This document shows, piece after piece, positions 1 through 64,000 of a DNA stretch of 64,000 bases (position 1 is its first letter; each line of letters opens with the position of its first letter). The stretch is from Flavobacteriales bacterium (GTDB taxonomy: Bacteria; Bacteroidota; Bacteroidia; UBA10329). Location of the stretch: assembly GCA_021741155.1 (NCBI GenBank), contig JAIOYP010000015.1, positions 1 to 64,000 on the forward strand. Direction: 5' to 3'. The notes under the pieces are model-generated. The model had not been told where the DNA came from, made no database searches, and saw only the letters and a list, made by a program, of their open reading frames with translations. A program made the translations under genes and the position numbers.

Positions 1-71
1 TGTCAATTAAGATTCTCCGTTGCTTTAAGATTATTCAGTTCTTGACTGTTCGGTTAAGCTGCTAATCCACT

Positions 72-1886
72 TTACAGCACTTGCTGTGCGTTTTCGGTCT
101 GGCCAAGACTCATATGAAGATTTACCATAAGGGCGTAATAAGCTCCAGAATTTGCACCCACTTTCTCTCCTCTATTGAGAATCTCAATCGCCTTCTGATG
201 ATTCTCTGAATTGAACTCGCAAATTGCCAAATAGTAATAATAGTCTGAGCCCTGTGCTCCTAATTCTATTGCCTTTTCGAAATTTGGAATGGCCATCTGA
301 TACTCCTGAAAGGTCATATGGCACTTGCCCATTTGAACGTATGAGGCTGAAATGTTAGGATATCTGTCGATAGCCATCTGAAACATTTTTCTTGCATCAT
401 CAAACCTCTCGAACTCCATGTAGGCGCCACCAAGATCTAGATAAGCTGGATATAGCCTATCTGTTATATGCATGGTGCGCTCATAGTATTTCAAAATGCT
501 ATCTTTAAGAGTGATTTGAATAGCCTCAGGGCTCTTATAGTAAAGGCCATGAAGAAGCAAGGCATAATTGTAATTGGCCCTAGCTCCATCATGCAATCGA
601 GAAAGGTCGGTTTCTAGCAATGTCTGGTTATCCTTCCACGCTTCATTTCGATTCCAGCTCATTGCAAAAAAGCCGGAAGCAAGAATGATTAGAGCCGAGC
701 CGAAGGCTATTTCCATCTTTTTATTTCCTTGACTAATCCTGAATAAAACATCTACCAAAACCAACACCAACCCAAGTAATGGAATGAACATGAAACGCTC
801 CGCAAAAATATCGGGAGCCAAGCCTGCAATATGGAGATAGACGGAAGCCGTAATGAAATAAAACGCCAACCCGAAACCATAAACAGTTCTGTTTCTGAGG
901 CCTTTGAATAAAAAACCGAGCATGACAATTAAGACGCATGCTGCAAGCCATGCCTTCACATCTGAAAACCCAACCACTTCCAAATAGTTATAACCATAAT
1001 CGTGCACCAAAGGATAAGGAACAAGAAACTTGACCAAGTAAAGCCCGTTCAGATAAATAATGTTCCAGTACTTCAATAGGGAATTGGAATCAACTCCATA
1101 GAGTGGATTTCCTACGAAACCATCCTGAAGAAAAATTCCCTTGGTGTAGAGTTCAAAATCGTCATTCTGAAAGAAGAAATCTGAATAGACGAACATCCGA
1201 ATGGCAACCAAACCAACCAATGAGATGATAATTGGCACACCAATCTTGAGCCATTCCTTCCCTGTTTTATTAGGATAGCGATACCAAGCCAATAGTGCCG
1301 CAACACCACAAAAGACAACCGCATTTTCCTTGGATAGAAAAGCGAGAACCAAAAAGAGAGCCGCAAAAGCATAGTCAATCCAATGCTTTTTTTCCTTTCC
1401 ATTCCAAAAAAACAACATCGACACTAGTCCGAAAGACATAGCTAAAACTTCATCTCGACTCTTAATATTTGCCACAACCTCCGTGTGCAAAGGATGGACG
1501 ATAAACAGTACCGAAACCAGAAAATTGAACCATTTCTTATCCGGAAAGATGGTCTGCAAGAAGAAAAATACTAAAAGTGCAAGAACGCCATAAAGAAGAA
1601 TACTCGTGCGATGAGAAGCTTTAGAATTCACGCCAAAAAACTCAACATCTGTGGCGAAGGAAAGCAGCGAAATCGGGCGATAACCATAACGGTTCTCCGT
1701 TTTTGCCGTTTTGATGTTCTCAAAAAGCTCGGGAATATCTGAAAGACCTTTCTGAACACGAGAGTTCTCCGTGATTACGATTACATCGTCCCACGCAAAA
1801 TCATGGTCGCGTGTGTTGGCATATTGGGCAATTGCCAAAATGAATATCAGCCAATACGGAATCCACTTTTTCTCCAACAACGACAT
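72..1886 (-). CDS. TMTC-like multi-spanning membrane protein with C-terminal TPR repeats
   Basis: The 604-aa product has about ten hydrophobic segments over residues 10-415, then four or five TPR units (about 430-604; for example ALLLHG, LGGAYMEFERFDDA, MGKCHMTFQEYQMA). The first loop after TM1 carries an acidic pair (WDD, residues 32-34). This is the layout of TMTC/PMT-like GT-C glycosyltransferases, which use a lipid-linked sugar and place the acidic residues outside the membrane. It is the last gene of a five-gene minus-strand operon with sugar dehydrogenase, glycosyltransferase-like and GDSL genes, so a glycan-transfer or glycan-assembly role is likely. The family call comes from architecture. 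Substrate and acceptor are unknown, and a scaffold role for the TPR part is possible. Confidence 0.7.
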   Translation of the reverse strand: MSLLEKKWIPYWLIFILAIAQYANTRDHDFAWDDVIVITENSRVQKGLSDIPELFENIKTAKTENRYGYRPISLLSFATDVEFFGVNSKASHRTSILLYGVLALLVFFFLQTIFPDKKWFNFLVSVLFIVHPLHTEVVANIKSRDEVLAMSFGLVSMLFFWNGKEKKHWIDYAFAALFLVLAFLSKENAVVFCGVAALLAWYRYPNKTGKEWLKIGVPIIISLVGLVAIRMFVYSDFFFQNDDFELYTKGIFLQDGFVGNPLYGVDSNSLLKYWNIIYLNGLYLVKFLVPYPLVHDYGYNYLEVVGFSDVKAWLAACVLIVMLGFLFKGLRNRTVYGFGLAFYFITASVYLHIAGLAPDIFAERFMFIPLLGLVLVLVDVLFRISQGNKKMEIAFGSALIILASGFFAMSWNRNEAWKDNQTLLETDLSRLHDGARANYNYALLLHGLYYKSPEAIQITLKDSILKYYERTMHITDRLYPAYLDLGGAYMEFERFDDARKMFQMAIDRYPNISASYVQMGKCHMTFQEYQMAIPNFEKAIELGAQGSDYYYYLAICEFNSENHQKAIEILNRGEKVGANSGAYYALMVNLHMSLGQTENAQQVL

Positions 1887-1919
1887 TCAGAACTTATTTA
1901 CTGCAAAATACGAAGTGTT

Positions 1920-3041
1920 TTAGCCAACGGCTGAAAGGTCGGTCTCGAACTGAAACAGTCCGGGATGAAGTTGTCTGATTTGATCTATGACTCCAACCGA
2001 ATCCTTTATCGTCACTTTCCGCCCCTCTTTTGCCAGTGCAACTGCCAGTCTTAGTTGCTGCGATTCGGTAATCTGAGTTGTTCCTTGCTTGTATGCAACG
2101 CCCTCAAAAACAATTATTTCTGATGATGAAGAACTTTCAAGATAGTTCTTCAATTGAAACTGAAAATGTTCCTCATTGACCTGATCCGTAGCATTGCTAA
2201 TACGCAACGGATACCCTACACTTTCGGCATATTTCCCTAAAGCACGATTATCTCTTGGAAAGCATGGGCCTCCAAAACCGAATCCGTAACCGAGGTACTT
2301 ACCTCCTATTCTTGAATCGGAACCGACCGCTTTCAAAATGCTATTTACATCGGCCCCAGCCGTTTTAGCCAGATCACCAATTGAATTGGCGAATGAGATT
2401 TTGGTAGTGAGAAAGCAATTCGTTGCCAACTTGGTTATTTCTGCACTTAAAGGATCCATCCGACAATAAACTGCCTCGCTTTTCACAAATGCCTGATAGA
2501 TTGCTTGGAGCCTATCTCCGACCTCCTCATTGCATTCCCCAATTAATACTTGATCTGGGAATTGTTGATCTCTAACTATTGATCCCTGCGCAATAAATTC
2601 TGGATTGTATGAAATGGTATAGCCAAACTCCCCAAGCTTTTTGGCAAGTTGAGCACAATAGCCCGGCATGGTGGTGCAGCCTATGTAAATGTGTCTCGAT
2701 TTCTCTGATTTTCCGAGTGCCATCAATCGATCTGCAACCCGCTCAATCTGAGAATGGTCGTAACCACCATCGGGCAACGAAGGTGTTGCAACCATCAGAA
2801 AAATATCTACAATATCCTCTTGAAAAATACGAGAAATGTCATCAGAGATAATGAGCGAAGACGATGCGAGGAGCATCTCATTCACCTGTGGCTCATCACT
2901 ATCGAAGTCTTTTCGCCTTAACTGAATAGCATAATCATGATTAGCCTCAACTCCCCAAACCTCAAATCCAACCATTTCAAGATTGAGGGCAAAGCACAGC
3001 CCGAGTTTACCCACGCCAACAACAGCGATTTTCTGTTTCAT
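1920..3041 (-). CDS. UDP-glucose/GDP-mannose dehydrogenase family protein
   Basis: The 373-aa protein starts with a Rossmann fold (VGVGKLG, residues 8-14). It has the catalytic-cysteine motif GGPCFPRDN with Cys260, and the C-terminal domain ends early compared with the usual 390-440 aa. The family performs NAD-dependent four-electron oxidation of a nucleotide sugar to its uronic acid, giving UDP-glucuronate or a related acidic sugar for surface polysaccharide. It lies 9 bp after the glycosyltransferase-like gene upstream and 33 bp before the TMTC-like gene, so it is part of the same operon. The dehydrogenase class is firm. The sugar (glucose, ManNAc or another) cannot be decided by eye. Confidence 0.88.
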   Translation of the reverse strand: MKQKIAVVGVGKLGLCFALNLEMVGFEVWGVEANHDYAIQLRRKDFDSDEPQVNEMLLASSSLIISDDISRIFQEDIVDIFLMVATPSLPDGGYDHSQIERVADRLMALGKSEKSRHIYIGCTTMPGYCAQLAKKLGEFGYTISYNPEFIAQGSIVRDQQFPDQVLIGECNEEVGDRLQAIYQAFVKSEAVYCRMDPLSAEITKLATNCFLTTKISFANSIGDLAKTAGADVNSILKAVGSDSRIGGKYLGYGFGFGGPCFPRDNRALGKYAESVGYPLRISNATDQVNEEHFQFQLKNYLESSSSSEIIVFEGVAYKQGTTQITESQQLRLAVALAKEGRKVTIKDSVGVIDQIRQLHPGLFQFETDLSAVG

Positions 3042-3050
3042 GGCTCAAAC

Positions 3051-4085
3051 CTAAGCCCCAAAAACATATTCGTCAAATTTTTTGTCGGCCCAACCCCAGT
3101 CTGCCTTGTTCAAACCCCAATTTGTGCCATTGGCAACCATTTTCATTCCTGCACGATGCACGATGGAATAATCGAGACATGGCTTATCGGATAGAAATTT
3201 AATCGTTTTAATCACGTCATCTGATTCCCAACCATTCTCATGATCAATATGATAGATGCACGCTTCGTAGGGGAATATGACTTGTTTCTTGCCTTTGGCG
3301 CAAGCAGACCAGAGCCCCATACTGTCTATATGGATGGAATACATATCCAACTCTACATAGCCGTCAATATCCATCCAATCTTCACGACTCATCAAGGTAA
3401 AATCGCCACAGGCCATAAAATCAATCAGAAAATGGGCGAATTCGTCTTTATGTGTCAGGCGCCAAATGAACAGCAAAATACTATTCAGAAATGTTGCAAA
3501 CTTGGGATATTCAAAAATCCATTTAGGTCCTTTAATAGCCTCATGACCAGGAGCATTTCCTAATCTCCTGAGAATGTTGGCACGGCTATAAACGAGCTGT
3601 TCTTGGTGAGACGGATAGTCCATTACTTCTTTAGGAACATCGCATCTGTTGGCACGGTAAAACGAACCCTTCTCCAATTTGCGATTTGCCAATGTGGAGA
3701 AACACAAATCGCTAAAAAGCACATCGATATTCGTACAGAGAATAAACTCTCCTTTAGCTCTTCTGATGCCCACATTTTTGGCAATCATCTGATACAACGG
3801 GAGAGAATCTGAAAAACGATACGTTTCGTGAATTTCCTTTGGAACTACGATATATCGTAAGGAAACCGGAATATCTTGTTCTGGCCCAACCAGCACCTCT
3901 TTTAGTAATGGTTTATCAGCAGGCGGATTCCATTCAACAATAATTAATTCGACCCGCAGGTTGAATTTCGTTGCCTGCACGTAAACGCTATTGACAAATG
4001 CCTGCGTGCGTTTGAGCAAATCGCCACCGTGATTGTCGTTGCGAGTGGTGGCTACAATAGAAAGGTAAAACGAATCGTCCCTCAC
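3051..4085 (-). CDS. Glycosyltransferase-like protein (GT-A-like), paralogue A
   Basis: The 344-aa protein opens with a beta strand and the motif TTRNDNHGGDLLKR, followed by an extended region and KNVGIRRAKGEFILCTNIDV. The last part resembles the nucleotide-binding end of a GT-A fold with a DxD-like NID. The downstream gene has the same opening (TGRNDNYGGDFRSR) and the same GIRRAKGEFIL block, so the two are tandem paralogues, and a third relative lies at 18500-19348. The spacing of 4 bp to the upstream paralogue indicates one operon. A sugar transferase for the local glycan is inferred. Donor and acceptor are unknown, and the proteins are divergent enough that catalytic activity is not proven. 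Confidence 0.6.
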   Translation of the reverse strand: MRDDSFYLSIVATTRNDNHGGDLLKRTQAFVNSVYVQATKFNLRVELIIVEWNPPADKPLLKEVLVGPEQDIPVSLRYIVVPKEIHETYRFSDSLPLYQMIAKNVGIRRAKGEFILCTNIDVLFSDLCFSTLANRKLEKGSFYRANRCDVPKEVMDYPSHQEQLVYSRANILRRLGNAPGHEAIKGPKWIFEYPKFATFLNSILLFIWRLTHKDEFAHFLIDFMACGDFTLMSREDWMDIDGYVELDMYSIHIDSMGLWSACAKGKKQVIFPYEACIYHIDHENGWESDDVIKTIKFLSDKPCLDYSIVHRAGMKMVANGTNWGLNKADWGWADKKFDEYVFGA

Positions 4086-4089
4086 GTAG

Positions 4090-5079
4090 TTATAGGTTCA
4101 TTTCGGGGAGGTCAAATTTAGCCAATCCCCAATGCGCACCGTTATATTTTTCGGGTTTTTGCTGTTGAATCATTAAAGCCGATTGTTCTTCGAAATATCG
4201 ATATGCTTTTTCAAACTCCGGATTCACTTTGGTTGCATCGTACCGTCTTTCGTGTTCCTGATGAAAAATGGGATGCTCAAGCACTTTTTCCTTTAATCCC
4301 AGATGAGCAGCCTGAACCACCATTAGCGAATCAACATGTAGTGAAATTGATGTGTTCTCATGTTGCCCACCCAATTCAAACCAATAATCACGATGAATAA
4401 GCATGAAATCGCCACTCACATTGCAATGAAACCGATTTGCCGTGTGCTCATAATAAACTGGTTTGGATAGCCTATTTAATATGGAACTTATGTTGGGTGT
4501 AAAACATTTCCAAGCATTAGCAAATCGATTTTTGAATCTTAGAGCAGGCAATTGGTCTAAACTCGAAAATGGGTAATCATGTCCTTTGAGAAAGACCCGT
4601 TTCAGTTCGTGTGCTGAAGCTAGGTCGCCTGAAAAATCTATTCGATTAGCACGGTAGTAGCTGTCCTTGCTCAATTTTTTCAACTCATTTATTACGTTTT
4701 CTGTGAGAATTATGTCGGGGTTCATGCTCAGAATAAACTCGCCTTTGGCTCTTCTGATGCCTGCGTTCTTTCCCAAATATTCCAATACTGGAACATCCTT
4801 TCGCTGACCATCTTTCACCAATAGTTGATGAACCAAATTTGGAATGGTGACTATTCGGATTGAAACCTGTTCGTCAGATTTTGGCCATTCAATGAACCGC
4901 TCAATGGGCTCATTTTCTTCCACAGGATTATAATTGACGAATAGAATCTCTGCTGTAATTCCGGCACTTTTCAATTGTTTGTGAGCATTTGAAACGCAAT
5001 GCTGCAAGCGACTTCGAAAATCACCTCCGTAATTATCGTTTCGGCCAGTCAGAACAAGACTCAGATACGGGTTTTTCAT
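4090..5079 (-). CDS. Glycosyltransferase-like protein (GT-A-like), paralogue B
   Basis: The 329-aa protein shares with its neighbour the N-terminal RNDNxGGD block, the central KNAGIRRAKGEFIL block and a DxD-like NPDI. A later histidine-containing segment (HVDSLMVVQAAHLG) aligns with HIDSMGLWSACAKG in the neighbour. It therefore arose by tandem duplication and has diverged clearly. The start lies 6 bp downstream of the GDSL-like gene, so translation is probably coupled within the operon. A GT-A sugar transferase acting on the cytoplasmic side is the best guess. No transmembrane segment is seen. The duplication suggests two successive or alternative sugar additions, which is inference. Confidence 0.6.
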   Translation of the reverse strand: MKNPYLSLVLTGRNDNYGGDFRSRLQHCVSNAHKQLKSAGITAEILFVNYNPVEENEPIERFIEWPKSDEQVSIRIVTIPNLVHQLLVKDGQRKDVPVLEYLGKNAGIRRAKGEFILSMNPDIILTENVINELKKLSKDSYYRANRIDFSGDLASAHELKRVFLKGHDYPFSSLDQLPALRFKNRFANAWKCFTPNISSILNRLSKPVYYEHTANRFHCNVSGDFMLIHRDYWFELGGQHENTSISLHVDSLMVVQAAHLGLKEKVLEHPIFHQEHERRYDATKVNPEFEKAYRYFEEQSALMIQQQKPEKYNGAHWGLAKFDLPEMNL

Positions 5080-5085
5080 CTGCTA

Positions 5086-6327
5086 CTAAGGCGCAATTGG
5101 TGTTCGATTCAAGATCAGACGTTCTAAATAATTTGCATAAGCTAAATGACCGTCTTCGTTGAAATGACCATCGTCAATATTGTAATTATTGATATTCATT
5201 TCAGGTTCCTCAAAGGTCATCCCTTCAAAAAGATGATTGATAGTGGCAACTCCATTCAATTTTCCGTTATTCAAATCTGGTATTACACTGAGTATGAATG
5301 GGATTTGACGAATTTCGCAAAATTGTCGAATCCACTCAATCTCCTGATTGCACGTAGGTATAACTGGCCTTGTAGGAGCTATTGAATAGTCAAATTCTAA
5401 CAGACCGTGCCTTACAAGTACCTTCCAAATCAGTGTTCCAATTATAGTCTTTGATGCAATAATGTTACCCATGTTGGTGTGAGGTATGAGCATGTTTCGC
5501 ATAATCTGGTCATAGGTTTCTTGAATGGATGTAAACTGTACTCCATCCTGAAAGGCAACAAGATTGCCAGCATTGGTCGAATAATGAATAGGAATCCCAG
5601 CTGTGGGAACCCTTTCAAAATACGATACATCGTTTCCCATGTAAAAATTAAGGATTACCACATCTGGATTAATAGCATCTAAATAAGTTCTGATAATTTG
5701 CTTGTATTGTGCCACATCAGATCCACTTATACCTGTGTTATAAACTAGAATTTCCCTAGCCAGCAAAATATTAGAAAAGCTGTTTGTCTTTCGTTGAGTT
5801 GAGTGCCCCCATGTGAAGGAATCACCAAGCAGAAGCACTTTTTTGTTTTTAGCGGGCTTGGCATCAAACGGAATGCTATAAAACCCTTCTGCATTGATTG
5901 GGTGCTTGGCATAATGAATGAGAACCGAATCAAACTTAGTCGGCATCTCAGAATCCGTAGCTTTTTTCACCCGCTTGACCAACTCACCATCTTCAGAATG
6001 GTCAGCCAACAATCTGGCCTGATCTTCATGAATGATGGCGACTTCGGGTATCCATTTTTGTTCTTCCCAACTACTAATCCAACTTTCGGGCGAGCTAGCA
6101 TTGCTGCTGAAGCTTGATGCCATTTCTGGCATCAAAGCCGTATCAACCTTAAAAACACCATTGGAATCTGTAGTAAAACCACCAAGCATATAAAGACTAT
6201 CAACTGACCGAAGCCATCGGCTGGTTTCAAATTGACCAGGATTATACCCCGTGGCGCGCAAGACAACCTCGGCTACTGCCAGGGTGAGCAACCCTGAAAA
6301 AAGAAAGAGAATTGCATTCTTTTTCAT
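5086..6327 (-). CDS. Membrane-anchored SGNH/GDSL-like hydrolase
   Basis: The 413-aa protein has one N-terminal hydrophobic segment (about residues 4-22) and then an exported domain. The block I motif is LLLGDSFTWGHS, with the nucleophilic serine in GDS. A mid-region NFYMGND fits block III (the oxyanion Asn), and the C-terminal DDGHFNEDGH supplies the Asp-x-x-His pair of block V. SGNH enzymes of this size in glycan loci often add or remove O-acyl groups (alginate AlgJ/AlgX-like proteins). It is the first gene of the five-gene operon, with about 325 bp of non-coding DNA upstream that must hold its promoter. The hydrolase or acyltransferase fold is well supported. The substrate is unknown. Confidence 0.75.
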   Translation of the reverse strand: MKKNAILFLFSGLLTLAVAEVVLRATGYNPGQFETSRWLRSVDSLYMLGGFTTDSNGVFKVDTALMPEMASSFSSNASSPESWISSWEEQKWIPEVAIIHEDQARLLADHSEDGELVKRVKKATDSEMPTKFDSVLIHYAKHPINAEGFYSIPFDAKPAKNKKVLLLGDSFTWGHSTQRKTNSFSNILLAREILVYNTGISGSDVAQYKQIIRTYLDAINPDVVILNFYMGNDVSYFERVPTAGIPIHYSTNAGNLVAFQDGVQFTSIQETYDQIMRNMLIPHTNMGNIIASKTIIGTLIWKVLVRHGLLEFDYSIAPTRPVIPTCNQEIEWIRQFCEIRQIPFILSVIPDLNNGKLNGVATINHLFEGMTFEEPEMNINNYNIDDGHFNEDGHLAYANYLERLILNRTPIAP

Positions 6328-6652
6328 CTACGAATGCTCAACGGATATTTTTTTTGACAGTCCGCTCATTCGACCGTGCAACATGAACTTGATTAACCAT
6401 ATATGCTGATGTAGACCAATGAAAACCAAATATCTACAACTTAAGGTGGCCAGCAAAAAAAAAAATAGATAGGTCCGAAATCTTGCGATTATAAGCTATG
6501 AAATGGATTACCCCATGAGTTATGCAGAATGAACCATTCTGATCAAAACACTACAAATTAATATTATGAGTATAATCTTGAGCATGAGATACTTTGCTCA
6601 TATTCTACTAACGTCTCCATTCCCATGTTAAATTTGGCGAATTAGGAATAAG
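6328..6652. other. Intergenic divergent promoter region
   Basis: About 325 bp of AT-rich DNA separate the GDSL-like gene (minus) from the transglutaminase-like lipoprotein gene (plus). It contains an A-run near 6456-6467 and no convincing open frame. The only promoter element that fits the Bacteroidota consensus is the -7 box at 6629-6636. The promoter of the minus-strand operon must also lie here but was not recognised. Confidence 0.5.
6629..6636 (+). promoter_or_regulatory. Bacteroidota -7 element TAAATTTG
   Basis: TAAATTTG matches TAnnTTTG exactly and ends 16 nt before the TTG start of the lipoprotein gene. No TTG is present at the usual distance for a -33 element, so only the -7 half is supported. 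Its position agrees with a start at 6653. Confidence 0.4.
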
Positions 6653-7570
6653 TTGAATACGCGAACACTTTCACTTTTATCAAAAATTATTCGGTCGTGG
6701 CTGATTATATTGTTGTTTTCGCTACTTCAATCGTGCGAACGAGCACCGCTTTCACCCATGCTGCCTTCTGCCCCGCTGTTGAGCATCGGGATTACAGAGG
6801 ATACGCTACAATTTGTGGATAGAGTTAGGGCTTACGTTGCCCAAAATGCGGACCTTGGATTGATGGAGAATCAATTTTGCGACACGTTTGCCAATGTTTC
6901 GATTGAAGAGTTCAACGAAAATCGTTTTCTGTCTATATTTCAAGGTGATAGTGGCACCGCATCTTGCGGTCTGGCAGGGCAATTGATGGTGAAGATTCTG
7001 ATGCAAAATGGAATAGATGCCTATACCTATAATTTTGGTTTTGAGAATACCATGTTTACTCATATAGTAGTACTGATGAAGCACCGTGAACGCTATCTCA
7101 TTTATGACCCTTTTATCAATTACACGCTTTTGGACGCAGCTGGGAACAACATGGATCTTCAACGGCTGCTTTTGCAGATTGCTGGAGACTCGGTTCAAGT
7201 AAAATTTAGCAGAGATACGGTGCAGACAGATATTCTAGTTGATCGAGAAAATTTGTCACCAACAATTCGGGAGTTACTGCAATCCAAGGATTGTTTGGAA
7301 ATTAGTGACCATGCAACCCACGTTCGCGACTCCGTTTTCAAAGTACCGATGTTGAGATGTTTTGACTGCGAATCGGATGGTCGCTGTTTCCGTTTTGTTC
7401 CATTATTTGAGCGACAATTGTCAACCAAGACTCGATTTACTCAATTTCACGAAGGGCTGGCCTTTAAGATTAATGAAATCTACGGTGCCGCTGACCACGC
7501 GAGGGTAAACGCCATGGTAGACTCACTCATTGCCAGTTTGCCAGAATTAGAAAGCCGAAAAGGTCTTTAA
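6653..7570 (+). CDS. Transglutaminase-like lipoprotein, paralogue A
   Basis: The 305-aa protein begins with TTG. No in-frame ATG gives a signal peptide, and an ATG at 6625 runs into a stop. It has a lipoprotein signal with lipobox LLQSC (Cys28). A Cys-His-Asp set sits in the order of transglutaminase-like proteases: SCGLAG (Cys105), THIVV (His137) and YDPF (Asp152). The block DAYTYNFGFEN before the His is nearly identical in the paralogue at 9875-10801. The C-terminal half has paired cysteines (LRCFDCESDGRC). It is expected to be an outer-membrane or periplasmic lipoprotein. Function is unknown: transglutaminase, protease or peptidoglycan-linked activity are possible. It overlaps the epimerase gene tail-to-tail by 4 bp. 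Confidence 0.6.
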   Translation: MNTRTLSLLSKIIRSWLIILLFSLLQSCERAPLSPMLPSAPLLSIGITEDTLQFVDRVRAYVAQNADLGLMENQFCDTFANVSIEEFNENRFLSIFQGDSGTASCGLAGQLMVKILMQNGIDAYTYNFGFENTMFTHIVVLMKHRERYLIYDPFINYTLLDAAGNNMDLQRLLLQIAGDSVQVKFSRDTVQTDILVDRENLSPTIRELLQSKDCLEISDHATHVRDSVFKVPMLRCFDCESDGRCFRFVPLFERQLSTKTRFTQFHEGLAFKINEIYGAADHARVNAMVDSLIASLPELESRKGL

Positions 7571-8538
7571 ACCGTTACGGTCTTTTTGCTCTGCGAAGCA
7601 ACCCAATTGTAGGTTTTGGTAATTCCTTCTCGGAGAGAGTAATTCGGTTTCCATCCTAGTTTTTCCTCAATAAGGCGATTGTCTGAACTACGACCACGAA
7701 CTCCTGTAGGCCCTTCAATGTTGTTGATTCGTACATTTTTTCCGCTTACGTCACAGACCAATTTTACAAAATCATTTATCGCAATCATTTCTTCGGAACC
7801 AATATTCACTGGTCCAGAAAACTCGCCTTTCATAAGTGACCGAACTGCATCAAGACAATCATCGATGTAAAGAAATGACCGTGTCTGCTTTCCATCGCCC
7901 CAAATATCGACTACACCATTCTCAGCAGATTCTGCCACTTTGCGGCAAATGGCCGCAGGCGCCTTCTCCTTTCCATTGTTCCAAGCTCCTTCTGGACCAT
8001 AGATGTTATGAAACCGAGCAACTTTCACGTTGAGTCCTGTGTTTCTAGAAAATGAGAAATAAAGTCTTTCGCTAAATAGTTTTTCCCACCCATACTCGCT
8101 ATCAGGATCGGCAGGATAAACTGAATCCTCTCCGCATTTTGGATTGTTGGGGTCCATCTGATTTCGCTCTGGATAAACACAGGCCGAAGATGAATAAAAC
8201 ACTTTTCCTACTCCTTTCTTTGAACATTCATGCGCCACATGCAGGTTGATAAGCGCGGAATTGTGCATGACCTGAGCGTCATTATCTCCCGTAAAAATGT
8301 AGCCAGCACCGCCCATATCTGCAGCTAACTGATAAACCTCATCCAATCCTAGGTCAATCACCTTCGCAACCACCATGACATCCTGCAAGTCTCCTACAAT
8401 GAATTCATCAGCATGAGTTGGGCTGTATTCAGGATTTTTCAAATCCACTCCTCGCACCCAATATCCCTCCTGCTTCAGCCTTTTCACCAAATGAGAACCA
8501 ATAAATCCCCCCGCACCAAGTACTAATGCTCGTTTCAT
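7567..8538 (-). CDS. GDP-mannose 3,5-epimerase-like NAD-dependent epimerase (extended SDR)
   Basis: The 323-aa protein has the SDR NAD motif GAGGFIG (residues 8-14), an SSSAC block with Cys120, and the Tyr149-x3-Lys153 pair. Several blocks match GDP-mannose 3,5-epimerase as I recall it from plants: LAADMGGAGYI, SSACVYPE, RFHNIYGPEGAW and KEKAPAAICRK. That enzyme inverts C3 and C5 of GDP-mannose to give GDP-L-galactose or GDP-L-gulose. Bacterial relatives supply unusual sugars for surface glycans, which fits this locus. The SDR class is certain. The exact epimerisation is a good but untested assignment. Confidence 0.78.
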   Translation of the reverse strand: MKRALVLGAGGFIGSHLVKRLKQEGYWVRGVDLKNPEYSPTHADEFIVGDLQDVMVVAKVIDLGLDEVYQLAADMGGAGYIFTGDNDAQVMHNSALINLHVAHECSKKGVGKVFYSSSACVYPERNQMDPNNPKCGEDSVYPADPDSEYGWEKLFSERLYFSFSRNTGLNVKVARFHNIYGPEGAWNNGKEKAPAAICRKVAESAENGVVDIWGDGKQTRSFLYIDDCLDAVRSLMKGEFSGPVNIGSEEMIAINDFVKLVCDVSGKNVRINNIEGPTGVRGRSSDNRLIEEKLGWKPNYSLREGITKTYNWVASQSKKTVTV

Positions 8539-8613
8539 CCTTTCAATTTCTGTTTATCGGTAAAAAAGATTTTCTCCAAACTTCGTAAAATCAATTTATT
8601 CTATTGCATAAAA

Positions 8614-9750
8614 TCAACTGTCCTTTTTTTCAATCGATTGGTTCATCCGTTCATCATCCAAATGCTTGGCATAGTGCTTTCCCCAGTTTCGTTCCTCAGG
8701 CCATTTCAAAATCCACTTCCTGAAATAGTAAATAGACCAATTGAAGATCAAAGATGCTGTTCTGAAAGGAAATGTGACCCAGCGCCACCAACGTTGCCAA
8801 TCAACATTTTTAGCGATGATTACACTCAGCAACCGTAGATGATTATCAAATGCGATTAGGAGCAACACTAAGATTGGCCAAATATCTACCGAATAAGTAA
8901 AGACCGCGAGTAGACCAAAGAGTACGGGAAAGCTCAAATTGTAAGAATCGTCAATCACTTTAAACAACTCCGACCGTTTAGTTGGAAGCGTGCCATTTTC
9001 TCTCCTGTAAAAATAAAGTCCTACAGGAACGCAAACCGTTGCGACAACCCACCAATTCGCAAACCGCACCATCCACAAAAACAACAGGATGACCTCAAAC
9101 AGGAACAGTCCCCATTGAAATGAATTCAGCGCCTTATCGCTGAATACGAGCGAAATCGTCTTTTGCTGCGATTGCTCATCAAGAAGTCTGTCGGCCTTTT
9201 GACCCGTGATAAAATTTCTTGCTTCCCAAAGAAAAGACCATGTGAGATAGACGAACAACAGGATATACGTGTCCGATGTAACGTGTTCAACCAATATAAC
9301 AGCAATCATTATATAAGGTAGGGTTCGTTCGTAGAAACCTGTGACAACTATGGCCAAAACTCCCTTTTCTTTCATACGAATAGGCCGAACAGAATACATT
9401 AAATTGAGAAGAATTTGAACGCCAGCTAAGGCAAGCAGGAGCGGATTTTCGAGTATTGATATGAGAACCAATGCCAATCCAGTTGCTCCGAACAGAATGA
9501 CCAAGGCAGCGTTTTTACCAACTGTATCGACAAGATTCCTCTTGCCTGCCAATCGGTCACTTTGCAAATCGCATAGGTCGTTGAGAACGTGGCCAAATAC
9601 CGCCAGAGAAATAAATGCTCCGAAAAGGACTGCCAAATTGCACCAATACACGGAAGTAATTGGAACATGGTAATAAACGGTAAACAGTATCGAGGTGAGC
9701 AGCCCGCCACCGATTTTATAAACCCACCATTTATCTGATTTGAAAAACAT
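8614..9750 (-). CDS. UbiA-family prenyltransferase-like membrane protein
   Basis: The 378-aa, very hydrophobic protein has eight or nine membrane segments. It carries the first UbiA aspartate motif NDLCDLQSDRLAGKR (the NDxxDxxxD type) after TM2. The second aspartate motif of the family is not clear: in its place stands ARNFITGQKADRLLDEQ. UbiA enzymes move a polyprenyl chain from its diphosphate onto an aromatic or sugar-phosphate acceptor, as with quinones, haems or decaprenyl-phosphate ribose in arabinan synthesis. The location in a glycan locus suggests lipid-carrier chemistry. Its nearness to the P450/toroid run also allows a terpenoid role. The family is well supported and the substrate open. 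Confidence 0.72.
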   Translation of the reverse strand: MFFKSDKWWVYKIGGGLLTSILFTVYYHVPITSVYWCNLAVLFGAFISLAVFGHVLNDLCDLQSDRLAGKRNLVDTVGKNAALVILFGATGLALVLISILENPLLLALAGVQILLNLMYSVRPIRMKEKGVLAIVVTGFYERTLPYIMIAVILVEHVTSDTYILLFVYLTWSFLWEARNFITGQKADRLLDEQSQQKTISLVFSDKALNSFQWGLFLFEVILLFLWMVRFANWWVVATVCVPVGLYFYRRENGTLPTKRSELFKVIDDSYNLSFPVLFGLLAVFTYSVDIWPILVLLLIAFDNHLRLLSVIIAKNVDWQRWWRWVTFPFRTASLIFNWSIYYFRKWILKWPEERNWGKHYAKHLDDERMNQSIEKKDS

Positions 9751-9874
9751 GTCAACCTGAACTATTCCCTTGGTTAAACTTAAAAATTTAAAGAATCAAA
9801 AGACGATTCTTTTGGCTGGTTTAATACCATTACGAAATAGATATACTTGCATCGTTGTTGTTAATTCCAAAATA

Positions 9875-10801
9875 ATGCGAACGTTCTCGTCATTTCTAAC
9901 CCTGTCCTCTTTTCTGGTGCTGTTCGGTTTCACTCAATGCTCGGATTACAACACTGGTATCAACCAAGAAAACGCATCACACGGAACTTTTAATCATCTA
10001 TTGAAACCCGGAATGACCAAATTTGAAAAGGCCGTTGCTCTTAGGCGAGCCATTGCAGACACCTTGGATGTTGGATTTACTTCGGACAGCCTTTGTTTGA
10101 ACTTTGCGAAAATCTCATTTCAAGATTTCAACATCGATTCATTTATACCAAAATTCGGAAATAATACAGGGGCTGGGAGTTGCGGACTTGCCTCAAGTAT
10201 GCTAGCCAAAACGCTAAATGATGCAGGGATAGAAGCTTACACCTACAATTTCGGGTTTGAAAACACGAAAACAACACATGTACTTGTCATTGCACACACA
10301 GACAACAATCAGTGGACTGTTCATGACCCATCTTTCAACTATTCCATTACTGATTCATCTAACAACCCAAAGGATTTCTTTAAACTACTTGGAGAACTTG
10401 GTCTAAGGAATCATTCTGACATTTCATTTTCCTCGGATACCGTGTTTAGAGAGGTACTCCTTGATGATGCACGTTCAATGTTTGACCTTGTAAGTTTCGG
10501 GTGTCTAAAACATTTAGAATCTCAGCATGCTATAGATAAAAATTCAATTGTAATGCAGATACCAGTATGCTATTCATGTGTTTTCGATTCCACTTACTGT
10601 CCTGAGTTGAATCTTTTCTATAATTTATCTCAGAGAGCAAGTCAGTTCGGACTACCACGTAACAGCCTTTATGGTTTTTTGTTTCAGCTAAATCGTACTT
10701 GGGGACCAAACCCCACTCTGTTGCAAGCCAAGATTGACTCGGTTTTTAAAACATTCAACAACAACGCCCTAGTTGAACGTGGTGAGAATAAACTCAGATG
10801 A
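9875..10801 (+). CDS. Transglutaminase-like lipoprotein, paralogue B
   Basis: I place the start at the ATG at 9875, giving 308 aa. There the protein begins with a lipoprotein signal (lipobox GFTQC, Cys22), while a longer frame from 9770 would put charged sequence in front. It contains the same Cys-His-Asp order as paralogue A: GSCGLAS (Cys103), TTHVLV (His135), VHDPSF (Asp151), with AYTYNFGFEN conserved. TATACTTG at 9842-9849 is one mismatch from the -7 consensus and lies downstream of 9770, which supports the inner start. The two paralogues flank the epimerase and UbiA genes on the opposite strand. Function is unknown. Confidence 0.58.
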   Translation: MRTFSSFLTLSSFLVLFGFTQCSDYNTGINQENASHGTFNHLLKPGMTKFEKAVALRRAIADTLDVGFTSDSLCLNFAKISFQDFNIDSFIPKFGNNTGAGSCGLASSMLAKTLNDAGIEAYTYNFGFENTKTTHVLVIAHTDNNQWTVHDPSFNYSITDSSNNPKDFFKLLGELGLRNHSDISFSSDTVFREVLLDDARSMFDLVSFGCLKHLESQHAIDKNSIVMQIPVCYSCVFDSTYCPELNLFYNLSQRASQFGLPRNSLYGFLFQLNRTWGPNPTLLQAKIDSVFKTFNNNALVERGENKLR

Positions 10802-10850
10802 TGCTTTCATGCTGAAGCAGTGGGAATTAAGCACATAGGGAAACAAAAAT

Positions 10851-11735
10851 TCAACTGTAATAGGAGTCATACTTTTCCAACTTATCACCAAATCTGACCA
10901 ATGTCGAGTTTAGCCTGAATTCTTCCATTCTTAATTGTGACTCATCTACAACTATCTTACTTCCGAATTTTAGTGTTTGATTCAATTTTCCTTTGAAATT
11001 GTTTAACCATTCCAAATAACCGAGGAGTTTTTTTTTGCGATGCTCCTTGGAAACCAGCCTGATGTACTTTAACGCAAAAAAATTAATGCATCTTACAACC
11101 AAGGCAGAATGTGTGTTCAACGAAGTATGAATCTTTTGGGGAGAAAATTTGAACTGCTGAAACCCAAAAAACTGCTCTATATGTTCCAAATACTGCAATG
11201 GGGCATCTGAAAGAAATTCAAACGGCAGAATCAAGACGTTATCCGCACCAAACAACTTTTTATAAATGCCAATAACATGATTGTAGTCATACATTTCTAA
11301 AATACTATGTTGTATAATTTGCTGAGCTTCCTTGAAAGAACCAGTTTCTCCTGTAAACAAATACTGTGAGTACAATGAGGAAACGAGTGATTGGTATCCT
11401 CTTACTACAATCAGAACTTTGGCCTCTGGAAACAATCGTTTCAATCCCTCGGCTGTTTCTTTCTGTTTCCGTTTAATGTCATAGTTCATGTTGTATCTAC
11501 GGGAATCTAGATTCGAATCATCGCCTGGCCAAATAGACAGCAACTCCTCGCTCAAAAGATCGAAGGCAAACCCATCGTCACACGGAATCAACCTATCATC
11601 AATAAAACCTGTTTTCACGTAGTGCTCAAATCTTTGCCGATTATGATAAATTTCAGGATGGGCACTAAAATACTTTTGCAGAAAGGTGGAACCTGTTTTT
11701 GGAAAGCCTATATGGATAATTCTTTGTGATGCCAT
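10851..11735 (-). CDS. Sulfotransferase family protein
   Basis: The 294-aa protein opens with HIGFPKTGSTFLQKYF, the 5'-phosphosulfate-binding loop of PAPS-dependent sulfotransferases. It later has VLIVVRGYQSLVSSLYSQY, which matches the 3'-phosphate-binding R-x7-S segment. The family moves sulfate from PAPS to a hydroxyl or amine of a sugar, lipid or small molecule in the cytoplasm. It is the last gene of a minus-strand run that begins with the ABC permease at 18406 and includes a P450 and two terpene-cyclase-fold proteins. Its substrate is probably the product of that run or the glycan of the locus. A second, unrelated-length sulfotransferase is at 22237-23469. Confidence 0.8.
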   Translation of the reverse strand: MASQRIIHIGFPKTGSTFLQKYFSAHPEIYHNRQRFEHYVKTGFIDDRLIPCDDGFAFDLLSEELLSIWPGDDSNLDSRRYNMNYDIKRKQKETAEGLKRLFPEAKVLIVVRGYQSLVSSLYSQYLFTGETGSFKEAQQIIQHSILEMYDYNHVIGIYKKLFGADNVLILPFEFLSDAPLQYLEHIEQFFGFQQFKFSPQKIHTSLNTHSALVVRCINFFALKYIRLVSKEHRKKKLLGYLEWLNNFKGKLNQTLKFGSKIVVDESQLRMEEFRLNSTLVRFGDKLEKYDSYYS

Positions 11736-11799
11736 ATCAATTAATTCTGAAGAGCATCCGTTTTACTATGTTTTTCACAATCATCACGCATTACCTAAA

Positions 11800-12867
11800 T
11801 CAACATTCTCCATAGTAGAAATTATACACTCGTTTCCGATACAAATTAAGGAACTCTAGATACAACGAGCATGTGATAGCTGGTGAGCCAAAAAAGGTAT
11901 TAGGAGATTTTCCATCAGGCTGAAGGTCGGTTTTAAGATTACAGCTGTACAGCGCAGCATTACGCATAAATCTCTCTGAGTCTATTTCTGCAAAACACTC
12001 TTGAAAAACTGATTGAAATTTTTCCAACTCAAGCCCAAGATAAAGGACGCTTGATGCAAATAGAATCTTATCCAGAAAAAAGTCTGACGGATTCAATTCA
12101 GAATACATCTTTTCCATGTATTCCGTAACTCCACTCAATTCAAGATTATGGTCGTCTTTTCTCAAGTACACCAACCGTGCAAATGCGTGAACCGAATTCA
12201 TGATACTAGGGTAGTAAGTTTGCTGAAAGCTCTTGTTTTCGAAACTACGGACTGCATTCATCCAAACAGCGGAATCCCAGAATTTACCCCCCAAATACAG
12301 TAAGTTATTACACGATACTACAAAATCAAGATCCGTTTCTCGCAGGAGATTGTTTGCATAGGCTAGGCTTTTCTTCACTTTACGATTATAACGCCAGAGA
12401 TTGAACTGTGCAGCAAGCGAAAGGTTTTTCATGTGAAGAAATGAATCGACAAAAACCAGATAGTGTCCATTAGTTGATAGCTGGTTAAGCAGCTTCTTAT
12501 TGTCGCACTTTACACCATTCTGTTCTAAAACAAAGGAGCAAAGTGCTGTAGAATCGGTATCGTAAAAATGCAGATACCGTTCATTAAGCGTTGGATATGA
12601 CCACAGTTTCTCTTCAAATCCCTGTCCCTGAACATAGCTAATTGTCTTTTTTATAATACTGCGACTTCTACTTGACTCAATATGTAGAAGTGGTATAATA
12701 ATGGAAGCGCTATCAAAGCAAGAGTCACCTAAGGTCATCCAGCCATATGTGGGATTATAAATTGGTTGATAAAACTTTGTAGAAAAGCTACCGTTATCCT
12801 GTTGCTGCTCGCCCAATAGTATCAGTAAACGATCTATGGAATAGTCTATACCCTTTTTGGAAATCAA
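11800..12867 (-). CDS. Terpenoid-cyclase/prenyltransferase-fold (alpha/alpha toroid) protein, paralogue 2
   Basis: The 355-aa protein is paralogous to the upstream gene. It shows features of the toroid fold: a QW-like start (GEQQQDNGSF, about residues 19-27), FDSASIIIPLL, and YDTDSTALCSFVLEQNG. The last contains DxDS (Asp103, Asp105, Ser106), resembling DxDD-T-A of class II cyclases. The C-terminal block KTDLQPDGKSPNTFFG is almost unchanged between the paralogues. Classic class II enzymes are much longer, so this is a single-domain form. An enzyme acting on an isoprenoid or lipid is plausible, but activity is unproven because the last Asp of the motif is Ser. It is separated from its paralogue by 157 bp without any recognised feature. 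Confidence 0.5.
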   Translation of the reverse strand: MISKKGIDYSIDRLLILLGEQQQDNGSFSTKFYQPIYNPTYGWMTLGDSCFDSASIIIPLLHIESSRSRSIIKKTISYVQGQGFEEKLWSYPTLNERYLHFYDTDSTALCSFVLEQNGVKCDNKKLLNQLSTNGHYLVFVDSFLHMKNLSLAAQFNLWRYNRKVKKSLAYANNLLRETDLDFVVSCNNLLYLGGKFWDSAVWMNAVRSFENKSFQQTYYPSIMNSVHAFARLVYLRKDDHNLELSGVTEYMEKMYSELNPSDFFLDKILFASSVLYLGLELEKFQSVFQECFAEIDSERFMRNAALYSCNLKTDLQPDGKSPNTFFGSPAITCSLYLEFLNLYRKRVYNFYYGEC

Positions 12868-13024
12868 TTCAGATTTATCTTATTTTTAATTATTCTATTT
12901 TCGAAAAACCTTACGCCTTTGAACCCAATTAGGTGAAAAATGAATGGCTTAGCAACAGGTCTGCAAGGTAGCCGTTGAAGGATACATGCCTGAGAATATG
13001 TTGAACCACTTTTTCTAAAACAAA

Positions 13025-14104
13025 TCAACCAATACTGGAATAATATCCTCCATGGAATCTGTAACGATACATGTTTAAGAATTCGAGATATAGTGAACAG
13101 GTAATGGCCGGTGAGCCGAAATATGTATTTGGAGATTTCCCATCTGGCTGGTAATCTGTATTAACATTACTCGAATAAATTGCGAAGGTTTGATTGTAGC
13201 ATTCCTCATTTAGGCGAGCTAGAATAACATCGGAGAGATTGTTCAGATAATCTTTTTCGCCATCAAGAAACAACAGTGCGTTGGCAAGTAGTATTTGCCT
13301 ATCGCTTTGGCTAATATTATTTAAGTTAACCTTAAGTTGGCTGATGTACTCTTCGATCAACCGTTCATCCTGAACAATCTCATTATTTCCTGTGAAATAG
13401 GCTAAGCGGGTCACATGATAAAAACTGTGATAAAAATCCAGATAATACATGTGATCAACAGATTGGCTAGCAAATGTTTTCTTCAGTTTTTCCCACACCA
13501 CACTATTGGCATCCGTCTTTCCCAAATATAACAGGTTTAAACACGAGCTAGAAAACTCTGAATCTGTAACGCGCATATCATCATTTACTATTGGAATGCA
13601 TCTCTTAACTCTCCAATTTCTAACAACCATTTTACAATAAGTAATAAACGGTATGTTAAATCGATACTGGTCAGGCCAAATGTAGAAGGGATAATACTGG
13701 TCTTTCCCGATAAGTGAATCTAGAAAAACCTTGTTCTCCACTTTATGCCCACTTTCTGTAAGCACCAAAGAAGCTAATGAAGTACTATCCGTATCGTAAG
13801 GTATCCAATAATCATCGTTCACAAAGGCATAAGTCCACAGCAGACTATCTAAACTTTGCTGTAGCAAGAATTCGTTTGCCTTGCCAATGATGCTTTTCGC
13901 ATTCGGAGAATCGATTTTCAACAGCGGAAGTACTGTTGTTGCTGTATCGTAAGGTGCATTCCCAGGGAATTTCATCCACTCTTTATCAGGATTATAATGC
14001 GGTTGCATGTAGTAGGTATTGAAGCTGCCGTCTGCGTTCTGAATACTTTCCAGAAACGCTATCAATTTCCGAACATGAAGGTCTATTTCCTCAAGACTTA
14101 TCAT
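13025..14104 (-). CDS. Terpenoid-cyclase/prenyltransferase-fold (alpha/alpha toroid) protein, paralogue 1
   Basis: I chose the ATG at 14104 (359 aa) because it gives MIS, matching the start of the paralogue. An ATG 12 bp further up is possible. It shows NADGSF (QW-like), PYDTATTVLPLL and YDTDSTSLASLVLTESG (Asp104, Asp106, Ser107), the variant DxDS of the class II cyclase DxDD motif. The C-terminal block has DYQPDGKSPNTYFG and SPAITCSLYLEFLN, shared with paralogue 2. It overlaps the P450 gene by 14 bp, so the two are translationally coupled, and the pair probably acts in one pathway. No signal peptide is visible. A non-catalytic chaperone-like role for one copy is also possible. Confidence 0.5.
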   Translation of the reverse strand: MISLEEIDLHVRKLIAFLESIQNADGSFNTYYMQPHYNPDKEWMKFPGNAPYDTATTVLPLLKIDSPNAKSIIGKANEFLLQQSLDSLLWTYAFVNDDYWIPYDTDSTSLASLVLTESGHKVENKVFLDSLIGKDQYYPFYIWPDQYRFNIPFITYCKMVVRNWRVKRCIPIVNDDMRVTDSEFSSSCLNLLYLGKTDANSVVWEKLKKTFASQSVDHMYYLDFYHSFYHVTRLAYFTGNNEIVQDERLIEEYISQLKVNLNNISQSDRQILLANALLFLDGEKDYLNNLSDVILARLNEECYNQTFAIYSSNVNTDYQPDGKSPNTYFGSPAITCSLYLEFLNMYRYRFHGGYYSSIG

Positions 14105-15323
14105 GAAGGAGGACATTTAACTGGAGAATTTTGAGCATTGAATTCTCAAACTCAAATTGAGGTTCTGAATCGAGAATCTTGAAAAACCTATTCTCCTTTC
14201 TGATATTCTGAATCACATTCAATCCCATTCTAAAGCTTGCAGATTCTCCAATACATGCAAGATGTCCTCTACCAAAAGAAAGGTGTTTTTCTGACCTTCC
14301 GAGCCTGAACTCAGCTGGCTTTTCAAACACGGATGGATCCATGTTGGCTGCGCCTAAATACACCACCACCATATCACCAGTCTTCAAATGTTTCCCGTAT
14401 TTCTCAGCATCATTTGTTACCGTTCTGAAGATGAATGGTACGGGCGTGTGAATGCGCAAAACTTCGTTGGAAATTTGCTGTAACTTATCTAAAGGTAAAT
14501 CTGACGAACTCAATACTTCTGGAAATCTGGAATAAACTTCATAGACCAATGAGGTAACATAACTTCCCGTACTCTCAACGGTTGCAAAAATCATTGATTT
14601 TACGAATTTTACCACTTCCTTCTGATCAAACTCATGGTCTACTTTTAATTCAGAAATAAGATTATTGACCCTGATAGGAAGCTTGCCTCCACCCTCCAAA
14701 TAATTCTCCAACATGTATGTGAGATTATCCATATCAGCATAAAAGCCAATAATTCGCTGAACGGTGGTGTCAAATGAAAAATCAGGGGATTCAGGATTAA
14801 ACTCAGGAAATGATTCAAAGAGACCGAATTCATCCATTGAATTCAAAAAAAGCAACGGCTTAACAATAATGTCAACCAAATTAAACGGCTGGTCTTTTGG
14901 GGTATGATTGAGGAAAATATCAAACATTTTGGTTACCCGTACATTTTCTGAACTCTGGAACTCTTTGGAAAGAAAAGTTAGGTGTTTCAACGCTATTTTC
15001 TTATTGTGCATATGAAGAGCTTCATCCCTAGAAAAATAAAGACTATTCAAATTCAAATGAACGGTTGACACACCAAACACGTCTTTATCATTGAGAATCT
15101 CTTTGACCACATGATACTTAAATGCACAGTGGACATTAAATTCCTGAAAAAACACTAGGTCCTCTTCACCTAGGTGGCTAGATTTATTGTGATAACCGGA
15201 TATGAGAAATTCAGTCAGTCTATCACTTTCAGAAGTTTGGGCTATGTGTGAACAAGTAGCCGTTACTGATGGCTTACTTTTATCAAAAGCAGCCCACACT
15301 AGTTGTTTAAACTTGCTAATCAT
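14091..15323 (-). CDS. Cytochrome P450
   Basis: The 410-aa soluble-type protein has the P450 haem-ligand motif FGRGHLACIG with Cys357. The K-helix ExxR is Glu287 to Arg290 (EVLRIHTPVPFIFRTV), and a probable I-helix lies at about 243-257 (FATVEST). It has the normal bacterial length and no membrane anchor. P450s hydroxylate or otherwise oxidise lipids, terpenes or peptides using a ferredoxin and reductase; no redox partner gene is nearby. It is coupled to the toroid gene downstream and follows the unknown 289-aa gene by 60 bp. P450s are uncommon in glycan loci, so this points to a small-molecule or lipid-tailoring step in this run. Confidence 0.92.
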   Translation of the reverse strand: MISKFKQLVWAAFDKSKPSVTATCSHIAQTSESDRLTEFLISGYHNKSSHLGEEDLVFFQEFNVHCAFKYHVVKEILNDKDVFGVSTVHLNLNSLYFSRDEALHMHNKKIALKHLTFLSKEFQSSENVRVTKMFDIFLNHTPKDQPFNLVDIIVKPLLFLNSMDEFGLFESFPEFNPESPDFSFDTTVQRIIGFYADMDNLTYMLENYLEGGGKLPIRVNNLISELKVDHEFDQKEVVKFVKSMIFATVESTGSYVTSLVYEVYSRFPEVLSSSDLPLDKLQQISNEVLRIHTPVPFIFRTVTNDAEKYGKHLKTGDMVVVYLGAANMDPSVFEKPAEFRLGRSEKHLSFGRGHLACIGESASFRMGLNVIQNIRKENRFFKILDSEPQFEFENSMLKILQLNVLLHDKS

Positions 15324-15383
15324 GTTCTATGAATTGGTATTAACACAGTGCAATAAATCTTTTCCAAAACCAATACTATTTGG

Positions 15384-16253
15384 CTATGCCAAAACCTTAC
15401 TCATGGTGTCAACATAAAAAATGTTGCCTATATCTAACCTAGATTGTACCGGATTCAGATTCAGCTGTTTATCAAAAAAATACACGGACTTGATGTCTTG
15501 TCTCTCGTAAAATCCGTAAACAGCATTGATTAGTCCATACTTATCATTCAGCTTTTGAATAAGTTCATTTTCGTTTTTTCCAAAGCGGTTTACTTCAGTC
15601 GCCAAATCAAACAAGTCATTGCCATACATGGTGTTGATTTTACAAAAGCTATCTGATTCTGCAAATTCAATTAAATGAGCTTTGTTTAAAAACGGTAATT
15701 CAAAACGGTCTGCAAAGTATTTATTCGTTTCTGGCTCATCGAAGTAATAATACTTTTTCAATAGAACTTCTTCGTTGGAATATTCGAAATTAATGGCAGG
15801 ATTCAGTTTTATCTCCATCCAATCGGGGAGGCTTTTAGGCCGGCCAAGTGCCTTGAAGGTCTCCTCACATGCTTTCAATCTCAAATAAAAACCAATTACT
15901 TCATCCTGACCATCTTTGAATTTAACTTCAAAAGCACAACCTGTGTAATTCGGATTGCAAAAATCACTTTGCGCGTGATATGGATAATACTCTAGAATAT
16001 GGTCAGAAAAAGGTAAGAACTTCTCTAACTCTTCCTTATCCAACTGTGAAAACCAATGGAAATAAACCTTTATGCTTACTACACTATCTTCTTTGAAATT
16101 CAATCCGAAATAAGTGAAGTATGGTAGTCCTTTTTGCTGCTTATGGAGCAAATTATACGTTTCGAACATTTCAACAACCGAGCTTGAACGCAAACATTGC
16201 ATGATTTGATCAAACCCTTTTTCAACACCATCTGCTAACTTAATTGGTTTCAT
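15384..16253 (-). CDS. Unrecognised 289-aa protein, possible prenyltransferase-barrel relative
   Basis: I do not recognise this protein. It has no signal peptide or membrane segment and is rich in aromatic residues and short beta strands. Segments such as YFTYFGLNFK, VVSIKVYFHW and EVIGFYLRLK alternate with helices. Strand pairs ending in KVYF and a length near 300 aa are reminiscent of aromatic (ABBA, PT-barrel) prenyltransferases, but no decisive motif is seen. It sits 37 bp after the ABC ATPase gene and 60 bp before the P450 gene on the same strand, so it is very likely part of the same transcription unit. The fold suggestion is weak inference from pattern and context. Confidence 0.4.
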   Translation of the reverse strand: MKPIKLADGVEKGFDQIMQCLRSSSVVEMFETYNLLHKQQKGLPYFTYFGLNFKEDSVVSIKVYFHWFSQLDKEELEKFLPFSDHILEYYPYHAQSDFCNPNYTGCAFEVKFKDGQDEVIGFYLRLKACEETFKALGRPKSLPDWMEIKLNPAINFEYSNEEVLLKKYYYFDEPETNKYFADRFELPFLNKAHLIEFAESDSFCKINTMYGNDLFDLATEVNRFGKNENELIQKLNDKYGLINAVYGFYERQDIKSVYFFDKQLNLNPVQSRLDIGNIFYVDTMSKVLA

Positions 16254-16290
16254 AGTAATCGTAATCTCTTCAAATTCTTCACTAGTTCTC

Positions 16291-17571
16291 TCATATTTTC
16301 TCCTTAACCCATGTGAAGGCGGGAGATAAGTTACAGTTGATATTTAACTTGGATAAATCCAAAAAAACCGATTCAGCGTGAAATACTGGTTTAAAATACA
16401 ATACATTTCTGAACACGTGACAAACGTCTACTCCTCCAGTTTTCAAGAAGTCTTGGTACTTGAATGGATTTTCCTCATTATATGATGACAGAACGTCTTT
16501 CGTGTTTTTTAGAAACGTAATACTCATGCCAAATACGCGAGAATTAAAAATGCTTGCGGGTATGATGCACTTGAGTTTATAGGTGCCCGAATCCATCTCT
16601 AACGATGGTGCACCCGAAATTAATGGTGTAGTGAAGAACACAATATTTTCCTGAAGATCATTCACCGAAACAATGCAATCTAAGGAACAATCGTTCTCCA
16701 GTTTGTCATACATAATTTCGAGTACAAACTCTTTATCTGTCCTGAATTGCGCACTAATATTGTTAGACTGATAGAGTTTTACCTCAAGCAAATCCAACTC
16801 TACTGATTGGCGGGTAGGATTGAAGTGTGTCAATGTAGTATCCGTTGTTATCACATCCAAGCCGTCATCTGCACTAATTACGGAAGCTGTGAGATAATCA
16901 ATAAGCACTTTCCGATTCTCATCATAAGACTGTAGAGCTCCTTCTTTGAGATGGAGAAATGTATCCTGTTTATCCAAAGCACTCATCTGGTGGCTAACCA
17001 GAACAACCGTTTTGTCAGATTCAATCAAGGCTCGTAAGGTCTTACTCACCTTTGCTTCAAACTTGGCATCTCCAACAGCAAAAACCTCGTCAAACAGATA
17101 AACATCGAAATCTAAATGCGCTAGGATGCTGAATGCCAACCTAAGGAACATGCCGCTCGAATAGTTCTTGACTGGCTCATTAATGAAGTCACCGATTCCA
17201 CTAAATTCTATAATCTCCTGCTCCACTTTAGATGTCTCAAGTTTTGAGAACCCTAGTACGTTGCTGTTTAAATAGATATTCTCCCGTCCGCTCAATTCTG
17301 GGTGAAAACCAGCACCAATATCCAAAATGGAGGCTACCCGTCCTCTGATGGCAACAGTTCCATGAGTTGGCTTGGTTACACCGGCAAGCACTTTGAGCAA
17401 GGTGCTTTTTCCACTTCCGTTATGACCGAATATCCCAACGGAATCTCCGCGCTTTACAGAGAAGGAAACATCGCGCAGCGCCCACAGTTCATGTGTTCCT
17501 AATTCGGATGCTCCAACTCTCGTGTAGCACTTTGAAAGCCCTTTGATTTCTATAGCGTTCTCTTTCTCCAT
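16291..17571 (-). CDS. ABC transporter ATP-binding protein, Wzt-like polysaccharide exporter subunit
   Basis: I take the ATG at 17571 (MEKENAIEIKG, 426 aa). An upstream ATG adds 25 residues that overlap the permease gene and lack family character. Walker A is GHNGSGKST (residues 49-57), the signature is YSSGMFLRLAFS, and Walker B is VYLFDEVFAVGD. After the nucleotide-binding domain (about 1-245) comes a C-terminal extension of about 175 aa rich in beta strands, as in Wzt proteins that recognise the end of an O-antigen chain. It pairs with the permease gene 1 bp upstream. The extension suggests substrate recognition and proofreading of the exported glycan. Confidence 0.87.
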   Translation of the reverse strand: MEKENAIEIKGLSKCYTRVGASELGTHELWALRDVSFSVKRGDSVGIFGHNGSGKSTLLKVLAGVTKPTHGTVAIRGRVASILDIGAGFHPELSGRENIYLNSNVLGFSKLETSKVEQEIIEFSGIGDFINEPVKNYSSGMFLRLAFSILAHLDFDVYLFDEVFAVGDAKFEAKVSKTLRALIESDKTVVLVSHQMSALDKQDTFLHLKEGALQSYDENRKVLIDYLTASVISADDGLDVITTDTTLTHFNPTRQSVELDLLEVKLYQSNNISAQFRTDKEFVLEIMYDKLENDCSLDCIVSVNDLQENIVFFTTPLISGAPSLEMDSGTYKLKCIIPASIFNSRVFGMSITFLKNTKDVLSSYNEENPFKYQDFLKTGGVDVCHVFRNVLYFKPVFHAESVFLDLSKLNINCNLSPAFTWVKEKI

Positions 17572-17572
17572 T

Positions 17573-18406
17573 TCAAGTATGATCGCTAAATTCTCCCTCC
17601 TTTCGATGGAAATAAAACATTCCTCCACCGCAAAGGAGCAAGACAATGAAGAAAGATATTATCCAAGTTGCTTGAAAAGTACCGAATCCAAAAAGTATCC
17701 ATCTCCAAAAATCGACCACTGATGCCATTGGATTTAGAACTAAGAAATCGGACACTTCTGGCGGAAGCATTTTGGTTATGAAGAATACTGGAGTAAGCCA
17801 TATTCCGAAATAGACCACAAATGGCAAAAGATGAAAAAGATCGCGCTTCTTGTAGCCAAGAGCTGCTACCCAAAATACTGGAGCCAAGCCACAAAGTGCG
17901 TTGAACACAATAATTAGAGGAAGAAATAGCATCCGCCACGAAAACCCATAACCGAAATAGATCATTAATGGAATCAGAATTGCAAAACTGAGTAGGAGTT
18001 CGATTAGTGCTACCACCGTTTTGGACAGCGGCAATATACTTTTAGGGAAATAGATTTTTCGAATGATGGAAGAAGACTCTTGAATACTGCTTGTGCCTGT
18101 GTAAATTATGTAAGAGAAAAAATTCCATCCCAAGAGACCGCTAAGCACGTACAGCGCATAAGGCACCTCACCAGCTGTCCATTTTAGAACATAACCAAAA
18201 AGAAAAGTGAAGATGAGTAATGCCGTTAGTGGCTGTATTAGACTCCAACTTACGCCCAATATGGTTTGTGAATACTTGACCTTAAGATCGCGTACTGCAA
18301 ACACCCAAATCAGACCACGGTGGTGGTAAATTTTCTTCAGATACTCAGAAACTGAGTCGGGTTCGCTGGTGAAAAAGGTTACTTGTTCGCTGGTTGGGGA
18401 CGACAT
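17573..18406 (-). CDS. ABC-2 type permease, Wzm-like polysaccharide exporter subunit
   Basis: The 277-aa protein begins with a cytoplasmic part containing IYHHRGLIWVFAVRDLKVKYSQTILG, typical of ABC-2 polysaccharide permeases. Six hydrophobic segments follow, for example PLTALLIFTFLFGYVL and FLPLIIVFNALCGLAPVFWV. Two copies together with two ATPase subunits would move lipid-linked polysaccharide across the inner membrane. It is the first gene of the seven-gene minus-strand run. The plus-strand gene at 18500 starts 93 bp away, so this gap holds divergent promoters. The family assignment is firm; the substrate is inferred from the locus. Confidence 0.88.
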   Translation of the reverse strand: MSSPTSEQVTFFTSEPDSVSEYLKKIYHHRGLIWVFAVRDLKVKYSQTILGVSWSLIQPLTALLIFTFLFGYVLKWTAGEVPYALYVLSGLLGWNFFSYIIYTGTSSIQESSSIIRKIYFPKSILPLSKTVVALIELLLSFAILIPLMIYFGYGFSWRMLFLPLIIVFNALCGLAPVFWVAALGYKKRDLFHLLPFVVYFGIWLTPVFFITKMLPPEVSDFLVLNPMASVVDFWRWILFGFGTFQATWIISFFIVLLLCGGGMFYFHRKEGEFSDHT

Positions 18407-18499
18407 GATATCAATGAACGCGAATGTACAAACTCAGTGACCAAGTTTTTACCTAGGAACTCAATCACATTTCCCAAATTTGAAGATTGTAAGAATCTC

Positions 18500-19348
18500 A
18501 TGCGGAGTATAGCTCACATCATTAATATTTTCCAACCTGCAGACACTTCAGATTTGAAGTTGGCTCAGGAAGTAACGATTGTATCGATGTTACGTGCGAA
18601 GGAAAACTCGGTTAGTCCTGCAAGCATTTCACTGCTTTCTGCTCAGACAAACAGAGACCGGATTATGGTTCCCGAAGGCTTCACTGCTACCACTGACCTT
18701 GTAAGAGATGTGACCGACCTCCAAGTGTTTGACAAGAAAATGCATTTGCCAATTCTGAAGGATATTCTTGATCGGGCTTACAACGAATCAAAAGCTGAAT
18801 ACTTGATATTTAGCAATGTTGATATTGGAATTCAACCCAATTTCTATGATGAGGTGAACCGATTTATTGAGCAAGGACATGATGCGTTTATGATTAATCG
18901 CAGACGGATTCCAGAAAAATTCAATTCAGTTGAACAGTTGGAAGAAATGCTTGTCGAAAAAGGCAAGAAGCATCCTGGGTTCGATTGCTTTGTTTTTAAA
19001 CGAGAATTGTACTCAAAATTCTCATTGGCGAATGTTTGCATCGGAGTTCCTTTCATCGAGATTACGCTATCTCAGAATCTATTCTGTTTTGCCAAAAACC
19101 CAAAAGTATTTACGGAGGAACACCTCACATTTCACATAGGAATGGAAATTTATAAAGGGCGCGCTCCAAAGGAATATTACAAATACAATCAGATTCAATT
19201 TTGGCAAGCCATGACTGAAATTTGGCCAAGTTTGAATACACGCAAATGGCCTAAAGGCAACTGGTGGTTTCCGTTCAGGATAATCTATTGGGGATTGCAC
19301 CCTTGCTTCCCAATCAAGCTTGCGTTCAAATTGGAATCAAAACGTTGA
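18500..19348 (+). CDS. Glycosyltransferase-like protein (GT-A-like), third family member
   Basis: I take the ATG at 18500 (MRSIAHIINIF, 282 aa); an open frame reaches back to 18383 but would overlap the permease gene. The protein has EVTIVSMLRA, then KAEYLIFSNVDIGI, a strand ending in a DxD-like NVD, and a C-terminal basic/aromatic segment. The overall arrangement is similar to the two tandem proteins at 3051-5079. It lies alone on the plus strand between the exporter permease and the acetyltransferase gene, with a 1-bp gap to the convergent GNAT gene. A sugar-transfer function is inferred from fold and location only. Confidence 0.5.
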   Translation: MRSIAHIINIFQPADTSDLKLAQEVTIVSMLRAKENSVSPASISLLSAQTNRDRIMVPEGFTATTDLVRDVTDLQVFDKKMHLPILKDILDRAYNESKAEYLIFSNVDIGIQPNFYDEVNRFIEQGHDAFMINRRRIPEKFNSVEQLEEMLVEKGKKHPGFDCFVFKRELYSKFSLANVCIGVPFIEITLSQNLFCFAKNPKVFTEEHLTFHIGMEIYKGRAPKEYYKYNQIQFWQAMTEIWPSLNTRKWPKGNWWFPFRIIYWGLHPCFPIKLAFKLESKR

Positions 19349-19349
19349 A

Positions 19350-19982
19350 TCAGAAATTGATGGCAAAGGGCTTGAGATAATCCGTTGCTTCAGAATTCAG
19401 ATTAGTAAATCTCTTGGTCCAAACCGAATCTGGCCGAACACCAATTCCAGTTTTATTTCCGAACATTCTTGCTGCATTTAATCGCAGACCTTTTGTGGCT
19501 GCTTCAAACTTTTCAAAAGTGACTGAATAATATTGAAATCCATCGGGCTGATTTGGTTCCAACTCATATCCAAGGTCTTTATTGAATCGAATAGCCTTGT
19601 GATTTTCATGATGAATTTTGGCACGAAGCCAGGTCAATCCGACTATATAAAACGCAATTTCCATCATCATCAAAATAGCAAGCATAGGTTGGGCCGTGTC
19701 CAAAAAACTGGGTTCTCCAACAAATACGCCTGCTTCACCCGAATCGCCTTCCATATTTTTTATATGCACAAGTCCGATTGGATAATGATTACTACGGATA
19801 ACCCAATAAAGATTTGATTGGGAGTCAAGCCCACGAAACCATTGCAACTGATTCTCGCTGGAAAGTACTTTCTGGAACTGCATTCGCGAACGGATGTAAT
19901 CCTGATTACGCCAAAGCCGAATCATTTCAAGATGCTCCTCTCGCATGGCTTCAAGCACAAGACCATAGCGCTGAATTTTCAC
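19350..19982 (-). CDS. GNAT-family N-acetyltransferase
   Basis: The 210-aa protein has a GNAT layout: the MREEHLEMIRLWRNQDYIRSRM start typical of sugar or ribosomal-protein acetyltransferases, central strands (YWVIRSNHYPIGLVHI), and a C-terminal block HHENHKAIRFNKDLGYE where the Asn and the Gly-Tyr ending mark motif B. About 40 extra residues follow the domain. It is the last gene of an operon with KAS III, ACP and a glycosyltransferase and overlaps the glycosyltransferase gene by 4 bp. Transfer of an acyl group to an amino sugar is the likely role, possibly using acyl-ACP or acyl-CoA. The acyl donor is not known. Confidence 0.75.
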   Translation of the reverse strand: MKIQRYGLVLEAMREEHLEMIRLWRNQDYIRSRMQFQKVLSSENQLQWFRGLDSQSNLYWVIRSNHYPIGLVHIKNMEGDSGEAGVFVGEPSFLDTAQPMLAILMMMEIAFYIVGLTWLRAKIHHENHKAIRFNKDLGYELEPNQPDGFQYYSVTFEKFEAATKGLRLNAARMFGNKTGIGVRPDSVWTKRFTNLNSEATDYLKPFAINF

Positions 19983-20902
19983 TGAACGATGGTTTTGATG
20001 GCATAAACTGGTCTTTTAATTCTGTCAGCATAAATGCGGCTGATGTAGGTGCCAAGAATGCTCAGACAAATCATAATGATTCCTGTGGTGAAGAATATTG
20101 CCGTGATAATAGATGCAAACCCAGGTTCGGTACCAATCATGATTCGTTCATAGAGAAAAAAAATGCCGATACCAAAGCAGACCATTGCGATAAGAATTCC
20201 CGAAATGCTCATCATTCTCAGTGGAAAATCGGTGTAGAATACAATTAGCCGAATGGCCATGCCAACGAGGTTCAAGAATGAATAGCCAGATTTACCTTCG
20301 GCTCTTGACTCATGATCAACAACCACTTTTCCTATTTTCTCTGTGTACCAATGTACCACTTGATTGAGGAAGAGTTGGTCGTGTGCTTGTTTGGCCAATT
20401 GTTCCTTCAATTGCGGGCTGATATACCTGAAAGATGAGCCAATCTCAGCACCATCTGCCCAATGGAAAACGCGCTTCATCAGGTTTGAACCAACTCGTTT
20501 GAAGAACGGGTTATTCTGAGCCGATGTGATACCGAAAACAATATCTGAATCGGTTTCTTTCTGATGCTTCAGCAACTTTGATATTTCGGCAGGTGGCGTC
20601 TGCAAATCATCATCAATGGTAATAACCGCTGCGCCTTTGGCGTTGGCTATTCCACAGACTGTAGCTGCATTCTGACCATAATTTCTTGCTAAACGAATAA
20701 GTCGAACTGAATCTGAATAAAGGTTTTTCAATCGCTGAAGTTCCTTCCAGCTTTCCTCGGACCCACCATCCTCAACAAATAGAACTTCAAATGATAAACC
20801 TTCATTTGACAAGCAGTTCTTGACTCCATTGAACAACGGCTCTAGCGTTTCAACCGAATTGTAAACGGGAACAACAACTGTTATGTCTAGGGTTTGGCTC
20901 AA
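19979..20902 (-). CDS. Family 2 glycosyltransferase (DPM1/GtrB/ArnC type)
   Basis: The 307-aa protein has the GT2 start TVVVPVYNSVETLEPLF and the NYGQNAATVCGI and TIDDDLQTPP blocks, with the DDD metal site. QVVHWYTEKIGKV follows, and two C-terminal transmembrane helices lie at about 233-257 and 266-290. This is the layout of enzymes that attach a sugar to undecaprenyl phosphate at the inner membrane, as in glycan modification or aminoarabinose transfer. It overlaps KAS III and GNAT genes by 4 bp on each side, so the sugar it loads is probably also acylated or acetylated by these partners. The family is certain; the sugar is unknown. Confidence 0.9.
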   Translation of the reverse strand: MSQTLDITVVVPVYNSVETLEPLFNGVKNCLSNEGLSFEVLFVEDGGSEESWKELQRLKNLYSDSVRLIRLARNYGQNAATVCGIANAKGAAVITIDDDLQTPPAEISKLLKHQKETDSDIVFGITSAQNNPFFKRVGSNLMKRVFHWADGAEIGSSFRYISPQLKEQLAKQAHDQLFLNQVVHWYTEKIGKVVVDHESRAEGKSGYSFLNLVGMAIRLIVFYTDFPLRMMSISGILIAMVCFGIGIFFLYERIMIGTEPGFASIITAIFFTTGIIMICLSILGTYISRIYADRIKRPVYAIKTIVQ

Positions 20903-21957
20903 TAGTAAATCAGCTTTGGGCAGATTATATTTTCGGTTGTTAAAATTACATTACCCCACGACAAACCAACACCAAAACCGCTAAGCAGCATCGTTTTGCG
21001 ACTATTCATCAACTCTTCTCGCAACTGAGTTGCCAACGTAATCGGAATTGTCGCACAACTCGTATTACCGAAATCATATAGTGAACTTGGAGCTTTTGAC
21101 TTATCAAATCCAACCTTTCGCATGATAGAATCATTGAGTAATTGATTGGCTTGATGGAGGACTATGTAATCAATCTCCGCCTCAGTAATCTGCTCCGATT
21201 TCAAAAGTTCCTTGATTTCCGAAGCAACGGTAGAAAGTCCAAACGTAAACACAGCCTGTCCGTTCATATTGAGTTGATTGGCCTGACGCGAAACGCCTTC
21301 AGAGATCGACTTCATTTTCAACGAATCCTCGTTCAGCGAATTCCGAAAGCCCCCAGCTTCTGTGTAAATAGCCTGAAAGGATGAACCATTCGAGCCCAAT
21401 CTAAAAACCATTCTTTCCTTTGAATCAGCATCAAATTCCAAAGCTGTTGCTGTTCCGGCATCCGCGAAAATTGGACGAAGACTGTTGTCTTCTTTTGAAA
21501 TTATTTTGGTGATGGTATCTCCAACAAGCAAAAGACCACGTTTGATACCGAACGAGCGCATCATTCCACTCATCACCGAAAGTCCGTAAACGTATCCGGC
21601 ACAGCCTTGATTGATATCTAAACAAACACAATTTGTAGGAAGACCAAGTCTGTCCTGCAATTGGGTTGCCGAACCGGGAACCAAATGATCGGGAGTTTGG
21701 CTTACAAAAACCATCAGACCGATTTCAGTAGGCGCCCAATTCAATTCCTCTAAGAGCTTTTGGGCTGAAGAAAAACAAAGATCGGCAGCGGTAGTTGTCT
21801 CCTCCGCCACATGACGGTATCTAATTCCTACCTGATTGAGAATTTCATTTCTGGAACGTTCAGAAATAGAATCCAAGGTGCTGTTATCCTCTCGATTTGA
21901 GGGAACTGCCGCTGAAATCCCTTTTATTGAAATACCCGAAATAGAAAGCTCAGGCAT
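20899..21957 (-). CDS. 3-oxoacyl-ACP synthase III (KAS III)-like protein
   Basis: The 352-aa protein carries the complete KAS III triad: Cys119 in INQGCAGYVYG, His268 in VLHQAN and Asn298 in DFGNTS. Such enzymes condense an acyl-CoA with malonyl-ACP or act as acyl transferases. It overlaps the dedicated ACP gene by 8 bp, which suggests a private acyl chain separate from housekeeping fatty acid synthesis. It lies in an operon with a sulfotransferase, a lipid-sugar transferase and a GNAT enzyme. Its product may be a short or hydroxylated acyl group for a surface sugar. The family is firm; chain type and partner are inference. Confidence 0.9.
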   Translation of the reverse strand: MPELSISGISIKGISAAVPSNREDNSTLDSISERSRNEILNQVGIRYRHVAEETTTAADLCFSSAQKLLEELNWAPTEIGLMVFVSQTPDHLVPGSATQLQDRLGLPTNCVCLDINQGCAGYVYGLSVMSGMMRSFGIKRGLLLVGDTITKIISKEDNSLRPIFADAGTATALEFDADSKERMVFRLGSNGSSFQAIYTEAGGFRNSLNEDSLKMKSISEGVSRQANQLNMNGQAVFTFGLSTVASEIKELLKSEQITEAEIDYIVLHQANQLLNDSIMRKVGFDKSKAPSSLYDFGNTSCATIPITLATQLREELMNSRKTMLLSGFGVGLSWGNVILTTENIICPKLIYY

Positions 21958-22189
21958 TTTTCTTTAATGAAATGGTCAGTAGAAAAAGGTCTTCAACTGT
22001 GTTTGCTTTTCTGAATTCCTTTTCGGGAAGTGTTACTCCAAAATGTTCGTCAACAGCTGCTATAAGAATGAGTGCTTGCATGGACGACCATTCGTCCAAT
22101 TCGCGAAAACGAACCTCAGCATTAATACTGGATGCGTCTGCAAACAAACCTTTTATCACTTCAACAAACTCGTTCGATGTCACGCTCAT
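21950..22189 (-). CDS. Acyl carrier protein
   Basis: The 79-aa acidic helical protein has the ACP layout. The phosphopantetheine serine is most likely Ser36 in DEWSSMQALIL, in the position of the usual DSL motif. Helix II follows, then FGVTLPEKEFRKANTVEDLFLL. The DSL tripeptide is changed to SSM, as seen in specialised ACPs. It is coupled with the KAS III gene by overlapping ends and lies 47 bp after the sulfotransferase gene. It probably carries an acyl intermediate for the glycan-decorating operon rather than bulk fatty acids. Confidence 0.85.
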   Translation of the reverse strand: MSVTSNEFVEVIKGLFADASSINAEVRFRELDEWSSMQALILIAAVDEHFGVTLPEKEFRKANTVEDLFLLTISLKKNA

Positions 22190-22236
22190 CTCTTTTTAGA
22201 TTCCTCCTTTACGAATGTAATAATCTGAATAGAGAT

Positions 22237-23469
22237 TTACTTGGTTAAGATATTGAATCGCTCGATGTAGTTTTTAAACTTCAACTTTATCTCATCTACA
22301 TTCAGTCCATAATGGTCTGCAGAATAATTGTGCTTCCCTCGGTTATCGGGGCGGTCTCGGTTGAGATAAGCATCCATTTTTTCCTGATTTACAGGAGTCA
22401 GATTGAAATGAGAAGTTATCCTATTGACAGCAGCCTCTGGTTCATGCAGCAGGGTTCTAAAATTGACATCCAAAAATCGCTCTTCTCCCACTCTATCTCG
22501 TACCGCCAAACCACGTTCAATTCCAGTCAGGAACCGTTCTTCGAGGTATGGTCCCAATTCCTTCGGCTCAAATTGACCATATAACAAACGCCAATTCAAC
22601 GATGCTAAGCTGCAATAACTTGGAATACTGCGACTGGGATCTCTGTGTGTCCAAACGATGCAAGCATCAGGAAAAACCTCCAAGAGCGCATCCAAATGCC
22701 ACATGTGATCAGGACATTTAAGGATGAGTTTCTTATCAGGCACGCGATGCACCATCACCTGAAGGAACTTTTTATACTCCTGGTAGGCGGGTTTCATATC
22801 GTGTTGCAGGATAAAATCTCCATAATCAGGCCAGCGGCTAGTCATTCCCCAATTGGGAACAGTGAATTGAGGAATGAACAACGACCAACACTCCTCCAAG
22901 GAATTGTAACGTACCTCATGAATGAATTTCATTTCTGGCACCACGAAATTGGCTATAGCCAATCTCATTTTTGTTCTCCGTTGCCTTCTCTCCAAATCCT
23001 TTTTAGGATCGTCTGAAACAGGAATTGGGTTTGCCAGTTCCCAAAACTCAAGCGCACGTCTGTCTTTGCTTAAATGAAGTAGGTTCTGCAAAAGTGTCGT
23101 TCCAGTGCGTGGAAACCCTATGATAAAAACGGGTCTATCAATTTTGACCTCCGCAACTTCTGGATGCTTCTTCATGTAATCGAGCATCATTAGTCTATTA
23201 GACAGCGCTTCGACCCCAAAACCAGTTGACGAAAATTTCCCGAAATCTGTGAGTGGTGAATTTTCGATAGCCGCAACCAATTGCTCCATACCTACGCGAT
23301 GCATTCCATCGCCTAAATCGGTAAGTCCGGTTCTTTTTTTCGCCTTCTTAGTAATTACATCTGCGTTAACCCGCTTCGGGGTCAATCCAAAAGGTTGTAG
23401 TATACCAATGATTGCGCTAAGAATGCGCATGGGAAGCTTATATGAATTCTCTCGGACTCTCCGTGCCAA
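22237..23469 (-). CDS. Sulfotransferase family protein, long form
   Basis: The 410-aa protein has the PAPS-binding loop RPVFIIGFPRTGTTLLQNLL at about residue 100 and a 3'-phosphate segment IVWTHRDPSRSIPSYCSL. EERFLDVNFRTLLHEPEAAV near the C-terminus is typical of the Stf0/aryl-like family. The first 95 residues are an extra basic N-terminal part. It heads an operon with ACP, KAS III, GT2 and GNAT genes. It would sulfate a sugar or an acylated lipid product made by its partners. It is longer than and clearly different from the sulfotransferase at 10851. The family is firm and the substrate open. Confidence 0.85.
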   Translation of the reverse strand: MARRVRENSYKLPMRILSAIIGILQPFGLTPKRVNADVITKKAKKRTGLTDLGDGMHRVGMEQLVAAIENSPLTDFGKFSSTGFGVEALSNRLMMLDYMKKHPEVAEVKIDRPVFIIGFPRTGTTLLQNLLHLSKDRRALEFWELANPIPVSDDPKKDLERRQRRTKMRLAIANFVVPEMKFIHEVRYNSLEECWSLFIPQFTVPNWGMTSRWPDYGDFILQHDMKPAYQEYKKFLQVMVHRVPDKKLILKCPDHMWHLDALLEVFPDACIVWTHRDPSRSIPSYCSLASLNWRLLYGQFEPKELGPYLEERFLTGIERGLAVRDRVGEERFLDVNFRTLLHEPEAAVNRITSHFNLTPVNQEKMDAYLNRDRPDNRGKHNYSADHYGLNVDEIKLKFKNYIERFNILTK

Positions 23470-23561
23470 AACCTCTATTTGATTTAAGCGCGCAAGGTAT
23501 CTAAACTTGACGGCTCGTTGGACTAAATATGTATTCTTCTATGAAGCAGAACTAACACCAC

Positions 23562-24011
23562 CTAATTGACCAGCCCAATACGTTTATTGAAGTGATGAAA
23601 TTCTTCAATTACGGCTCCAAAAATCATCCAAAGTGGCAGATAATCGAATCGGATGTAGCCAGAAAAATGCCAACCAGTTTGGTATTCCCATGGGCAACGA
23701 CCTGTGAGTTGTTCTAGCACAAAACCTGCAATCAACTCTACTAATAGGATGGATAAACCATACGTAAGATACCTCACTAATCTGCCCCACTTTTTTAAAA
23801 ACTTGAAGAAGAATGGGAATAGCATCGATGCCAATCCGTAAATCGGAAACATCCAAATATAGCTGTACCCCTTTAACCCAAGGTCATCAAAATTCCCAGC
23901 ATTAATAAGATCAACTACAGCCGTAAAAAACACTTCTGTGGTAACTCCTAACCCTCCATATAAGGCAAATGAAATTACCTTCTCTGTAAGTCCAATTTTA
24001 TGCTCCTTCAT
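23562..24011 (-). CDS. Small membrane protein, putative ABC-transporter type IV (CmpB-like) family
   Basis: The 149-aa protein has four hydrophobic segments. A GRCPWEYQTGWHFSGYIRFDYLPLW-type region (about residues 104-128) resembles the CPW-Y...G.IR.DY.P.W pattern of the PF06541 membrane family as I remember it. The role of that family is not known in detail. It overlaps the rhomboid gene by 14 bp and may be co-expressed with it. No ATPase partner is adjacent, so a true transporter role is doubtful. Confidence 0.6.
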   Translation of the reverse strand: MKEHKIGLTEKVISFALYGGLGVTTEVFFTAVVDLINAGNFDDLGLKGYSYIWMFPIYGLASMLFPFFFKFLKKWGRLVRYLTYGLSILLVELIAGFVLEQLTGRCPWEYQTGWHFSGYIRFDYLPLWMIFGAVIEEFHHFNKRIGLVN

Positions 24012-24726
24012 CCTTCTTTTTGTAAATGTACGTCACGCTCACCGTTGGAGCTTTCTGCTGCTCCTGCTGCCGCAACTCCTGCTGCTGCTCCTGCTCCCTA
24101 AGATCTCTTTCTGGGTCGGGAAACCATTCAGGCGTTTCTTCTTGTTCCACATAATCCCAAGAATATTTTGGACGCTGTTTACCTTGCTTACGATAAACGA
24201 ACGCTACAACAACTCCAGCAAAAAGGCCAAAAAGGTGGCCTTCATACGAAATCGTTTCATCCACAGGAAAAACTCCCCAAACCAAACTTCCGTATAGAAA
24301 CACCACGAGTAACGAAAGCGCCATCAGCTTCAAATCTTTTCTTAAAAGACCGCTCACGAAAAGAAACCCAAAAAGGGCATAGACAATGCCGCTGGCTCCT
24401 ATATGAAAATTAGCACGACCTCCAATCCAAAGCCAAACACCACTAAGAAGATAAACCCAAAGCAAGGTTTTGGAGGCCACTTCACGGTAGAAATAGTAAA
24501 GCATTGTTCCAAGCACAAAAATGGCGGTAGAGTTATTGAAAAGATGTTTCCAATCGGCATGAATGAACGGAAAGGTCAAAATCCCTAGAAGTCCCGATAG
24601 TTTTCGTGGAAAAACACCATATTGCACAAGGTCAACACCAAACACAATTTCAGCCAATTTGACCAACACAAAGGCTGCAACCAAAATGGAGGGAATAAGA
24701 ATTGACGAAATGAGCTCGCGGTTCAT
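23998..24726 (-). CDS. Rhomboid-family intramembrane serine protease
   Basis: The 242-aa protein has six hydrophobic segments. The catalytic serine is in HIGASGIVYALFGF (Ser112) and the catalytic histidine in YEGHLFGLFAGV (His164). The loop motif HADWKHLFNN matches the rhomboid HxxxxHxxxN histidine/asparagine pattern. It cleaves transmembrane segments of other proteins within the inner membrane. The C-terminal tail (about 180-242) is cytoplasmic, charged and glutamine-rich (EQEQQQELRQQEQQ), probably a coiled coil. This tail is unusual and may recruit substrates. A terminator at 24736-24772 separates it from the T9SS gene behind. Confidence 0.9.
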   Translation of the reverse strand: MNRELISSILIPSILVAAFVLVKLAEIVFGVDLVQYGVFPRKLSGLLGILTFPFIHADWKHLFNNSTAIFVLGTMLYYFYREVASKTLLWVYLLSGVWLWIGGRANFHIGASGIVYALFGFLFVSGLLRKDLKLMALSLLVVFLYGSLVWGVFPVDETISYEGHLFGLFAGVVVAFVYRKQGKQRPKYSWDYVEQEETPEWFPDPERDLREQEQQQELRQQEQQKAPTVSVTYIYKKKDEGA

Positions 24727-24735
24727 TCGATAAAA

Positions 24736-24772
24736 GTAAAGCCCTGAGCAGAATATCTGGTCAGGGCTTTAC
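24736..24772 (-). terminator. Rho-independent terminator for the T9SS protein gene
   Basis: A perfect 12-bp inverted repeat (GTAAAGCCCTGA with its complement) with a 13-nt loop is followed on the minus strand by a T-rich tract. It lies just after the stop of the 24796-26925 gene and 10 bp before the rhomboid start. Confidence 0.75.
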
Positions 24773-24795
24773 TAACGATGCAATTCAGGGTTTGT

Positions 24796-26925
24796 TCAGC
24801 TCTTCACGTACCTCACAGTCACTAGACTGTCTCCAGCCGTAATTCTAATGAAGTAAACTCCGTTGGCGTATTTGCTAATATCCATAGGACGGGTAAAATT
24901 ATTTGTGTCGTTAATTCTTACGGCTGGCTGTAACGATTGACCTAACATGTTTGTCAATTCAATTGTTACATCTTCCATTGTTGGCATCATACCTCTGATA
25001 GTAAACTCACCTTTTCCTGGGTTAGGATAAACATCTAGCACATCAAATATGCTGTATTCATCAACTCCAACCTGAAGCGTAAACTCAAGTACATATGTTG
25101 AAGTAGGGCATCCGTTTGGCCCAATATATTCTACGTGATAATTACCACTTTGGATGGCAACATAATCAATGCCTGTTGCTCCTGGAATCGGATCTCCATT
25201 TAAAAACCATTGATAACCTGAACCTTGCGGAGAAACAGTAAGGTCATTTCCGCTCTCAAGAATTACAGCGTCATCTTGCGGAGTTACATCTACTGTAATC
25301 GGATTTGAAATTCCTTGGCAGCCGTATTGATTGGTAACAGTTACTGAGTACACTCCAGCTTGCAGAACAACCGTACTAGGTGTAGTGCTTCCCGTACCGC
25401 TCCATAGATAACTTCCCTGTCCATTGGCAGTTGATAACGTGACACTTTGACCCTCGCAGAAAGCAATAGGACCATTTGCCGTAACTGATGGATTTGGTGA
25501 AGGTTGAACCGTGACATTAGCAACAACTGAAGAACTCACACATCCGTTTGATGCTGTAGCAGTAACCGAGTATTGACCGCTAGCACCAACTGTAATACTT
25601 GATGTTTGTTGCGAGTTATTCCATTGATAATTCGTGAATCCTGAAGATGCGGTTAGAGTCAACGTTTGTCCTGAACATAATTGAAGTGAACCGTTGTTGC
25701 TACTTGTAATCGTAAGAGTTGGAGCTTGATTAACCTCAATTTGGATTTCTGCTGTATTCTCACAACCGAAACCGTCTTGATAAACATAGGATACAGTGTG
25801 AGTACCCGCTCCTGCAAAAGCAGGCGAGAATACACCGTTACTTACGCCCGTACCGTAAAAAGAACCTCCAGATGGGCTAGCTTGAAGAGAAATAGGAGAA
25901 CCTGAAGCGCATAATGGCGAAACGGCTGCAATACTCACATCTGGCAATGCATTTGCCAACACAAACGCAGGTTGATTGAAATCTGTCCATCCTGAGTTGG
26001 TAATGGTATTGTATCCGCCACTTGTTCCAGCAACCTCATTTCCCATGTCTTCCCATTGTGGTGTTCCTTGCCAGTGCGCGCCATTTGCCCAGTTACCATC
26101 ATTAGCGGGAACAAAATATTGAGTTACGCTAGGGGCATCAGAACCTAAAACATGATCTATTTGGTGATAGAATTGATTATTCACAAAACATAATTCAGGT
26201 GCAGTCTCGTTCACATCGAACCCTTCAAGTGTTGCATTTACATTGGCCATTCTAGCTGCAAAAGTATTTTGCGAAGTGCTAGATGGTGTAATAGCCAAAG
26301 GCCTGATTCGCAATGTTCCTACACTGCTACCCAATGGAAAAACATATGTATTCGTACTGTTCATTACCCATGAAAGACGACCAGCACCAAGGCTGCTTAC
26401 AAAACCTCCGTTTTCGGTAATTGCAGATGAAGAAGTGTTCAGAACTCGAAGTGTATTAGTGGCAGTAGCAAATTGCAAGTTGTTCAATTGCAATAATCCT
26501 TGCACTTCTGCATCTATTCCTAATGTCTTAACTCCAATTCCAAGAATATTCAGATTGTAAAAACTACTCACTACTGAACCTGTGACCAATTGATTTGCAC
26601 CATTCAAGTTAACAAGACTTTGATCTGCCGAAAAAATGGCATTGTTCTCCCAATCTCCTGAAACGTTGAAAATCCCAGTGGAACTGCCCGCCCCAGTGAG
26701 AACGTCACCATTTATTAGATTTCCCTGCACGCTTACACGGCCAGCATTGTCTATTGAACCAGCATTGTTATTCAAATCGCCAGTTACAATAGTGACAATA
26801 CAACCGGAAGTCACTGCGACATTCGCCCCGTTGTTGTGTACCACGAATTGAGCAATCGAAGTATGTGCGCTTAAAAGCCCAATACAAGCTGCGATTATTC
26901 TTATTTCACGTAAATATTTTCTCAT
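24796..26925 (-). CDS. Secreted T9SS type A sorting-domain protein with Ig/PKD-like repeats
   Basis: The 709-aa protein has a signal peptide (residues 1-25, ending SIAQ). The N-terminal third is rich in G/N/V repeats that look like a beta-helix or cell-surface repeat (about 30-330). Three or four Ig-like segments follow, each with a paired Cys and GxY/VTVT pattern (PLCASGSPISL, QLCSGQTLTLTASS, AFCEGQSVTLST). The last 85 residues carry the T9SS type A domain with VYPNPGKGEFTI and end in RYVKS. It is therefore exported by the type IX system and anchored or released at the surface, probably as an adhesin or matrix protein. A hairpin terminator follows. The domain assignment is strong; the ligand is unknown. 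Confidence 0.85.
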   Translation of the reverse strand: MRKYLREIRIIAACIGLLSAHTSIAQFVVHNNGANVAVTSGCIVTIVTGDLNNNAGSIDNAGRVSVQGNLINGDVLTGAGSSTGIFNVSGDWENNAIFSADQSLVNLNGANQLVTGSVVSSFYNLNILGIGVKTLGIDAEVQGLLQLNNLQFATATNTLRVLNTSSSAITENGGFVSSLGAGRLSWVMNSTNTYVFPLGSSVGTLRIRPLAITPSSTSQNTFAARMANVNATLEGFDVNETAPELCFVNNQFYHQIDHVLGSDAPSVTQYFVPANDGNWANGAHWQGTPQWEDMGNEVAGTSGGYNTITNSGWTDFNQPAFVLANALPDVSIAAVSPLCASGSPISLQASPSGGSFYGTGVSNGVFSPAFAGAGTHTVSYVYQDGFGCENTAEIQIEVNQAPTLTITSSNNGSLQLCSGQTLTLTASSGFTNYQWNNSQQTSSITVGASGQYSVTATASNGCVSSSVVANVTVQPSPNPSVTANGPIAFCEGQSVTLSTANGQGSYLWSGTGSTTPSTVVLQAGVYSVTVTNQYGCQGISNPITVDVTPQDDAVILESGNDLTVSPQGSGYQWFLNGDPIPGATGIDYVAIQSGNYHVEYIGPNGCPTSTYVLEFTLQVGVDEYSIFDVLDVYPNPGKGEFTIRGMMPTMEDVTIELTNMLGQSLQPAVRINDTNNFTRPMDISKYANGVYFIRITAGDSLVTVRYVKS

Positions 26926-27004
26926 TGCGTATGTTTATGAAATAGCTACGAACTCTTATGTTATGAATCTATCGAATTACGGGATAAGATTCACACCGAA
27001 TTAA

Positions 27005-28876
27005 CTATTTGGAATGACTTTTTAAGACTTCCAATTCTCTTTTTAAGTTTTCTATTTGTTTTTGCTGCTCTTGAAGCATATTCTGCAATAGTTGATCCCG
27101 AGTCTCAATTTTTGCATCAAGCGCCTTAATTCCCCCAACCAAAAGTCCATCCATATCAGCCAATCCGTATCCTCTAAAATCAAGCGCATCTTCGTTGCCT
27201 TCGTTTGGTGAATTTGCATTCAACACCTCAGAATAGATTTCTGCTGGGAGGCTTTGGGCTTCAACGCCAATATGAAGTTCTTTTCTGTGAATTTTCCCTT
27301 CTGATACAGCCTGTGTCTTACTCTCTACTTCATTCAAGAATCGATATTTGATGTTACGAATCTGCTTGATGTCGTTAAGACATTTCAAATAATCCGCATC
27401 ACTCAGCTCAACAACATCTTTTTTGACATTTATATCACTGTAGGTATTGAAATTTAATGCGTAAAAAGGAACACCAGTTGTACCAGCATTGTCAATTGCG
27501 GCAATGCCACCATTATTCATAAGAGATAGTTGTGAGAGATACACTCCTGGCCAGTGGAAACCAATTGATGGTAAATAGGCGGATGACCCAGGCCACGGTA
27601 TCTCAGCCATTAAGTGTGCGTCTGCCCCACCAGATGCATATCTGTCATGGCTAGAACGTGCCGCTCCTCCCATCAAATCCAACTTATAACCAGGCGAACT
27701 AGTTCCAATACCTATTGAAGAACCGTTGTCATATATGAGACCGCATGTTGCACTAGTTCCGTTCGATTTGATTACAAAGTTAGCTGACCCACAACCAACA
27801 GGTCCAGCTGGACCAATTGGACCTTGCGCCCCCTGAGCACCAGTATTTCCAGCGGGACCTTGTGAACCTGTCAGACCTTGAGGCCCTTGAGCTCCTGGAG
27901 TACCAGCTAAACCAGCAAGTCCCTGTGGACCTTGTGCTCCGACTGGACCCGCAACTCCAGCAGGTCCAGCAGACCCTTGAAGTCCTTGCGCTCCTTGTGG
28001 ACCCTGTGCCCCTTGTGGACCTATCGGCCCTGCAGTACCCGCAATTCCCTGTGGCCCTTGTGGGCCAACTGCTCCGTTCGGACCAGTTGCTCCTGCCACA
28101 CCCTGAAGTCCCTGTGGACCCGTTGCACCAACTTGTCCGTTTGCACCTGTAATTCCTTGTGGACCTTGCGGGCCTGTTACTCCGTCTTGTCCATCAGCAC
28201 CTGCTAATCCTTGTGCTCCCTGAGGACCAATTGCGCCATCTTGCCCATTTGCTCCAGTTAATCCTTGAAGTCCTTGTGGACCAGTAGCTCCTATCTGCCC
28301 ATTGGCTCCGGCAATACCTTGAAGTCCTTGTGGACCAGTAGCTCCATCTTGTCCATTAGCACCTGCTAGACCCTGAACGCCTTGATTACCTTGAATACCC
28401 TGTGGACCTGTTGCACCAACGCTACCTGTAGCACCTTGCAGACCTGCAACTCCTTGATTTCCTTGGGATCCAGTTATTCCTTGAGCACCTTGTAAGCCTT
28501 GTGGACCTGTGGGACCAGTACCTCCTGCAACACCTTGCGGCCCTGCCACACCCGCATTTCCTTGAACACCAACTGGTCCTTGAATACCTTGTGCGCCTTG
28601 TGGCCCAATTGCTTGAACCCATTGGGCACCATCAAAAAACCAGAACTGATTATCGTCCGTATCAAAAACCAACAAACCTTTTGCTGGAGCAAAAATTAAT
28701 GTCCTCTGCGAAGTAGTGACCCTTGGGGCAAGAAATCCTTTATCAGTCGCATCCAAGTCTAGAACAGCGCTAGGATGTGGTGTTGCAGTTCCTACTCCCA
28801 TGTTATCCTGGGATAACGCATCGAATGGAATATTAAACGTCAAACCAAGTAACAAAAACAGTAATGACTTTTTCAT
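27005..28876 (-). CDS. Secreted collagen-like protein with C-terminal peptidase S74 chaperone domain
   Basis: I use the ATG at 28876 (623 aa), which puts a clean signal peptide ([14 protein letters not shown]) first. Residues about 20-88 form a module ([39 protein letters not shown]) shared with two other proteins here. Residues about 88-360 are Gly-X-Y collagen repeats. A tail-fibre-like region follows. The C-terminus (from about 480) has [10 protein letters not shown] with the Ser-Asp...Lys of the S74 intramolecular chaperone, which self-cleaves and trimerises phage fibres. The end is a coiled coil ([18 protein letters not shown]). A trimeric surface fibre is likely. Confidence 0.82.
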
Positions 28877-28919
28877 GCCGATATTTTCTTGAATTAAAAT
28901 CAAATAAGCACTTATCCTA

Positions 28920-29375
28920 TTATTTACTTCTATCCTTCAACACTTTTACTCTTGCTTTGCCGTCAATTGCAAAATCATCCAATAGGACTGCATATGCCAG
29001 ACTAACATCTTTGGTCAGGACAAGCTTTCCATCCTTTCCAGCCGCCAAAAAATCTCCTTTGGATAAAGCACCATTACTACTAGAAACCAAGGCTTCAAAG
29101 ATGAACTTACTTCCATTCGGATTGGCTGGTTTGTTAATGGTAACGTAAGGCACATTTGTCGCAATTCCCAGCACGGTTTCCTCAATACCGCCCGAGCAAA
29201 CAATCTTTTCGCCATTCGCATTTTCACAAATTAACGAGCCAATTTGAGCTCCCGTAATATTCCCTTTAGCCATTCTTGCTTCAAGCCCTCCATCTGCCGT
29301 AGATTGTGCAAACAGGCTAGTCACTGAGGCAGCTACTAAAGCGATTGCCATTATTGATGTGATTATATTTTTCAT
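28920..29375 (-). CDS. Small secreted protein of unknown family
   Basis: The 151-aa protein has a signal peptide (MKNIITSIMAIALVAASVTSLFAQ). The mature part of about 127 aa is built of short beta strands. I recognise no family. Segments GALSKGDFLAAGKDGKLVL and AYAVLLDDF have the small-barrel pattern found in phage capsid-decoration or cement proteins, but this is only a resemblance. It lies between two collagen-like fibre genes (43 bp from one, 40 bp from the other) and on the same strand, so co-secretion or association with these fibres is inferred. Confidence 0.55.
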   Translation of the reverse strand: MKNIITSIMAIALVAASVTSLFAQSTADGGLEARMAKGNITGAQIGSLICENANGEKIVCSGGIEETVLGIATNVPYVTINKPANPNGSKFIFEALVSSSNGALSKGDFLAAGKDGKLVLTKDVSLAYAVLLDDFAIDGKARVKVLKDRSK

Positions 29376-29415
29376 TTCTAATGTGATTTAATCGTTTGTA
29401 ATCTGGTTCGCTTGA

Positions 29416-32400
29416 TTAATCGTTTATCTCTACTACCTGAAGATAAGCTTCATTCAGCCAAGTACTTGTTGTCCCATCGCTCACTGCAATTTGAAGTGTG
29501 TAAGTATGGCTACCTGCACTAAGTCCAACATCTAATCCTGAGAAAGAGAAACTCCAATCGTATGTACCTATACCAATCCAATATGCATCAGCAAATCCAC
29601 CCGTTATATGAACTGCTCCGTCTCGCATAATTCTATATCCAATCCAACTAGCATAAATATTTGCGCTTCCGCTTACCGTTGCCAGCACATTATTTCCATG
29701 TGTAGTTACCGTTACGGAACCTGCATTTAGCCATACTCCATTTGATGTAGGAGAATACGTGAATAGATAGTTTCTACCACTAACCTGATCAATTGGTCCT
29801 GCTGGTCCAACTGGGCCTTGAGGTCCCTGGGCACCCATTGCGCCTGCATTTCCCTGAGGCCCTTGCGCCCCAGTGGCACCCACATTTCCAGCTGGACCTT
29901 GAGGACCTGCTGGCCCTACTGCTCCCGTTGCGCCTGTATTGCCCACTAATCCCTGAGGCCCTGCGGGCCCTTGCGCCCCAGTTAATCCTGTCAATCCGGT
30001 ATTTCCAATCGGACCCTGTGGACCAACTGCTCCTTGAGCGCCTTGTGCTCCTGTTGCTCCGGTGTTACCCGTTGGGCCTGCGACTCCAGGATTACCCTGC
30101 GGCCCTTGTGCCCCTACTGCTCCTGGTAAACCATTCGTACCAGCTGGCCCCTGCAAACCTTGGAGTCCCTGTAAACCTGTTGGACCTTGTGCCCCCTGAG
30201 CTCCTTGAACCCCAGGAGTTCCAGCAGGACCCTGTGGACCAACTAAACCTTGCGAACCTTGTGCTCCCTGTGGACCAGCAACTCCAGTTAAGCCAGTGGC
30301 GCCTTGTGCTCCTGTAGCGCCTACTGCTCCAGCTGGACCTTGCGGCCCCACTAAACCTTGAGAACCTTGAGCTCCAGTTGCACCATTAGCTCCTGTCAAA
30401 CCTTGTGGACCTTGAGCGCCTACTGCTCCGTCTTGTCCGTCTGTTCCTGGTAATCCTTGTGGACCTTGGGCTCCTACCGCTCCGTCTTGTCCGTCTGTTC
30501 CTGGTAATCCTTGTGGACCTTGAGCGCCTACTGCTCCGTCTTGTCCGTCTGTTCCTGGCAATCCTTGTGGACCTTGAGCTCCTACTGCACCATCTTGTCC
30601 GTTTGTTCCTGGCAATCCTTGCGGACCTTGAGCGCCTACTGCGCCATCTTGGCCATCTGTTCCTGGCAATCCTTGTGGTCCTTGAGCTCCTACTGCACCA
30701 TCTTGGCCATCAGTTCCTGGTAATCCTTGTGGACCTTGAGCGCCTACTGCTCCGTCTTGTCCATCAGTTCCTGGTAATCCTTGTGGACCTTGAGCGCCTA
30801 CTGCTCCGTCTTGTCCGTCTGTTCCTGGTAATCCTTGTGGACCTTGAGCTCCTACTGCTCCATCTTGGCCATCAGTTCCTGGTAATCCTTGTGGACCTTG
30901 AGCTCCTACTGCGCCATCTTGTCCATCAGTTCCTGGCAATCCTTGTGGACCTTGAGCTCCTACCGCTCCGTCTTGTCCGTCTGTTCCTGACAATCCTTGT
31001 GGACCTTGAGCTCCTACCGCTCCGTCTTGTCCGTCTGTTCCTGGCAATCCCTGTGGACCTTGAGCTCCTACTGCGCCATCTTGTCCGTCTGTTCCTGGCA
31101 ATCCTTGTGGACCTTGAGCTCCTACCGCTCCGTCTTGTCCGTCTGTTCCTGGCAATCCCTGTGGACCTTGAGCTCCTACTGCGCCATCTTGTCCATCAGT
31201 TCCTGGCAATCCATGTGGACCTTGAGCTCCTACTGCACCATCTTGTCCGTTTGTTCCTGGCAATCCTTGTGGACCTTGAGCGCCTACTGCTCCGTCTTGT
31301 CCATCAGTTCCTGGTAATCCTTGTGGACCTTGAGCTCCTACTGCTCCATCTTGGCCATCAGTTCCTGGTAATCCTTGTGGACCTTGGGCTCCTACCGCTC
31401 CGTCTTGGCCATCAGTTCCTGGTAATCCTTGTGGACCTTGAGCTCCTACTGCGCCATCTTGTCCGTCTGTTCCTGGCAATCCTTGTGGACCTTGAGCTCC
31501 TACCGCTCCGTCTTGTCCGTCTGTTCCTGGCAATCCTTGTGGACCTTGGGCTCCTACCGCTCCGTCTTGTCCGTCTGTTCCTGGCAATCCTTGTGGACCT
31601 TGAGCTCCTACTGCTCCGTCTTGTCCGTCTGTTCCTGGCAATCCTTGTGGACCTTGAGCGCCTACTGCTCCGTCTTGTCCGTCAGTTCCTGGTAATCCTT
31701 GTGGACCTTGAGCGCCTACTGCTCCGTCTTGTCCATCAGTTCCTGGTAATCCTTGTGGACCTTGAACTCCTACTGCACCATCTTGGCCATCAGTTCCTGG
31801 TAATCCTTGTGGACCTTGAGCTCCTACTGCGCCATCTTGTCCGTCTGTTCCTGGCAATCCTTGTGGACCTTGAGCTCCTACTGCTCCGTCTTGTCCGTCT
31901 GTTCCTGGTAATCCTTGTGGGCCAGTTGCACCATTAGCTCCTGCCACACCTTGTAGACCCTGAGCACCAGTTGCTCCATTAACTCCTGTCAAACCTTGTA
32001 GACCCTGAGCACCAGTTGCTCCTTGAAGTCCTTGCGCACCAACCGTACCAGCCAATCCTTGAGGCCCCGTGGCACCCACTGGCCCCTGCGCCCCTGCAGT
32101 TCCTGAAAGACCTTGAGCACCTTGAGCTCCAGCCGGCCCTTGAGGACCAATCGCCTGAACCCAGATAGTTCCATTAAAATACCAAAATTGATTGCTATTG
32201 GTCTCATAAACCATCAAACCAGTGGCTGGCGAAACGATTGCGGTACGTTGAGCCGTATTAAGCCTTGGAACTAGAAATCCTTTGTCCATTGCATTCAAAT
32301 CCAATACCGCTGAAGGTGCTGGTGTTGATGTACCAATACCCATGTTATCCTGGGCGAAAGTCTTCGTGGTTGTTAACGAAACAAGAAAGACCGCTACAAG

Positions 32401-32421
32401 TAATATTCTTTTCATATTCAA
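29416..32421 (-). CDS. Large secreted collagen-like protein with 28 tandem 18-residue repeats
   Basis: The 1001-aa protein has a signal peptide (residues 1-24). The shared N-terminal module (MGIGTSTPAPSAVLDL, GFLVPRL, NQFWYFNG) spans residues 25-90. Gly-X-Y repeats run from about 92 to 876. Within them, residues about 171-674 are 28 copies of [18 protein letters not shown] with very few changes (TN for TD, PH for PQ, S for P, V for A). The last 125 residues form a beta-rich head (NYLFTYSPTSNGVWLNAG). A long triple-helical surface fibre is expected. The alternative ATG at codon 3 is possible. It is preceded by a well-formed Bacteroidota promoter. Confidence 0.8.
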   Translation of the reverse strand: MNMKRILLVAVFLVSLTTTKTFAQDNMGIGTSTPAPSAVLDLNAMDKGFLVPRLNTAQRTAIVSPATGLMVYETNSNQFWYFNGTIWVQAIGPQGPAGAQGAQGLSGTAGAQGPVGATGPQGLAGTVGAQGLQGATGAQGLQGLTGVNGATGAQGLQGVAGANGATGPQGLPGTDGQDGAVGAQGPQGLPGTDGQDGAVGAQGPQGLPGTDGQDGAVGVQGPQGLPGTDGQDGAVGAQGPQGLPGTDGQDGAVGAQGPQGLPGTDGQDGAVGAQGPQGLPGTDGQDGAVGAQGPQGLPGTDGQDGAVGAQGPQGLPGTDGQDGAVGAQGPQGLPGTDGQDGAVGAQGPQGLPGTDGQDGAVGAQGPQGLPGTDGQDGAVGAQGPQGLPGTNGQDGAVGAQGPHGLPGTDGQDGAVGAQGPQGLPGTDGQDGAVGAQGPQGLPGTDGQDGAVGAQGPQGLPGTDGQDGAVGAQGPQGLSGTDGQDGAVGAQGPQGLPGTDGQDGAVGAQGPQGLPGTDGQDGAVGAQGPQGLPGTDGQDGAVGAQGPQGLPGTDGQDGAVGAQGPQGLPGTDGQDGAVGAQGPQGLPGTDGQDGAVGAQGPQGLPGTNGQDGAVGAQGPQGLPGTDGQDGAVGAQGPQGLPGTDGQDGAVGAQGPQGLPGTDGQDGAVGAQGPQGLTGANGATGAQGSQGLVGPQGPAGAVGATGAQGATGLTGVAGPQGAQGSQGLVGPQGPAGTPGVQGAQGAQGPTGLQGLQGLQGPAGTNGLPGAVGAQGPQGNPGVAGPTGNTGATGAQGAQGAVGPQGPIGNTGLTGLTGAQGPAGPQGLVGNTGATGAVGPAGPQGPAGNVGATGAQGPQGNAGAMGAQGPQGPVGPAGPIDQVSGRNYLFTYSPTSNGVWLNAGSVTVTTHGNNVLATVSGSANIYASWIGYRIMRDGAVHITGGFADAYWIGIGTYDWSFSFSGLDVGLSAGSHTYTLQIAVSDGTTSTWLNEAYLQVVEIND
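30401..31912 (-). repeat. Tandem repeat: 28 x 54 bp inside the collagen-like gene
   Basis: Exactly 1512 bp separate the first and last unit borders, which equals 28 units of 54 bp. Each unit encodes 18 residues. The units differ mostly at third codon positions in blocks (for example GCGCCTACTGCTCCG versus GCTCCTACCGCTCCG), so groups of neighbouring units share the same silent variants. This pattern shows repeated expansion by unequal exchange. Confidence 0.95.
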
Positions 32422-32487
32422 AAGTTTGATAAAATATCGCTCAACGAAACCTTCGCTTAGACAAGCTTAAGTATTTCATCGATGAAT

Positions 32488-32518
32488 CAAAAGTACGAGC
32501 TAATAAGACATAAATCAA
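32488..32518 (-). promoter_or_regulatory. Bacteroidota promoter of the large collagen-like gene
   Basis: On the minus strand TTG (32516-32518) is followed after 20 nt by TACTTTTG (32488-32495). Both match the TTG-N19/20-TAnnTTTG consensus. The leader to the start codon at 32421 would be about 60 nt. Confidence 0.65.
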
Positions 32519-32647
32519 AATTTGAGGTAGTGCATTTAGACAAACGACCATTTGACAATGGTACTTTTGAAGACATTTGTTCTAAACATGAGGCTTTCGT
32601 GGAACAGAAAAAAATTTGAAGTGTTTATCATTAATTAGCTCAAAATC

Positions 32648-33880
32648 ATGTTTCGACTCTTAATTCCTCTCGGTCTGCTGTTGTTGATTGATTTCTATTT
32701 TTTCCAAACAATCAAGACGGTTGGGAACGACCTAACTACGAAATGGAGAATGGCTCTATTTGTAGGATATTGGCTAATCAGTTTTTTGACTTTGGCAGTT
32801 ATTGTATTGAGTTCGTTTCGCGAATCGTGGCCAAATCACATTAGGTACTATATGTTCAGTTTTATGCTGGTGCTGTTCATTCCTAAACTTATAGGGGTGA
32901 TTTTTCTACTGGGCGAGGACGTGTTCAGAATGGGAAAAGGTGTAATTGGAGTTTTCGGCTCTCCGGACGACACTTTTCTAAGTGATAGACGAAAATTCAT
33001 TTCTCAAGCCGGATTGATTGCAGCAGCGATTCCTTTCGCTACCATGCTATACGGCATGGCGAGAACGGCCTTCAACATTCAGGTAAAGAAGAAAACTGTC
33101 TTTTATGATGACCTACCTATAGCTTTTGACGGATTAAAGATTGCTCAAATCTCTGACCTTCATTCTGGAAGTTTTTCTTCTTCCAACTTTTTTGCTGAAG
33201 CCGTTGATAGAATTTTGGCACTCAAACCAGACCTTATATTCTTCACAGGTGATTTAGTAAATAATGAAGCAGTGGAGGCCGAGCCTCACATCAATGAATT
33301 CAAAAGACTGAAAGCTCGACTTGGTGTTCATTCAATCTTAGGAAATCACGATTACGGAGATTACGGCCCTTGGCCATCGAAAGAGGCAAAGGCTGCAAAC
33401 TTTAATCGATTAAAAGCCATTCATCATGAATCAGGCTGGAATCTTCTATTAAACAACAATCATATTTTGGACGTTGACGGAGAAAAATTGGCAATTGTTG
33501 GAGTTGAAAATTGGGGTGCATCAAAGCATTTTCCAAAGTATGGTGATTTGGACAAAGCGGTTGTAGGAGTTGAGAACATTCCGTTCAAAATCCTTCTTTC
33601 TCACGACCCAAGTCATTGGGACGCAAAAATCAAAGCGCATCCACAAAAATTCCAATTGACACTTTCGGGGCATACTCACGGAGCGCAATTTGGTATCGAA
33701 ATACCAGGAATAAAATGGAGCCCAGTTCAGTATCTATACAAACAATGGGCGGGATTATATGAAGATGGAGGCCAAAATATTTATGTAAACCGCGGCCTTG
33801 GCTTCATTGGATACATGGGAAGAATAGGCATTCAACCAGAAATCACACTTTTAGAACTGAAATCTTCACAGAATACCTAA
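32648..33880 (+). CDS. Membrane-anchored calcineurin-like metallophosphoesterase
   Basis: The 410-aa protein has three or four hydrophobic segments in its first 150 residues. The phosphoesterase domain then carries all five metal-binding blocks: ISDLHSGSF, FTGDLVNN, LGNHDYGDYG, LSHDPSHWD and LSGHTHGAQFG. It is similar in layout to YkuE/YpbG-type enzymes, which act on UDP-sugar lipids or phosphodiesters outside the membrane. It is separated by 226 bp from the divergent collagen-like gene and by 41 bp from the acylase-family gene behind it. The catalytic domain is certain. The substrate is unknown; a phospholipid or undecaprenyl-linked substrate is possible. Confidence 0.88.
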   Translation: MFRLLIPLGLLLLIDFYFFQTIKTVGNDLTTKWRMALFVGYWLISFLTLAVIVLSSFRESWPNHIRYYMFSFMLVLFIPKLIGVIFLLGEDVFRMGKGVIGVFGSPDDTFLSDRRKFISQAGLIAAAIPFATMLYGMARTAFNIQVKKKTVFYDDLPIAFDGLKIAQISDLHSGSFSSSNFFAEAVDRILALKPDLIFFTGDLVNNEAVEAEPHINEFKRLKARLGVHSILGNHDYGDYGPWPSKEAKAANFNRLKAIHHESGWNLLLNNNHILDVDGEKLAIVGVENWGASKHFPKYGDLDKAVVGVENIPFKILLSHDPSHWDAKIKAHPQKFQLTLSGHTHGAQFGIEIPGIKWSPVQYLYKQWAGLYEDGGQNIYVNRGLGFIGYMGRIGIQPEITLLELKSSQNT

Positions 33881-33921
33881 CTTAGTTGGCAAGTTCAATC
33901 CCCTCTCATTTTTAATCGCTT

Positions 33922-36030
33922 ATGAAGAAATTTATTGCTTGCCTAGCTATGATGGCTTGGCTTGTTACGTCCGTATCTGCCAATGATGGATACGAGTATT
34001 CAATCACTGTAAATCCGGAAGACGTTACAATAGTGCGCGATAAGTGGGGCGTACCACACATTTTTGGAAAGACCGATGCTGATGCCGCTTATGGTTTGGC
34101 ATGGGCCAATGCCGAAGACGATTTCTTTACCATGCAGGAATTGGTTATCAGTGGGAAGGGATATGCGGGTAGACTTATGGGCGTTGAAGGTGCTGAACGC
34201 GATTTCTTCTCACACACATTGGGCTATCGAGAACGAATTGAACAAGATTTTAAGCAGCTTTCGCCAGAATATGTGAAGTACGTTGAAGGTTATTGCCAAG
34301 GAATTAACGCCTATGCTGCATCTCACAAAAAAGAAATTCGAGTAAAAGGTGTTTTCCCCGTATACCCAAAAGATGTGGTTGGCGGCTACATGTTTGCGCT
34401 AAGTGCTTTAATAGGAACACCGGGTTACGTAAGCAAAATTGTAAAGGGAACGTATGATAAAGATCAACCATCAGATCTTCCGTATGGCTCGAATGCGTTT
34501 GCCTTCAACAGCAACAAAACCGCTGACGGAAGTTCGATGATTTGCATCAATCCGCATCAGCCTGTTACGGGACCGTTTTCTTGGTACGAAGCACATCTTG
34601 TAAGCGAAGAAGGTCTAAATATTCACGGAGCGATGTTTCCAGGAAGTTCGACCGTTTTTCTTGGCAACAACGAGAATTTGGGCTGGGCGCATACATTCAA
34701 TCATTTGGATCTTGTAGATGTTTTTCAACTGGAAATGCATCCCAAGAAAAAACGGACGTACAAATTCAACGGTGAATGGAAAACGCTCGTGAAGCGACCA
34801 ATCTGGCTCAAAGTGAAATTGGCAAAAGGCATTGTTTTTCCAGTAAAACGAATGACTTATTGGAGCGAGTACGGAGCTACACTTGAATCTCCTGATGGGA
34901 ACTTTTATGCTGTAAAACTACCCGCCAATGAAAAAATTGGTGTTGGAGAACAGTGGTATCGAATGGACAAAGCCACAAACTATGATGAATTCTATAAGGC
35001 GCTCAGCATGGAATCAATCTCCATGTTCAATATTGTTTATTCAGACGAGGATGATAATGTGTTGTTCATCAACAATTGTGTGATGCCCAAGCGTCATGAA
35101 GGAGTTGATTACTCAAAGGTTGTTAAAAGCAATTCCGACAAAACACTTTGGTCTGAGTTTCATGATGTGGAAGATTTGATTCAAGTACGAAATCCAAAAT
35201 GTGGATGGGTTTTTAATACAAACAACAATCCCGCACACGCAACGGATAAGAGCGAATGGCAAAGTTTGGATGATTATCCAGCTTACTTTGGCGTAACTGA
35301 CAACGGAGAAAACAACCGAGCGGAGCGTTTCTTGGAACTAATGCGCGAACCAGCTTCAGAAAAAATGTCGTTCGAAAGAATGAAGAGAATGAAGTTCGAT
35401 TATGAATTCCCTGCGTGTGGGGCTTTTCAGAATTCCATCGAAAATCTCTTTCACGTTAACCCGAACGATTATCCTGAATTAGCGCCATTGATTACTGCAA
35501 TCAATCAATGGGACAAACGAGGAAACAAGGACAACCCTGCGGCTGGAGCGTGGATTATCACCTTCCAAAAAGTGTTTAGCATGATGGGGTTTTCTGATGG
35601 TGAATTCAAACGAGCCGTTATCATTCCTGACAGTACTTATGTAACAGCTTTACGTTGGGCCAAGAATCAAATTGACACGTATTATGGTGGAGAAATCCCA
35701 AAACTTGGAGAGGTGCAACGGCACGTTCGAGGCGATGTCAACCTTCCGTTGGCTGGATTTCCTGATGCTTTAGCGGCAAACTACAACGAAGAATGGAAAG
35801 ATGGTCGTTACAAGCCTTGGGTTGCAGACTCTTACGTTCATTTTGCACAATGGAAAGATGGAAAATTGGTGCGGATAGAAACTTTGCACCCCTTTGGTGC
35901 ATCTGGCCGTCCTGACTCTCCACACTACACCGATCAGATGCAACTTTATGCTGATCAACAGACAAAAACCATGACTTTAGACAAAGCCAAAATCATGGCA
36001 GAGGCTGAGTCCATTTATCATCCGCACTAA
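33922..36030 (+). CDS. Penicillin acylase-family Ntn-hydrolase, copy 1
   Basis: The 702-aa protein has a signal peptide (ending VSAND). It has the alpha-chain motif RDKWGVPHIFGKTDADAAYGLAWANAEDD in part, then YGSNAFAF, where Ser190 is the expected N-terminal nucleophile of the beta chain after self-cleavage. The NPHQP and NNENLGWAHTFN blocks supply oxyanion and substrate residues, as in the PvdQ/aculeacin/AHL-acylase group. It is a periplasmic enzyme that removes acyl chains from amides. The tandem copy at 36127 has 97 bp between them. The target might be an acyl-homoserine lactone, a lipopeptide or an N-acyl amino acid; the sequence does not decide. Confidence 0.85.
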   Translation: MKKFIACLAMMAWLVTSVSANDGYEYSITVNPEDVTIVRDKWGVPHIFGKTDADAAYGLAWANAEDDFFTMQELVISGKGYAGRLMGVEGAERDFFSHTLGYRERIEQDFKQLSPEYVKYVEGYCQGINAYAASHKKEIRVKGVFPVYPKDVVGGYMFALSALIGTPGYVSKIVKGTYDKDQPSDLPYGSNAFAFNSNKTADGSSMICINPHQPVTGPFSWYEAHLVSEEGLNIHGAMFPGSSTVFLGNNENLGWAHTFNHLDLVDVFQLEMHPKKKRTYKFNGEWKTLVKRPIWLKVKLAKGIVFPVKRMTYWSEYGATLESPDGNFYAVKLPANEKIGVGEQWYRMDKATNYDEFYKALSMESISMFNIVYSDEDDNVLFINNCVMPKRHEGVDYSKVVKSNSDKTLWSEFHDVEDLIQVRNPKCGWVFNTNNNPAHATDKSEWQSLDDYPAYFGVTDNGENNRAERFLELMREPASEKMSFERMKRMKFDYEFPACGAFQNSIENLFHVNPNDYPELAPLITAINQWDKRGNKDNPAAGAWIITFQKVFSMMGFSDGEFKRAVIIPDSTYVTALRWAKNQIDTYYGGEIPKLGEVQRHVRGDVNLPLAGFPDALAANYNEEWKDGRYKPWVADSYVHFAQWKDGKLVRIETLHPFGASGRPDSPHYTDQMQLYADQQTKTMTLDKAKIMAEAESIYHPH

Positions 36031-36126
36031 GTTCGTAAACACTTGATACATAGTTAATAGAGGTTGATATACTAACGAGCTATTTTTACATTCAGTTAGT
36101 TCAACCCCTAAACACTTTTCAAGTTA

Positions 36127-38250
36127 ATGTCTAAACAAATTCTTTTGTTGGTTGCTTTTTTAAGCGTAACCAATTGCCTTTTCGCTGGCAAACCAAAGAG
36201 CGATAAAGAAACCCTTAACAGTACTGGTTCCCATTTTGAGAAGATTGACATCACTAAGATTCAAATCGTTCGAGATGAATGGGGCGTACCACACATTTTT
36301 GCGGACCAAGATCACGAAGTGGCTTACGGGTTGGCGTGGGCCAATGCCGAAGATGATTTTGCAACGATGCAGGAACTACTTATAGCTGGGCAAGGACGTT
36401 CTGGTCAGTTGCTCGGCAAGGAAGGTGCTAAGCGCGACTTTCTACTTCATGCGTTTGCGGTAAGAAAAATTGTTGACGACAAGTTTGACGAGTCCTTCAC
36501 GGAGGAGTACAAAGAATATTTGGACGGTTATGCCCAAGGAATCAACGCTTACGCAGCTTCTTACCCAGAGGAAGTTGTATTGCATGGCGTATTTCCGATT
36601 GAAGGAAAAGATTTGGTGTACGGAAATGTATTTGCTGCCTGCATTGTTTCTGGCGGACACTTAGAAGTTGCCAAAATCCTAAAAGGCGATTATGATGGAG
36701 GCTCAACTTGGTTGGGTTCGAATGCCATGGCTTTCAGCCCAAAAAAGACTGATGATGGAAGCACGATTCTAGTCATAAATCCACATCAACCAATGGAGGG
36801 ACCTTTCTCTTGGTACGAAGCACATTTGTGCAGCAACGAAGGATTGAACATTCTTGGTGGACTGTTCCCTGGTGGACCGTCTGTTTTTCTTGGAACGAAT
36901 GAAAATCTAGGTTGGGCACATACAGTCAACAAACTTGACTTGGTTGATGTGTACAAACTCAAAATGAGCGAAGACAAAAAGCGGATGTACAAGTTTGATG
37001 GCGAATGGTTTGAACTGGACAGACGACTAACCATCCTCAAAGTAAAACTGAGCAACATCCTCACCGTTCCCGTTCCTAAAATGACTTATTGGAGTAAGCA
37101 TGGAGCGACCATCAAATCAAAGGATGGAGATTTCTACGCTGTGCGATTGGCTGCAAACCAGAAAATCAATACGATTGAGGAAATCTATCGCATGAACAAG
37201 GCCAAGAATTTTGACCAGTTCTATGAGGCTTTGAGCATGGAAGCGCATCCGCGATACAACGTGATTTACGCTGACAAAGAAGGCAATATCATGTATCTGA
37301 ACAATGGCCTAATTCCAAAGCGAAACGAAGATTACAACTGGGCTTCGGTTGTTCCTGGTGATACCAGCGCCACGCTATGGACCGAATTCCACCCGATATC
37401 TGAACGCCCACAAGTCATCAATCCAAACTGCGGATATGTGTTTAACACAAATAACACGCCTTTCAACTGCACTTCTCAAAGCGAAAACTTGAACCCAAAA
37501 GATTACCCAGCTTATTTTGGTTTTGAGGCAGGCGATAACAATCGAAGTACGCGTTTGGTGCAATTACTATCGGAGTACGACAAGGTGAATTTGGATGCAG
37601 CCAAGCGGATGAAATTCGATTATCAACTTCCAGATTCAAGCGCATTTTTTGCTTCTACTGAGAACTTCATGCAGATTGATGCCAATTGTTTTCCTGATGT
37701 GACCGAGAGCATTGTGAAAATGCAGAACTGGGATAAACGCGCAACAAAAGACAGCGAAGCCGCTGGAATGTATCTCCTCACCTATAACTACATCTTCAAA
37801 AAACTTGGACTTGGCACCGAAGCATTCATTGATGGAATGGACGTGGAAGACAACTTGTTTGTGGAAGCTGTTGCCTACGCAAACGACCACTTAATGGAGT
37901 ATTTCAAAACGCTGGATGTAACGCTCGGTGAACTTCAAGTTCATGTGCGTGGAGATAAAGAATATGGCGTAAACGGTTTTGCCGATGTGCTTGCGGCCAA
38001 CTACAATATGCCTTATACCAACGGCAGATTCAAAACATTTGTGGCCGATTCTTACGTGCAATTTGCACAATGGAAAGATGGCGAAGAAGTTGCGTTAGAA
38101 ACGCTTCATCCTTATGGAGCATCAAACCGCGAATGGTCAAAACACTACAACGATCAAATGGAGCTTTACGTGAATCAGCAGACCAAGCGAATGACGCTGA
38201 ACAAGGAAGAGATTTATGCTAATGCAGAGAAAATTTATCATCCAAAGTAA
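36127..38250 (+). CDS. Penicillin acylase-family Ntn-hydrolase, copy 2
   Basis: The 707-aa paralogue of the preceding gene has a signal peptide (ending LFAG). It conserves RDEWGVPHIFADQDHEVAYG, the processing site LGSNAMAF with nucleophile Ser198, NPHQPMEGPFSWYEAHL and NENLGWAHTVN. Differences between the copies cluster outside these blocks, so both should be active, probably on different acyl chains. A bidirectional terminator follows. The two genes probably form one transcription unit because no terminator lies between them. Confidence 0.85.
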   Translation: MSKQILLLVAFLSVTNCLFAGKPKSDKETLNSTGSHFEKIDITKIQIVRDEWGVPHIFADQDHEVAYGLAWANAEDDFATMQELLIAGQGRSGQLLGKEGAKRDFLLHAFAVRKIVDDKFDESFTEEYKEYLDGYAQGINAYAASYPEEVVLHGVFPIEGKDLVYGNVFAACIVSGGHLEVAKILKGDYDGGSTWLGSNAMAFSPKKTDDGSTILVINPHQPMEGPFSWYEAHLCSNEGLNILGGLFPGGPSVFLGTNENLGWAHTVNKLDLVDVYKLKMSEDKKRMYKFDGEWFELDRRLTILKVKLSNILTVPVPKMTYWSKHGATIKSKDGDFYAVRLAANQKINTIEEIYRMNKAKNFDQFYEALSMEAHPRYNVIYADKEGNIMYLNNGLIPKRNEDYNWASVVPGDTSATLWTEFHPISERPQVINPNCGYVFNTNNTPFNCTSQSENLNPKDYPAYFGFEAGDNNRSTRLVQLLSEYDKVNLDAAKRMKFDYQLPDSSAFFASTENFMQIDANCFPDVTESIVKMQNWDKRATKDSEAAGMYLLTYNYIFKKLGLGTEAFIDGMDVEDNLFVEAVAYANDHLMEYFKTLDVTLGELQVHVRGDKEYGVNGFADVLAANYNMPYTNGRFKTFVADSYVQFAQWKDGEEVALETLHPYGASNREWSKHYNDQMELYVNQQTKRMTLNKEEIYANAEKIYHPK

Positions 38251-38274
38251 TCCTGAACTGAAACTTTTGTTATC

Positions 38275-38300
38275 AGAAAAGGCCCTTTCGGGCCTTTTCT
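38275..38300. terminator. Bidirectional rho-independent terminator
   Basis: An 11-bp perfect stem (AGAAAAGGCCC with its complement) closes a TTTC loop between two convergent genes. The A-rich and T-rich arms provide U-tracts in both directions, so it can stop the acylase transcript and the processing-protease transcript. Confidence 0.85.
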
Positions 38301-38307
38301 TTTCTCA

Positions 38308-40002
38308 TTAGTTATAGGAGAGTTTCAATCTCCTAAACGTCTTATCGTCAATGGACTCGATGGCTTTTAATATAGCGTCATCGTCAGCATTAAAAACACG
38401 GTAGAATGCTTCTGTTTGCCAGATTGTTCTAGCTAGCAATGCTTTTAGCCTTGTTCGGATAATCTTTCCAGAGGCAGCCATTCCTTCCGCTTTTCGAGTT
38501 GCGAAATCCTTTTCTTCGGATTTGGAATCGCTTTTCTTGACCGAGGCATCTATCTCTTCTCCATCAATTTCCGAAATCACATTTCCTTTTTTTTCTTTCG
38601 GACTCATTTCCTTCTCTGCAAATGCAAAGAATTCGTCCATAAACTTGCCTTCAATGTCAAACTTGGCATCGAACGTTTCAAAGTCAGGATATTTTGAGTT
38701 GAGTTCATCTCGGTTTGCATCTACGTACTCGTTGATGTATTGATAGAAAAGTCCATTACTCAAAAGATCACGCAAGAAGTCTGAATTTTCAGATGTATCG
38801 AGCGAAATGAAAACGTCTGGAAGAATTCCGCCTCCACCATACACGACACGTTTGTTGTCGGTGAAATATTCTTGATGATCATCTACATGAACGCTATCCA
38901 TGCTAAACAATTCTCCGTTATCACGTCTACGCTGACCTTCCTTTCGGTATTCCTCATTGCCTTCTTCGTACGGACGTTGAATACAACGTCCAGAAGGCGT
39001 GTAATAGCGCGCAGTGGTCAATTTCAAGGTAGAACCATCACGAAGTTTGAACGGACGCTGCACCAATCCTTTTCCGAAGGATCTTCGACCAATAATTAAT
39101 CCACGGTCGTGATCTTGAATTGCACCTGAAACAATCTCGCTCGCTGATGCGGAACCTTCATCAATCAAAACAACCAACTTTCCTTTTTCAAATCGACCTT
39201 TTGATGTAGCCAAATTCTCTCGCTTCGGATTTGAAACACCTTCCGTGTAAACAATCAAGCTTTTATCAGCTAGAAACTCATCCGACAGTTCAATTGCTGT
39301 ATTCAAATACCCACCTGAATTTCCTCTCAAATCAAGCACAAGATGCTTCATTCCCAACGGCATCAATTCATCCATAGCTTCGTTGAACTCGTCCATGGTG
39401 CTTTGTGCAAAGCGGTTCACTTTTACATATCCAATTTCTGGATTTAACATGTAAGCAGCATCCACGCTGAATATTGGAATCTTGTCCCGAACGATGGTGT
39501 AATCAATCAAATCATTCACTCCTCTTCTATAGATTTTTACGCGAACCTTGGTTCCCTTATCTCCACGAAGTTTACTGATCACGTCATTATTTGTGATGCC
39601 AATTCCGGCAACAACCGTATCCTCAATCATCACAATTTTATCTCCTGATCTGATTCCGAGTTTCTCTGATGGACCACCTGAGATAGATGAAACAACAGCA
39701 ATGGTGTCTTTTAGAATATTGAACTGAACTCCGATTCCTTCAAAATTTCCAGTAAGCGGCTCGTTCATTCTCTCGTACTCCTCAGCCGTCATGTACTCGC
39801 TGTGCGGATCCAATTCCTTAACCATCGCCACAATCGCCTCATCAATCAGCATTTCAAACTTTGGATGTTCCACGTACTTGGTCTCCATCAAATTCAACAC
39901 ATCGTCAAACTTGAGCTTGTATTCTTCCTTGATAGTTCTTTGGGCAATTACGTTTGAGGAGAGAAACCCCAACGTAATAATCAACACGGTCAATCTTCTC
40001 AT
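38308..40002 (-). CDS. S41 family C-terminal processing peptidase with PDZ domain
   Basis: I choose the ATG at 40002 (564 aa), which gives a signal peptide (MRRLTVLIITLGFLSSNVIAQ). The longer frame from 40059 puts 19 unsuited residues in front. The protein has an N-terminal helical part, a PDZ domain (FEGIGVQFNILKD to RGDKGTKV) and the S41 core with DLRGNSGG, the serine motif DEGSASASEIV and the lysine in RRSFGKGLVQ. The C-terminal 150 residues are charged. Such periplasmic proteases degrade or trim proteins at their C-terminus. The gene stands alone between a terminator and the lepB end. Confidence 0.88.
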   Translation of the reverse strand: MRRLTVLIITLGFLSSNVIAQRTIKEEYKLKFDDVLNLMETKYVEHPKFEMLIDEAIVAMVKELDPHSEYMTAEEYERMNEPLTGNFEGIGVQFNILKDTIAVVSSISGGPSEKLGIRSGDKIVMIEDTVVAGIGITNNDVISKLRGDKGTKVRVKIYRRGVNDLIDYTIVRDKIPIFSVDAAYMLNPEIGYVKVNRFAQSTMDEFNEAMDELMPLGMKHLVLDLRGNSGGYLNTAIELSDEFLADKSLIVYTEGVSNPKRENLATSKGRFEKGKLVVLIDEGSASASEIVSGAIQDHDRGLIIGRRSFGKGLVQRPFKLRDGSTLKLTTARYYTPSGRCIQRPYEEGNEEYRKEGQRRRDNGELFSMDSVHVDDHQEYFTDNKRVVYGGGGILPDVFISLDTSENSDFLRDLLSNGLFYQYINEYVDANRDELNSKYPDFETFDAKFDIEGKFMDEFFAFAEKEMSPKEKKGNVISEIDGEEIDASVKKSDSKSEEKDFATRKAEGMAASGKIIRTRLKALLARTIWQTEAFYRVFNADDDAILKAIESIDDKTFRRLKLSYN

Positions 40003-40148
40003 ATTCAAATTCTTTTGTTCTCGTGAAACGCTAAAATCGCCAAAATGGTGCCACGGCAACGCCTGTTTTCACAAAACTTGTGAATTAGCTCGCTTTTGCT
40101 GCATTTCTAAACTGCAACGATTATGTCGCGCGAAGGTTCGAAGGATGA

Positions 40149-41273
40149 TCAGTCAATCAGATTGAAAATCCGCTTCCAACGGATTTTCTCGAACAACTTA
40201 GTCGCGTCCTTATCGATTGAAAGCCAAATGAAAACAGCTTTTCCAACGATGTGGTCTTCGGGAACAAATCCCCAAAAACGACTATCAGCAGAATTGTGGC
40301 GGTTGTCTCCCATCATGAAATAGTAATCCATTTGGAAGGTGTAGGAAGTGGTCTCTAAATCATTAATGTAGATTTTTCCGTCCTCGATTTTCAAATCGTT
40401 GTGCTCATAAAAGACAATCAATCGCTCATAAATCGGAAGATTTTCGGCTGTCAACTCAACCGTTACATCTTTTTTAGGAATGGTAATAGGCCCAAAATTA
40501 TCCACGTTCCAAAAGAACTTCTGGCTCTTATTTGAAATCAGTTCGGCATCCGAATTAGGAAAAATGTACTCGGCATAAGCACCTTTTTCCGCGATAGTCG
40601 GCTCCACGGATTTCACATTATTCAATTGAGCAATGTTTTCCTTAGCACCCTTTGTCATGGTTAAGGTAAAATCGCCATTATTAGAAACACGACCACCTTC
40701 GGTGATATCGTACTTACGCAAAACCAGCTGATTGAACCCAGTTCCATCCGTTTGAACATCATAAGATGTTTGACCAAACTCCGGTTGATACGCTTCTTCC
40801 TCATTAATAAAAAGGACGCCCTCTTTTACTTCCAACACATCGCCCGGAATGGCAACGCATCGTTTGATGTAGTTCTCGCGCTTATCAACCGGACGGAAAC
40901 CTTCCATCGGGTAATTGAATACAACCACATCGTTGTTCTTTATGGATGTGTAGCCCGGCAATCTCATGTATGGCAACTTAAACCACTCCAGATACGATTT
41001 CATATCGCGTGTACCAGGCATCGTATGATGCGCAAACGGAAATGCCAATGGCGTATTCGGAATTCGTGGACCGTAGCTCACTTTGCTAACGAACAAGAAA
41101 TCGCCAATGAGCAGCGATTTTTCCATTGATGATGTTGGGATGGTGTATGCCTCGATGAGGAACAACCGAATGATAGTAGCTGCGATTACCGCAAATACGA
41201 TGGCATCAACCCACTCTCTTACAAAGCCTTTCTTTTGGGCAGGCTTTTCTTTTTTCCAAAATTTCCAATTCAT
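40149..41273 (-). CDS. lepB: Signal peptidase I
   Basis: The 374-aa protein has one N-terminal membrane segment. The catalytic Ser49 is in IPTSSMEKSLLIGD and the catalytic Lys137 in YIKRCVAIPGDVLEV. The box MMGDNRHNSADSRFWGFVPEDHIVGKA follows near the end. Between the Lys box and the last box is an insert of about 150 residues, as is common in Bacteroidota. It removes signal peptides from exported proteins, which are numerous in this window. It lies 27 bp after dapB at the end of the parAB-DUF5683-dapB-lepB block. Confidence 0.96.
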   Translation of the reverse strand: MNWKFWKKEKPAQKKGFVREWVDAIVFAVIAATIIRLFLIEAYTIPTSSMEKSLLIGDFLFVSKVSYGPRIPNTPLAFPFAHHTMPGTRDMKSYLEWFKLPYMRLPGYTSIKNNDVVVFNYPMEGFRPVDKRENYIKRCVAIPGDVLEVKEGVLFINEEEAYQPEFGQTSYDVQTDGTGFNQLVLRKYDITEGGRVSNNGDFTLTMTKGAKENIAQLNNVKSVEPTIAEKGAYAEYIFPNSDAELISNKSQKFFWNVDNFGPITIPKKDVTVELTAENLPIYERLIVFYEHNDLKIEDGKIYINDLETTSYTFQMDYYFMMGDNRHNSADSRFWGFVPEDHIVGKAVFIWLSIDKDATKLFEKIRWKRIFNLID

Positions 41274-41300
41274 ACGCGAAGTAACTTATCTAACGAAGAT

Positions 41301-42041
41301 TTATTTGGCAAATCCCTCAAACTTAACATCCTTTATGAGGTCACTCATGGTGTAAACACCTTTTTTATTCACAAGCCATTCGGCTGCAAGCACAGCGCCT
41401 TTTGCAAAGCCAACGCGACTTTTGGCTGTATGCGTTATTTCAATCGTATCAATATCGGATTCGTATTTGACCACGTGCGTTCCGGGCACGGATTCCTCAC
41501 GATGTGAGAAAATTTCCAGTTCGTATTCCTTGTCCGATTTTTCGTTCACCCAAACATTCTTGTTATCCGTTCGGTCTATGATGTCATTGGCCAATGAAAT
41601 GGCCGTTCCGCTTGGAGCATCCAACTTGGCCGTGTGATGGATTTCTTCGATGGAAACATGATATTCCTCGTGCTCATTCATCAATTTGGCAAGCATTTTA
41701 TTCACCTCAAAAAAGAGATTGACACCCACGCTGAAATTAGAAGCATAAAGAAGCGATCTGTTGTGTTTCCAACAAACTTCTCTTACATGCTGCAACTGGT
41801 CGAACCAACCTGTGGTACCTACAACTACTGGAGTTCCAGCATCAAAACATCTGAAAATGTTGCTGACAACGCTTTGCGGCATAGAGAATTCAATGGCCAC
41901 ATCGGCATTTGCCAGTTCCTCTTCTTTTCCAACCCAATCATCCGAATCATTGAACGTGACCACGATTTCGTGTCCTCGTTCCAAGGCGATTTTTTCAATC
42001 TCCTTACCCATTTTACCGTATCCAGAGAGAGCTATTTTCAT
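41301..42041 (-). CDS. dapB: 4-hydroxy-tetrahydrodipicolinate reductase
   Basis: I use the ATG at 42041 (MKIALSGYGKMGKEI, 246 aa), where the NAD(P)-binding GYGKMG sits at the normal distance from the start. The longer frame adds nine residues. The substrate-binding box EIHHTAKLDAPSGTAISLA is intact, with the paired His and the Lys of the catalytic site. The enzyme reduces the dihydrodipicolinate precursor in lysine and meso-diaminopimelate synthesis, so it supports peptidoglycan. It sits in the conserved block between the DUF5683 gene and lepB. Confidence 0.97.
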   Translation of the reverse strand: MKIALSGYGKMGKEIEKIALERGHEIVVTFNDSDDWVGKEEELANADVAIEFSMPQSVVSNIFRCFDAGTPVVVGTTGWFDQLQHVREVCWKHNRSLLYASNFSVGVNLFFEVNKMLAKLMNEHEEYHVSIEEIHHTAKLDAPSGTAISLANDIIDRTDNKNVWVNEKSDKEYELEIFSHREESVPGTHVVKYESDIDTIEITHTAKSRVGFAKGAVLAAEWLVNKKGVYTMSDLIKDVKFEGFAK

Positions 42042-42065
42042 TGTGATTATACTGTCGGTTGAGGA

Positions 42066-42073
42066 CAAAATTA
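42066..42073 (-). promoter_or_regulatory. -7 element candidate upstream of dapB
   Basis: TAATTTTG on the minus strand matches TAnnTTTG and lies 24 bp before the dapB start, between DUF5683 and dapB. The nearest TTG at the -33 side is 23 nt away, slightly too far, so this is a weak internal promoter at best. Confidence 0.35.
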
Positions 42074-42078
42074 GCCTT

Positions 42079-42654
42079 TTATCTGAGGCGAAAGGTCAAG
42101 GCCAAAGCAGGTGCTGGTATCATTCCTGGCCCAATGAGATGCATGGTCGGGCGTACTTTGAGAGTGAGGTCATCGCTCACGTCAAAATCTTTGAGGTGAG
42201 CATCAACACTAGCATCAATGATATTTAATGCATAGAGTATCCCCGTGAATACGAGCGAGAGATCACGGTTTCGTTGATAGAAACTCACCAGTTCCTTGAG
42301 GTTTGCATCTGAATAGCGCCCTACAAATTCATCTGTTGTTGCTGGGTTATCATCAATTCGAATTAAATATGCTTCCTTGTATGTTCTGCATTTCAAATCA
42401 TTGAAAACCGCGCTGTAAATCAATCCTCCAAATCCACCATATATTATGGGAACCTTCCACCATTTGCCATTATAAACCTGACCCAAACCGGGCAGTGCAA
42501 CACTCATTATTGTTGCCTTGAAGGGTGAATGCTTTTTCTTGACAATAGACGTATCAGCTTTGGTTGGCTGAATAATCGTGTCCGTTTCTTGGGCAAATGA
42601 TTGACCGACCGAAACAAGCAGTAGAATAAGGAATGGTATGAAATACCGAATCAA
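42079..42654 (-). CDS. DUF5683 domain-containing membrane protein
   Basis: The 191-aa protein has a signal peptide (ending SFAQ), a linker with several Lys, and the family block ATIMSVALPGLGQVYNGKWWKVPIIYGG. At least two hydrophobic segments follow (LIYSAVFND; LSLVFTGILYALNIIDASVDAHL). This is the DUF5683 pattern common beside parB in Bacteroidota. Its function is not known; a cell-envelope role is assumed. It begins 13 bp after parB and probably belongs to that operon. Confidence 0.85.
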   Translation of the reverse strand: MIRYFIPFLILLLVSVGQSFAQETDTIIQPTKADTSIVKKKHSPFKATIMSVALPGLGQVYNGKWWKVPIIYGGFGGLIYSAVFNDLKCRTYKEAYLIRIDDNPATTDEFVGRYSDANLKELVSFYQRNRDLSLVFTGILYALNIIDASVDAHLKDFDVSDDLTLKVRPTMHLIGPGMIPAPALALTFRLR

Positions 42655-42667
42655 ACGATGAAGTTGG

Positions 42668-43549
42668 TTATGGCCAAAGATCCAAGATGGTAAGAACGCG
42701 CTTCAGCTCCTTTTCATTGTCGAAAGAAATGGAAATACTGCCTTTTCCTTTGGCATTCACCTTTAGGCCGACCTCCGCATCCAATTGTCTCTTCACGTTA
42801 TCCTGAATCCGCTGGTATTCAATTGGAAGGTCTTTTTTGATTGTCTTTCCGGATGCCTTGGCTGCTTTGTAAGCTTGCTCGGCAGCACGAACTGACAATC
42901 CGCCTTTTACAATCTCTTTAAAAAGTTGAAGCTGTTCGTTTTCGTCTTCAATATTGATGATGGCACGTGCGTGTCCCATCGTCAGAACGCGGTCCATAAT
43001 GGCTTTTTGAATCTGCGGTGGCAGTTTCAGCAATCGCAAATAGTTGGTAATGGTTGATCGCTTCTTCCCTACTCGCTCGCCCAATGCCTCTTGTGTAAGC
43101 TGGCATTCATCTATCAATCGTTGATACGAAATGGCTACTTCAATCGCATCCAGATTATCTCGCTGAATGTTCTCAACCAACGCCATTTCGAGCATGGTTT
43201 GATCATTCGCTACGCGGATGTAGGCTGGAACTTCCGTTAAACCCGCTAACTGCGAGGCACGAAATCTTCGCTCTCCAGAAATAATCTGGTACTTACCCGG
43301 ACGAACTTGTCTTAACGTAAGCGGCTGAATGATTCCCAACTGAGTAATTGAAGCCGCCAACTCATCCAACTTCTCCTGATCAAATCGCGTTCTGGGCTGA
43401 AACGGATTTACTTCAATGTCTGAAATAAAAACTCCACTTATCGACCCAGCACCTAATTCAGATTTAGCTCCAGAATGTAAAATTCCGTCCGCACCTGAAT
43501 TATCCAGCAACGCCCCTAATCCCCTTCCTAATGCATTTGTCTTGGCCAT
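42668..43549 (-). CDS. parB: Chromosome partitioning protein ParB
   Basis: The 293-aa protein has the N-terminal ParB box (NPFQPRTRFDQEKLDELAASI), the CTP-binding motif GERRFRASQLAG, a helix-turn-helix with LGERVGKKRSTITNYLRLLKLP, and a C-terminal dimerisation part. It binds parS sites and spreads as a CTP-dependent clamp to position the origin region. Its start overlaps the parA stop by 1 bp. This position suggests that the window is not far from the replication origin, since parAB is often nearby. No complete parS site was found in the window. Confidence 0.97.
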   Translation of the reverse strand: MAKTNALGRGLGALLDNSGADGILHSGAKSELGAGSISGVFISDIEVNPFQPRTRFDQEKLDELAASITQLGIIQPLTLRQVRPGKYQIISGERRFRASQLAGLTEVPAYIRVANDQTMLEMALVENIQRDNLDAIEVAISYQRLIDECQLTQEALGERVGKKRSTITNYLRLLKLPPQIQKAIMDRVLTMGHARAIINIEDENEQLQLFKEIVKGGLSVRAAEQAYKAAKASGKTIKKDLPIEYQRIQDNVKRQLDAEVGLKVNAKGKGSISISFDNEKELKRVLTILDLWP

Positions 43550-44349
43550 TAGCTTAGAATTTTCTCACTTTCCTTTAAACGTGTCATTCCATTCTTCTGC
43601 AAAATCTCTCTTGCCAAATTCAGATAGTTGGTTGCACCTTTTGATGCCGCATCGTGCATAATAATGCTTCGTCCATGACTTGGAGCCTCACCCAACTTTG
43701 TGTTTCTCGCAATCACTGTATCAAACATCAATTGTTGAAAATGCATTTTCACTTCTTCCACCACTTGATTGGCCAATCGCAAACGCGAATCGTACATGGT
43801 CAACAGCAATCCTTCCATTTCGAGATCTGGATTTAAGCGTGCTTGTACAATCTTTATTGTGTTCAATAGTTTGCCCAATCCTTCCAACGCAAAGTATTCA
43901 CATTGAATAGGAATCAGCACGCTATCAGCAGCCGTAAGGCAATTGACCGTAATCAGACCTAGCGATGGTGAACAATCCATAATGAGGAAATCGTAATCAT
44001 TCTTCACCTTATTCATAACCAACTTCACCATCATTTCGCGGTTTGGAAGGTTAATCATTTCAATCTCAGCTCCTACCAAATCAATGTGCGCAGGAAGCAA
44101 ATCGAGATTAGGTGTTTCGGTATGAAGGATGATGTCTTTGGGCTCGGCCTCACCAATAATGCATTCGTAAATACTGGTTTTGATGTTGCGCGGGTCAAAA
44201 CCAACTCCCGATGTAGAATTGGCTTGCGGATCGGCATCAACCAACAGTACTTTATACTCCAAAACCGCCAAACTTGCCGCCAAATTGATAGCAGTTGTGG
44301 TCTTTCCTACTCCTCCTTTCTGATTGGCTATTGCTATAATCTTACTCAT
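43549..44349 (-). CDS. parA: Chromosome partitioning ATPase ParA/Soj
   Basis: The 266-aa protein has the deviant Walker A KGGVGKTTTAINLA (residues about 11-24), VLLVDADPQANSTSG and the Walker B-like DFLIMDCSPSLGLIT. These are all diagnostic for ParA/Soj. It moves ParB-bound DNA by an ATP-dependent gradient on the nucleoid. It is the first gene of the conserved block and overlaps parB by 1 bp. A -7 element is present 24 bp upstream. Confidence 0.97.
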   Translation of the reverse strand: MSKIIAIANQKGGVGKTTTAINLAASLAVLEYKVLLVDADPQANSTSGVGFDPRNIKTSIYECIIGEAEPKDIILHTETPNLDLLPAHIDLVGAEIEMINLPNREMMVKLVMNKVKNDYDFLIMDCSPSLGLITVNCLTAADSVLIPIQCEYFALEGLGKLLNTIKIVQARLNPDLEMEGLLLTMYDSRLRLANQVVEEVKMHFQQLMFDTVIARNTKLGEAPSHGRSIIMHDAASKGATNYLNLAREILQKNGMTRLKESEKILS

Positions 44350-44372
44350 CTGTTTCCTCTAATTTCTGCTTG

Positions 44373-44380
44373 CAAAGTTA
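44373..44380 (-). promoter_or_regulatory. -7 element TAACTTTG of parA
   Basis: TAACTTTG on the minus strand matches TAnnTTTG exactly and lies 23 bp before the parA start codon. No good TTG is at -33. It is the likely promoter of the parAB-DUF5683-dapB-lepB block. Confidence 0.5.
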
Positions 44381-44449
44381 GCCTATAAGAAAGCCTTGGA
44401 AACTGTATGTTTTTAACAAAACGGCTCGCTTACTAACAGTTTTGACTGT

Positions 44450-44872
44450 TCATAACGTTAGTTTTTTGGCATAAAACCACCTTAGAATTAGAAAGGATAA
44501 GAGTCCAATTGGCCCTGCGAATAGGGTTAAAATCAATGATGGAACAATCCTGATGTGACCAATTTTAAGTGCTGACGAATCTCTCACTATCCAAGCACCA
44601 ATAAACAGGTCAAAAACCAAATAATGAACCCAACCAAGGACCAAAACCTCATCTCTACCAAATGAAACTTTCAGGTTATCAAGCGTGTCCATTCCGCCTT
44701 CGCCTCCCAAGGAGTTGATCATAAGAATAAGGTAAAGCAGACCGAGAAGAATGGGGTAGAGATAGGAATGAGCTACATACTTGGTAGCGCGCTGATTTGG
44801 AAACAAAATCAGCAGGAACCAGCCCGGCAGTACCGAAATATTGGCGATTTTAAAAACAAGCTCCCAGTCCAT
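44450..44872 (-). CDS. ABA4-like family (DUF4281) membrane protein
   Basis: I use the ATG at 44872 (MDWELVFKIANISVLPGWFLL, 140 aa). The longer frame overlaps the terminator at 44930. Four hydrophobic segments are present. The sequence WVHYLVFDLFIGAWIVRD is the typical ABA4-like block. Plant ABA4 is involved in neoxanthin formation and some bacterial relatives in carotenoid metabolism, but the biochemical function is not settled. It stands alone with about 100 bp to parA and no evident operon partner. Confidence 0.7.
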   Translation of the reverse strand: MDWELVFKIANISVLPGWFLLILFPNQRATKYVAHSYLYPILLGLLYLILMINSLGGEGGMDTLDNLKVSFGRDEVLVLGWVHYLVFDLFIGAWIVRDSSALKIGHIRIVPSLILTLFAGPIGLLSFLILRWFYAKKLTL

Positions 44873-44929
44873 TTTCCCCAATAAGTTGATTGTCTTTTTC
44901 AATCCACATGACGATGGTGAAAATACAAA

Positions 44930-44955
44930 AAGGGCGAACCTGTCGGTTCGCCCTT
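44930..44955 (-). terminator. Rho-independent terminator
   Basis: A perfect 11-bp stem (AAGGGCGAACC with its complement) with a TGTC loop is followed on the minus strand by TTTGTATTTT. It lies 26 bp beyond the stop of the 44981-46360 gene and ends its transcript. Confidence 0.85.
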
Positions 44956-44980
44956 GAAACATCTATTGTATGACCAATTT

Positions 44981-46360
44981 CTAATTTGTTGCTTGTATTG
45001 ACATGGCACGTTTTCCTACTATGAAGCCCGAACCACCACCGTTCTTTTTACAACGAATCTCAATTGTGCCAGAAGAAGAAAGTGTCACCTTCCCCATCAA
45101 ATGGAATTGAGATTTGGCTGCTGGAATTTCCATGCTCCTTTCAGTGTTGGTATCATCTGTGCCTCCAACTCTAACCAAGCATTGGCAAGCTGTACTACCA
45201 TTTCTTGCTACGTCTGCATTAAAGGACACCACGTAAGTCCCTGCCGGAACGCTTGAAATTGACATCCCAGAAACACTTCCTGCACTGTAGCTGGCCGGAT
45301 TGATACTCGCATCCGCAGTTGCAAAAACAGTTGTTGGTGTTGAACCTGAAGTTGGCAAAGCTTGAGTTGAAAGGTCTCCTTGGGCGTCTGCCACCACCAT
45401 ACGGCTTCCGCTACCTGCAAGATTGGTGATTCGGGCATCTCCACTCACCTCCAAGGTTGCTTGTGGATTACTGGTTCCAATACCCACTTTTCCTGAGTTT
45501 ATGATGGTAAGAGCTTGAATAGCATCGTCAGGGAAATTGTCGGCAAAAAGGCCTCCTGCACTGTTTGCAACACCTCGCTTAACGATAAAAGCCAAACCAG
45601 CAGAGTAACTATCGTAATCAATCATTTGAATACTTGCTCCAGGATTTGAAAAACCACCACGTCCGAAACCAATCTCAGGCCCTTCGGCTGGGTTCGGAAC
45701 CGCAGTAGTTCCGCCTAATACAAACCCGCTCGTTCCATTGCCATATAGGTCTAGATTGGTGAGCGGACTTGAAGTTCCCATTCCAACTTTACCTGAAGTT
45801 CTATAAACATCCACGCCATTCGTGCTCCAAAGCGGTGCTGCGGGAAGTGCCTGAGCTGACACGTTTCCACCATTATCAACCACCATCATCCGATTTCCTG
45901 AACCCGCAAGTCCAGCCAATCTCATGTGACCATTTACATCCAACTCCTTTGCTGGGTTGCTTAGACCAATTCCAACCTTTCCGTCATTAGTGACGCGAAT
46001 TCCTTCGTTTCCTCCATCATTGCTTAACCAAAAGTCGCTGAGGCGAATATTCTGGTCGGCTGTATGATTTCCCAAATCATCGGCTCCACCGCCACCAAAA
46101 GCTGTCCATGCAGATCCATTGTAATATTGAAATCCTTTTGTTGCGTTGATCTGATATACCAACAGTCCTTCGGTGGGGTCTGAAATGGCCGCCATTTGAG
46201 CATCCGTCATTCTTGGCATCAAGAAACCTGTGGTAGTTGAACGAAGCTCAAGAATCGCATCTGTTTCTGGTGTAAAATCGGTGGTGCCAATACCAACATT
46301 CTGAGCCGATACTGCAGTTGCAAGCAGCACGCAGATTAAAGAAAGTAGTAGATTTTTCAT
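44981..46360 (-). CDS. Secreted tail-fibre-like protein with shared N-terminal module
   Basis: The 459-aa protein has a signal peptide (ending AVSAQ). The N-terminal module VGIGTTDFTPETDAILEL, GFLMPRMT, GLLVYQINATKGFQYYNG is also found in the two collagen-like proteins. Two internal repeats follow: GKVGIGLSNPAKELDVNGHM with LAGSGNRMMVVD, and GKVGIGTSNPQATLEVSG with LAGSGSRMVVAD. The last 120 residues form a C1q- or TNF-like beta region (AGTYVVSFNADVARNG). It has no collagen part and no T9SS domain. It is probably a surface fibre or adhesin. It is preceded by about 110 bp of non-coding DNA to the helicase. Confidence 0.7.
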   Translation of the reverse strand: MKNLLLSLICVLLATAVSAQNVGIGTTDFTPETDAILELRSTTTGFLMPRMTDAQMAAISDPTEGLLVYQINATKGFQYYNGSAWTAFGGGGADDLGNHTADQNIRLSDFWLSNDGGNEGIRVTNDGKVGIGLSNPAKELDVNGHMRLAGLAGSGNRMMVVDNGGNVSAQALPAAPLWSTNGVDVYRTSGKVGMGTSSPLTNLDLYGNGTSGFVLGGTTAVPNPAEGPEIGFGRGGFSNPGASIQMIDYDSYSAGLAFIVKRGVANSAGGLFADNFPDDAIQALTIINSGKVGIGTSNPQATLEVSGDARITNLAGSGSRMVVADAQGDLSTQALPTSGSTPTTVFATADASINPASYSAGSVSGMSISSVPAGTYVVSFNADVARNGSTACQCLVRVGGTDDTNTERSMEIPAAKSQFHLMGKVTLSSSGTIEIRCKKNGGGSGFIVGKRAMSIQATN

Positions 46361-46472
46361 GACGGTATTTCCTTAGGGTCTCAGTAGTTTTCAACGCAAA
46401 GCGCGTTGTTTGAGTTTGGCTTTTGAAGCTTATATCGATTAACGGTATACCCGATTTGGCTAACCTGATAGA

Positions 46473-47936
46473 TTGCCTCGACCATCGCCTATTTTTACCC
46501 GACCAAAATTGGACACTCCTAAAACCGCATACGACAAGCTCATTTCTGAGCTCCCTTTTAAGCCAACCATAGGGCAGGAAGGGTTCGTTTATCGGCTCTC
46601 AGAATTTCTCACCGAAAAGAATGTAGGCAAGGTTTTTCTGCTTCGCGGATATGCCGGAACAGGCAAAACATCAATGGTTATTAGCGTGGTAAAAACGCTG
46701 AAAGCTATGAATCGGAAATATGCGCTGCTTGCACCTACGGGACGAGCGGCAAAGGTGTTAGCGGCATATACGAGGCAACGGGCGTTCACTATACATAAGT
46801 TCATCTATCAGATAACTACAGACGAATTTGGAAACATCCGATTTGCGCTGCGCCACAATAGAGGAAAGAATGCGGTAATTATTGTGGATGAGGCTTCGAT
46901 GATTTCGCTGGCGGCAGATGCAGGTTCGGGCAGAATTCAATCCAAAAACCTGCTTTCTGACCTGATGAAATTCATGGAGGAAGGAAAAGATTGCAAGCTC
47001 ATTCTTATTGGAGACACGGCTCAGCTGCCTCCCGTGGGTTCTATCGAGAGCCCAGCATTGGACGGTAAAGTTTTGCAGACCAATTTCCATTTTGAGCCCG
47101 AAATGCAGCACGAGTTGCGTGAAGTGGTGCGGCAAGAAGCTGATTCGGGAATCCTGACCAACGCTACCGAACTGAGGAATCTGCTGATGCAAGGAAAATC
47201 AGACATCTCCCTCAAAGTCAATTTCCCAGACATTAAGGTGATTGATATGCTGGAATTGGAAGATGAGCTGAATTCGGCTTACGGAAAGTATGGTGAGGAT
47301 AACGCCATGGTTATTACCCGATCCAACAAGAGCGCCAATCAGTTTAATCAGCAAATTAGGGTGCGAATTAAATATATGGATGAGGAAATTGCCTCTACCG
47401 ACAAGCTGATGGTGGTGAAGAACAATTACCATTGGCTACCCAAGGGTTCGGGCGCGGGGTTTATTGCCAATGGCGATATGATTGAAATTATGCGCTTGGG
47501 TGCAATTGAAGAAATGCACGGATTTCGATTTGCCAACGCCACCGTGCGTTTGATGGATTACCCCGAAGAAGATTCGTTGGATGTGAAACTTTTGCTCAAC
47601 GCCTTGCATGTGGAAGCTCCTGCCCTGCCCGATGCCGATTACGAGCAGCTTTACAATTCGGTATGCATGAGTTATTCGCACATTCCCACTCCATCGGAAC
47701 AGGCCAAGAAGATTGCCGAAGACCCTTATCTCCGCGCACTACAAATCAAGTTTGGTTATGCCATTACGTGCCATAAAGCGCAGGGTGGGCAATGGCCTGC
47801 TGTGTTTGTAGACCAAGGCTATCTGACTGCCGAAATGCTAGGCGTGGAATACGTGCGTTGGCTTTATACGGCCATTACACGGGCTTCAGAGAAACTATAT
47901 TTGGTCAATTTTAATGAACAATTTATTGAAAAGTGA
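46473..47936 (+). CDS. RecD-like ATP-dependent DNA helicase (UvrD_C_2 type)
   Basis: The 487-aa protein has Walker A RGYAGTGKTSM (residues about 58-68), Walker B IIVDEASMIS (Asp139, Glu140), GDTAQLPPVGS as motif III, and the C-terminal helicase block AITCHKAQGGQWPAVFVD and WLYTAITRASEKLYLV. It is a superfamily 1B helicase of the RecD2/Dda kind used in DNA repair. Both possible starts are TTG: 46473 as given, or 46509, which would give 475 aa beginning DTPKTAYDKL and lies closer to the family start. Its 3' end recurs twice more downstream. Confidence 0.85.
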   Translation: MPRPSPIFTRPKLDTPKTAYDKLISELPFKPTIGQEGFVYRLSEFLTEKNVGKVFLLRGYAGTGKTSMVISVVKTLKAMNRKYALLAPTGRAAKVLAAYTRQRAFTIHKFIYQITTDEFGNIRFALRHNRGKNAVIIVDEASMISLAADAGSGRIQSKNLLSDLMKFMEEGKDCKLILIGDTAQLPPVGSIESPALDGKVLQTNFHFEPEMQHELREVVRQEADSGILTNATELRNLLMQGKSDISLKVNFPDIKVIDMLELEDELNSAYGKYGEDNAMVITRSNKSANQFNQQIRVRIKYMDEEIASTDKLMVVKNNYHWLPKGSGAGFIANGDMIEIMRLGAIEEMHGFRFANATVRLMDYPEEDSLDVKLLLNALHVEAPALPDADYEQLYNSVCMSYSHIPTPSEQAKKIAEDPYLRALQIKFGYAITCHKAQGGQWPAVFVDQGYLTAEMLGVEYVRWLYTAITRASEKLYLVNFNEQFIEK

Positions 47937-48025
47937 GGAGCGAACAGTGAAGAGTCAAAATCGCTTAACAAGCGAAGAAAAAATGATTAATCTTGTTTTG
48001 AAAACAACCCTTAAATCTTAATATC

Positions 48026-49129
48026 ATGAGAAAATCAATCCTCATTTTCATGTTTCTTACTGTGCTCGTGGGTTCGGCTCTTGCCCAGCCTTGCAACAAC
48101 AATCATCTCACTAATGCAGATTTCACCCTTAACCTAACCAACTGGACTCAGTACGGAACGGTTACATCGGCCATGGTTCTCCCGACATCGAACGGCTGTT
48201 TGGCCAATTTTCTGGCATTGCCCGCTACAACCAATAGCAATACAGGCATTGAACAAGTGGTGGTTATGAAGCAAGACACCTGCTATGATTTGTGCTATTG
48301 CTACGAATTCCCTCCAATGGGCGCAATCTTCAATTCTCGATTGGTATTTGCGGGAATAACATCAGGTGTTACCGTATCGCAGTTGTTAAGTGGCTCATTC
48401 ACACCCGCGCAGGCGCAGATCTTTGATCAGATTACCGCTTCTTCGGCCATTCCGGCAACTATTAACTGTACCTCCACCTTTCAGGCAACGGGCAACTTCA
48501 CAAGTTTTGTTGTGGTGAATGAAACGATTGGAGTCGTTGGCACAGATGTTCGAGTGGATAATATCTGCCTCGCCAGCCGCAATCCATGTCCGATTGACCC
48601 CTGCGATAGTTTAGTTGCAAACTTTACGTATGCAGTGGCCGGCAACACCGCCAATTTTACTGATTTGTCAACGGGGCCTTCGGGCTCTTCCTTTTCTTGG
48701 TCTTGGGATTTTGGCGATCCACCATCGGGCCCCAACAATATCTCGGCATTGCAAAATCCTTCACATACTTATCCTGGGCCCGGAATTTATTTCGTCTGTC
48801 TTTATTTATCTTCCATCTCATCTGATGGACTTACTGCTTGTATGGACACGTTTTGCTTGGATGTAGTTATCCCAGGTACAGTTGGCTTGGAAGAGGCTGA
48901 ATCGGGCTCTCTAATTATGATGCCTAATCCGGCAAATGACCATCTTCAGTTCAAGGGAACGGCAAAAGTTGTGCGGCTTTCGCTTTTCAGTTCTTTCGGC
49001 CAATTAATCTTTGAAAGTGCCGTAGAAAATAATGCGATAAACCTGCCTGCCACGTTGGCCACGGGCGTTTACAATGCAGTAATACAGACCGATAAAGGAA
49101 CTCTGAATAGGAAGTTAATGATTCGGTAA
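48026..49129 (+). CDS. Secreted T9SS type A protein with PKD domain
   Basis: The 367-aa protein has a signal peptide (ending GSALAQ). A cysteine-containing beta-sandwich follows (CNNNHLTNADFTLNLTNW to VDNICLA), like a carbohydrate-binding or discoidin-like fold. Then comes a PKD domain (ANFTYAVAGNTANFTDLS, WSWDFGDP, HTYPGPGIYFV). The T9SS type A domain at the end has MMPNPANDHLQFKG. It would be exported and displayed or released by the type IX system. It lies directly after the helicase, before the first helicase-tail remnant. Function of the N-terminal domain is unknown. Confidence 0.82.
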   Translation: MRKSILIFMFLTVLVGSALAQPCNNNHLTNADFTLNLTNWTQYGTVTSAMVLPTSNGCLANFLALPATTNSNTGIEQVVVMKQDTCYDLCYCYEFPPMGAIFNSRLVFAGITSGVTVSQLLSGSFTPAQAQIFDQITASSAIPATINCTSTFQATGNFTSFVVVNETIGVVGTDVRVDNICLASRNPCPIDPCDSLVANFTYAVAGNTANFTDLSTGPSGSSFSWSWDFGDPPSGPNNISALQNPSHTYPGPGIYFVCLYLSSISSDGLTACMDTFCLDVVIPGTVGLEEAESGSLIMMPNPANDHLQFKGTAKVVRLSLFSSFGQLIFESAVENNAINLPATLATGVYNAVIQTDKGTLNRKLMIR

Positions 49130-49160
49130 GGTTCACAATTGCCTTCATTTGAATTGCAGT

Positions 49161-49194
49161 TAAGTCCCGAATGAACGGTTTCATTCGGGACTTA
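49161..49194 (+). terminator. Rho-independent terminator of the PKD/T9SS gene
   Basis: A perfect 15-bp stem (TAAGTCCCGAATGAA and its complement) closes a CGGT loop 31 bp after the stop codon. An A-rich stretch follows, and no long T-run is present. Confidence 0.65.
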
Positions 49195-49295
49195 AAAATA
49201 TAGGCACCTTTCTCTGCTCAGTTGCATTTTCCCTTAGCTCTTATTGCCGAGACAGCTTTTTATTTACGATTGGATTGTGCCTATGCAAATGTCTG

Positions 49296-49335
49296 GGAAA
49301 ACTGTACCTGATTAATTTTAATGAGCAGGTTATCT
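49296..49335 (+). pseudogene. Remnant of a helicase 3' end (first extra copy)
   Basis: About 40 bp translate as GKLYLINFNEQVIS, matching EKLYLVNFNEQFIE at the end of the RecD-like helicase (47895-47936). It matches the second remnant at 51187-51226 even better. Only the last 13 or so codons remain, and no upstream similarity is visible. The codons differ silently from the resident gene, so this tail comes from a diverged homologue. Confidence 0.7.
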
Positions 49336-49345
49336 CGCTTCAGAT

Positions 49346-49370
49346 TCGTCAACTTTCAGAAAGTTGACGA
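49346..49370. repeat. Perfect hairpin repeat
   Basis: An 11-bp inverted repeat (TCGTCAACTTT with its complement) and a 3-nt loop lie between the helicase-tail remnant and the AAA ATPase gene end. It could end transcription, although no T-run follows, or be a dispersed repeat. The rest of 49130-49431 holds only the terminator and the remnant described. Confidence 0.6.
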
Positions 49371-49431
49371 CCCAGCAATCAAGTTATATCGGTGATAGGG
49401 GGTGTATTTCACTCCAGCGCAACTACCGAAA

Positions 49432-50583
49432 TCATTTGCTCGCAGTGATAAAATCCAAGTAATTGTCTGTATTGATGACCTCAAATGTGGCATCGGGATA
49501 TGCTCGCGCCCAACCTCCTGGCACCTTGACATTGCGCTTGGGGTTGAATTTAAACTCATAGCTCCGCAGCATTGCTGCTTCCTCTTCCACAAGATCGAGT
49601 TCCTGCTGATCATAGGTTCGCCAAAAACACCTATTCACATACTTCCCGTTGTAATCGAGGCATTTCATCCGCTCTGCCATCAGGTAGTTCTCCCAAAGCT
49701 CACCCTTATCCATCCGCTGGTCTAGTCTGTTAAAGTTGCTGATGATGGCATTTCTCACTCCATTATCATGAAAATACCATCGGTTCATCTTGGTAACCTC
49801 CTTACGCAGATTGCGGCTGAACCCGCCCACTTTGTAGATGACGAACACCTTGGAAAGCAGATCAAGGTAGCTCTCTACCGTGTTGCGACTTATGCCTTTA
49901 AGGTTGCTAGCAAGCTCATCAACATTCACCTCCTTGCCTACTTGAAAAGCAATCAGACGAAGCAGTGCCATTATCTTGTCAGACTTTTTAATGCCATCGT
50001 ACTCCAACAGATCGCGCAGTAGGTAGGCGTTCACCACATCACGCAGATAGCGTTCCTTTTCCTTCCAACTTGTGTATTGTTCCAATTCGGGATAACCCCC
50101 GAATATCAGGCGTTCTTCCAACTTCGCCTTGGTGGCGAGATAATCCTCATTGGGAGCAAATTCCATCTGCGCCAGCGGATGGAGGTGTAGCGTGGTGCTA
50201 CGGCCAACGAGCGGTTCTCCGAGCTTATTACTGAGGTCGAACACGGACGAGCCTGTTGCAATAACGGCAACTCCTTTTATGTGATCCACAATGAGTTTGA
50301 GTTTGACACCTATCTCCGGTATCTTCTGCGCCTCATCTATCACTAACAGCTTCTTATCTCCGATTATCCGCTGCAAATTGGTCACAGACCGCTCGTCCAA
50401 CTCATTCACCGTCCTTTGGTCTTCTCCTGTCAGTAGCAGGTAATCGTCCCGTTCTTCCAAGTAACGGTTTATGAGCTCCGTTTTTCCCACACGTCTTGCA
50501 CCTAATAGAATCAGGACTTTTCCAGGCCGCACCCTTTTCCTGAGCTCATTCAGAAGCATCCTTTCAATGTATATATCGCTCAT
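49432..50583 (-). CDS. AAA-family ATPase with DUF4143 domain
   Basis: I use the ATG at 50583 (MSDIYIERMLLNELRKRV, 383 aa), because an upstream frame from 50637 runs through the repeat array. Walker A is LLGARRVGKTEL (Lys34), Walker B is LLVIDEAQKIPE, and TGSSVFDLSNKLGEPLVGR is the sensor/arginine part. The C-terminal DUF4143 half has a nuclease-like pattern (NYLMAERMKCLDYNGKYVNRCFWRT, QELDLVEEE, YEFKFNPKR). Such ATPases are very common and mobile in Bacteroidota. Their role is unknown. It is set between remnants of the helicase and ORF6N genes and faces the opposite way to the helicase. Confidence 0.88.
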   Translation of the reverse strand: MSDIYIERMLLNELRKRVRPGKVLILLGARRVGKTELINRYLEERDDYLLLTGEDQRTVNELDERSVTNLQRIIGDKKLLVIDEAQKIPEIGVKLKLIVDHIKGVAVIATGSSVFDLSNKLGEPLVGRSTTLHLHPLAQMEFAPNEDYLATKAKLEERLIFGGYPELEQYTSWKEKERYLRDVVNAYLLRDLLEYDGIKKSDKIMALLRLIAFQVGKEVNVDELASNLKGISRNTVESYLDLLSKVFVIYKVGGFSRNLRKEVTKMNRWYFHDNGVRNAIISNFNRLDQRMDKGELWENYLMAERMKCLDYNGKYVNRCFWRTYDQQELDLVEEEAAMLRSYEFKFNPKRNVKVPGGWARAYPDATFEVINTDNYLDFITASK

Positions 50584-50609
50584 GGCAATGCTTTTATTGA
50601 TGCAATTTA

Positions 50610-50738
50610 CGTTAATTCTTTCAATATGATGAAACAATTAACGATAAATATTTAAACAAATTAAAACAAATAACGTAAATTCTTTCAGTATGATTAAGCA
50701 ATTAACGTAAATTGCTTCAATAATGGGTGGACTCAGAG
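50610..50738. repeat. Array of about four degenerate 32-bp tandem repeats
   Basis: Units begin with CG at 50610, 50642, 50674 and 50706, exactly 32 bp apart. Unit 1 and unit 3 differ at only 4 of 34 positions; units 2 and 4 are more degenerate. Each good unit is itself a palindrome (CGTTAATT ... AATTAACG). The array starts 27 bp upstream of the ATPase start. A 16-bp inverted repeat (GCAATTTACGTTAATT at 50602-50617 with its complement at 50700-50715) borders it. The form suits a protein-binding array rather than CRISPR, as there are no spacers. Confidence 0.75.
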
Positions 50739-50951
50739 CAAGTATTGAACTGAAGGCATCTTTCTCATTTCTCCCCAACCTGATGGCACATTTTGTGATT
50801 TCAAGATCACCGATTCTTCTTGAGACAGTATAAACATGAAGTAACCTGGAAATCTTCCCAAATTTCTTTTGACAGCCTTATTCAGTACTCTGATCACATC
50901 CACGGCCTGCGTGAAAAAATGCACCCCATCAAGGATATAGGTGTTTGATCG
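50733..50951 (-). pseudogene. ORF6N-domain protein remnant
   Basis: The fragment reads TYILDGVHFFTQAVDVIR, then LNKAVKRNLGRFPGYFMF and ILSQEESVILKSQNVPSGWGEMRK, and stops after about ten more residues. This follows the ORF6N (phage KilA-N-related) pattern LNxAVKRNxxRFPxDFMFQL...SQ...WGGxRKLP. There is no start codon at a correct place (a GTG at 50924 is inside the domain), the usual DLAxLYGVET part is altered, and the C-terminal half is missing. It is therefore a decayed copy. ORF6N proteins are typical of phages and genomic islands. Confidence 0.6.
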
Positions 50952-51049
50952 GTTGGTTTAGATTAGTTGCAAACTGATCGTGTCATTTCCACACAAGACA
51001 TCTTTCAGAAGTCTTGCGCGTGCCAATTTGGAACATTTGGCCGAGTGGG

Positions 51050-51237
51050 CGTCTATGCCATTACGTGCCATAAGGCACAGGGCGGACAATGGCCTGCGGT
51101 GTTTGTAGACCAAGCTTATCTAACTGCCGAATGCACGCGTGGAATACGTGCGTTGGCTTTACACGGCCATAACGCGAGCTTCAGAAAAGCTGTATCTGGT
51201 CAATTTTAATGAGCAGTTTCTTTCGAGCGAAGCATAG
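51050..51237 (+). pseudogene. RecD-like helicase 3'-end remnant (second extra copy), frameshifted
   Basis: About 185 bp repeat the end of the helicase at 47754-47936, reading AITCHKAQGGQWPAVFVD, then a 2-nt deletion near 51130-51138 and on to VEYVRWLYTAITRASEKL, ending FNEQFLSSEA at a TAG. Nearly all differences from the intact gene are at third codon positions. It thus descends from another functional helicase allele and not from recent copying of the resident gene. The upstream part of that helicase is missing. Confidence 0.85.
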
Positions 51238-51274
51238 CTGATCTCAGACATCGCATGTAAAAACAGCAAGGTCT

Positions 51275-51335
51275 ATCCTGAACGTTCTGAGGCCACCATG
51301 CAAAACAGGAAGTTATATCCTAAACGTTTTGAGGA
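51275..51335. repeat. Imperfect direct repeat pair
   Basis: TATCCTGAACGTTCTGAGG (51275-51293) recurs as TATCCTAAACGTTTTGAGG (51317-51335), 42 bp apart, with two mismatches in 19. The surrounding region 51238-51438 has no gene. The repeat may be a relic of a transposed element or a regulatory pair. Confidence 0.5.
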
Positions 51336-51438
51336 CATTTAAAAAATGGCTACAAACTGATTATGGTGCGAGCCAAACAAGTAATTCTTCGGAGCACCTG
51401 CTCCTGTAGGACAAGAAAAGACTATGCAATCAATTCTC

Positions 51439-51720
51439 TCATGTGTCCATTTCCTCGTCTTTCTCCAAAGCATTTTCTTTTAAAAACCTTATCCGCTCTT
51501 CAAAACTTAGATGAGTGATACTAAAGCTCTTAGAAACTTTGATTGGCTTTTCTTTTATCTCAGGCTTTGGGACAGGTTTTCGAACAGGCTTCAATACTAT
51601 AATCCGCTCTGCGGGCTTAAAATCCGGTATCCTGTTTAACCCTGCTTGCTCCAGAAACTCATTTTGTTCGTTCGGAGTGAGATTCAGGTATCTACGTAAG
51701 AATCTTTCAATTACATCCAT
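51439..51720 (-). CDS. Small charged protein of unknown function
   Basis: The 93-aa protein has no signal peptide. The N-terminus is helical (MDVIERFLRRYLNLTPNEQNEFLEQ). A Pro/Lys-rich linker follows (KPVRKPVPKPEIKEKPIK), then a short helix (SFEERIRFLKENALEKDEE). I recognise no family. The coding frame begins 9 bp after the phosphodiesterase stop, on the same strand, which supports a real gene and an operon. A regulatory or scaffold role is possible but unsupported. Confidence 0.5.
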   Translation of the reverse strand: MDVIERFLRRYLNLTPNEQNEFLEQAGLNRIPDFKPAERIIVLKPVRKPVPKPEIKEKPIKVSKSFSITHLSFEERIRFLKENALEKDEEMDT

Positions 51721-51729
51721 AACTCTACT

Positions 51730-52677
51730 TTATTGTGAAATCGCTTGCAAAATAGGCTTCCCAACCCAACAATCAGGTGCTTTTATTCCTAAAAGGTAAG
51801 CAAGGGTTGCAGCCGTATCATAGGTTTTCACCTCCACTTGCAATTCACCGTTAACCACACCTGGGCCAGTAAGAATCCACGGAACAAAACGTTCTTCGGG
51901 TGTATCGCCTCCATGTCCGTGGCCAATGCCACCATGGTCGGCTGTAATGAGGATGATTGTCTTTTCGGAAACACCTGATTCCTTCACTGCTTTTACGATT
52001 CTTGCAATCATCTGATCGGCAACCGAAACGGCATCGTAATAGGCTTGTGTTCCGTGCCCATCATGATGGCCTGCATGGTCTACCATATCCAGATGCACGA
52101 ACATAAACTCAGGCTTCTTGCGCTTGAAATAGTTGGTTGCCATACGCGTAATTCCTTTGTAGCCATGGTGCGATGCTGCTTGCAATAGAATGGCATCTCG
52201 CTGGCGACTAACCACGCCTTTTTCGAATAATCGATTAAAAGCCAACCAATCGTTGAAGCAGCCAATGGTTGATTCGGGTTTTTGTCTACGGAGTTCTCCG
52301 AAAATGGTAGGCCACATGCCGCTGGGTTTGCCATTGCCTCTTGTTCCCTCACATTCCAATTCGATGGTCTGTTTGTGCGGTTGCCAAGCGTTGGAGGTCA
52401 CGCCATGCTTGTCGGGTCCCGCGCCCATAATCATGCTTGCCCAATTGGGACTGCTACTTGTAGGAAGTACGGCCTCGCATTTCCATGAGTAAGCCGCCAC
52501 TTTCAGAATACTATCTATCGTAGGAGTTTTGGCTTTCAGCACGCCATCTGGGCTCATGCCATCCACACCAATCACAATTACGTGCTGGATATCTGGCGCT
52601 TGCGCGGAGAGAGAAAAAGGAAAAAGGAGAAAAGAAAAAAGGAGAAGCCGGTTCAACGTTCCAAGTTTAAGGTTCAA
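51730..52677 (-). CDS. Type I phosphodiesterase/nucleotide pyrophosphatase-family protein
   Basis: The 315-aa protein has a signal peptide (ending SLSAQ). The alkaline-phosphatase fold motifs are VIVIGVDGMSPDGV with the metal Asp, TSSSPNWASMIMGAGPDKHGV (nucleophile region with Ser/Asn), HLDMVDHAGHHDGHG and ILITADHGGIGHGHGG. The last two carry the remaining metal His and Asp residues. It hydrolyses phosphodiesters or related bonds in the periplasm. It is shorter than the usual 400 or more aa. It follows the aldehyde dehydrogenase by 26 bp. The substrate is unknown; nucleotide or phospholipid is possible. Confidence 0.8.
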   Translation of the reverse strand: MNLKLGTLNRLLLFSFLLFPFSLSAQAPDIQHVIVIGVDGMSPDGVLKAKTPTIDSILKVAAYSWKCEAVLPTSSSPNWASMIMGAGPDKHGVTSNAWQPHKQTIELECEGTRGNGKPSGMWPTIFGELRRQKPESTIGCFNDWLAFNRLFEKGVVSRQRDAILLQAASHHGYKGITRMATNYFKRKKPEFMFVHLDMVDHAGHHDGHGTQAYYDAVSVADQMIARIVKAVKESGVSEKTIILITADHGGIGHGHGGDTPEERFVPWILTGPGVVNGELQVEVKTYDTAATLAYLLGIKAPDCWVGKPILQAISQ

Positions 52678-52703
52678 AGTAACTGGTCGCTATTCACTTT
52701 TCA

Positions 52704-54116
52704 CTATCTCAACAGCCACTTAGAAGCCATCTTAATAAAACTCAGTTTTCCGCTTGTATACGGAGGATATTTTTGAGCTACATCACCCAAGAAAGACCTC
52801 ACCATCACTGGCTTTTTGTGCGAGAATGTATCGAAACCGAGCTTGCCATTGTAAGCTCCAATGCCGCTGTTCCCCACTCCTCCAAACGGAAGATTTGGTT
52901 GTCCGGCATGAACCATTGTCTCGTTCACACAAATGGCTCCCGATGAAGTTTCGTTCATCAAACGTTTCTTCAATTTAGAATCGTTGCTGAACAGGTACAT
53001 CGCCAACGGACGTTCGCCCGCGTTGATATGGTTGATTACCTCATCAAAATTGTCATAGCCAATAACTGGCATCACAGGACCGAAAATTTCCTCCTGCATG
53101 GCAGGATGATCCATCGTTACATTATCAATGATAGTCGGTGAGATGTATCTGGTGGCTGCGTCTGTCACACCTCCAACAAGAATATCGCCTGTAAGCATCT
53201 TGCTCACACGCTGAAAATGTCGGTCGCTGATTAATCGACCCAAATCATCAGAAGGTTTATCGGCAGAGCCGAAAAATTCTTCAATGTAATGCTTCACTCG
53301 TCCTAGGAATTCAGCTTTAATCTTGTTGTTCACGTAGATGTAATCTGGCGCGATGCAGGTTTGACCAGCATTCTGGAATTTGCCCCAAACCAATCGTTTG
53401 GCCGCCACATTCATGTTGATGTTTGTATCTACAATGCATGGGCTTTTCCCTCCTAACTCCAACGTAACAGGAGTGAGATGTTTGGCGGCAGCCTGATAAA
53501 CAATACGACCAATCTCCGTTCCACCTGTGAAGAGCAAATAATCGAATCGTTCTTTCAACAACTCAGTGGTTTCAGCAACACCACCTTCAATACTTACAAT
53601 ATACTTTGGGTCGAACGTGTCTTTGATAAGATCTGCAATTGCTTTGCTGCAGTTTGGCGAAATCTCTGAAGGCTTAACAACTGCTGTATTTCCAGCGGCC
53701 ATCGCTCCAAGCAATGGCCCAAAAAGGTTCTTTACAGGATAATTCCATGGTGCAATGATGAGCGTTACTCCGAAAGGCTCGGGCACAATCATCGATGTTC
53801 CTGGTTGGAAGAACAAAGGTGTTGCAACACGCTCAGGCTCCATCCAATCTTCGAGGTGACGCAAATAGTGATCAATCTCCGCAACTGTAATTCCAAGTTC
53901 GGTAGTAAAAGCCTCTTGCTTTGGCTTGTTTAGGTCTTTTTTCAAGGCATCAAGCAGCGCATTTTCGTGCTTTGCAAACGCAGCCTTTAGTTTGCGCAAT
54001 TGCTCCTTTCTGAACTCAATTGGTTTGGTAGCATGCGACCAGAAAAAGTTGCGTTGCTTTTGAACTATTGCCGAATATGCCGTGCCAGTTGCTGGCTTTT
54101 CCATTACTGCTTCCAT
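52704..54116 (-). CDS. Aldehyde dehydrogenase family protein
   Basis: The 470-aa protein has the ALDH core: WNYPVKNLFGPLLGAMAAGNTAVVKPSE in part, the glutamate motif TLELGGKSP (Glu220) and the catalytic Cys254 in QNAGQTCIAPDY. The C-terminal hydrophobic and basic tail (QKYPPYTSGKLSFIKMASKWLL) suggests membrane association, as in class 3 fatty-aldehyde dehydrogenases. It oxidises aldehydes, probably long-chain, with NAD(P). It lies 2 bp after the Mpo1-like gene, so the two are likely coupled in lipid metabolism (2-hydroxy fatty acid to aldehyde to acid), which is an inference. Confidence 0.93.
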   Translation of the reverse strand: MEAVMEKPATGTAYSAIVQKQRNFFWSHATKPIEFRKEQLRKLKAAFAKHENALLDALKKDLNKPKQEAFTTELGITVAEIDHYLRHLEDWMEPERVATPLFFQPGTSMIVPEPFGVTLIIAPWNYPVKNLFGPLLGAMAAGNTAVVKPSEISPNCSKAIADLIKDTFDPKYIVSIEGGVAETTELLKERFDYLLFTGGTEIGRIVYQAAAKHLTPVTLELGGKSPCIVDTNINMNVAAKRLVWGKFQNAGQTCIAPDYIYVNNKIKAEFLGRVKHYIEEFFGSADKPSDDLGRLISDRHFQRVSKMLTGDILVGGVTDAATRYISPTIIDNVTMDHPAMQEEIFGPVMPVIGYDNFDEVINHINAGERPLAMYLFSNDSKLKKRLMNETSSGAICVNETMVHAGQPNLPFGGVGNSGIGAYNGKLGFDTFSHKKPVMVRSFLGDVAQKYPPYTSGKLSFIKMASKWLLR

Positions 54117-54118
54117 AA

Positions 54119-54586
54119 TTAATATTTGATACCAAGTTTAGTATAAAGTTTGGCAAGCACCCACATTGGTCCTACCAAAAAAAATTCGAGGTCTTTAAAA
54201 AATGATGGCTTCTTGCCTTCAACCTTATGGCCTACGAATTGAAAAATCCACGAAATCACAAAAACCACAAGAGAAAGAATCCACACGATAATTGGTCCGT
54301 CATAGAAATAGCAACCAATCATTCCGATGGATGAAACCACCAACACACCTACCGAAATGGTGAATGACATTGACAGGTAATAAGCGAATACGATAAGAGA
54401 CGCAATCATTGAAACATTTAATGGTTCACCTCCCATAAAATCCAATTCAATTGGCAGCTTTACACCCCACAGCATTCCAAGTACACTCAAAAAAATAAGT
54501 GGAACAAAAATCCAATGGACTATCTGGTTCGTTTTGTTCTGATGACTTTCGCTGTATTCGCTAAACAGGCGCTCTATCTTAGACAT
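54119..54586 (-). CDS. Mpo1-like family (DUF962) membrane protein
   Basis: The 155-aa protein has the DUF962 layout. The start RLFSEYSESHQNKTNQIVHWIFVPLIF holds the conserved His residues. Four hydrophobic segments follow, and QFVGHKVEGKKPSFFKDLEFFLVGP carries the last His block. The yeast relative Mpo1 is an iron-dependent dioxygenase that shortens 2-hydroxy fatty acids to the odd-chain aldehyde or acid. It is followed 2 bp later by an aldehyde dehydrogenase, which fits this pathway. TAAAGTTA about 24 bp upstream of the start is one mismatch from the reverse -7 element. Confidence 0.85.
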   Translation of the reverse strand: MSKIERLFSEYSESHQNKTNQIVHWIFVPLIFLSVLGMLWGVKLPIELDFMGGEPLNVSMIASLIVFAYYLSMSFTISVGVLVVSSIGMIGCYFYDGPIIVWILSLVVFVISWIFQFVGHKVEGKKPSFFKDLEFFLVGPMWVLAKLYTKLGIKY

Positions 54587-54668
54587 CTGTTGAATGGTGT
54601 TTGTAATTCATGTAAAGTTAGCCACTTTGCGTTTTCAATTGGAATAAAGCCAGTTTAATTTTCGATCA

Positions 54669-55814
54669 ATGGATAAACTACGTACCAGATTTGGTGAATT
54701 ATTTGGAGAAGAAGTGAGTGCTCAGCGCTATTTCTGTCCGGGAAGGGTGAACCTGATTGGGGAACACATTGACTATTTGGGAGGATTGGTGATGCCAGCG
54801 GCCATCTCGTTGGGAATTACGGCTCTAATCCTTCCAACTAAATCTTCTAAAGTTCGCATTCATTCAACCGATTTTAATGAAACGATTGCATTCAATTTGG
54901 ATTCGCTTCCAACGGTAAAGCAAAAGTATTGGAGCGATTTTATTCTTGGTGTTTTACTCCATTTAAAACAACAGGAAATTGAATTAGGGGGATGCGATAT
55001 TCTAATTGACAGCAACCTCCCGAAAGGTTCTGGACTTTCATCCTCTGCTGCTCTTGAAGTGCTGTGCTATTTCATGTTCCATTCCGTGTTTGCAGGAACT
55101 GAGCCCGACCGAACCCAAATGGCGTTGGATTGTCAGCAAATTGAGAATGAATTTGTGGGTTTAAATTGCGGCATCATGGACCAATTTGCAGTTGCAAATG
55201 GAAAGGAAAATCATGCCATCGTTCTTAACTGCAACTCGCTTGAACATGAATTTGTCCCGTTAGAATTAGGCGAACATTCTCTTCTCATCATCAACAGCAA
55301 CAAGCCCAGAACCTTGGCAGAAAGTGCCTACAATCAACGTAGAAAAGAATGCGATGAGGCGCTGAAAATCATTTCAAGCCATAGACAAGTCAAAAACTTG
55401 ATTGAGGCAACGTTGGACGACCTCAAATTAATCTCAGACCCAACTCTTAAAAAACGAACACGCCATGCAATTACCGAACAGCTACGAGTACAAGATTCAG
55501 CAACTGCATTACAATTTGGAGACCTTATTGCATTCGGAAAACTGATGAACAAATCGCATGCTTCGCTTAGAGATGATTATGAAGTTTCGTGTCCCGAACT
55601 TGATTTCATTGTGGAGGAACTTAAGAGCAATCCTGCCTGTTTGGGAGCGCGTATGACAGGTGCTGGTTTCGGTGGATGTTGCATTGCTTTGGTGGATGGC
55701 AGCAGTATTCAGCGCATCACGCAATCATTAAGCGAAACGTATAAAATTCAGTTTAAAATCAGCCCGTCATTTTATGGTTGCAAACCGTCTTGTGGCGTAC
55801 ATCGCATTACTTGA
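54669..55814 (+). CDS. galK: Galactokinase
   Basis: The 381-aa protein has the GHMP signature. CPGRVNLIGEHIDYLGGLVMP is the galactose-binding N-terminus in part, LPKGSGLSSSAALEV is the ATP loop, and GARMTGAGFGGCCIAL is the C-terminal motif. CGIMDQFAV holds the catalytic Asp. It phosphorylates galactose at C1 with ATP, the first step of the Leloir pathway. The length is normal. It stands alone, 44 bp before the T9SS esterase-like gene; no galT or galE is adjacent. Confidence 0.95.
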   Translation: MDKLRTRFGELFGEEVSAQRYFCPGRVNLIGEHIDYLGGLVMPAAISLGITALILPTKSSKVRIHSTDFNETIAFNLDSLPTVKQKYWSDFILGVLLHLKQQEIELGGCDILIDSNLPKGSGLSSSAALEVLCYFMFHSVFAGTEPDRTQMALDCQQIENEFVGLNCGIMDQFAVANGKENHAIVLNCNSLEHEFVPLELGEHSLLIINSNKPRTLAESAYNQRRKECDEALKIISSHRQVKNLIEATLDDLKLISDPTLKKRTRHAITEQLRVQDSATALQFGDLIAFGKLMNKSHASLRDDYEVSCPELDFIVEELKSNPACLGARMTGAGFGGCCIALVDGSSIQRITQSLSETYKIQFKISPSFYGCKPSCGVHRIT

Positions 55815-55857
55815 TGATTAAATTAACTTTAAGCCCTCAACACTAATCAAAAATAAC

Positions 55858-57081
55858 ATGAAAAGAATTTTTACTCTAAGCGCAGCTTTTCTTTTTGCTG
55901 CAAGTCAAATTGTTGCCCAACCCGATTGCTCGGATGGCAGATACACTACATTCGATAAGTTTTCGAGCGTTGATGTGACCAGCGCTGTCACTTTCGGAAA
56001 CAATACCGCGCTTAACGGAACCCCAACCAACCTCAAAATGGACGTGTATGAACCGGCTGGCGATACAGAAACAAATCGTCCAGTTGTAATCATGGCGTTT
56101 GGCGGTTCATTCATTGGAGGAGCTCGTGCAGATGTTGCTTTTATGTGTAATATCCTAGCCAAAATGGGCTACGTGGCCATTGCACCAGACTACCGTGTAG
56201 GATTCTTTCTACCGAGCGAAGTCACAACCACATTGGCGGTTTTGAGAGGTGCACATGACGTTAATGCGTGCGTTCGATTCCTTAAAAAATCAGCCGCAGA
56301 AGATGGAAATCCTTACGGAATTGACTGCGAACGAATCATTGTTGGTGGAATTTCTGCTGGAGCAATTGCTGCAATCCATTCAGCTTATTTAGATAAATTG
56401 AGTGAAGTTCCAGCATACATGGTAAACGATACAGCCGGACTTGGCGGTGTTGCAGGAAACAGCGGAACACCTGACTACGGCAGCGAATCTCTTGGTGTAC
56501 TTAGTTTCAGTGGCGCCATTGGTGACACTTCTTGGATTGAAGCTGGAAGCACTGCCATTGTTAGTATTCACGAAGAACTAGACAATGTGGTTCCTTACCT
56601 TACTCAGGAAGTTTCAGTTTCTGGCTTTGCTACGGGATTAATTGCATCAGGCAGTGGACACATTCACGTGAGAGCTGACAACGTTGGTATTCACAATGCT
56701 CTTAAATCGTATCCAGGTGTGGCTAATCATGTTGGTTATTTGAGCCCTATAGACCAAACAGCACTTGATTTTGCGATGGACTTCATTGGCGATTTAGTTT
56801 GTGGTACAAGCACAAACAGCTGTGCTAAAATTGCTTCAGGCATCAACGATGTAGAACGCAATTCCATTTCAGTTTATCCTAACCCAACAGAAGGTATTTT
56901 GAATTTCCAATCGGAAGAAGTTGGAACTGTTGATGTGATTGATGCAACAGGAAGAATCGTACTTAGTACTTCTTCAAGTTTCGGCCAAAACAGACTTGAC
57001 GTAAGTGCATTGCCGACTGGTATTTACACATTGAGAACTATTGGAGAAAAAGTGGGAACAGCTCACTTCATCAAGCAATAA
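55858..57081 (+). CDS. Secreted T9SS type A alpha/beta-hydrolase (esterase-like)
   Basis: The 407-aa protein has a signal peptide (ending QIVAQ). An alpha/beta-hydrolase domain (about 40-320) has the oxyanion block MAFGGSFIGGARAD, DYRVGFF, and the nucleophile elbow VGGISAGAIAAI (GxSxG). The T9SS type A domain at the end has VYPNPTEGILNF and ends HFIKQ. It would be exported as a surface or extracellular carboxylesterase or lipase. The catalytic His is not certain (GSGHIHVRAD is a candidate). A very strong terminator follows. Confidence 0.85.
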   Translation: MKRIFTLSAAFLFAASQIVAQPDCSDGRYTTFDKFSSVDVTSAVTFGNNTALNGTPTNLKMDVYEPAGDTETNRPVVIMAFGGSFIGGARADVAFMCNILAKMGYVAIAPDYRVGFFLPSEVTTTLAVLRGAHDVNACVRFLKKSAAEDGNPYGIDCERIIVGGISAGAIAAIHSAYLDKLSEVPAYMVNDTAGLGGVAGNSGTPDYGSESLGVLSFSGAIGDTSWIEAGSTAIVSIHEELDNVVPYLTQEVSVSGFATGLIASGSGHIHVRADNVGIHNALKSYPGVANHVGYLSPIDQTALDFAMDFIGDLVCGTSTNSCAKIASGINDVERNSISVYPNPTEGILNFQSEEVGTVDVIDATGRIVLSTSSSFGQNRLDVSALPTGIYTLRTIGEKVGTAHFIKQ

Positions 57082-57095
57082 TTATTTCATGATTT

Positions 57096-57143
57096 ACATT
57101 TAAAAGCCTCGGAAATCCTAAGATTTCCGAGGCTTTTAAATGT
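57096..57143 (+). terminator. Very long perfect terminator hairpin
   Basis: A perfect 22-bp inverted repeat with a CTAA loop lies 15 bp after the esterase-like stop codon. It begins ACATTTAAAAGCCTCGG and returns to TTAAATGT. The T-rich end of the second arm and the A-rich start of the first arm make it work in both directions. Confidence 0.9.
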
Positions 57144-57331
57144 GTCAGACAATAATTTTCAATCACAACGTTTTAACTGAACAAACCCGTAACTAGTGGG
57201 TTTAGTGTAAGACCGATGTGTTGAAGTGATACACAAATGTTGGTTGTTTTACTTGGTTTATTGGTTGATCGAGTTATCATGGATCATCGGCTTTGGCCTC
57301 GAAACCGCTCGGTTTCGGGGCCTTCTTTCTT
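57144..57331 (+). ncRNA. Candidate small non-coding RNA with its own terminator
   Basis: The 188 bp between the esterase terminator and a second terminator hold no gene. Short hairpins can be drawn: AAACCC with GTGGGTTT (57184-57203), GTGT with ACAC (about 57218-57235). A 12-bp terminator stem with a T-rich tail ends it at 57331. Upstream of 57421 a separate promoter lies after this terminator, so the segment is not the leader of that gene. No -7 box was found in this segment. The call is tentative. Confidence 0.3.
57295..57331 (+). terminator. Orphan rho-independent terminator
   Basis: A 12-bp stem with one G-U pair (GGCCTCGAAACC with its partner, loop GCTC) is followed by TTCTTTCTT. No coding region ends directly before it, so it probably ends a non-coding transcript or is a back-up of the terminator at 57096. 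Confidence 0.75.
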
Positions 57332-57366
57332 AACGAATCCCTGTTAACAAGTACTCCAATATCGCT

Positions 57367-57396
57367 TTGATCCCGAATAACGTGAACATAACTTTG
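57367..57396 (+). promoter_or_regulatory. Bacteroidota promoter for the 57421 gene
   Basis: TTG (57367-57369), a spacer of 19 nt and TAACTTTG (57389-57396) match the consensus fully. The start codon lies 25 nt downstream of the -7 element. Confidence 0.7.
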
Positions 57397-57420
57397 CTTA
57401 AACCCATAGCACGATTTTAG

Positions 57421-57972
57421 ATGGCATTAGGCATTACGTCCCTCTTCAGAAAGAAAGTTGCAGAAGAAAAAGTAGCGGAGTTGTTCGTCAACACCATTTT
57501 CAACGCAGTTGACACCAGCTTCATTGAAGTTGCAGAACTTCTGAACAACGACATCAATCTTGTTGCTCAGGCACAAGTAGACCCAGAGCTTCAAGACGAT
57601 TTCTTAATGATTGTGATAGCTGGTAATTTCTGTTTGTTGAATGATTATTTCTTTGAAGGACAAGAAGACCGCATCCGTGAATTGACAATTGAGAAACTTG
57701 CCGCTATCTATAGTGTGGATGCAGCGACCATGCGAACAGCAATTGACAGCATGATTGCACTCTTCAAGAAATTAAACTATCCGTCAAAGAATACGCACTA
57801 CGCCATGAGTCGTGCCGTTTTTCACAAGTATAAACTGAACAATTTTCAGAAAGAATACTTCAAAAACCTAAATACTCCCGACCCGATTCTTCTCAAGAAT
57901 ATCGATGAAATCATGGAGCAGTTCATCATCAAATGGGCTACGTTTACGGACAAGTACCGTATTACTGACTGA
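57421..57972 (+). CDS. Hypothetical all-helical protein
   Basis: The 183-aa protein has no signal peptide and is almost fully alpha-helical (for example LFRKKVAEEKVAELFVNTIFNAVD, IRELTIEKLAAIY, MRTAIDSMIALFKKLNY). I do not recognise the family; proteins of this kind occur in Bacteroidota but have no known role. The promoter in front is well formed. It overlaps the convergent L-2-hydroxyglutarate oxidase gene by 11 bp at the 3' end. Confidence 0.65.
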   Translation: MALGITSLFRKKVAEEKVAELFVNTIFNAVDTSFIEVAELLNNDINLVAQAQVDPELQDDFLMIVIAGNFCLLNDYFFEGQEDRIRELTIEKLAAIYSVDAATMRTAIDSMIALFKKLNYPSKNTHYAMSRAVFHKYKLNNFQKEYFKNLNTPDPILLKNIDEIMEQFIIKWATFTDKYRITD

Positions 57973-59200
57973 CCTTATCCTTTAGCGCAAAACGCGCTTC
58001 TGCCATTTCACGAATTTGATTCCCAATTGCCAAACTAGCAGTAGCTGCAGGACTTGGTGCATTCAACACGTGTAGCGAGTTTCCTTTCTGCTCAATTCGG
58101 AAATCGTCAATCGTTTCTCCATCCAAACCAAGGGCCATTGCCCTCACTCCTGCTCTTCCAGGTTGGAGGTCTTCCATTGTCAGGTCAGGAATTAATCGTT
58201 GAAGCGTTTTAAGAAATAGTGGCTTAGAAAACGCTCTTCGATATTCATTATAGGCAAAACCGAAATGCTTGAAAAGCAGATTCCAAGTTCCTCTAAAAGC
58301 CAATGCTTCTGCGGCATCCTTCAAACTGAAATCGGTCTTCCCATAACCTTCCCGTTTAAAGCTAAAAACGGCATTCGGCCCGCATTCCATACTTCCATCA
58401 GTCATGCGTGTAAAATGCACTCCCAAGAATGGGAATTCAGGATTTGGAACGGGATAAATCAGATTTCGAACCTTGTGTTTGGCAGCATCTGTCAATTCGT
58501 AATAATCTCCACGAAATCCAACAATCGACATATCCAGTTTAACTCCATCTTTCTTGGCCAATCTATCCGATTGCAAACCTCCACAGAAAACCATGTATTT
58601 GGCTCTGTATGAAGCTTTGTTGGTTCGGATATTCTTAACGCCTGACTCTTCTTTGTAAGAAATTACTTCTTCGTTGAAAACCACTTTGCTTTCTGAATTT
58701 AGAGACTCAGTTATCTCCAACATTTTAGCTGTAGCGCCCACAAAATCAATAATACCAGTGTAGGGCACCCAAATGCCTTTGATGCCGGTGCAATGCGGTT
58801 CTATTTCCTTTATTTCGGCTGCACTTATCCAACGATTATCGGTCAATCCATTGGCGATGCCATTGTTGAAAACCTTTTCCATATGCGGAAATTCACTTTC
58901 CTCAGTCGCCACAATAATTTTTCCGCAGACGTCATGCTTTATTCCATGCTCCTTGGCAAAGGCAATCAATTGATCTTTTCCTTTCACACAGTTCTTCGCC
59001 TTATAAGAACCTGGTTTGTAGTAAATACCCGAATGAATAACCCCCGAATTATGTCCCGTTTGATGAGGCGCTGGTCGGTTTTCCTTCTCAATCAGCAGCA
59101 CTTTCATCTCAGGATATACCTGCTGGAAACTGTAGGCGGTTGCCGCACCTACGATTCCACCGCCAACGATACAGATGTCAAATAATTTGTTCTCGGACAT
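57962..59200 (-). CDS. lhgO: L-2-hydroxyglutarate oxidase
   Basis: The 412-aa protein has the FAD-binding start DICIVGGGIVGAATAYSFQ (GxGxxG at 13-18) and the family motif PAPHQTGHNSGVIHSGIYYKPGS, diagnostic for LhgO. RGDYYELTD and GRAGVRAMALG lie near the C-terminus. It oxidises L-2-hydroxyglutarate to 2-oxoglutarate at the membrane with FAD, feeding the quinone pool. The length is normal. It is 46 bp from the DUF819 gene end and shares no operon with it, since that gene would have to read through the palindrome at 59223. Confidence 0.93.
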   Translation of the reverse strand: MSENKLFDICIVGGGIVGAATAYSFQQVYPEMKVLLIEKENRPAPHQTGHNSGVIHSGIYYKPGSYKAKNCVKGKDQLIAFAKEHGIKHDVCGKIIVATEESEFPHMEKVFNNGIANGLTDNRWISAAEIKEIEPHCTGIKGIWVPYTGIIDFVGATAKMLEITESLNSESKVVFNEEVISYKEESGVKNIRTNKASYRAKYMVFCGGLQSDRLAKKDGVKLDMSIVGFRGDYYELTDAAKHKVRNLIYPVPNPEFPFLGVHFTRMTDGSMECGPNAVFSFKREGYGKTDFSLKDAAEALAFRGTWNLLFKHFGFAYNEYRRAFSKPLFLKTLQRLIPDLTMEDLQPGRAGVRAMALGLDGETIDDFRIEQKGNSLHVLNAPSPAATASLAIGNQIREMAEARFALKDKVSQ

Positions 59201-59222
59201 GGCCGCGAATTTAGATTATCCT

Positions 59223-59250
59223 GTAGAGCCGCAATGCATTGCGGCTCTAC
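59223..59250. repeat. Perfect 28-bp palindrome, REP-like
   Basis: The sequence reads GTAGAGCCGCAATG followed directly by its reverse complement, with no loop. It overlaps the DUF819 stop codon (59247-59249). Similar GTAGAGNCGCAATGCATTGCG palindromes are, as I recall, widely dispersed repeats in Bacteroidota and cyanobacteria. It may have entered at the gene end and supplied its stop codon, or act as a terminator. Confidence 0.7.
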
Positions 59251-60407
59251 GGAAACACGAAATGGAACAAATGCGCCATACCAAGACCAAGATAATTAGC
59301 AATGGCGTAGCCAACCAATCCTGTGGTGAGGCCACTTACCACAATATCCTTGTTCTTAAGCACGCTTGCCACTGGACCAATAAAAGCAGGACCGAAAATA
59401 CCTGCAACTGAAGTGATGAGTGCGGTATCGGCATCGACCTTGAATAACCAACATAGGAGAAAATGAATTGCAATGGTTCCAACAAACACACAGGTCACGT
59501 AAAGCAACACATTTGGACTTGCCTGAAGCATTTCTGTGTAGTTAGAAATAGAACCAATTCCCATACAAAATACAAGCAGGAAATATTCTCCGAACTCGTA
59601 GGTTCGAGGTAGAAATCGTACTTTTTTAACGAAGGAAGCTCCGATGCTCAACGTAGTCACTGCAAGTATGACAGATGGAGCGGTAATCATTCCATCAATA
59701 AGAATAGAAAAACCAATACTCACCCCTAAAATCAAAACAGAAAGCAGGAATGCCAGCGACCACGAACGGGCGAGCGTTCTCTTAGTCGCCATTCGCTCCA
59801 CGCGCTGGTAATGAAAAGTCTCGTCCCTATCGTGTTTTTCCTTCGGAACAAATGATGGTAAGAACTTGAGTGCTACTTTTTGAGCAACGGACAAAAGAAG
59901 AATCAGATACAGTGCACTAAGCATCAAATCACAAGCATTCAGCACAATAAAAACCTCATTGGAGATCCCAAGGGCAGTGCCTATGGCAGCTAAGTTCGGT
60001 GTTCCACCCGTGTACACGCCCACCATCATTCCTGATAGTTTCCAAACATCTTCCACTCCTAATTCTTGCAAGTGGAAATAGGCCGAAACTGCAAAAGAAG
60101 AAACCAGCACCGCGATGACAGCAAGCGAGAACGCTTTTGCGGCCTGTTTGGCATACTTCAACCACGCTACAAATCGAGTTGAAAGTAGCATCAGCGAAAT
60201 GGCTAGCGGAACACAGCCTTCTGCTACATCCTGACTGAGCTTGGTATTAACAGGCGAATCGGGAAGGTTCCCAACGATTAAACCTAATGCATAGCACAGA
60301 ATGACTGGGCCAACCATGCCTGCCAGTTTGTTGCGTTTCACGACCTCCAATACGAGAATCGGAAAAACAAGCATTACCAAAATCTGTAATACGGAAGATA
60401 ACGGCAT
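59247..60407 (-). CDS. DUF819 family membrane transporter-like protein
   Basis: The 386-aa protein has ten or eleven hydrophobic segments. The family block GVYTGGTPNLAAIGTALGI lies at about residues 130-148, and a mirror segment VAGIFGPAFIGPVASVLKNK is near the end, as in other inverted-repeat carriers. DUF819 (YjcL-like) proteins are probably ion/solute transporters, but the substrate is unknown. The 3' end lies inside the palindrome at 59223. The start is 58 bp from the hemE stop. Confidence 0.85.
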   Translation of the reverse strand: MPLSSVLQILVMLVFPILVLEVVKRNKLAGMVGPVILCYALGLIVGNLPDSPVNTKLSQDVAEGCVPLAISLMLLSTRFVAWLKYAKQAAKAFSLAVIAVLVSSFAVSAYFHLQELGVEDVWKLSGMMVGVYTGGTPNLAAIGTALGISNEVFIVLNACDLMLSALYLILLLSVAQKVALKFLPSFVPKEKHDRDETFHYQRVERMATKRTLARSWSLAFLLSVLILGVSIGFSILIDGMITAPSVILAVTTLSIGASFVKKVRFLPRTYEFGEYFLLVFCMGIGSISNYTEMLQASPNVLLYVTCVFVGTIAIHFLLCWLFKVDADTALITSVAGIFGPAFIGPVASVLKNKDIVVSGLTTGLVGYAIANYLGLGMAHLFHFVFP

Positions 60408-60465
60408 AGCCGAAATTAATCAAGATTTCAATCTTGTCACCAAATTAGCCCTATTCGTTTTGGTT

Positions 60466-61488
60466 TCAGAACCGAAACTCCTTTACCGTATCAACAAAAA
60501 GTTTCACCTTGCGTGGGTCAATATCTGGATAAACGCCATGACCAAGGTTGGCGATGTGTCGATTAGGACCAAAAGCCGTGAGCATTTCCTTTGTCTTTGT
60601 GACAATCGTTTCGTCATCAGAATAAAGAACACACGGATCAATGTTCCCTTGAAGCGTCTTGCTATTTCCAATCATGGCGCGACTTTCCGCAACGTCCATA
60701 TTCCAATCTAGACCGATTGTTTGACAGTTCAATTCGCCTAATTCCTTACGAACGAAATAAGCTCCTTTAGCAAAAACCGTGATTGGAACTTCGTCAATTG
60801 CATCGCAGATTCGTGCAATGTAAGGCAATGCGAATTCCTTGTATTGTTCTGGACTGAGAATACCAGCCCAACTATCAAAAATTTGAATGATATCTGCGCC
60901 AGCCTCAATTTGTCCTTTCAGATAATTGATGGTGCTGAGGGTGATTTTCTCCAACAGTTTATGCGCCAAAACTGGTTCTGTGTAAAGGAACTTTTTCGCA
61001 TTTGAGAAGGTTTTAGAACCACTTCCCTCAATCATATAGCTGAAGATTGTCCAAGGTGCGCCCGCAAATCCGATTAACGGAACACGACCATCCAATTCCT
61101 TTTTGGTCATGGCAATGGCATCAATTGTATAGCGAACGCCATCTGCTTCTGCAACAACCATTCTATCGATATCCGCAGCACATTTGATTGTTTTTTCAAA
61201 CCAAGGACCGCGCTTCTCTACCATTTGATACGGCAATCCCATAGCTTCCGGAATGACAAGAATATCAGAGAAAATAATTGCGGCATCTACGCCCAAATGA
61301 TCAACAGGCTGAATAGTGACTTCGCAAGCAAATTCTGGGTTCTCAACCAATTCCTTGAAACCGCCCATTTTGGCACGTACTTCTCGGTATTCCGGCAAAA
61401 TTCTACCTGCTTGACGCATAAGCCAAACCGGAGTTCGTTCTACTTTTTCTCCTCGCGCTGCGCGCAGTAAAAGGTCATTTTTCAGCAT
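60466..61488 (-). CDS. hemE: Uroporphyrinogen decarboxylase
   Basis: The 340-aa protein begins [30 protein letters not shown], where the RQAGR box holds the substrate-binding Arg. The catalytic Asp is in [14 protein letters not shown], with [16 protein letters not shown] as the second box. [13 protein letters not shown] is near the C-terminus. It removes the four acetate carboxyl groups of uroporphyrinogen III in haem synthesis; the local P450 needs haem. The promoter places transcription start close to the start codon, so the mRNA may be nearly leaderless. Confidence 0.96.
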
Positions 61489-61492
61489 GGCG

Positions 61493-61522
61493 CAAAGGTA
61501 ATTCTGTAGCGGTAATCGACAA
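61493..61522 (-). promoter_or_regulatory. Bacteroidota promoter of hemE
   Basis: On the minus strand TTG (61520-61522), 19 nt and TACCTTTG (61493-61500) match the consensus exactly. The -7 element ends only 4 nt before the ATG, so the transcript would have a leader of a few bases or none. Confidence 0.65.
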
Positions 61523-61527
61523 CCCGA

Positions 61528-62667
61528 TTAGGTAAGAACAACCATCGAAGATGGAATGTCTTCTCTTCCCAAAGCACGAAGCATTCTTCCGTGACCAAGA
61601 ACCGCTTCGGTGAATGTTGGAATACAATGATATTTCTCTCCAAATTCCTCCGCAGTTTGCCTAACAATTGGAGCTAAAGCAGGATAATGTACATGGCTCA
61701 CTTTTGGGAAAAGATGGTGAACAACTTGAAAATTCAACCCTCCAACAAACCAAGTAACGAGCTTATTATTTGGAGCAAAATCGGTTGTTGTTCTGAGCTG
61801 ATGAATGGCCCATTCATCCTTCATTTTACCTTCTTCATTTGGTTTGGTGAATTCGCAAACCTCCATAATGTGTGCTGATTGGAATACCATTCCCAGAATA
61901 ACTCCACCTATAAAATGCATTAAGAAAAAGCATCCCAACGTTCCATACCACGGAAGTGGAAGAAGGTAAATCGGTAACGCCAGAGTAACGAAAAGGTAAG
62001 CGGCTTTAACCAATACAATTCGAAGTGTAATCAGCCCAAAACCCGTATCGTAGTTGGTTGTCATTCCCGAATTCTTGTAATCAACCAATTGCTTAAAATC
62101 CTTCATGAATATCCAACTAACCGTCATCAACCCGTAAAAGAACCAACCGTAAATATGCTGAAAGCGATGCACCGCTCTTCGCTTCGCAAATGGTGAAAAC
62201 CGCAACATTGGAAACGTGACTGTATCCGCATCCAAACCATCAATATTGGTATAGGTGTGATGAAGAATATTATGCTGAATTTTCCAATTCTCAGCGCTCC
62301 CTCCTACCAAATTCAAGAAATAGCCAACGAATTTATTGACAATATCGTTGCTTGAATAGGACCCGTGATTTGCATCGTGCATAACAGACATTCCAATACC
62401 AGAAATAGCCACTCCCATCACCATCCAAGAAAGAATAATAGCAGGTGTTGACGTAATTACTCCACTAAGCATCAAAATCAACGGAATCAAGTAACTAGAA
62501 ACAATTACGACCGATTTCAGGTACATCCTTCCATCGGCATATTTCGAAATTCCGTTCTCCTTAAAATAAGCATTAACCCTCTTATTTAAGGTTTTCGAGA
62601 AGCTTTCACCCTCTGCACGATGCGCAAATTTTACGCGCTGAATAAGTTCTTGGGCCATGAAAGGCAA
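61528..62667 (-). CDS. Membrane fatty acid desaturase (acyl-CoA/acyl-lipid)
   Basis: The 379-aa protein has four or more hydrophobic segments and the three histidine boxes of the family: HDANHGSY, HNILHHTYTN and QVVHHLFPKVSH. Box three with HH is typical of acyl-lipid front-end or delta-type desaturases. It introduces a cis double bond into a lipid acyl chain with O2 and a di-iron centre, changing membrane fluidity. It is monocistronic with about 240 bp of upstream DNA shared with the divergent dps gene, in which I could not identify a promoter. Confidence 0.92.
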   Translation of the reverse strand: MPFMAQELIQRVKFAHRAEGESFSKTLNKRVNAYFKENGISKYADGRMYLKSVVIVSSYLIPLILMLSGVITSTPAIILSWMVMGVAISGIGMSVMHDANHGSYSSNDIVNKFVGYFLNLVGGSAENWKIQHNILHHTYTNIDGLDADTVTFPMLRFSPFAKRRAVHRFQHIYGWFFYGLMTVSWIFMKDFKQLVDYKNSGMTTNYDTGFGLITLRIVLVKAAYLFVTLALPIYLLPLPWYGTLGCFFLMHFIGGVILGMVFQSAHIMEVCEFTKPNEEGKMKDEWAIHQLRTTTDFAPNNKLVTWFVGGLNFQVVHHLFPKVSHVHYPALAPIVRQTAEEFGEKYHCIPTFTEAVLGHGRMLRALGREDIPSSMVVLT

Positions 62668-62907
62668 TAATTAATGTAGGTATGTCAAAGGTCGCTGAAT
62701 TAGGTAATGCATTTGTCAGCAAAAGACCAACTCTTTAATAGTTGCTAACGCTCCCATCGAATCTAGAACAAAACCATATTAGGATGACCATTTTGGATGA
62801 AATTATTTCTTTTGAAAGAAGGCTACGTCAGAATTTGAATGTGACCCGAGTCATAGTGAACAACTAGCGAAACAACACCTTTATACAGTAATCAAATACA
62901 AAAAATT

Positions 62908-63384
62908 ATGAGCACCAATCAAATAGGACTAAACACAAAACAATCAAACCAACTTGCCAAAGAACTGAATATTCTGTTGGCCAATTACCAGATGTTTTAC
63001 CAAAACCTTCGTGGTTTTCATTGGAACATTCAAGGCCCAAGTTTTTTTGAGCTACACTTAAAATTTGAAGAATTGTACAACGATTCAATTCTGAAAGTAG
63101 ATGAAATTGCAGAGCGCGTTCTTACGCTTGGCGAAACTCCTTATCACACGTTTTCTACTTATTTGGAGCATTCATCCATAAAGGAAGCTGCTAATGTGAG
63201 CGATGGACAAACTTCGGTTTCTACAACCTTGGCGAACTTTAAAACGCTCCTGGAAATGGAACGTAAAATTCTTGACCTCTCAGGAGAAGCAGGTGATGAA
63301 GGAACGAATTCGCAAATGAGTGATTACATCAGTCAGCAAGAAAAAACGGTTTGGATGCTTTCTGCCGACTTAGGAAAAAAGTAA
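62908..63384 (+). CDS. dps: Dps/ferritin-like DNA-protection protein
   Basis: The 158-aa protein is a four-helix bundle of the Dps family. The ferroxidase residues are at the right spacing: His38 (GFHWNIQGP), His50, Asp65 and Glu69 (KVDEIAER), the same intervals as in Listeria Dps. It forms 12-mers that oxidise and store iron and reduce Fenton chemistry; some also bind DNA. The N-terminus is short and has few basic residues, so DNA binding is uncertain. It is probably a stress gene, but no regulator site is visible. A hairpin follows. Confidence 0.93.
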   Translation: MSTNQIGLNTKQSNQLAKELNILLANYQMFYQNLRGFHWNIQGPSFFELHLKFEELYNDSILKVDEIAERVLTLGETPYHTFSTYLEHSSIKEAANVSDGQTSVSTTLANFKTLLEMERKILDLSGEAGDEGTNSQMSDYISQQEKTVWMLSADLGKK

Positions 63385-63388
63385 AATG

Positions 63389-63428
63389 AAAAAGGAAAAA
63401 CGTATCCTGCGACACATTTTTCCTTTTT
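63389..63428. terminator. Bidirectional terminator-like hairpin
   Basis: AAAAAGGAAAAA (63389-63400) pairs perfectly with TTTTTCCTTTTT (63417-63428), leaving a 16-nt loop. It lies between the convergent dps and bestrophin genes and can end both transcripts. Confidence 0.65.
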
Positions 63429-63450
63429 ACGTTTTCTCCTTTTTCTCTAT

Positions 63451-64000
63451 TCAAAACAGTTCCTTCAAGTTCTTTTGAATGGTTTCAGAAAGCGCATCGG
63501 TTGGAAGGTCGTTCGCATCTGGACCGAATGGATCTTCAATTTCTTCAGCAATCAACTCTAGACTTGCTAAAACGTAAAAAATGAAAATCACCACGAATAT
63601 GGTGGAATAACCGAAATCGCGCACCACACCAAACGGCAAACTCATCACGTAAATGAATATGAATTTCTTGATGAACGCGCTATACGAATACGGAATTGGC
63701 GTTTTCTTGATTCGCTCACAAGCACCAATAATATCTGTGAAGGAACGGAACTCATTATCCAACATTATCAGTTGCTCATCAGAAACAAGACCATCCTTTT
63801 TTAGCAGTAATAATTGAGCATACAATTGCTGAGCAATGGCATTTGGAACATGCGATTTAGCAAAGGCGTTTTCCATATCAAATCCAGCATGAATCTCCAT
63901 CTCAAATTCGCGTGGTCCATCGCGTAAATGCTCTTTCATGGCGAACACGTAATTCGTGATGAGAACACGAAAAAGTTGTCTGCGTTCTGTCTGTTCTATC
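63451..64000 (-). CDS. Bestrophin-family (UPF0187) membrane protein, partial
   Basis: The open frame continues past the window edge (RRQLFRVLITNYVFAMKEHLR at the end), so the true start is outside. The visible 183 residues contain a helical soluble part (NEFRSFTDIIGACERIKKTPIPYSYSAFI) and two hydrophobic segments. They end with SLELIAEEIEDPFGPDANDLPTD, the typical bestrophin C-terminal block with acidic residues. Bacterial bestrophins are ion channels in the inner membrane. The Met at 63948 would not be the true start. Confidence 0.85.
   Translation of the reverse strand, partial: IEQTERRQLFRVLITNYVFAMKEHLRDGPREFEMEIHAGFDMENAFAKSHVPNAIAQQLYAQLLLLKKDGLVSDEQLIMLDNEFRSFTDIIGACERIKKTPIPYSYSAFIKKFIFIYVMSLPFGVVRDFGYSTIFVVIFIFYVLASLELIAEEIEDPFGPDANDLPTDALSETIQKNLKELF

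Follow-up and report, generated by a model that had tools for sequence, protein, structure and literature searches.

What would a cytochrome P450 and two toroid-fold proteins be doing in a gene cluster that otherwise looks built to export a surface sugar? The question is raised by positions 10851-18406 of the window, by which we mean the whole 64,000-nucleotide stretch of Flavobacteriales DNA analysed here. The answer developed below is that the cluster probably contains a swappable gene set for making a ring-shaped terpene and for oxidising and sulfating it, lying inside an apparent surface-sugar export cluster.

Gene content of the locus

A preliminary description of this DNA had seen seven closely spaced minus-strand genes, and ORF inspection finds the same seven, all on the minus strand. 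By coordinate, these are a PAPS-type sulfotransferase (10851-11735; PF13469, 44.7 bits against a cut-off of 27), toroid 2 (11800-12867, with a TTG start), toroid 1 (13025-14116), a cytochrome P450 (14091-15323; PF00067, 59.8 bits against 22.8), a 289-aa protein with no family label (15384-16253), a Wzt ATPase (16291-17646; PF00005, 66.9 bits) whose C-terminal domain spans about 177 aa, and Wzm, the ABC-2 permease of a polysaccharide-type exporter (17573-18406; PF01061, 38 bits against 26.9). The widest gap, between toroid 2 and toroid 1, is 157 bp. The 14-bp overlap reported between the P450 and toroid 1 holds with the in-frame ATG at 14104, a start that agrees with that of the toroid paralogue, and becomes 26 bp with the first ATG. 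The TTG start of Wzt is probably too early; with an ATG near 17571 instead, most of the overlap between the two exporter genes disappears.

The UbiA-family prenyltransferase said to lie next door is found at 8614-9750 on the minus strand (PF01040, 53.3 bits against 34.2), and the P450, UbiA, sulfotransferase and ABC pair all pass their Pfam cut-offs. Adjoining UbiA, on the same strand, is an NAD-dependent sugar epimerase (7567-8538; PF01370, 145.6 bits). The plus strand carries a transglutaminase-like lipoprotein at 9770-10801, whose C-H-D motif and lipobox were read by eye, and its paralogue at 6653-7570 (30% identity over 267 aa); neither has a Pfam match at E<=1. GC content is 0.37-0.38 over 10-16 kb, as against 0.40-0.43 in the adjoining 2-kb blocks.

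The toroid proteins as terpene cyclase beta domains

Judged from its sequence, each toroid protein is the beta domain of a class II terpene cyclase standing alone (TCbeta), toroid 1 being copy 1 and toroid 2 copy 2. They are 363 and 355 aa long, are 36-37% identical to each other, and contain no alpha, gamma or HAD partner and no other Pfam domain. Neither has a Pfam match at E<=1, and toroid 2 as a single sequence finds nothing in the PDB at that limit. A 13-member family profile (A7) reaches the structures of AsDMS, the HAD-TCbeta drimenol synthase of Aquimarina spongiae (PMC12365925, PMC9128629), at E 2.1e-11 (9mhs) and 6.8e-10 (9m7d) in the PDB. The position altered in 9m7d (D333N) corresponds to an Asp that is invariant in the TCbeta family. 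In Foldseek, the best 17 matches of a TCbeta model of modest confidence (mean pLDDT 55, pTM 0.63) are all class II cyclases, with a query-normalised TM of 0.40-0.51; glycosidase, complement-like and other non-terpenoid alpha/alpha folds rank below these and were rejected as candidates. The earlier assignment to the terpene-cyclase fold is thus upheld by the family profile, Foldseek and the conserved catalytic residues, and the concern that the toroids might belong to unrelated, non-enzymatic families is answered by a family that is enzymatic.

In AsDMS numbering, D333 and Y427 have equivalents in all 13 aligned sequences, and D331 in nine of them, the window copies included. (For AsDMS, hmmalign dropped the first segment, and residues before 425 were read from MAFFT, with D333 also taken from the profile match; R380 is unreadable in the alignment.) Both window copies carry the motif DTDST, with D110 and Y225 in copy 1 and D105 and Y219 in copy 2. 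This is neither a full DxDD nor a DxDTT, and we found no tested enzyme with Ser at the fourth motif position; among relatives the motif reads DxDDT, DxDNT, DTDAT, ETDTN or CTDDT. Proton-initiated cyclisation is a predicted activity of the window copies, which keep the catalytic acid and its Tyr partner. Copy 1 also has the C-terminal motif NTYFGS of AsDMS, with which the family has the profile, predicted fold and D331/D333/Y427 in common. The window copies differ from AsDMS in having DTDST in place of DxDTT, in lacking the HAD domain, and in their neighbours, which are UbiA, a P450, a sulfotransferase and Wzm/Wzt.

Two known pathways can be set aside on domain content. The suggestion of a sterol-like product finds no support, since the window copies are single beta domains without the Pfam squalene-hopene family, and a sterol or hopanoid pathway would call for an enzyme of some 600 aa with both a beta and a gamma domain. 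SQHop has no match on copy 1 at E<=1, and three of the 13 family members match PF13243 weakly (best 8.2e-6). A HAD-TCbeta drimenol synthase is likewise rejected, because Pfam finds a HAD domain in neither ORF.

Partners of the cyclase and their recurrence

A search for the same gene order elsewhere, proposed in the preliminary description, finds P450, UbiA and exporter genes clustering with TCbeta in other genomes. Across 16 TCbeta loci, an A5-type UbiA lies within 6 kb at 12, Wzm and Wzt are both present at 10, and a P450 overlaps, adjoins or is fused to the cyclase at six and sits one gene off at a seventh. The 16 include both of the near-identical loci L033 and L034 from one genus, of which only L033 was used to build A7 and in the tree and Wzt tests; L074 (G190) was left out, its TCbeta match of 3e-8 missing the limit of 1e-10, and weak profile matches in G099, G051, G092 and G079 were dropped. 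The locus recurs in the genus-mate G399 with one toroid and two P450s, as against two and one in the window, a recurrence that puts the gene set beyond chance. In G108, which belongs to another class, TCbeta lies in a cluster with a P450, a UbiA and a protein related to the window sulfotransferase, and in G138 and G166 UbiA lies 0 and 249 bp from TCbeta, Wzm/Wzt not being found in the stretches covered.

Homologues scattered without the others had been named as what would count against the gene set. Most occur with partners, the exceptions being L073, which has TCbeta without UbiA, P450 or Wzm (1.8 kb to the contig start, 9 kb covered on the other side), L074, where neither UbiA nor a P450 nor an exporter gene is labelled, and in part G398. 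This last is a genus-mate with TCbeta and Wzm/Wzt but no P450 match genome-wide, and its best UbiA is on contig C38 and its TCbeta on contig C93. In another genus-mate, G395, the exporter and one flank are retained, with PhyH oxygenases in the place of TCbeta and P450; this genome is only 70% complete. PhyH, glycosyltransferase, acyltransferase and sulfotransferase labels were first given by eye and later confirmed.

The window P450 carries the heme motif FGRGHLACIG and ExxR (read by eye) and has PDB relatives down to E 7.6e-18. In five of the 14 genomes searched (G411, G600, G682, G518 and G108), the sole PF00067 match of the genome is at the toroid locus. P450 and TCbeta are fused in L036 and L038, where the P450 halves score 99 and 104 bits (Pfam), and the P450 label needs three changes on a 15-row TCbeta tree that omits L034, L039 and L074. 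The sulfotransferase is a less regular partner. The window type occurs at only three of the 16 loci; relatives adjoin the cyclase in G399 (63% identity) and G108 (32.5% over 203 aa), and the L072 protein, at 24.6 bits, falls slightly short of the 27 bits that Pfam requires. A sulfotransferase of a different family, PF06990, adjoins TCbeta in L014 and L031, so that five of 16 loci have one family or the other. The L014 and L031 proteins match the galactose 3-O-sulfotransferase family, and the sulfate may therefore sit on a sugar rather than on the terpenoid.

UbiA itself contains NDxxDxxxD and DxxxD, and these Asp motifs are invariant in 10 aligned sequences. The two Asp-rich motifs are shared with UbiA-superfamily prenyltransferases such as digeranylgeranylglyceryl phosphate (DGGGP) synthase and chlorophyll synthase; EboC/Ubi-297 of marine Flavobacteria (PMC9235831) is a further member of that superfamily. 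The window UbiA differs from these in belonging to a divergent clade, with members of about 320-390 aa, that occurs in Wzt and TCbeta loci; two genus-mates have it as a fusion with a group 1 glycosyltransferase. The same clade is present in Wzt loci of four genus-mates without detected TCbeta (G396, G400, G401 and G402), the two fusions being among these, which rules out a strict one-to-one dependence and marks UbiA as a core gene of this locus type. Its description as a cluster partner stands to the extent that it clusters with TCbeta elsewhere, but it is not specific to the cyclase, and it may serve the glycan instead. The epimerase is a core gene beside UbiA, with relatives 67-80% identical that adjoin UbiA or lie within about 4 kb of it in L088, L092, L094 and L096. 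The lipoprotein at 9770-10801 is a recurrent neighbour of the locus, being 57% identical to two pieces at facing contig ends of G399, and that at 6653-7570 has relatives in L094 and L096.

The exporter resembles Wzm/Wzt O-antigen systems in pairing an ABC-2 permease with an ATPase that bears a C-terminal domain, within a glycosyltransferase/epimerase locus, and differs in being accompanied by the TCbeta/P450 cassette. Its scores place the pair in the galactan Wzt/Wzm superfamily and outside the NCBIfam galactan equivalog, whose cut-offs it misses (164.2 against 400 bits for Wzt, 34 against 380 bits for Wzm). The Wzt C-terminal domains of the six P450-type loci are nearest one another. With 10 Wzt, a difference this large is reached by the observed grouping alone (1/210), and by 2/210 after regression on ATPase-domain and Wzm identity; with three extra Wzt from loci without a detected cyclase the figure is 1/1716, also after ATPase-domain regression. 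In these sequence comparisons the C-terminal domain follows cassette type; the test leans on relatedness, and the same trend is present in the ATPase domain (5/1716).

The 289-aa protein has relatives in G399, G660, G409, G411 and G682. It has no Pfam match, its PDB sequence and profile searches were empty or at chance level, its best PHROGs value of 0.38 is also chance level, and its single-sequence AlphaFold model has a pLDDT of 36. There is a weak hint of an ABBA-type prenyltransferase fold, in that hhalign aligns 35 columns with an NphB-clade profile at a score of 23.5 (E 0.024, probability 2%), which none of 100 column shuffles reached (18.3 at most). Against a single NphB, the score of 13.95 is inside the shuffle range, and unrelated single ORFs score up to 20.4 (n=142). 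L036 was first assigned to this family by eye, and a profile built without L035 and L036 picks out both from 394 ORFs (2.8e-9 and 4.2e-8).

A candidate pathway and its alternatives

We lean towards a reading in which an export locus of the Wzm/Wzt type, for a surface glycan or glycolipid, carries an inserted cassette for terpenoid tailoring, and we infer substrate, product and cargo as follows. UbiA would attach a linear prenyl chain to a head group that is polar or aromatic. The TCbeta enzymes would then start cyclisation by protonating the terminal double bond, with one or more rings as the result; the two copies would act perhaps in sequence or on two products. The P450 would oxidise the ring system and the sulfotransferase would add sulfate. 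Wzm/Wzt would export the finished (mero)terpenoid, whether free, glycosylated or attached to a glycan, and the C-terminal domain of Wzt would be suited to that cargo. Of the sulfated terpenoid, sterol-like or lipid-glycan molecule first proposed for export, a sulfated exported terpenoid survives as the simplest reading, without the sterol-like part.

The prenylated head, in place of a free diphosphate, is proposed by analogy with MstE. In the part of the MstE report drawn on here (PMC9401909), this merosterolic acid synthase is a monodomain class II cyclase acting on geranylgeranyl-dihydroxybenzoate, is termed the first monodomain class II terpene cyclase, and shares with the window copies the single beta domain; glycan export is not mentioned in that part. 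MstE is absent from the profile matches and from the best 50 of 307 Foldseek matches.

The best-surviving alternative is a variant in the order of steps, and its odds overlap those of the tailoring cassette: TCbeta would act on free prenyl diphosphates, as AsDMS/SsDMS do, and UbiA would then accept and transfer the cyclised diphosphate. We consider this somewhat unlikely. The nearest solved relatives do use FPP (PMC12365925), and Y426, essential to phosphate recognition in AsDMS (PMC12365925), is Tyr in both window copies. On the other hand, the diphosphate-binding arginines R378, R425 and R513 of AsDMS are missing from both copies (R378 and R513 are kept in none of the 13 sequences, R425 in two others, and 12 of the 13 have a gap at R378), such that the substrate head may differ from FPP, and no HAD phosphatase domain is found by Pfam. 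Since the R425A and R513A mutants of AsDMS show raised activity (PMC12365925), the arginine argument rests mainly on R378.

An ordinary O-antigen or surface-glycan cluster, with a phosphoribosyltransferase-like UbiA, a sulfotransferase acting on the glycan, and TCbeta/P450 as an independent terpenoid cluster in its variable part, is an unlikely explanation. A UbiA-family polyprenyl-phosphate phosphoribosyltransferase-like enzyme is described in the O-antigen cluster of Citrobacter youngae O1, in the portion of PMC11127046 cited here. The presence of the UbiA clade in genus-mates without detected TCbeta, its glycosyltransferase fusions, and the galactose sulfotransferase family of the L014 and L031 proteins all fit such a cluster. 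In PDB searches, however, the UbiA profile matches DGGGP synthase (3.8e-7) and chlorophyll synthase (2.6e-5) better than it does DPPRS (8j8j, 1.2e-3), and the 10 UbiA members match 14 NCBIfam families (E<=0.01) of which not one is named for phosphoribosyl transfer, in a library that may hold no such model. The UbiA-TCbeta adjacency in G138 and G166 and the tracking of the cassette by the Wzt C-terminal domain also argue against it.

It is doubtful, to a slightly greater degree, that the export product is a surface glycan or glycolipid with a cyclised, oxidised and perhaps sulfated terpenoid as its end or anchor. UbiA would here make the prenyl head, TCbeta, P450 and sulfotransferase would modify it, the Wzt C-terminal domain would have co-evolved towards recognition of a cargo bearing the terpenoid, and genus-mates would swap cassettes such that their lipid-like decorations differ. 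That the toroids are catalytically dead, or have been recruited to bind a prenylated intermediate and deliver it to the P450 or to the exporter, is the least probable reading, for although it would accommodate the departure of DTDST from DxDD and DxDTT, the Cys or Glu at the first motif position in L013, L014, L031 and L033, and the TCbeta-P450 fusions of two genomes, D333 and Y427 persist in 13 of 13 sequences that are otherwise 18-38% identical to a window copy, and four distant members have DxDDT and one DxDNT.

In the literature searched, we did not find a TCbeta cassette combined with glycan export. The locus points to a Bacteroidota family of stand-alone TCbeta, its window copies missed by Pfam, that is tied to UbiA, P450 and a polysaccharide-type exporter. 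Should the product prove to be bound to a glycan, terpenoid chemistry would be linked to glycan export, and the locus would offer a direct test of recognition by the Wzt C-terminal domain. The TCbeta family profile provides a genome-mining handle for clusters that standard domain models overlook.

Two stand-alone class II terpene cyclases

The preliminary description placed seven minus-strand genes at 10851-18406, and this run is borne out, with all of them on a single strand and gaps of at most 157 bp. Pfam upheld the sulfotransferase, the P450, the ABC ATPase (Wzt), the ABC-2 permease (Wzm) and the neighbouring UbiA (8614-9750), and at E ≤ 1 gave no match for either toroid protein (copy 1, 13025-14116; copy 2, 11800-12867) or for the 289-aa protein. 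The window's assembly comprises 69 contigs and 3.76 Mb at 94.7% completeness. Elsewhere in the window, collagen-like Gly-X-Y repeat proteins are encoded at 29416-32421 and 27005-28903, and a 54-bp unit is repeated 28.3 times (92% matches) at 30391-31920.

The toroid copies share 36-37% identity, and a single-sequence search of 395 phylum genomes matched the window's own genome only. With profiles, 14 of 395 class genomes and, in the phylum set, 10 of 385 yielded relatives, the window's genome counted in each, with 5 of these 10 at E no better than 1e-8. Against the whole PDB, the profile of a 13-member alignment matched AsDMS, the HAD-TCbeta drimenol synthase of Aquimarina spongiae, at 2.1e-11 and 6.8e-10, and squalene-hopene cyclase far more weakly (0.41). 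In the PDB entry 9m7d the catalytic D333 of AsDMS is mutated to N (PMC12365925), and this N aligned with the Asp that is invariant across the family. In a Foldseek search with an AlphaFold model built from three sequences (pLDDT 55, pTM 0.63), the first 17 matches were all class II terpene cyclases, 6 of them at E ≤ 0.001. The earlier reading of the toroids as terpene-cyclase-fold proteins was right by both the AsDMS match and these 17, and from sequence and predicted fold we assign them as two stand-alone class II terpene cyclase beta domains (TCbeta), encoded in a cassette that is exchangeable within a Wzm/Wzt locus.

In AsDMS, catalysis is ascribed to D331, D333 and Y427 and diphosphate binding to Y373, R378, R380, R425, Y426 and R513 (PMC12365925). 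Equivalents of D333 and Y427 are present in all 13 TCbeta members, and those of D331 and of Y426 each in 9, including both window copies. R378 and R513 have no equivalent in any of the 13 (12 of them have a gap in the R378 column), and 2 members, neither from the window, have one for R425. Because AsDMS tolerates R425A and R513A (PMC12365925), this arginine loss suggests, without proving, a substrate other than free diphosphate. The C-terminal blocks of the window copies, read by eye, are near-identical yet carry many synonymous differences, so their likeness reflects constraint rather than recent conversion.

Neighbours of the cyclases

We counted neighbours at the 16 loci above the TCbeta limit. 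UbiA of the window's type lies within 6 kb of TCbeta at 12, and at the other four (L013, L014, L039, L073) the TCbeta gene is invariably less than 2 kb from a contig end. In G399, the genus-mate carrying L013, a UbiA 45% identical to the window's lies on a different contig, roughly 700 bp from its end, and a lipoprotein gene runs off both facing ends, the window's lipoprotein (9770-10801) being 57% identical to both pieces; the gene order is therefore probably complete and the same as the window's, save for one cyclase and two P450s.

P450 genes overlap or adjoin TCbeta in the window, L013, L032 and L035, lie one gene away in L072, and are fused to it in two plus-strand ORFs of 716 aa (L036 8586-10736) and 717 aa (L038 8237-10390), each combining a P450 with a terpene cyclase beta domain. 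The locus P450 is the genome's only P450 match in 5 of the 14 genomes searched (G411, G600, G682, G518, G108); the window's genome has two P450 matches, one at the locus, and G399 four, two at the locus. Among the matches listed in the open-access literature, no paper describes a glycan-export locus with TCbeta or a P450-TCbeta, a weak absence given that preprints and most subscription journals lie outside it; the matches listed for terpene cyclases with O-antigen were two genome surveys.

Wzm and Wzt occur together at 10 of the 16 loci, and a window-type sulfotransferase at 3; a galactose-3-O-sulfotransferase-family gene adjoins TCbeta at L014 and L031. The L072 cluster, from another class of the phylum, combines TCbeta, a sulfotransferase (32.5% identical to the window's over 203 aa, 8e-31; Pfam 24.6 bits, slightly under the cut-off), glycosyltransferase-like genes, UbiA and, close to TCbeta, a plus-strand 748-aa acyltransferase (PF00698)-P450 fusion (11093-13339); no Wzm/Wzt was found in it. 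Radical SAM-like genes adjoin TCbeta at the P450-less loci L014 (1-3070) and L031 (5324-8844), possibly as an alternative tailoring partner; the PF04055 test covered L014 2102-3070 alone.

The 289-aa family is present at 4 of the 16 loci (window, L013, L035, L036) and in two further places, both adjoining genes that read as sulfotransferases. Its conserved K-x-Y and GxN motifs are ones we take to resemble those of ABBA prenyltransferases. Against NphB alone, hhalign scored 13.95, inside the shuffle range, and unrelated single ORFs reached 20.4 (n = 142). An eight-member NphB-clade profile scored 23.5 over 35 columns, which exceeds the best of 100 column shuffles (18.3) and also the scores of three unrelated families and of the profile when reversed, but the probability was just 2%.

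A candidate pathway and its exporter

If these genes act together, UbiA would attach a prenyl chain, TCbeta would cyclise it via protonation, the P450 would oxidise and the sulfotransferase sulfate it, and the exporter would carry the product. The pathway genes are identified and co-conserved, with active-site residues retained; we infer the step order, substrate, product, sulfation site and cargo. In the main competing account, it is the glycan that UbiA and the sulfotransferase serve, and TCbeta and the P450 together form a separate small pathway. Action of TCbeta on the UbiA product fits the asymmetry between them: TCbeta is mostly accompanied by UbiA, and UbiA also occurs without TCbeta.

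Wzt C-terminal domains recognise cargo in some O-antigen systems. Among 10 Wzt, identity in this domain averaged 25.3% within the six P450-type loci versus 16.1% for other pairs, a result unmatched among the 210 possible groupings of six; once ATPase-domain and Wzm identity are regressed out, 2 of 210 groupings reach the observed value. The pattern was noticed before its test, with P450 labels assigned earlier. Adding three Wzt whose loci had shown no cyclase gave 1/1716, the same before and after ATPase-domain regression. Part of this signal is relatedness, because the ATPase domain (5/210, 5/1716) and Wzm (15/210) trend likewise, more weakly.

Probable locus core and exchangeable cassettes

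GC is 0.37-0.38 across the cassette versus 0.40-0.43 in the adjoining blocks. The search for gene order recovered nine genomes, every one from a single genus. In the genus-mate G395 (70% complete, no TCbeta detected), one flank, with genes 55-83% identical to the window's, and a Wzm/Wzt pair adjoin a series of genes for PhyH oxygenases; the contig does not reach the opposite flank. TCbeta was not found in the genus-mates G396 and G400 (98% and 95% complete), where UbiA-clade prenyltransferases are fused to group 1 glycosyltransferases near counterparts of the window's epimerase, lipoprotein and Wzt genes. These genus-mate fusions (767 aa, L094 7843-10146, minus strand, its UbiA half recognised by family profile and not by Pfam at E ≤ 0.001; 761 aa, L096 7014-9299, plus strand) suggest that prenylation is coupled with glycosylation in this locus type.

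A pair of transglutaminase-like lipoproteins (6653-7570 and 9770-10801, on the opposite, plus strand) shows a C-H-D motif by eye and no Pfam match; relatives recur in such loci whether or not a cyclase was detected there. The flank at 18383-23469, encoding a glycosyltransferase-like protein, a GNAT, a GT2, a FabH-like ketosynthase and a second sulfotransferase, is kept in genus-mates carrying different cassettes.

In a 15-row tree of TCbeta, the genus-mate G398 has a copy that joins L031 and L033 of other families (100/99) and not the window copies, which points to horizontal transfer. P450 association requires three changes on this tree, and 21 of 500 label shuffles are equally low. Given the PhyH run in G395 and the set without TCbeta in G396 and G400, this locus type seems to have UbiA, the epimerase, the lipoproteins and Wzt as its core, and TCbeta, P450 and sulfotransferase as one among several exchangeable cassettes.
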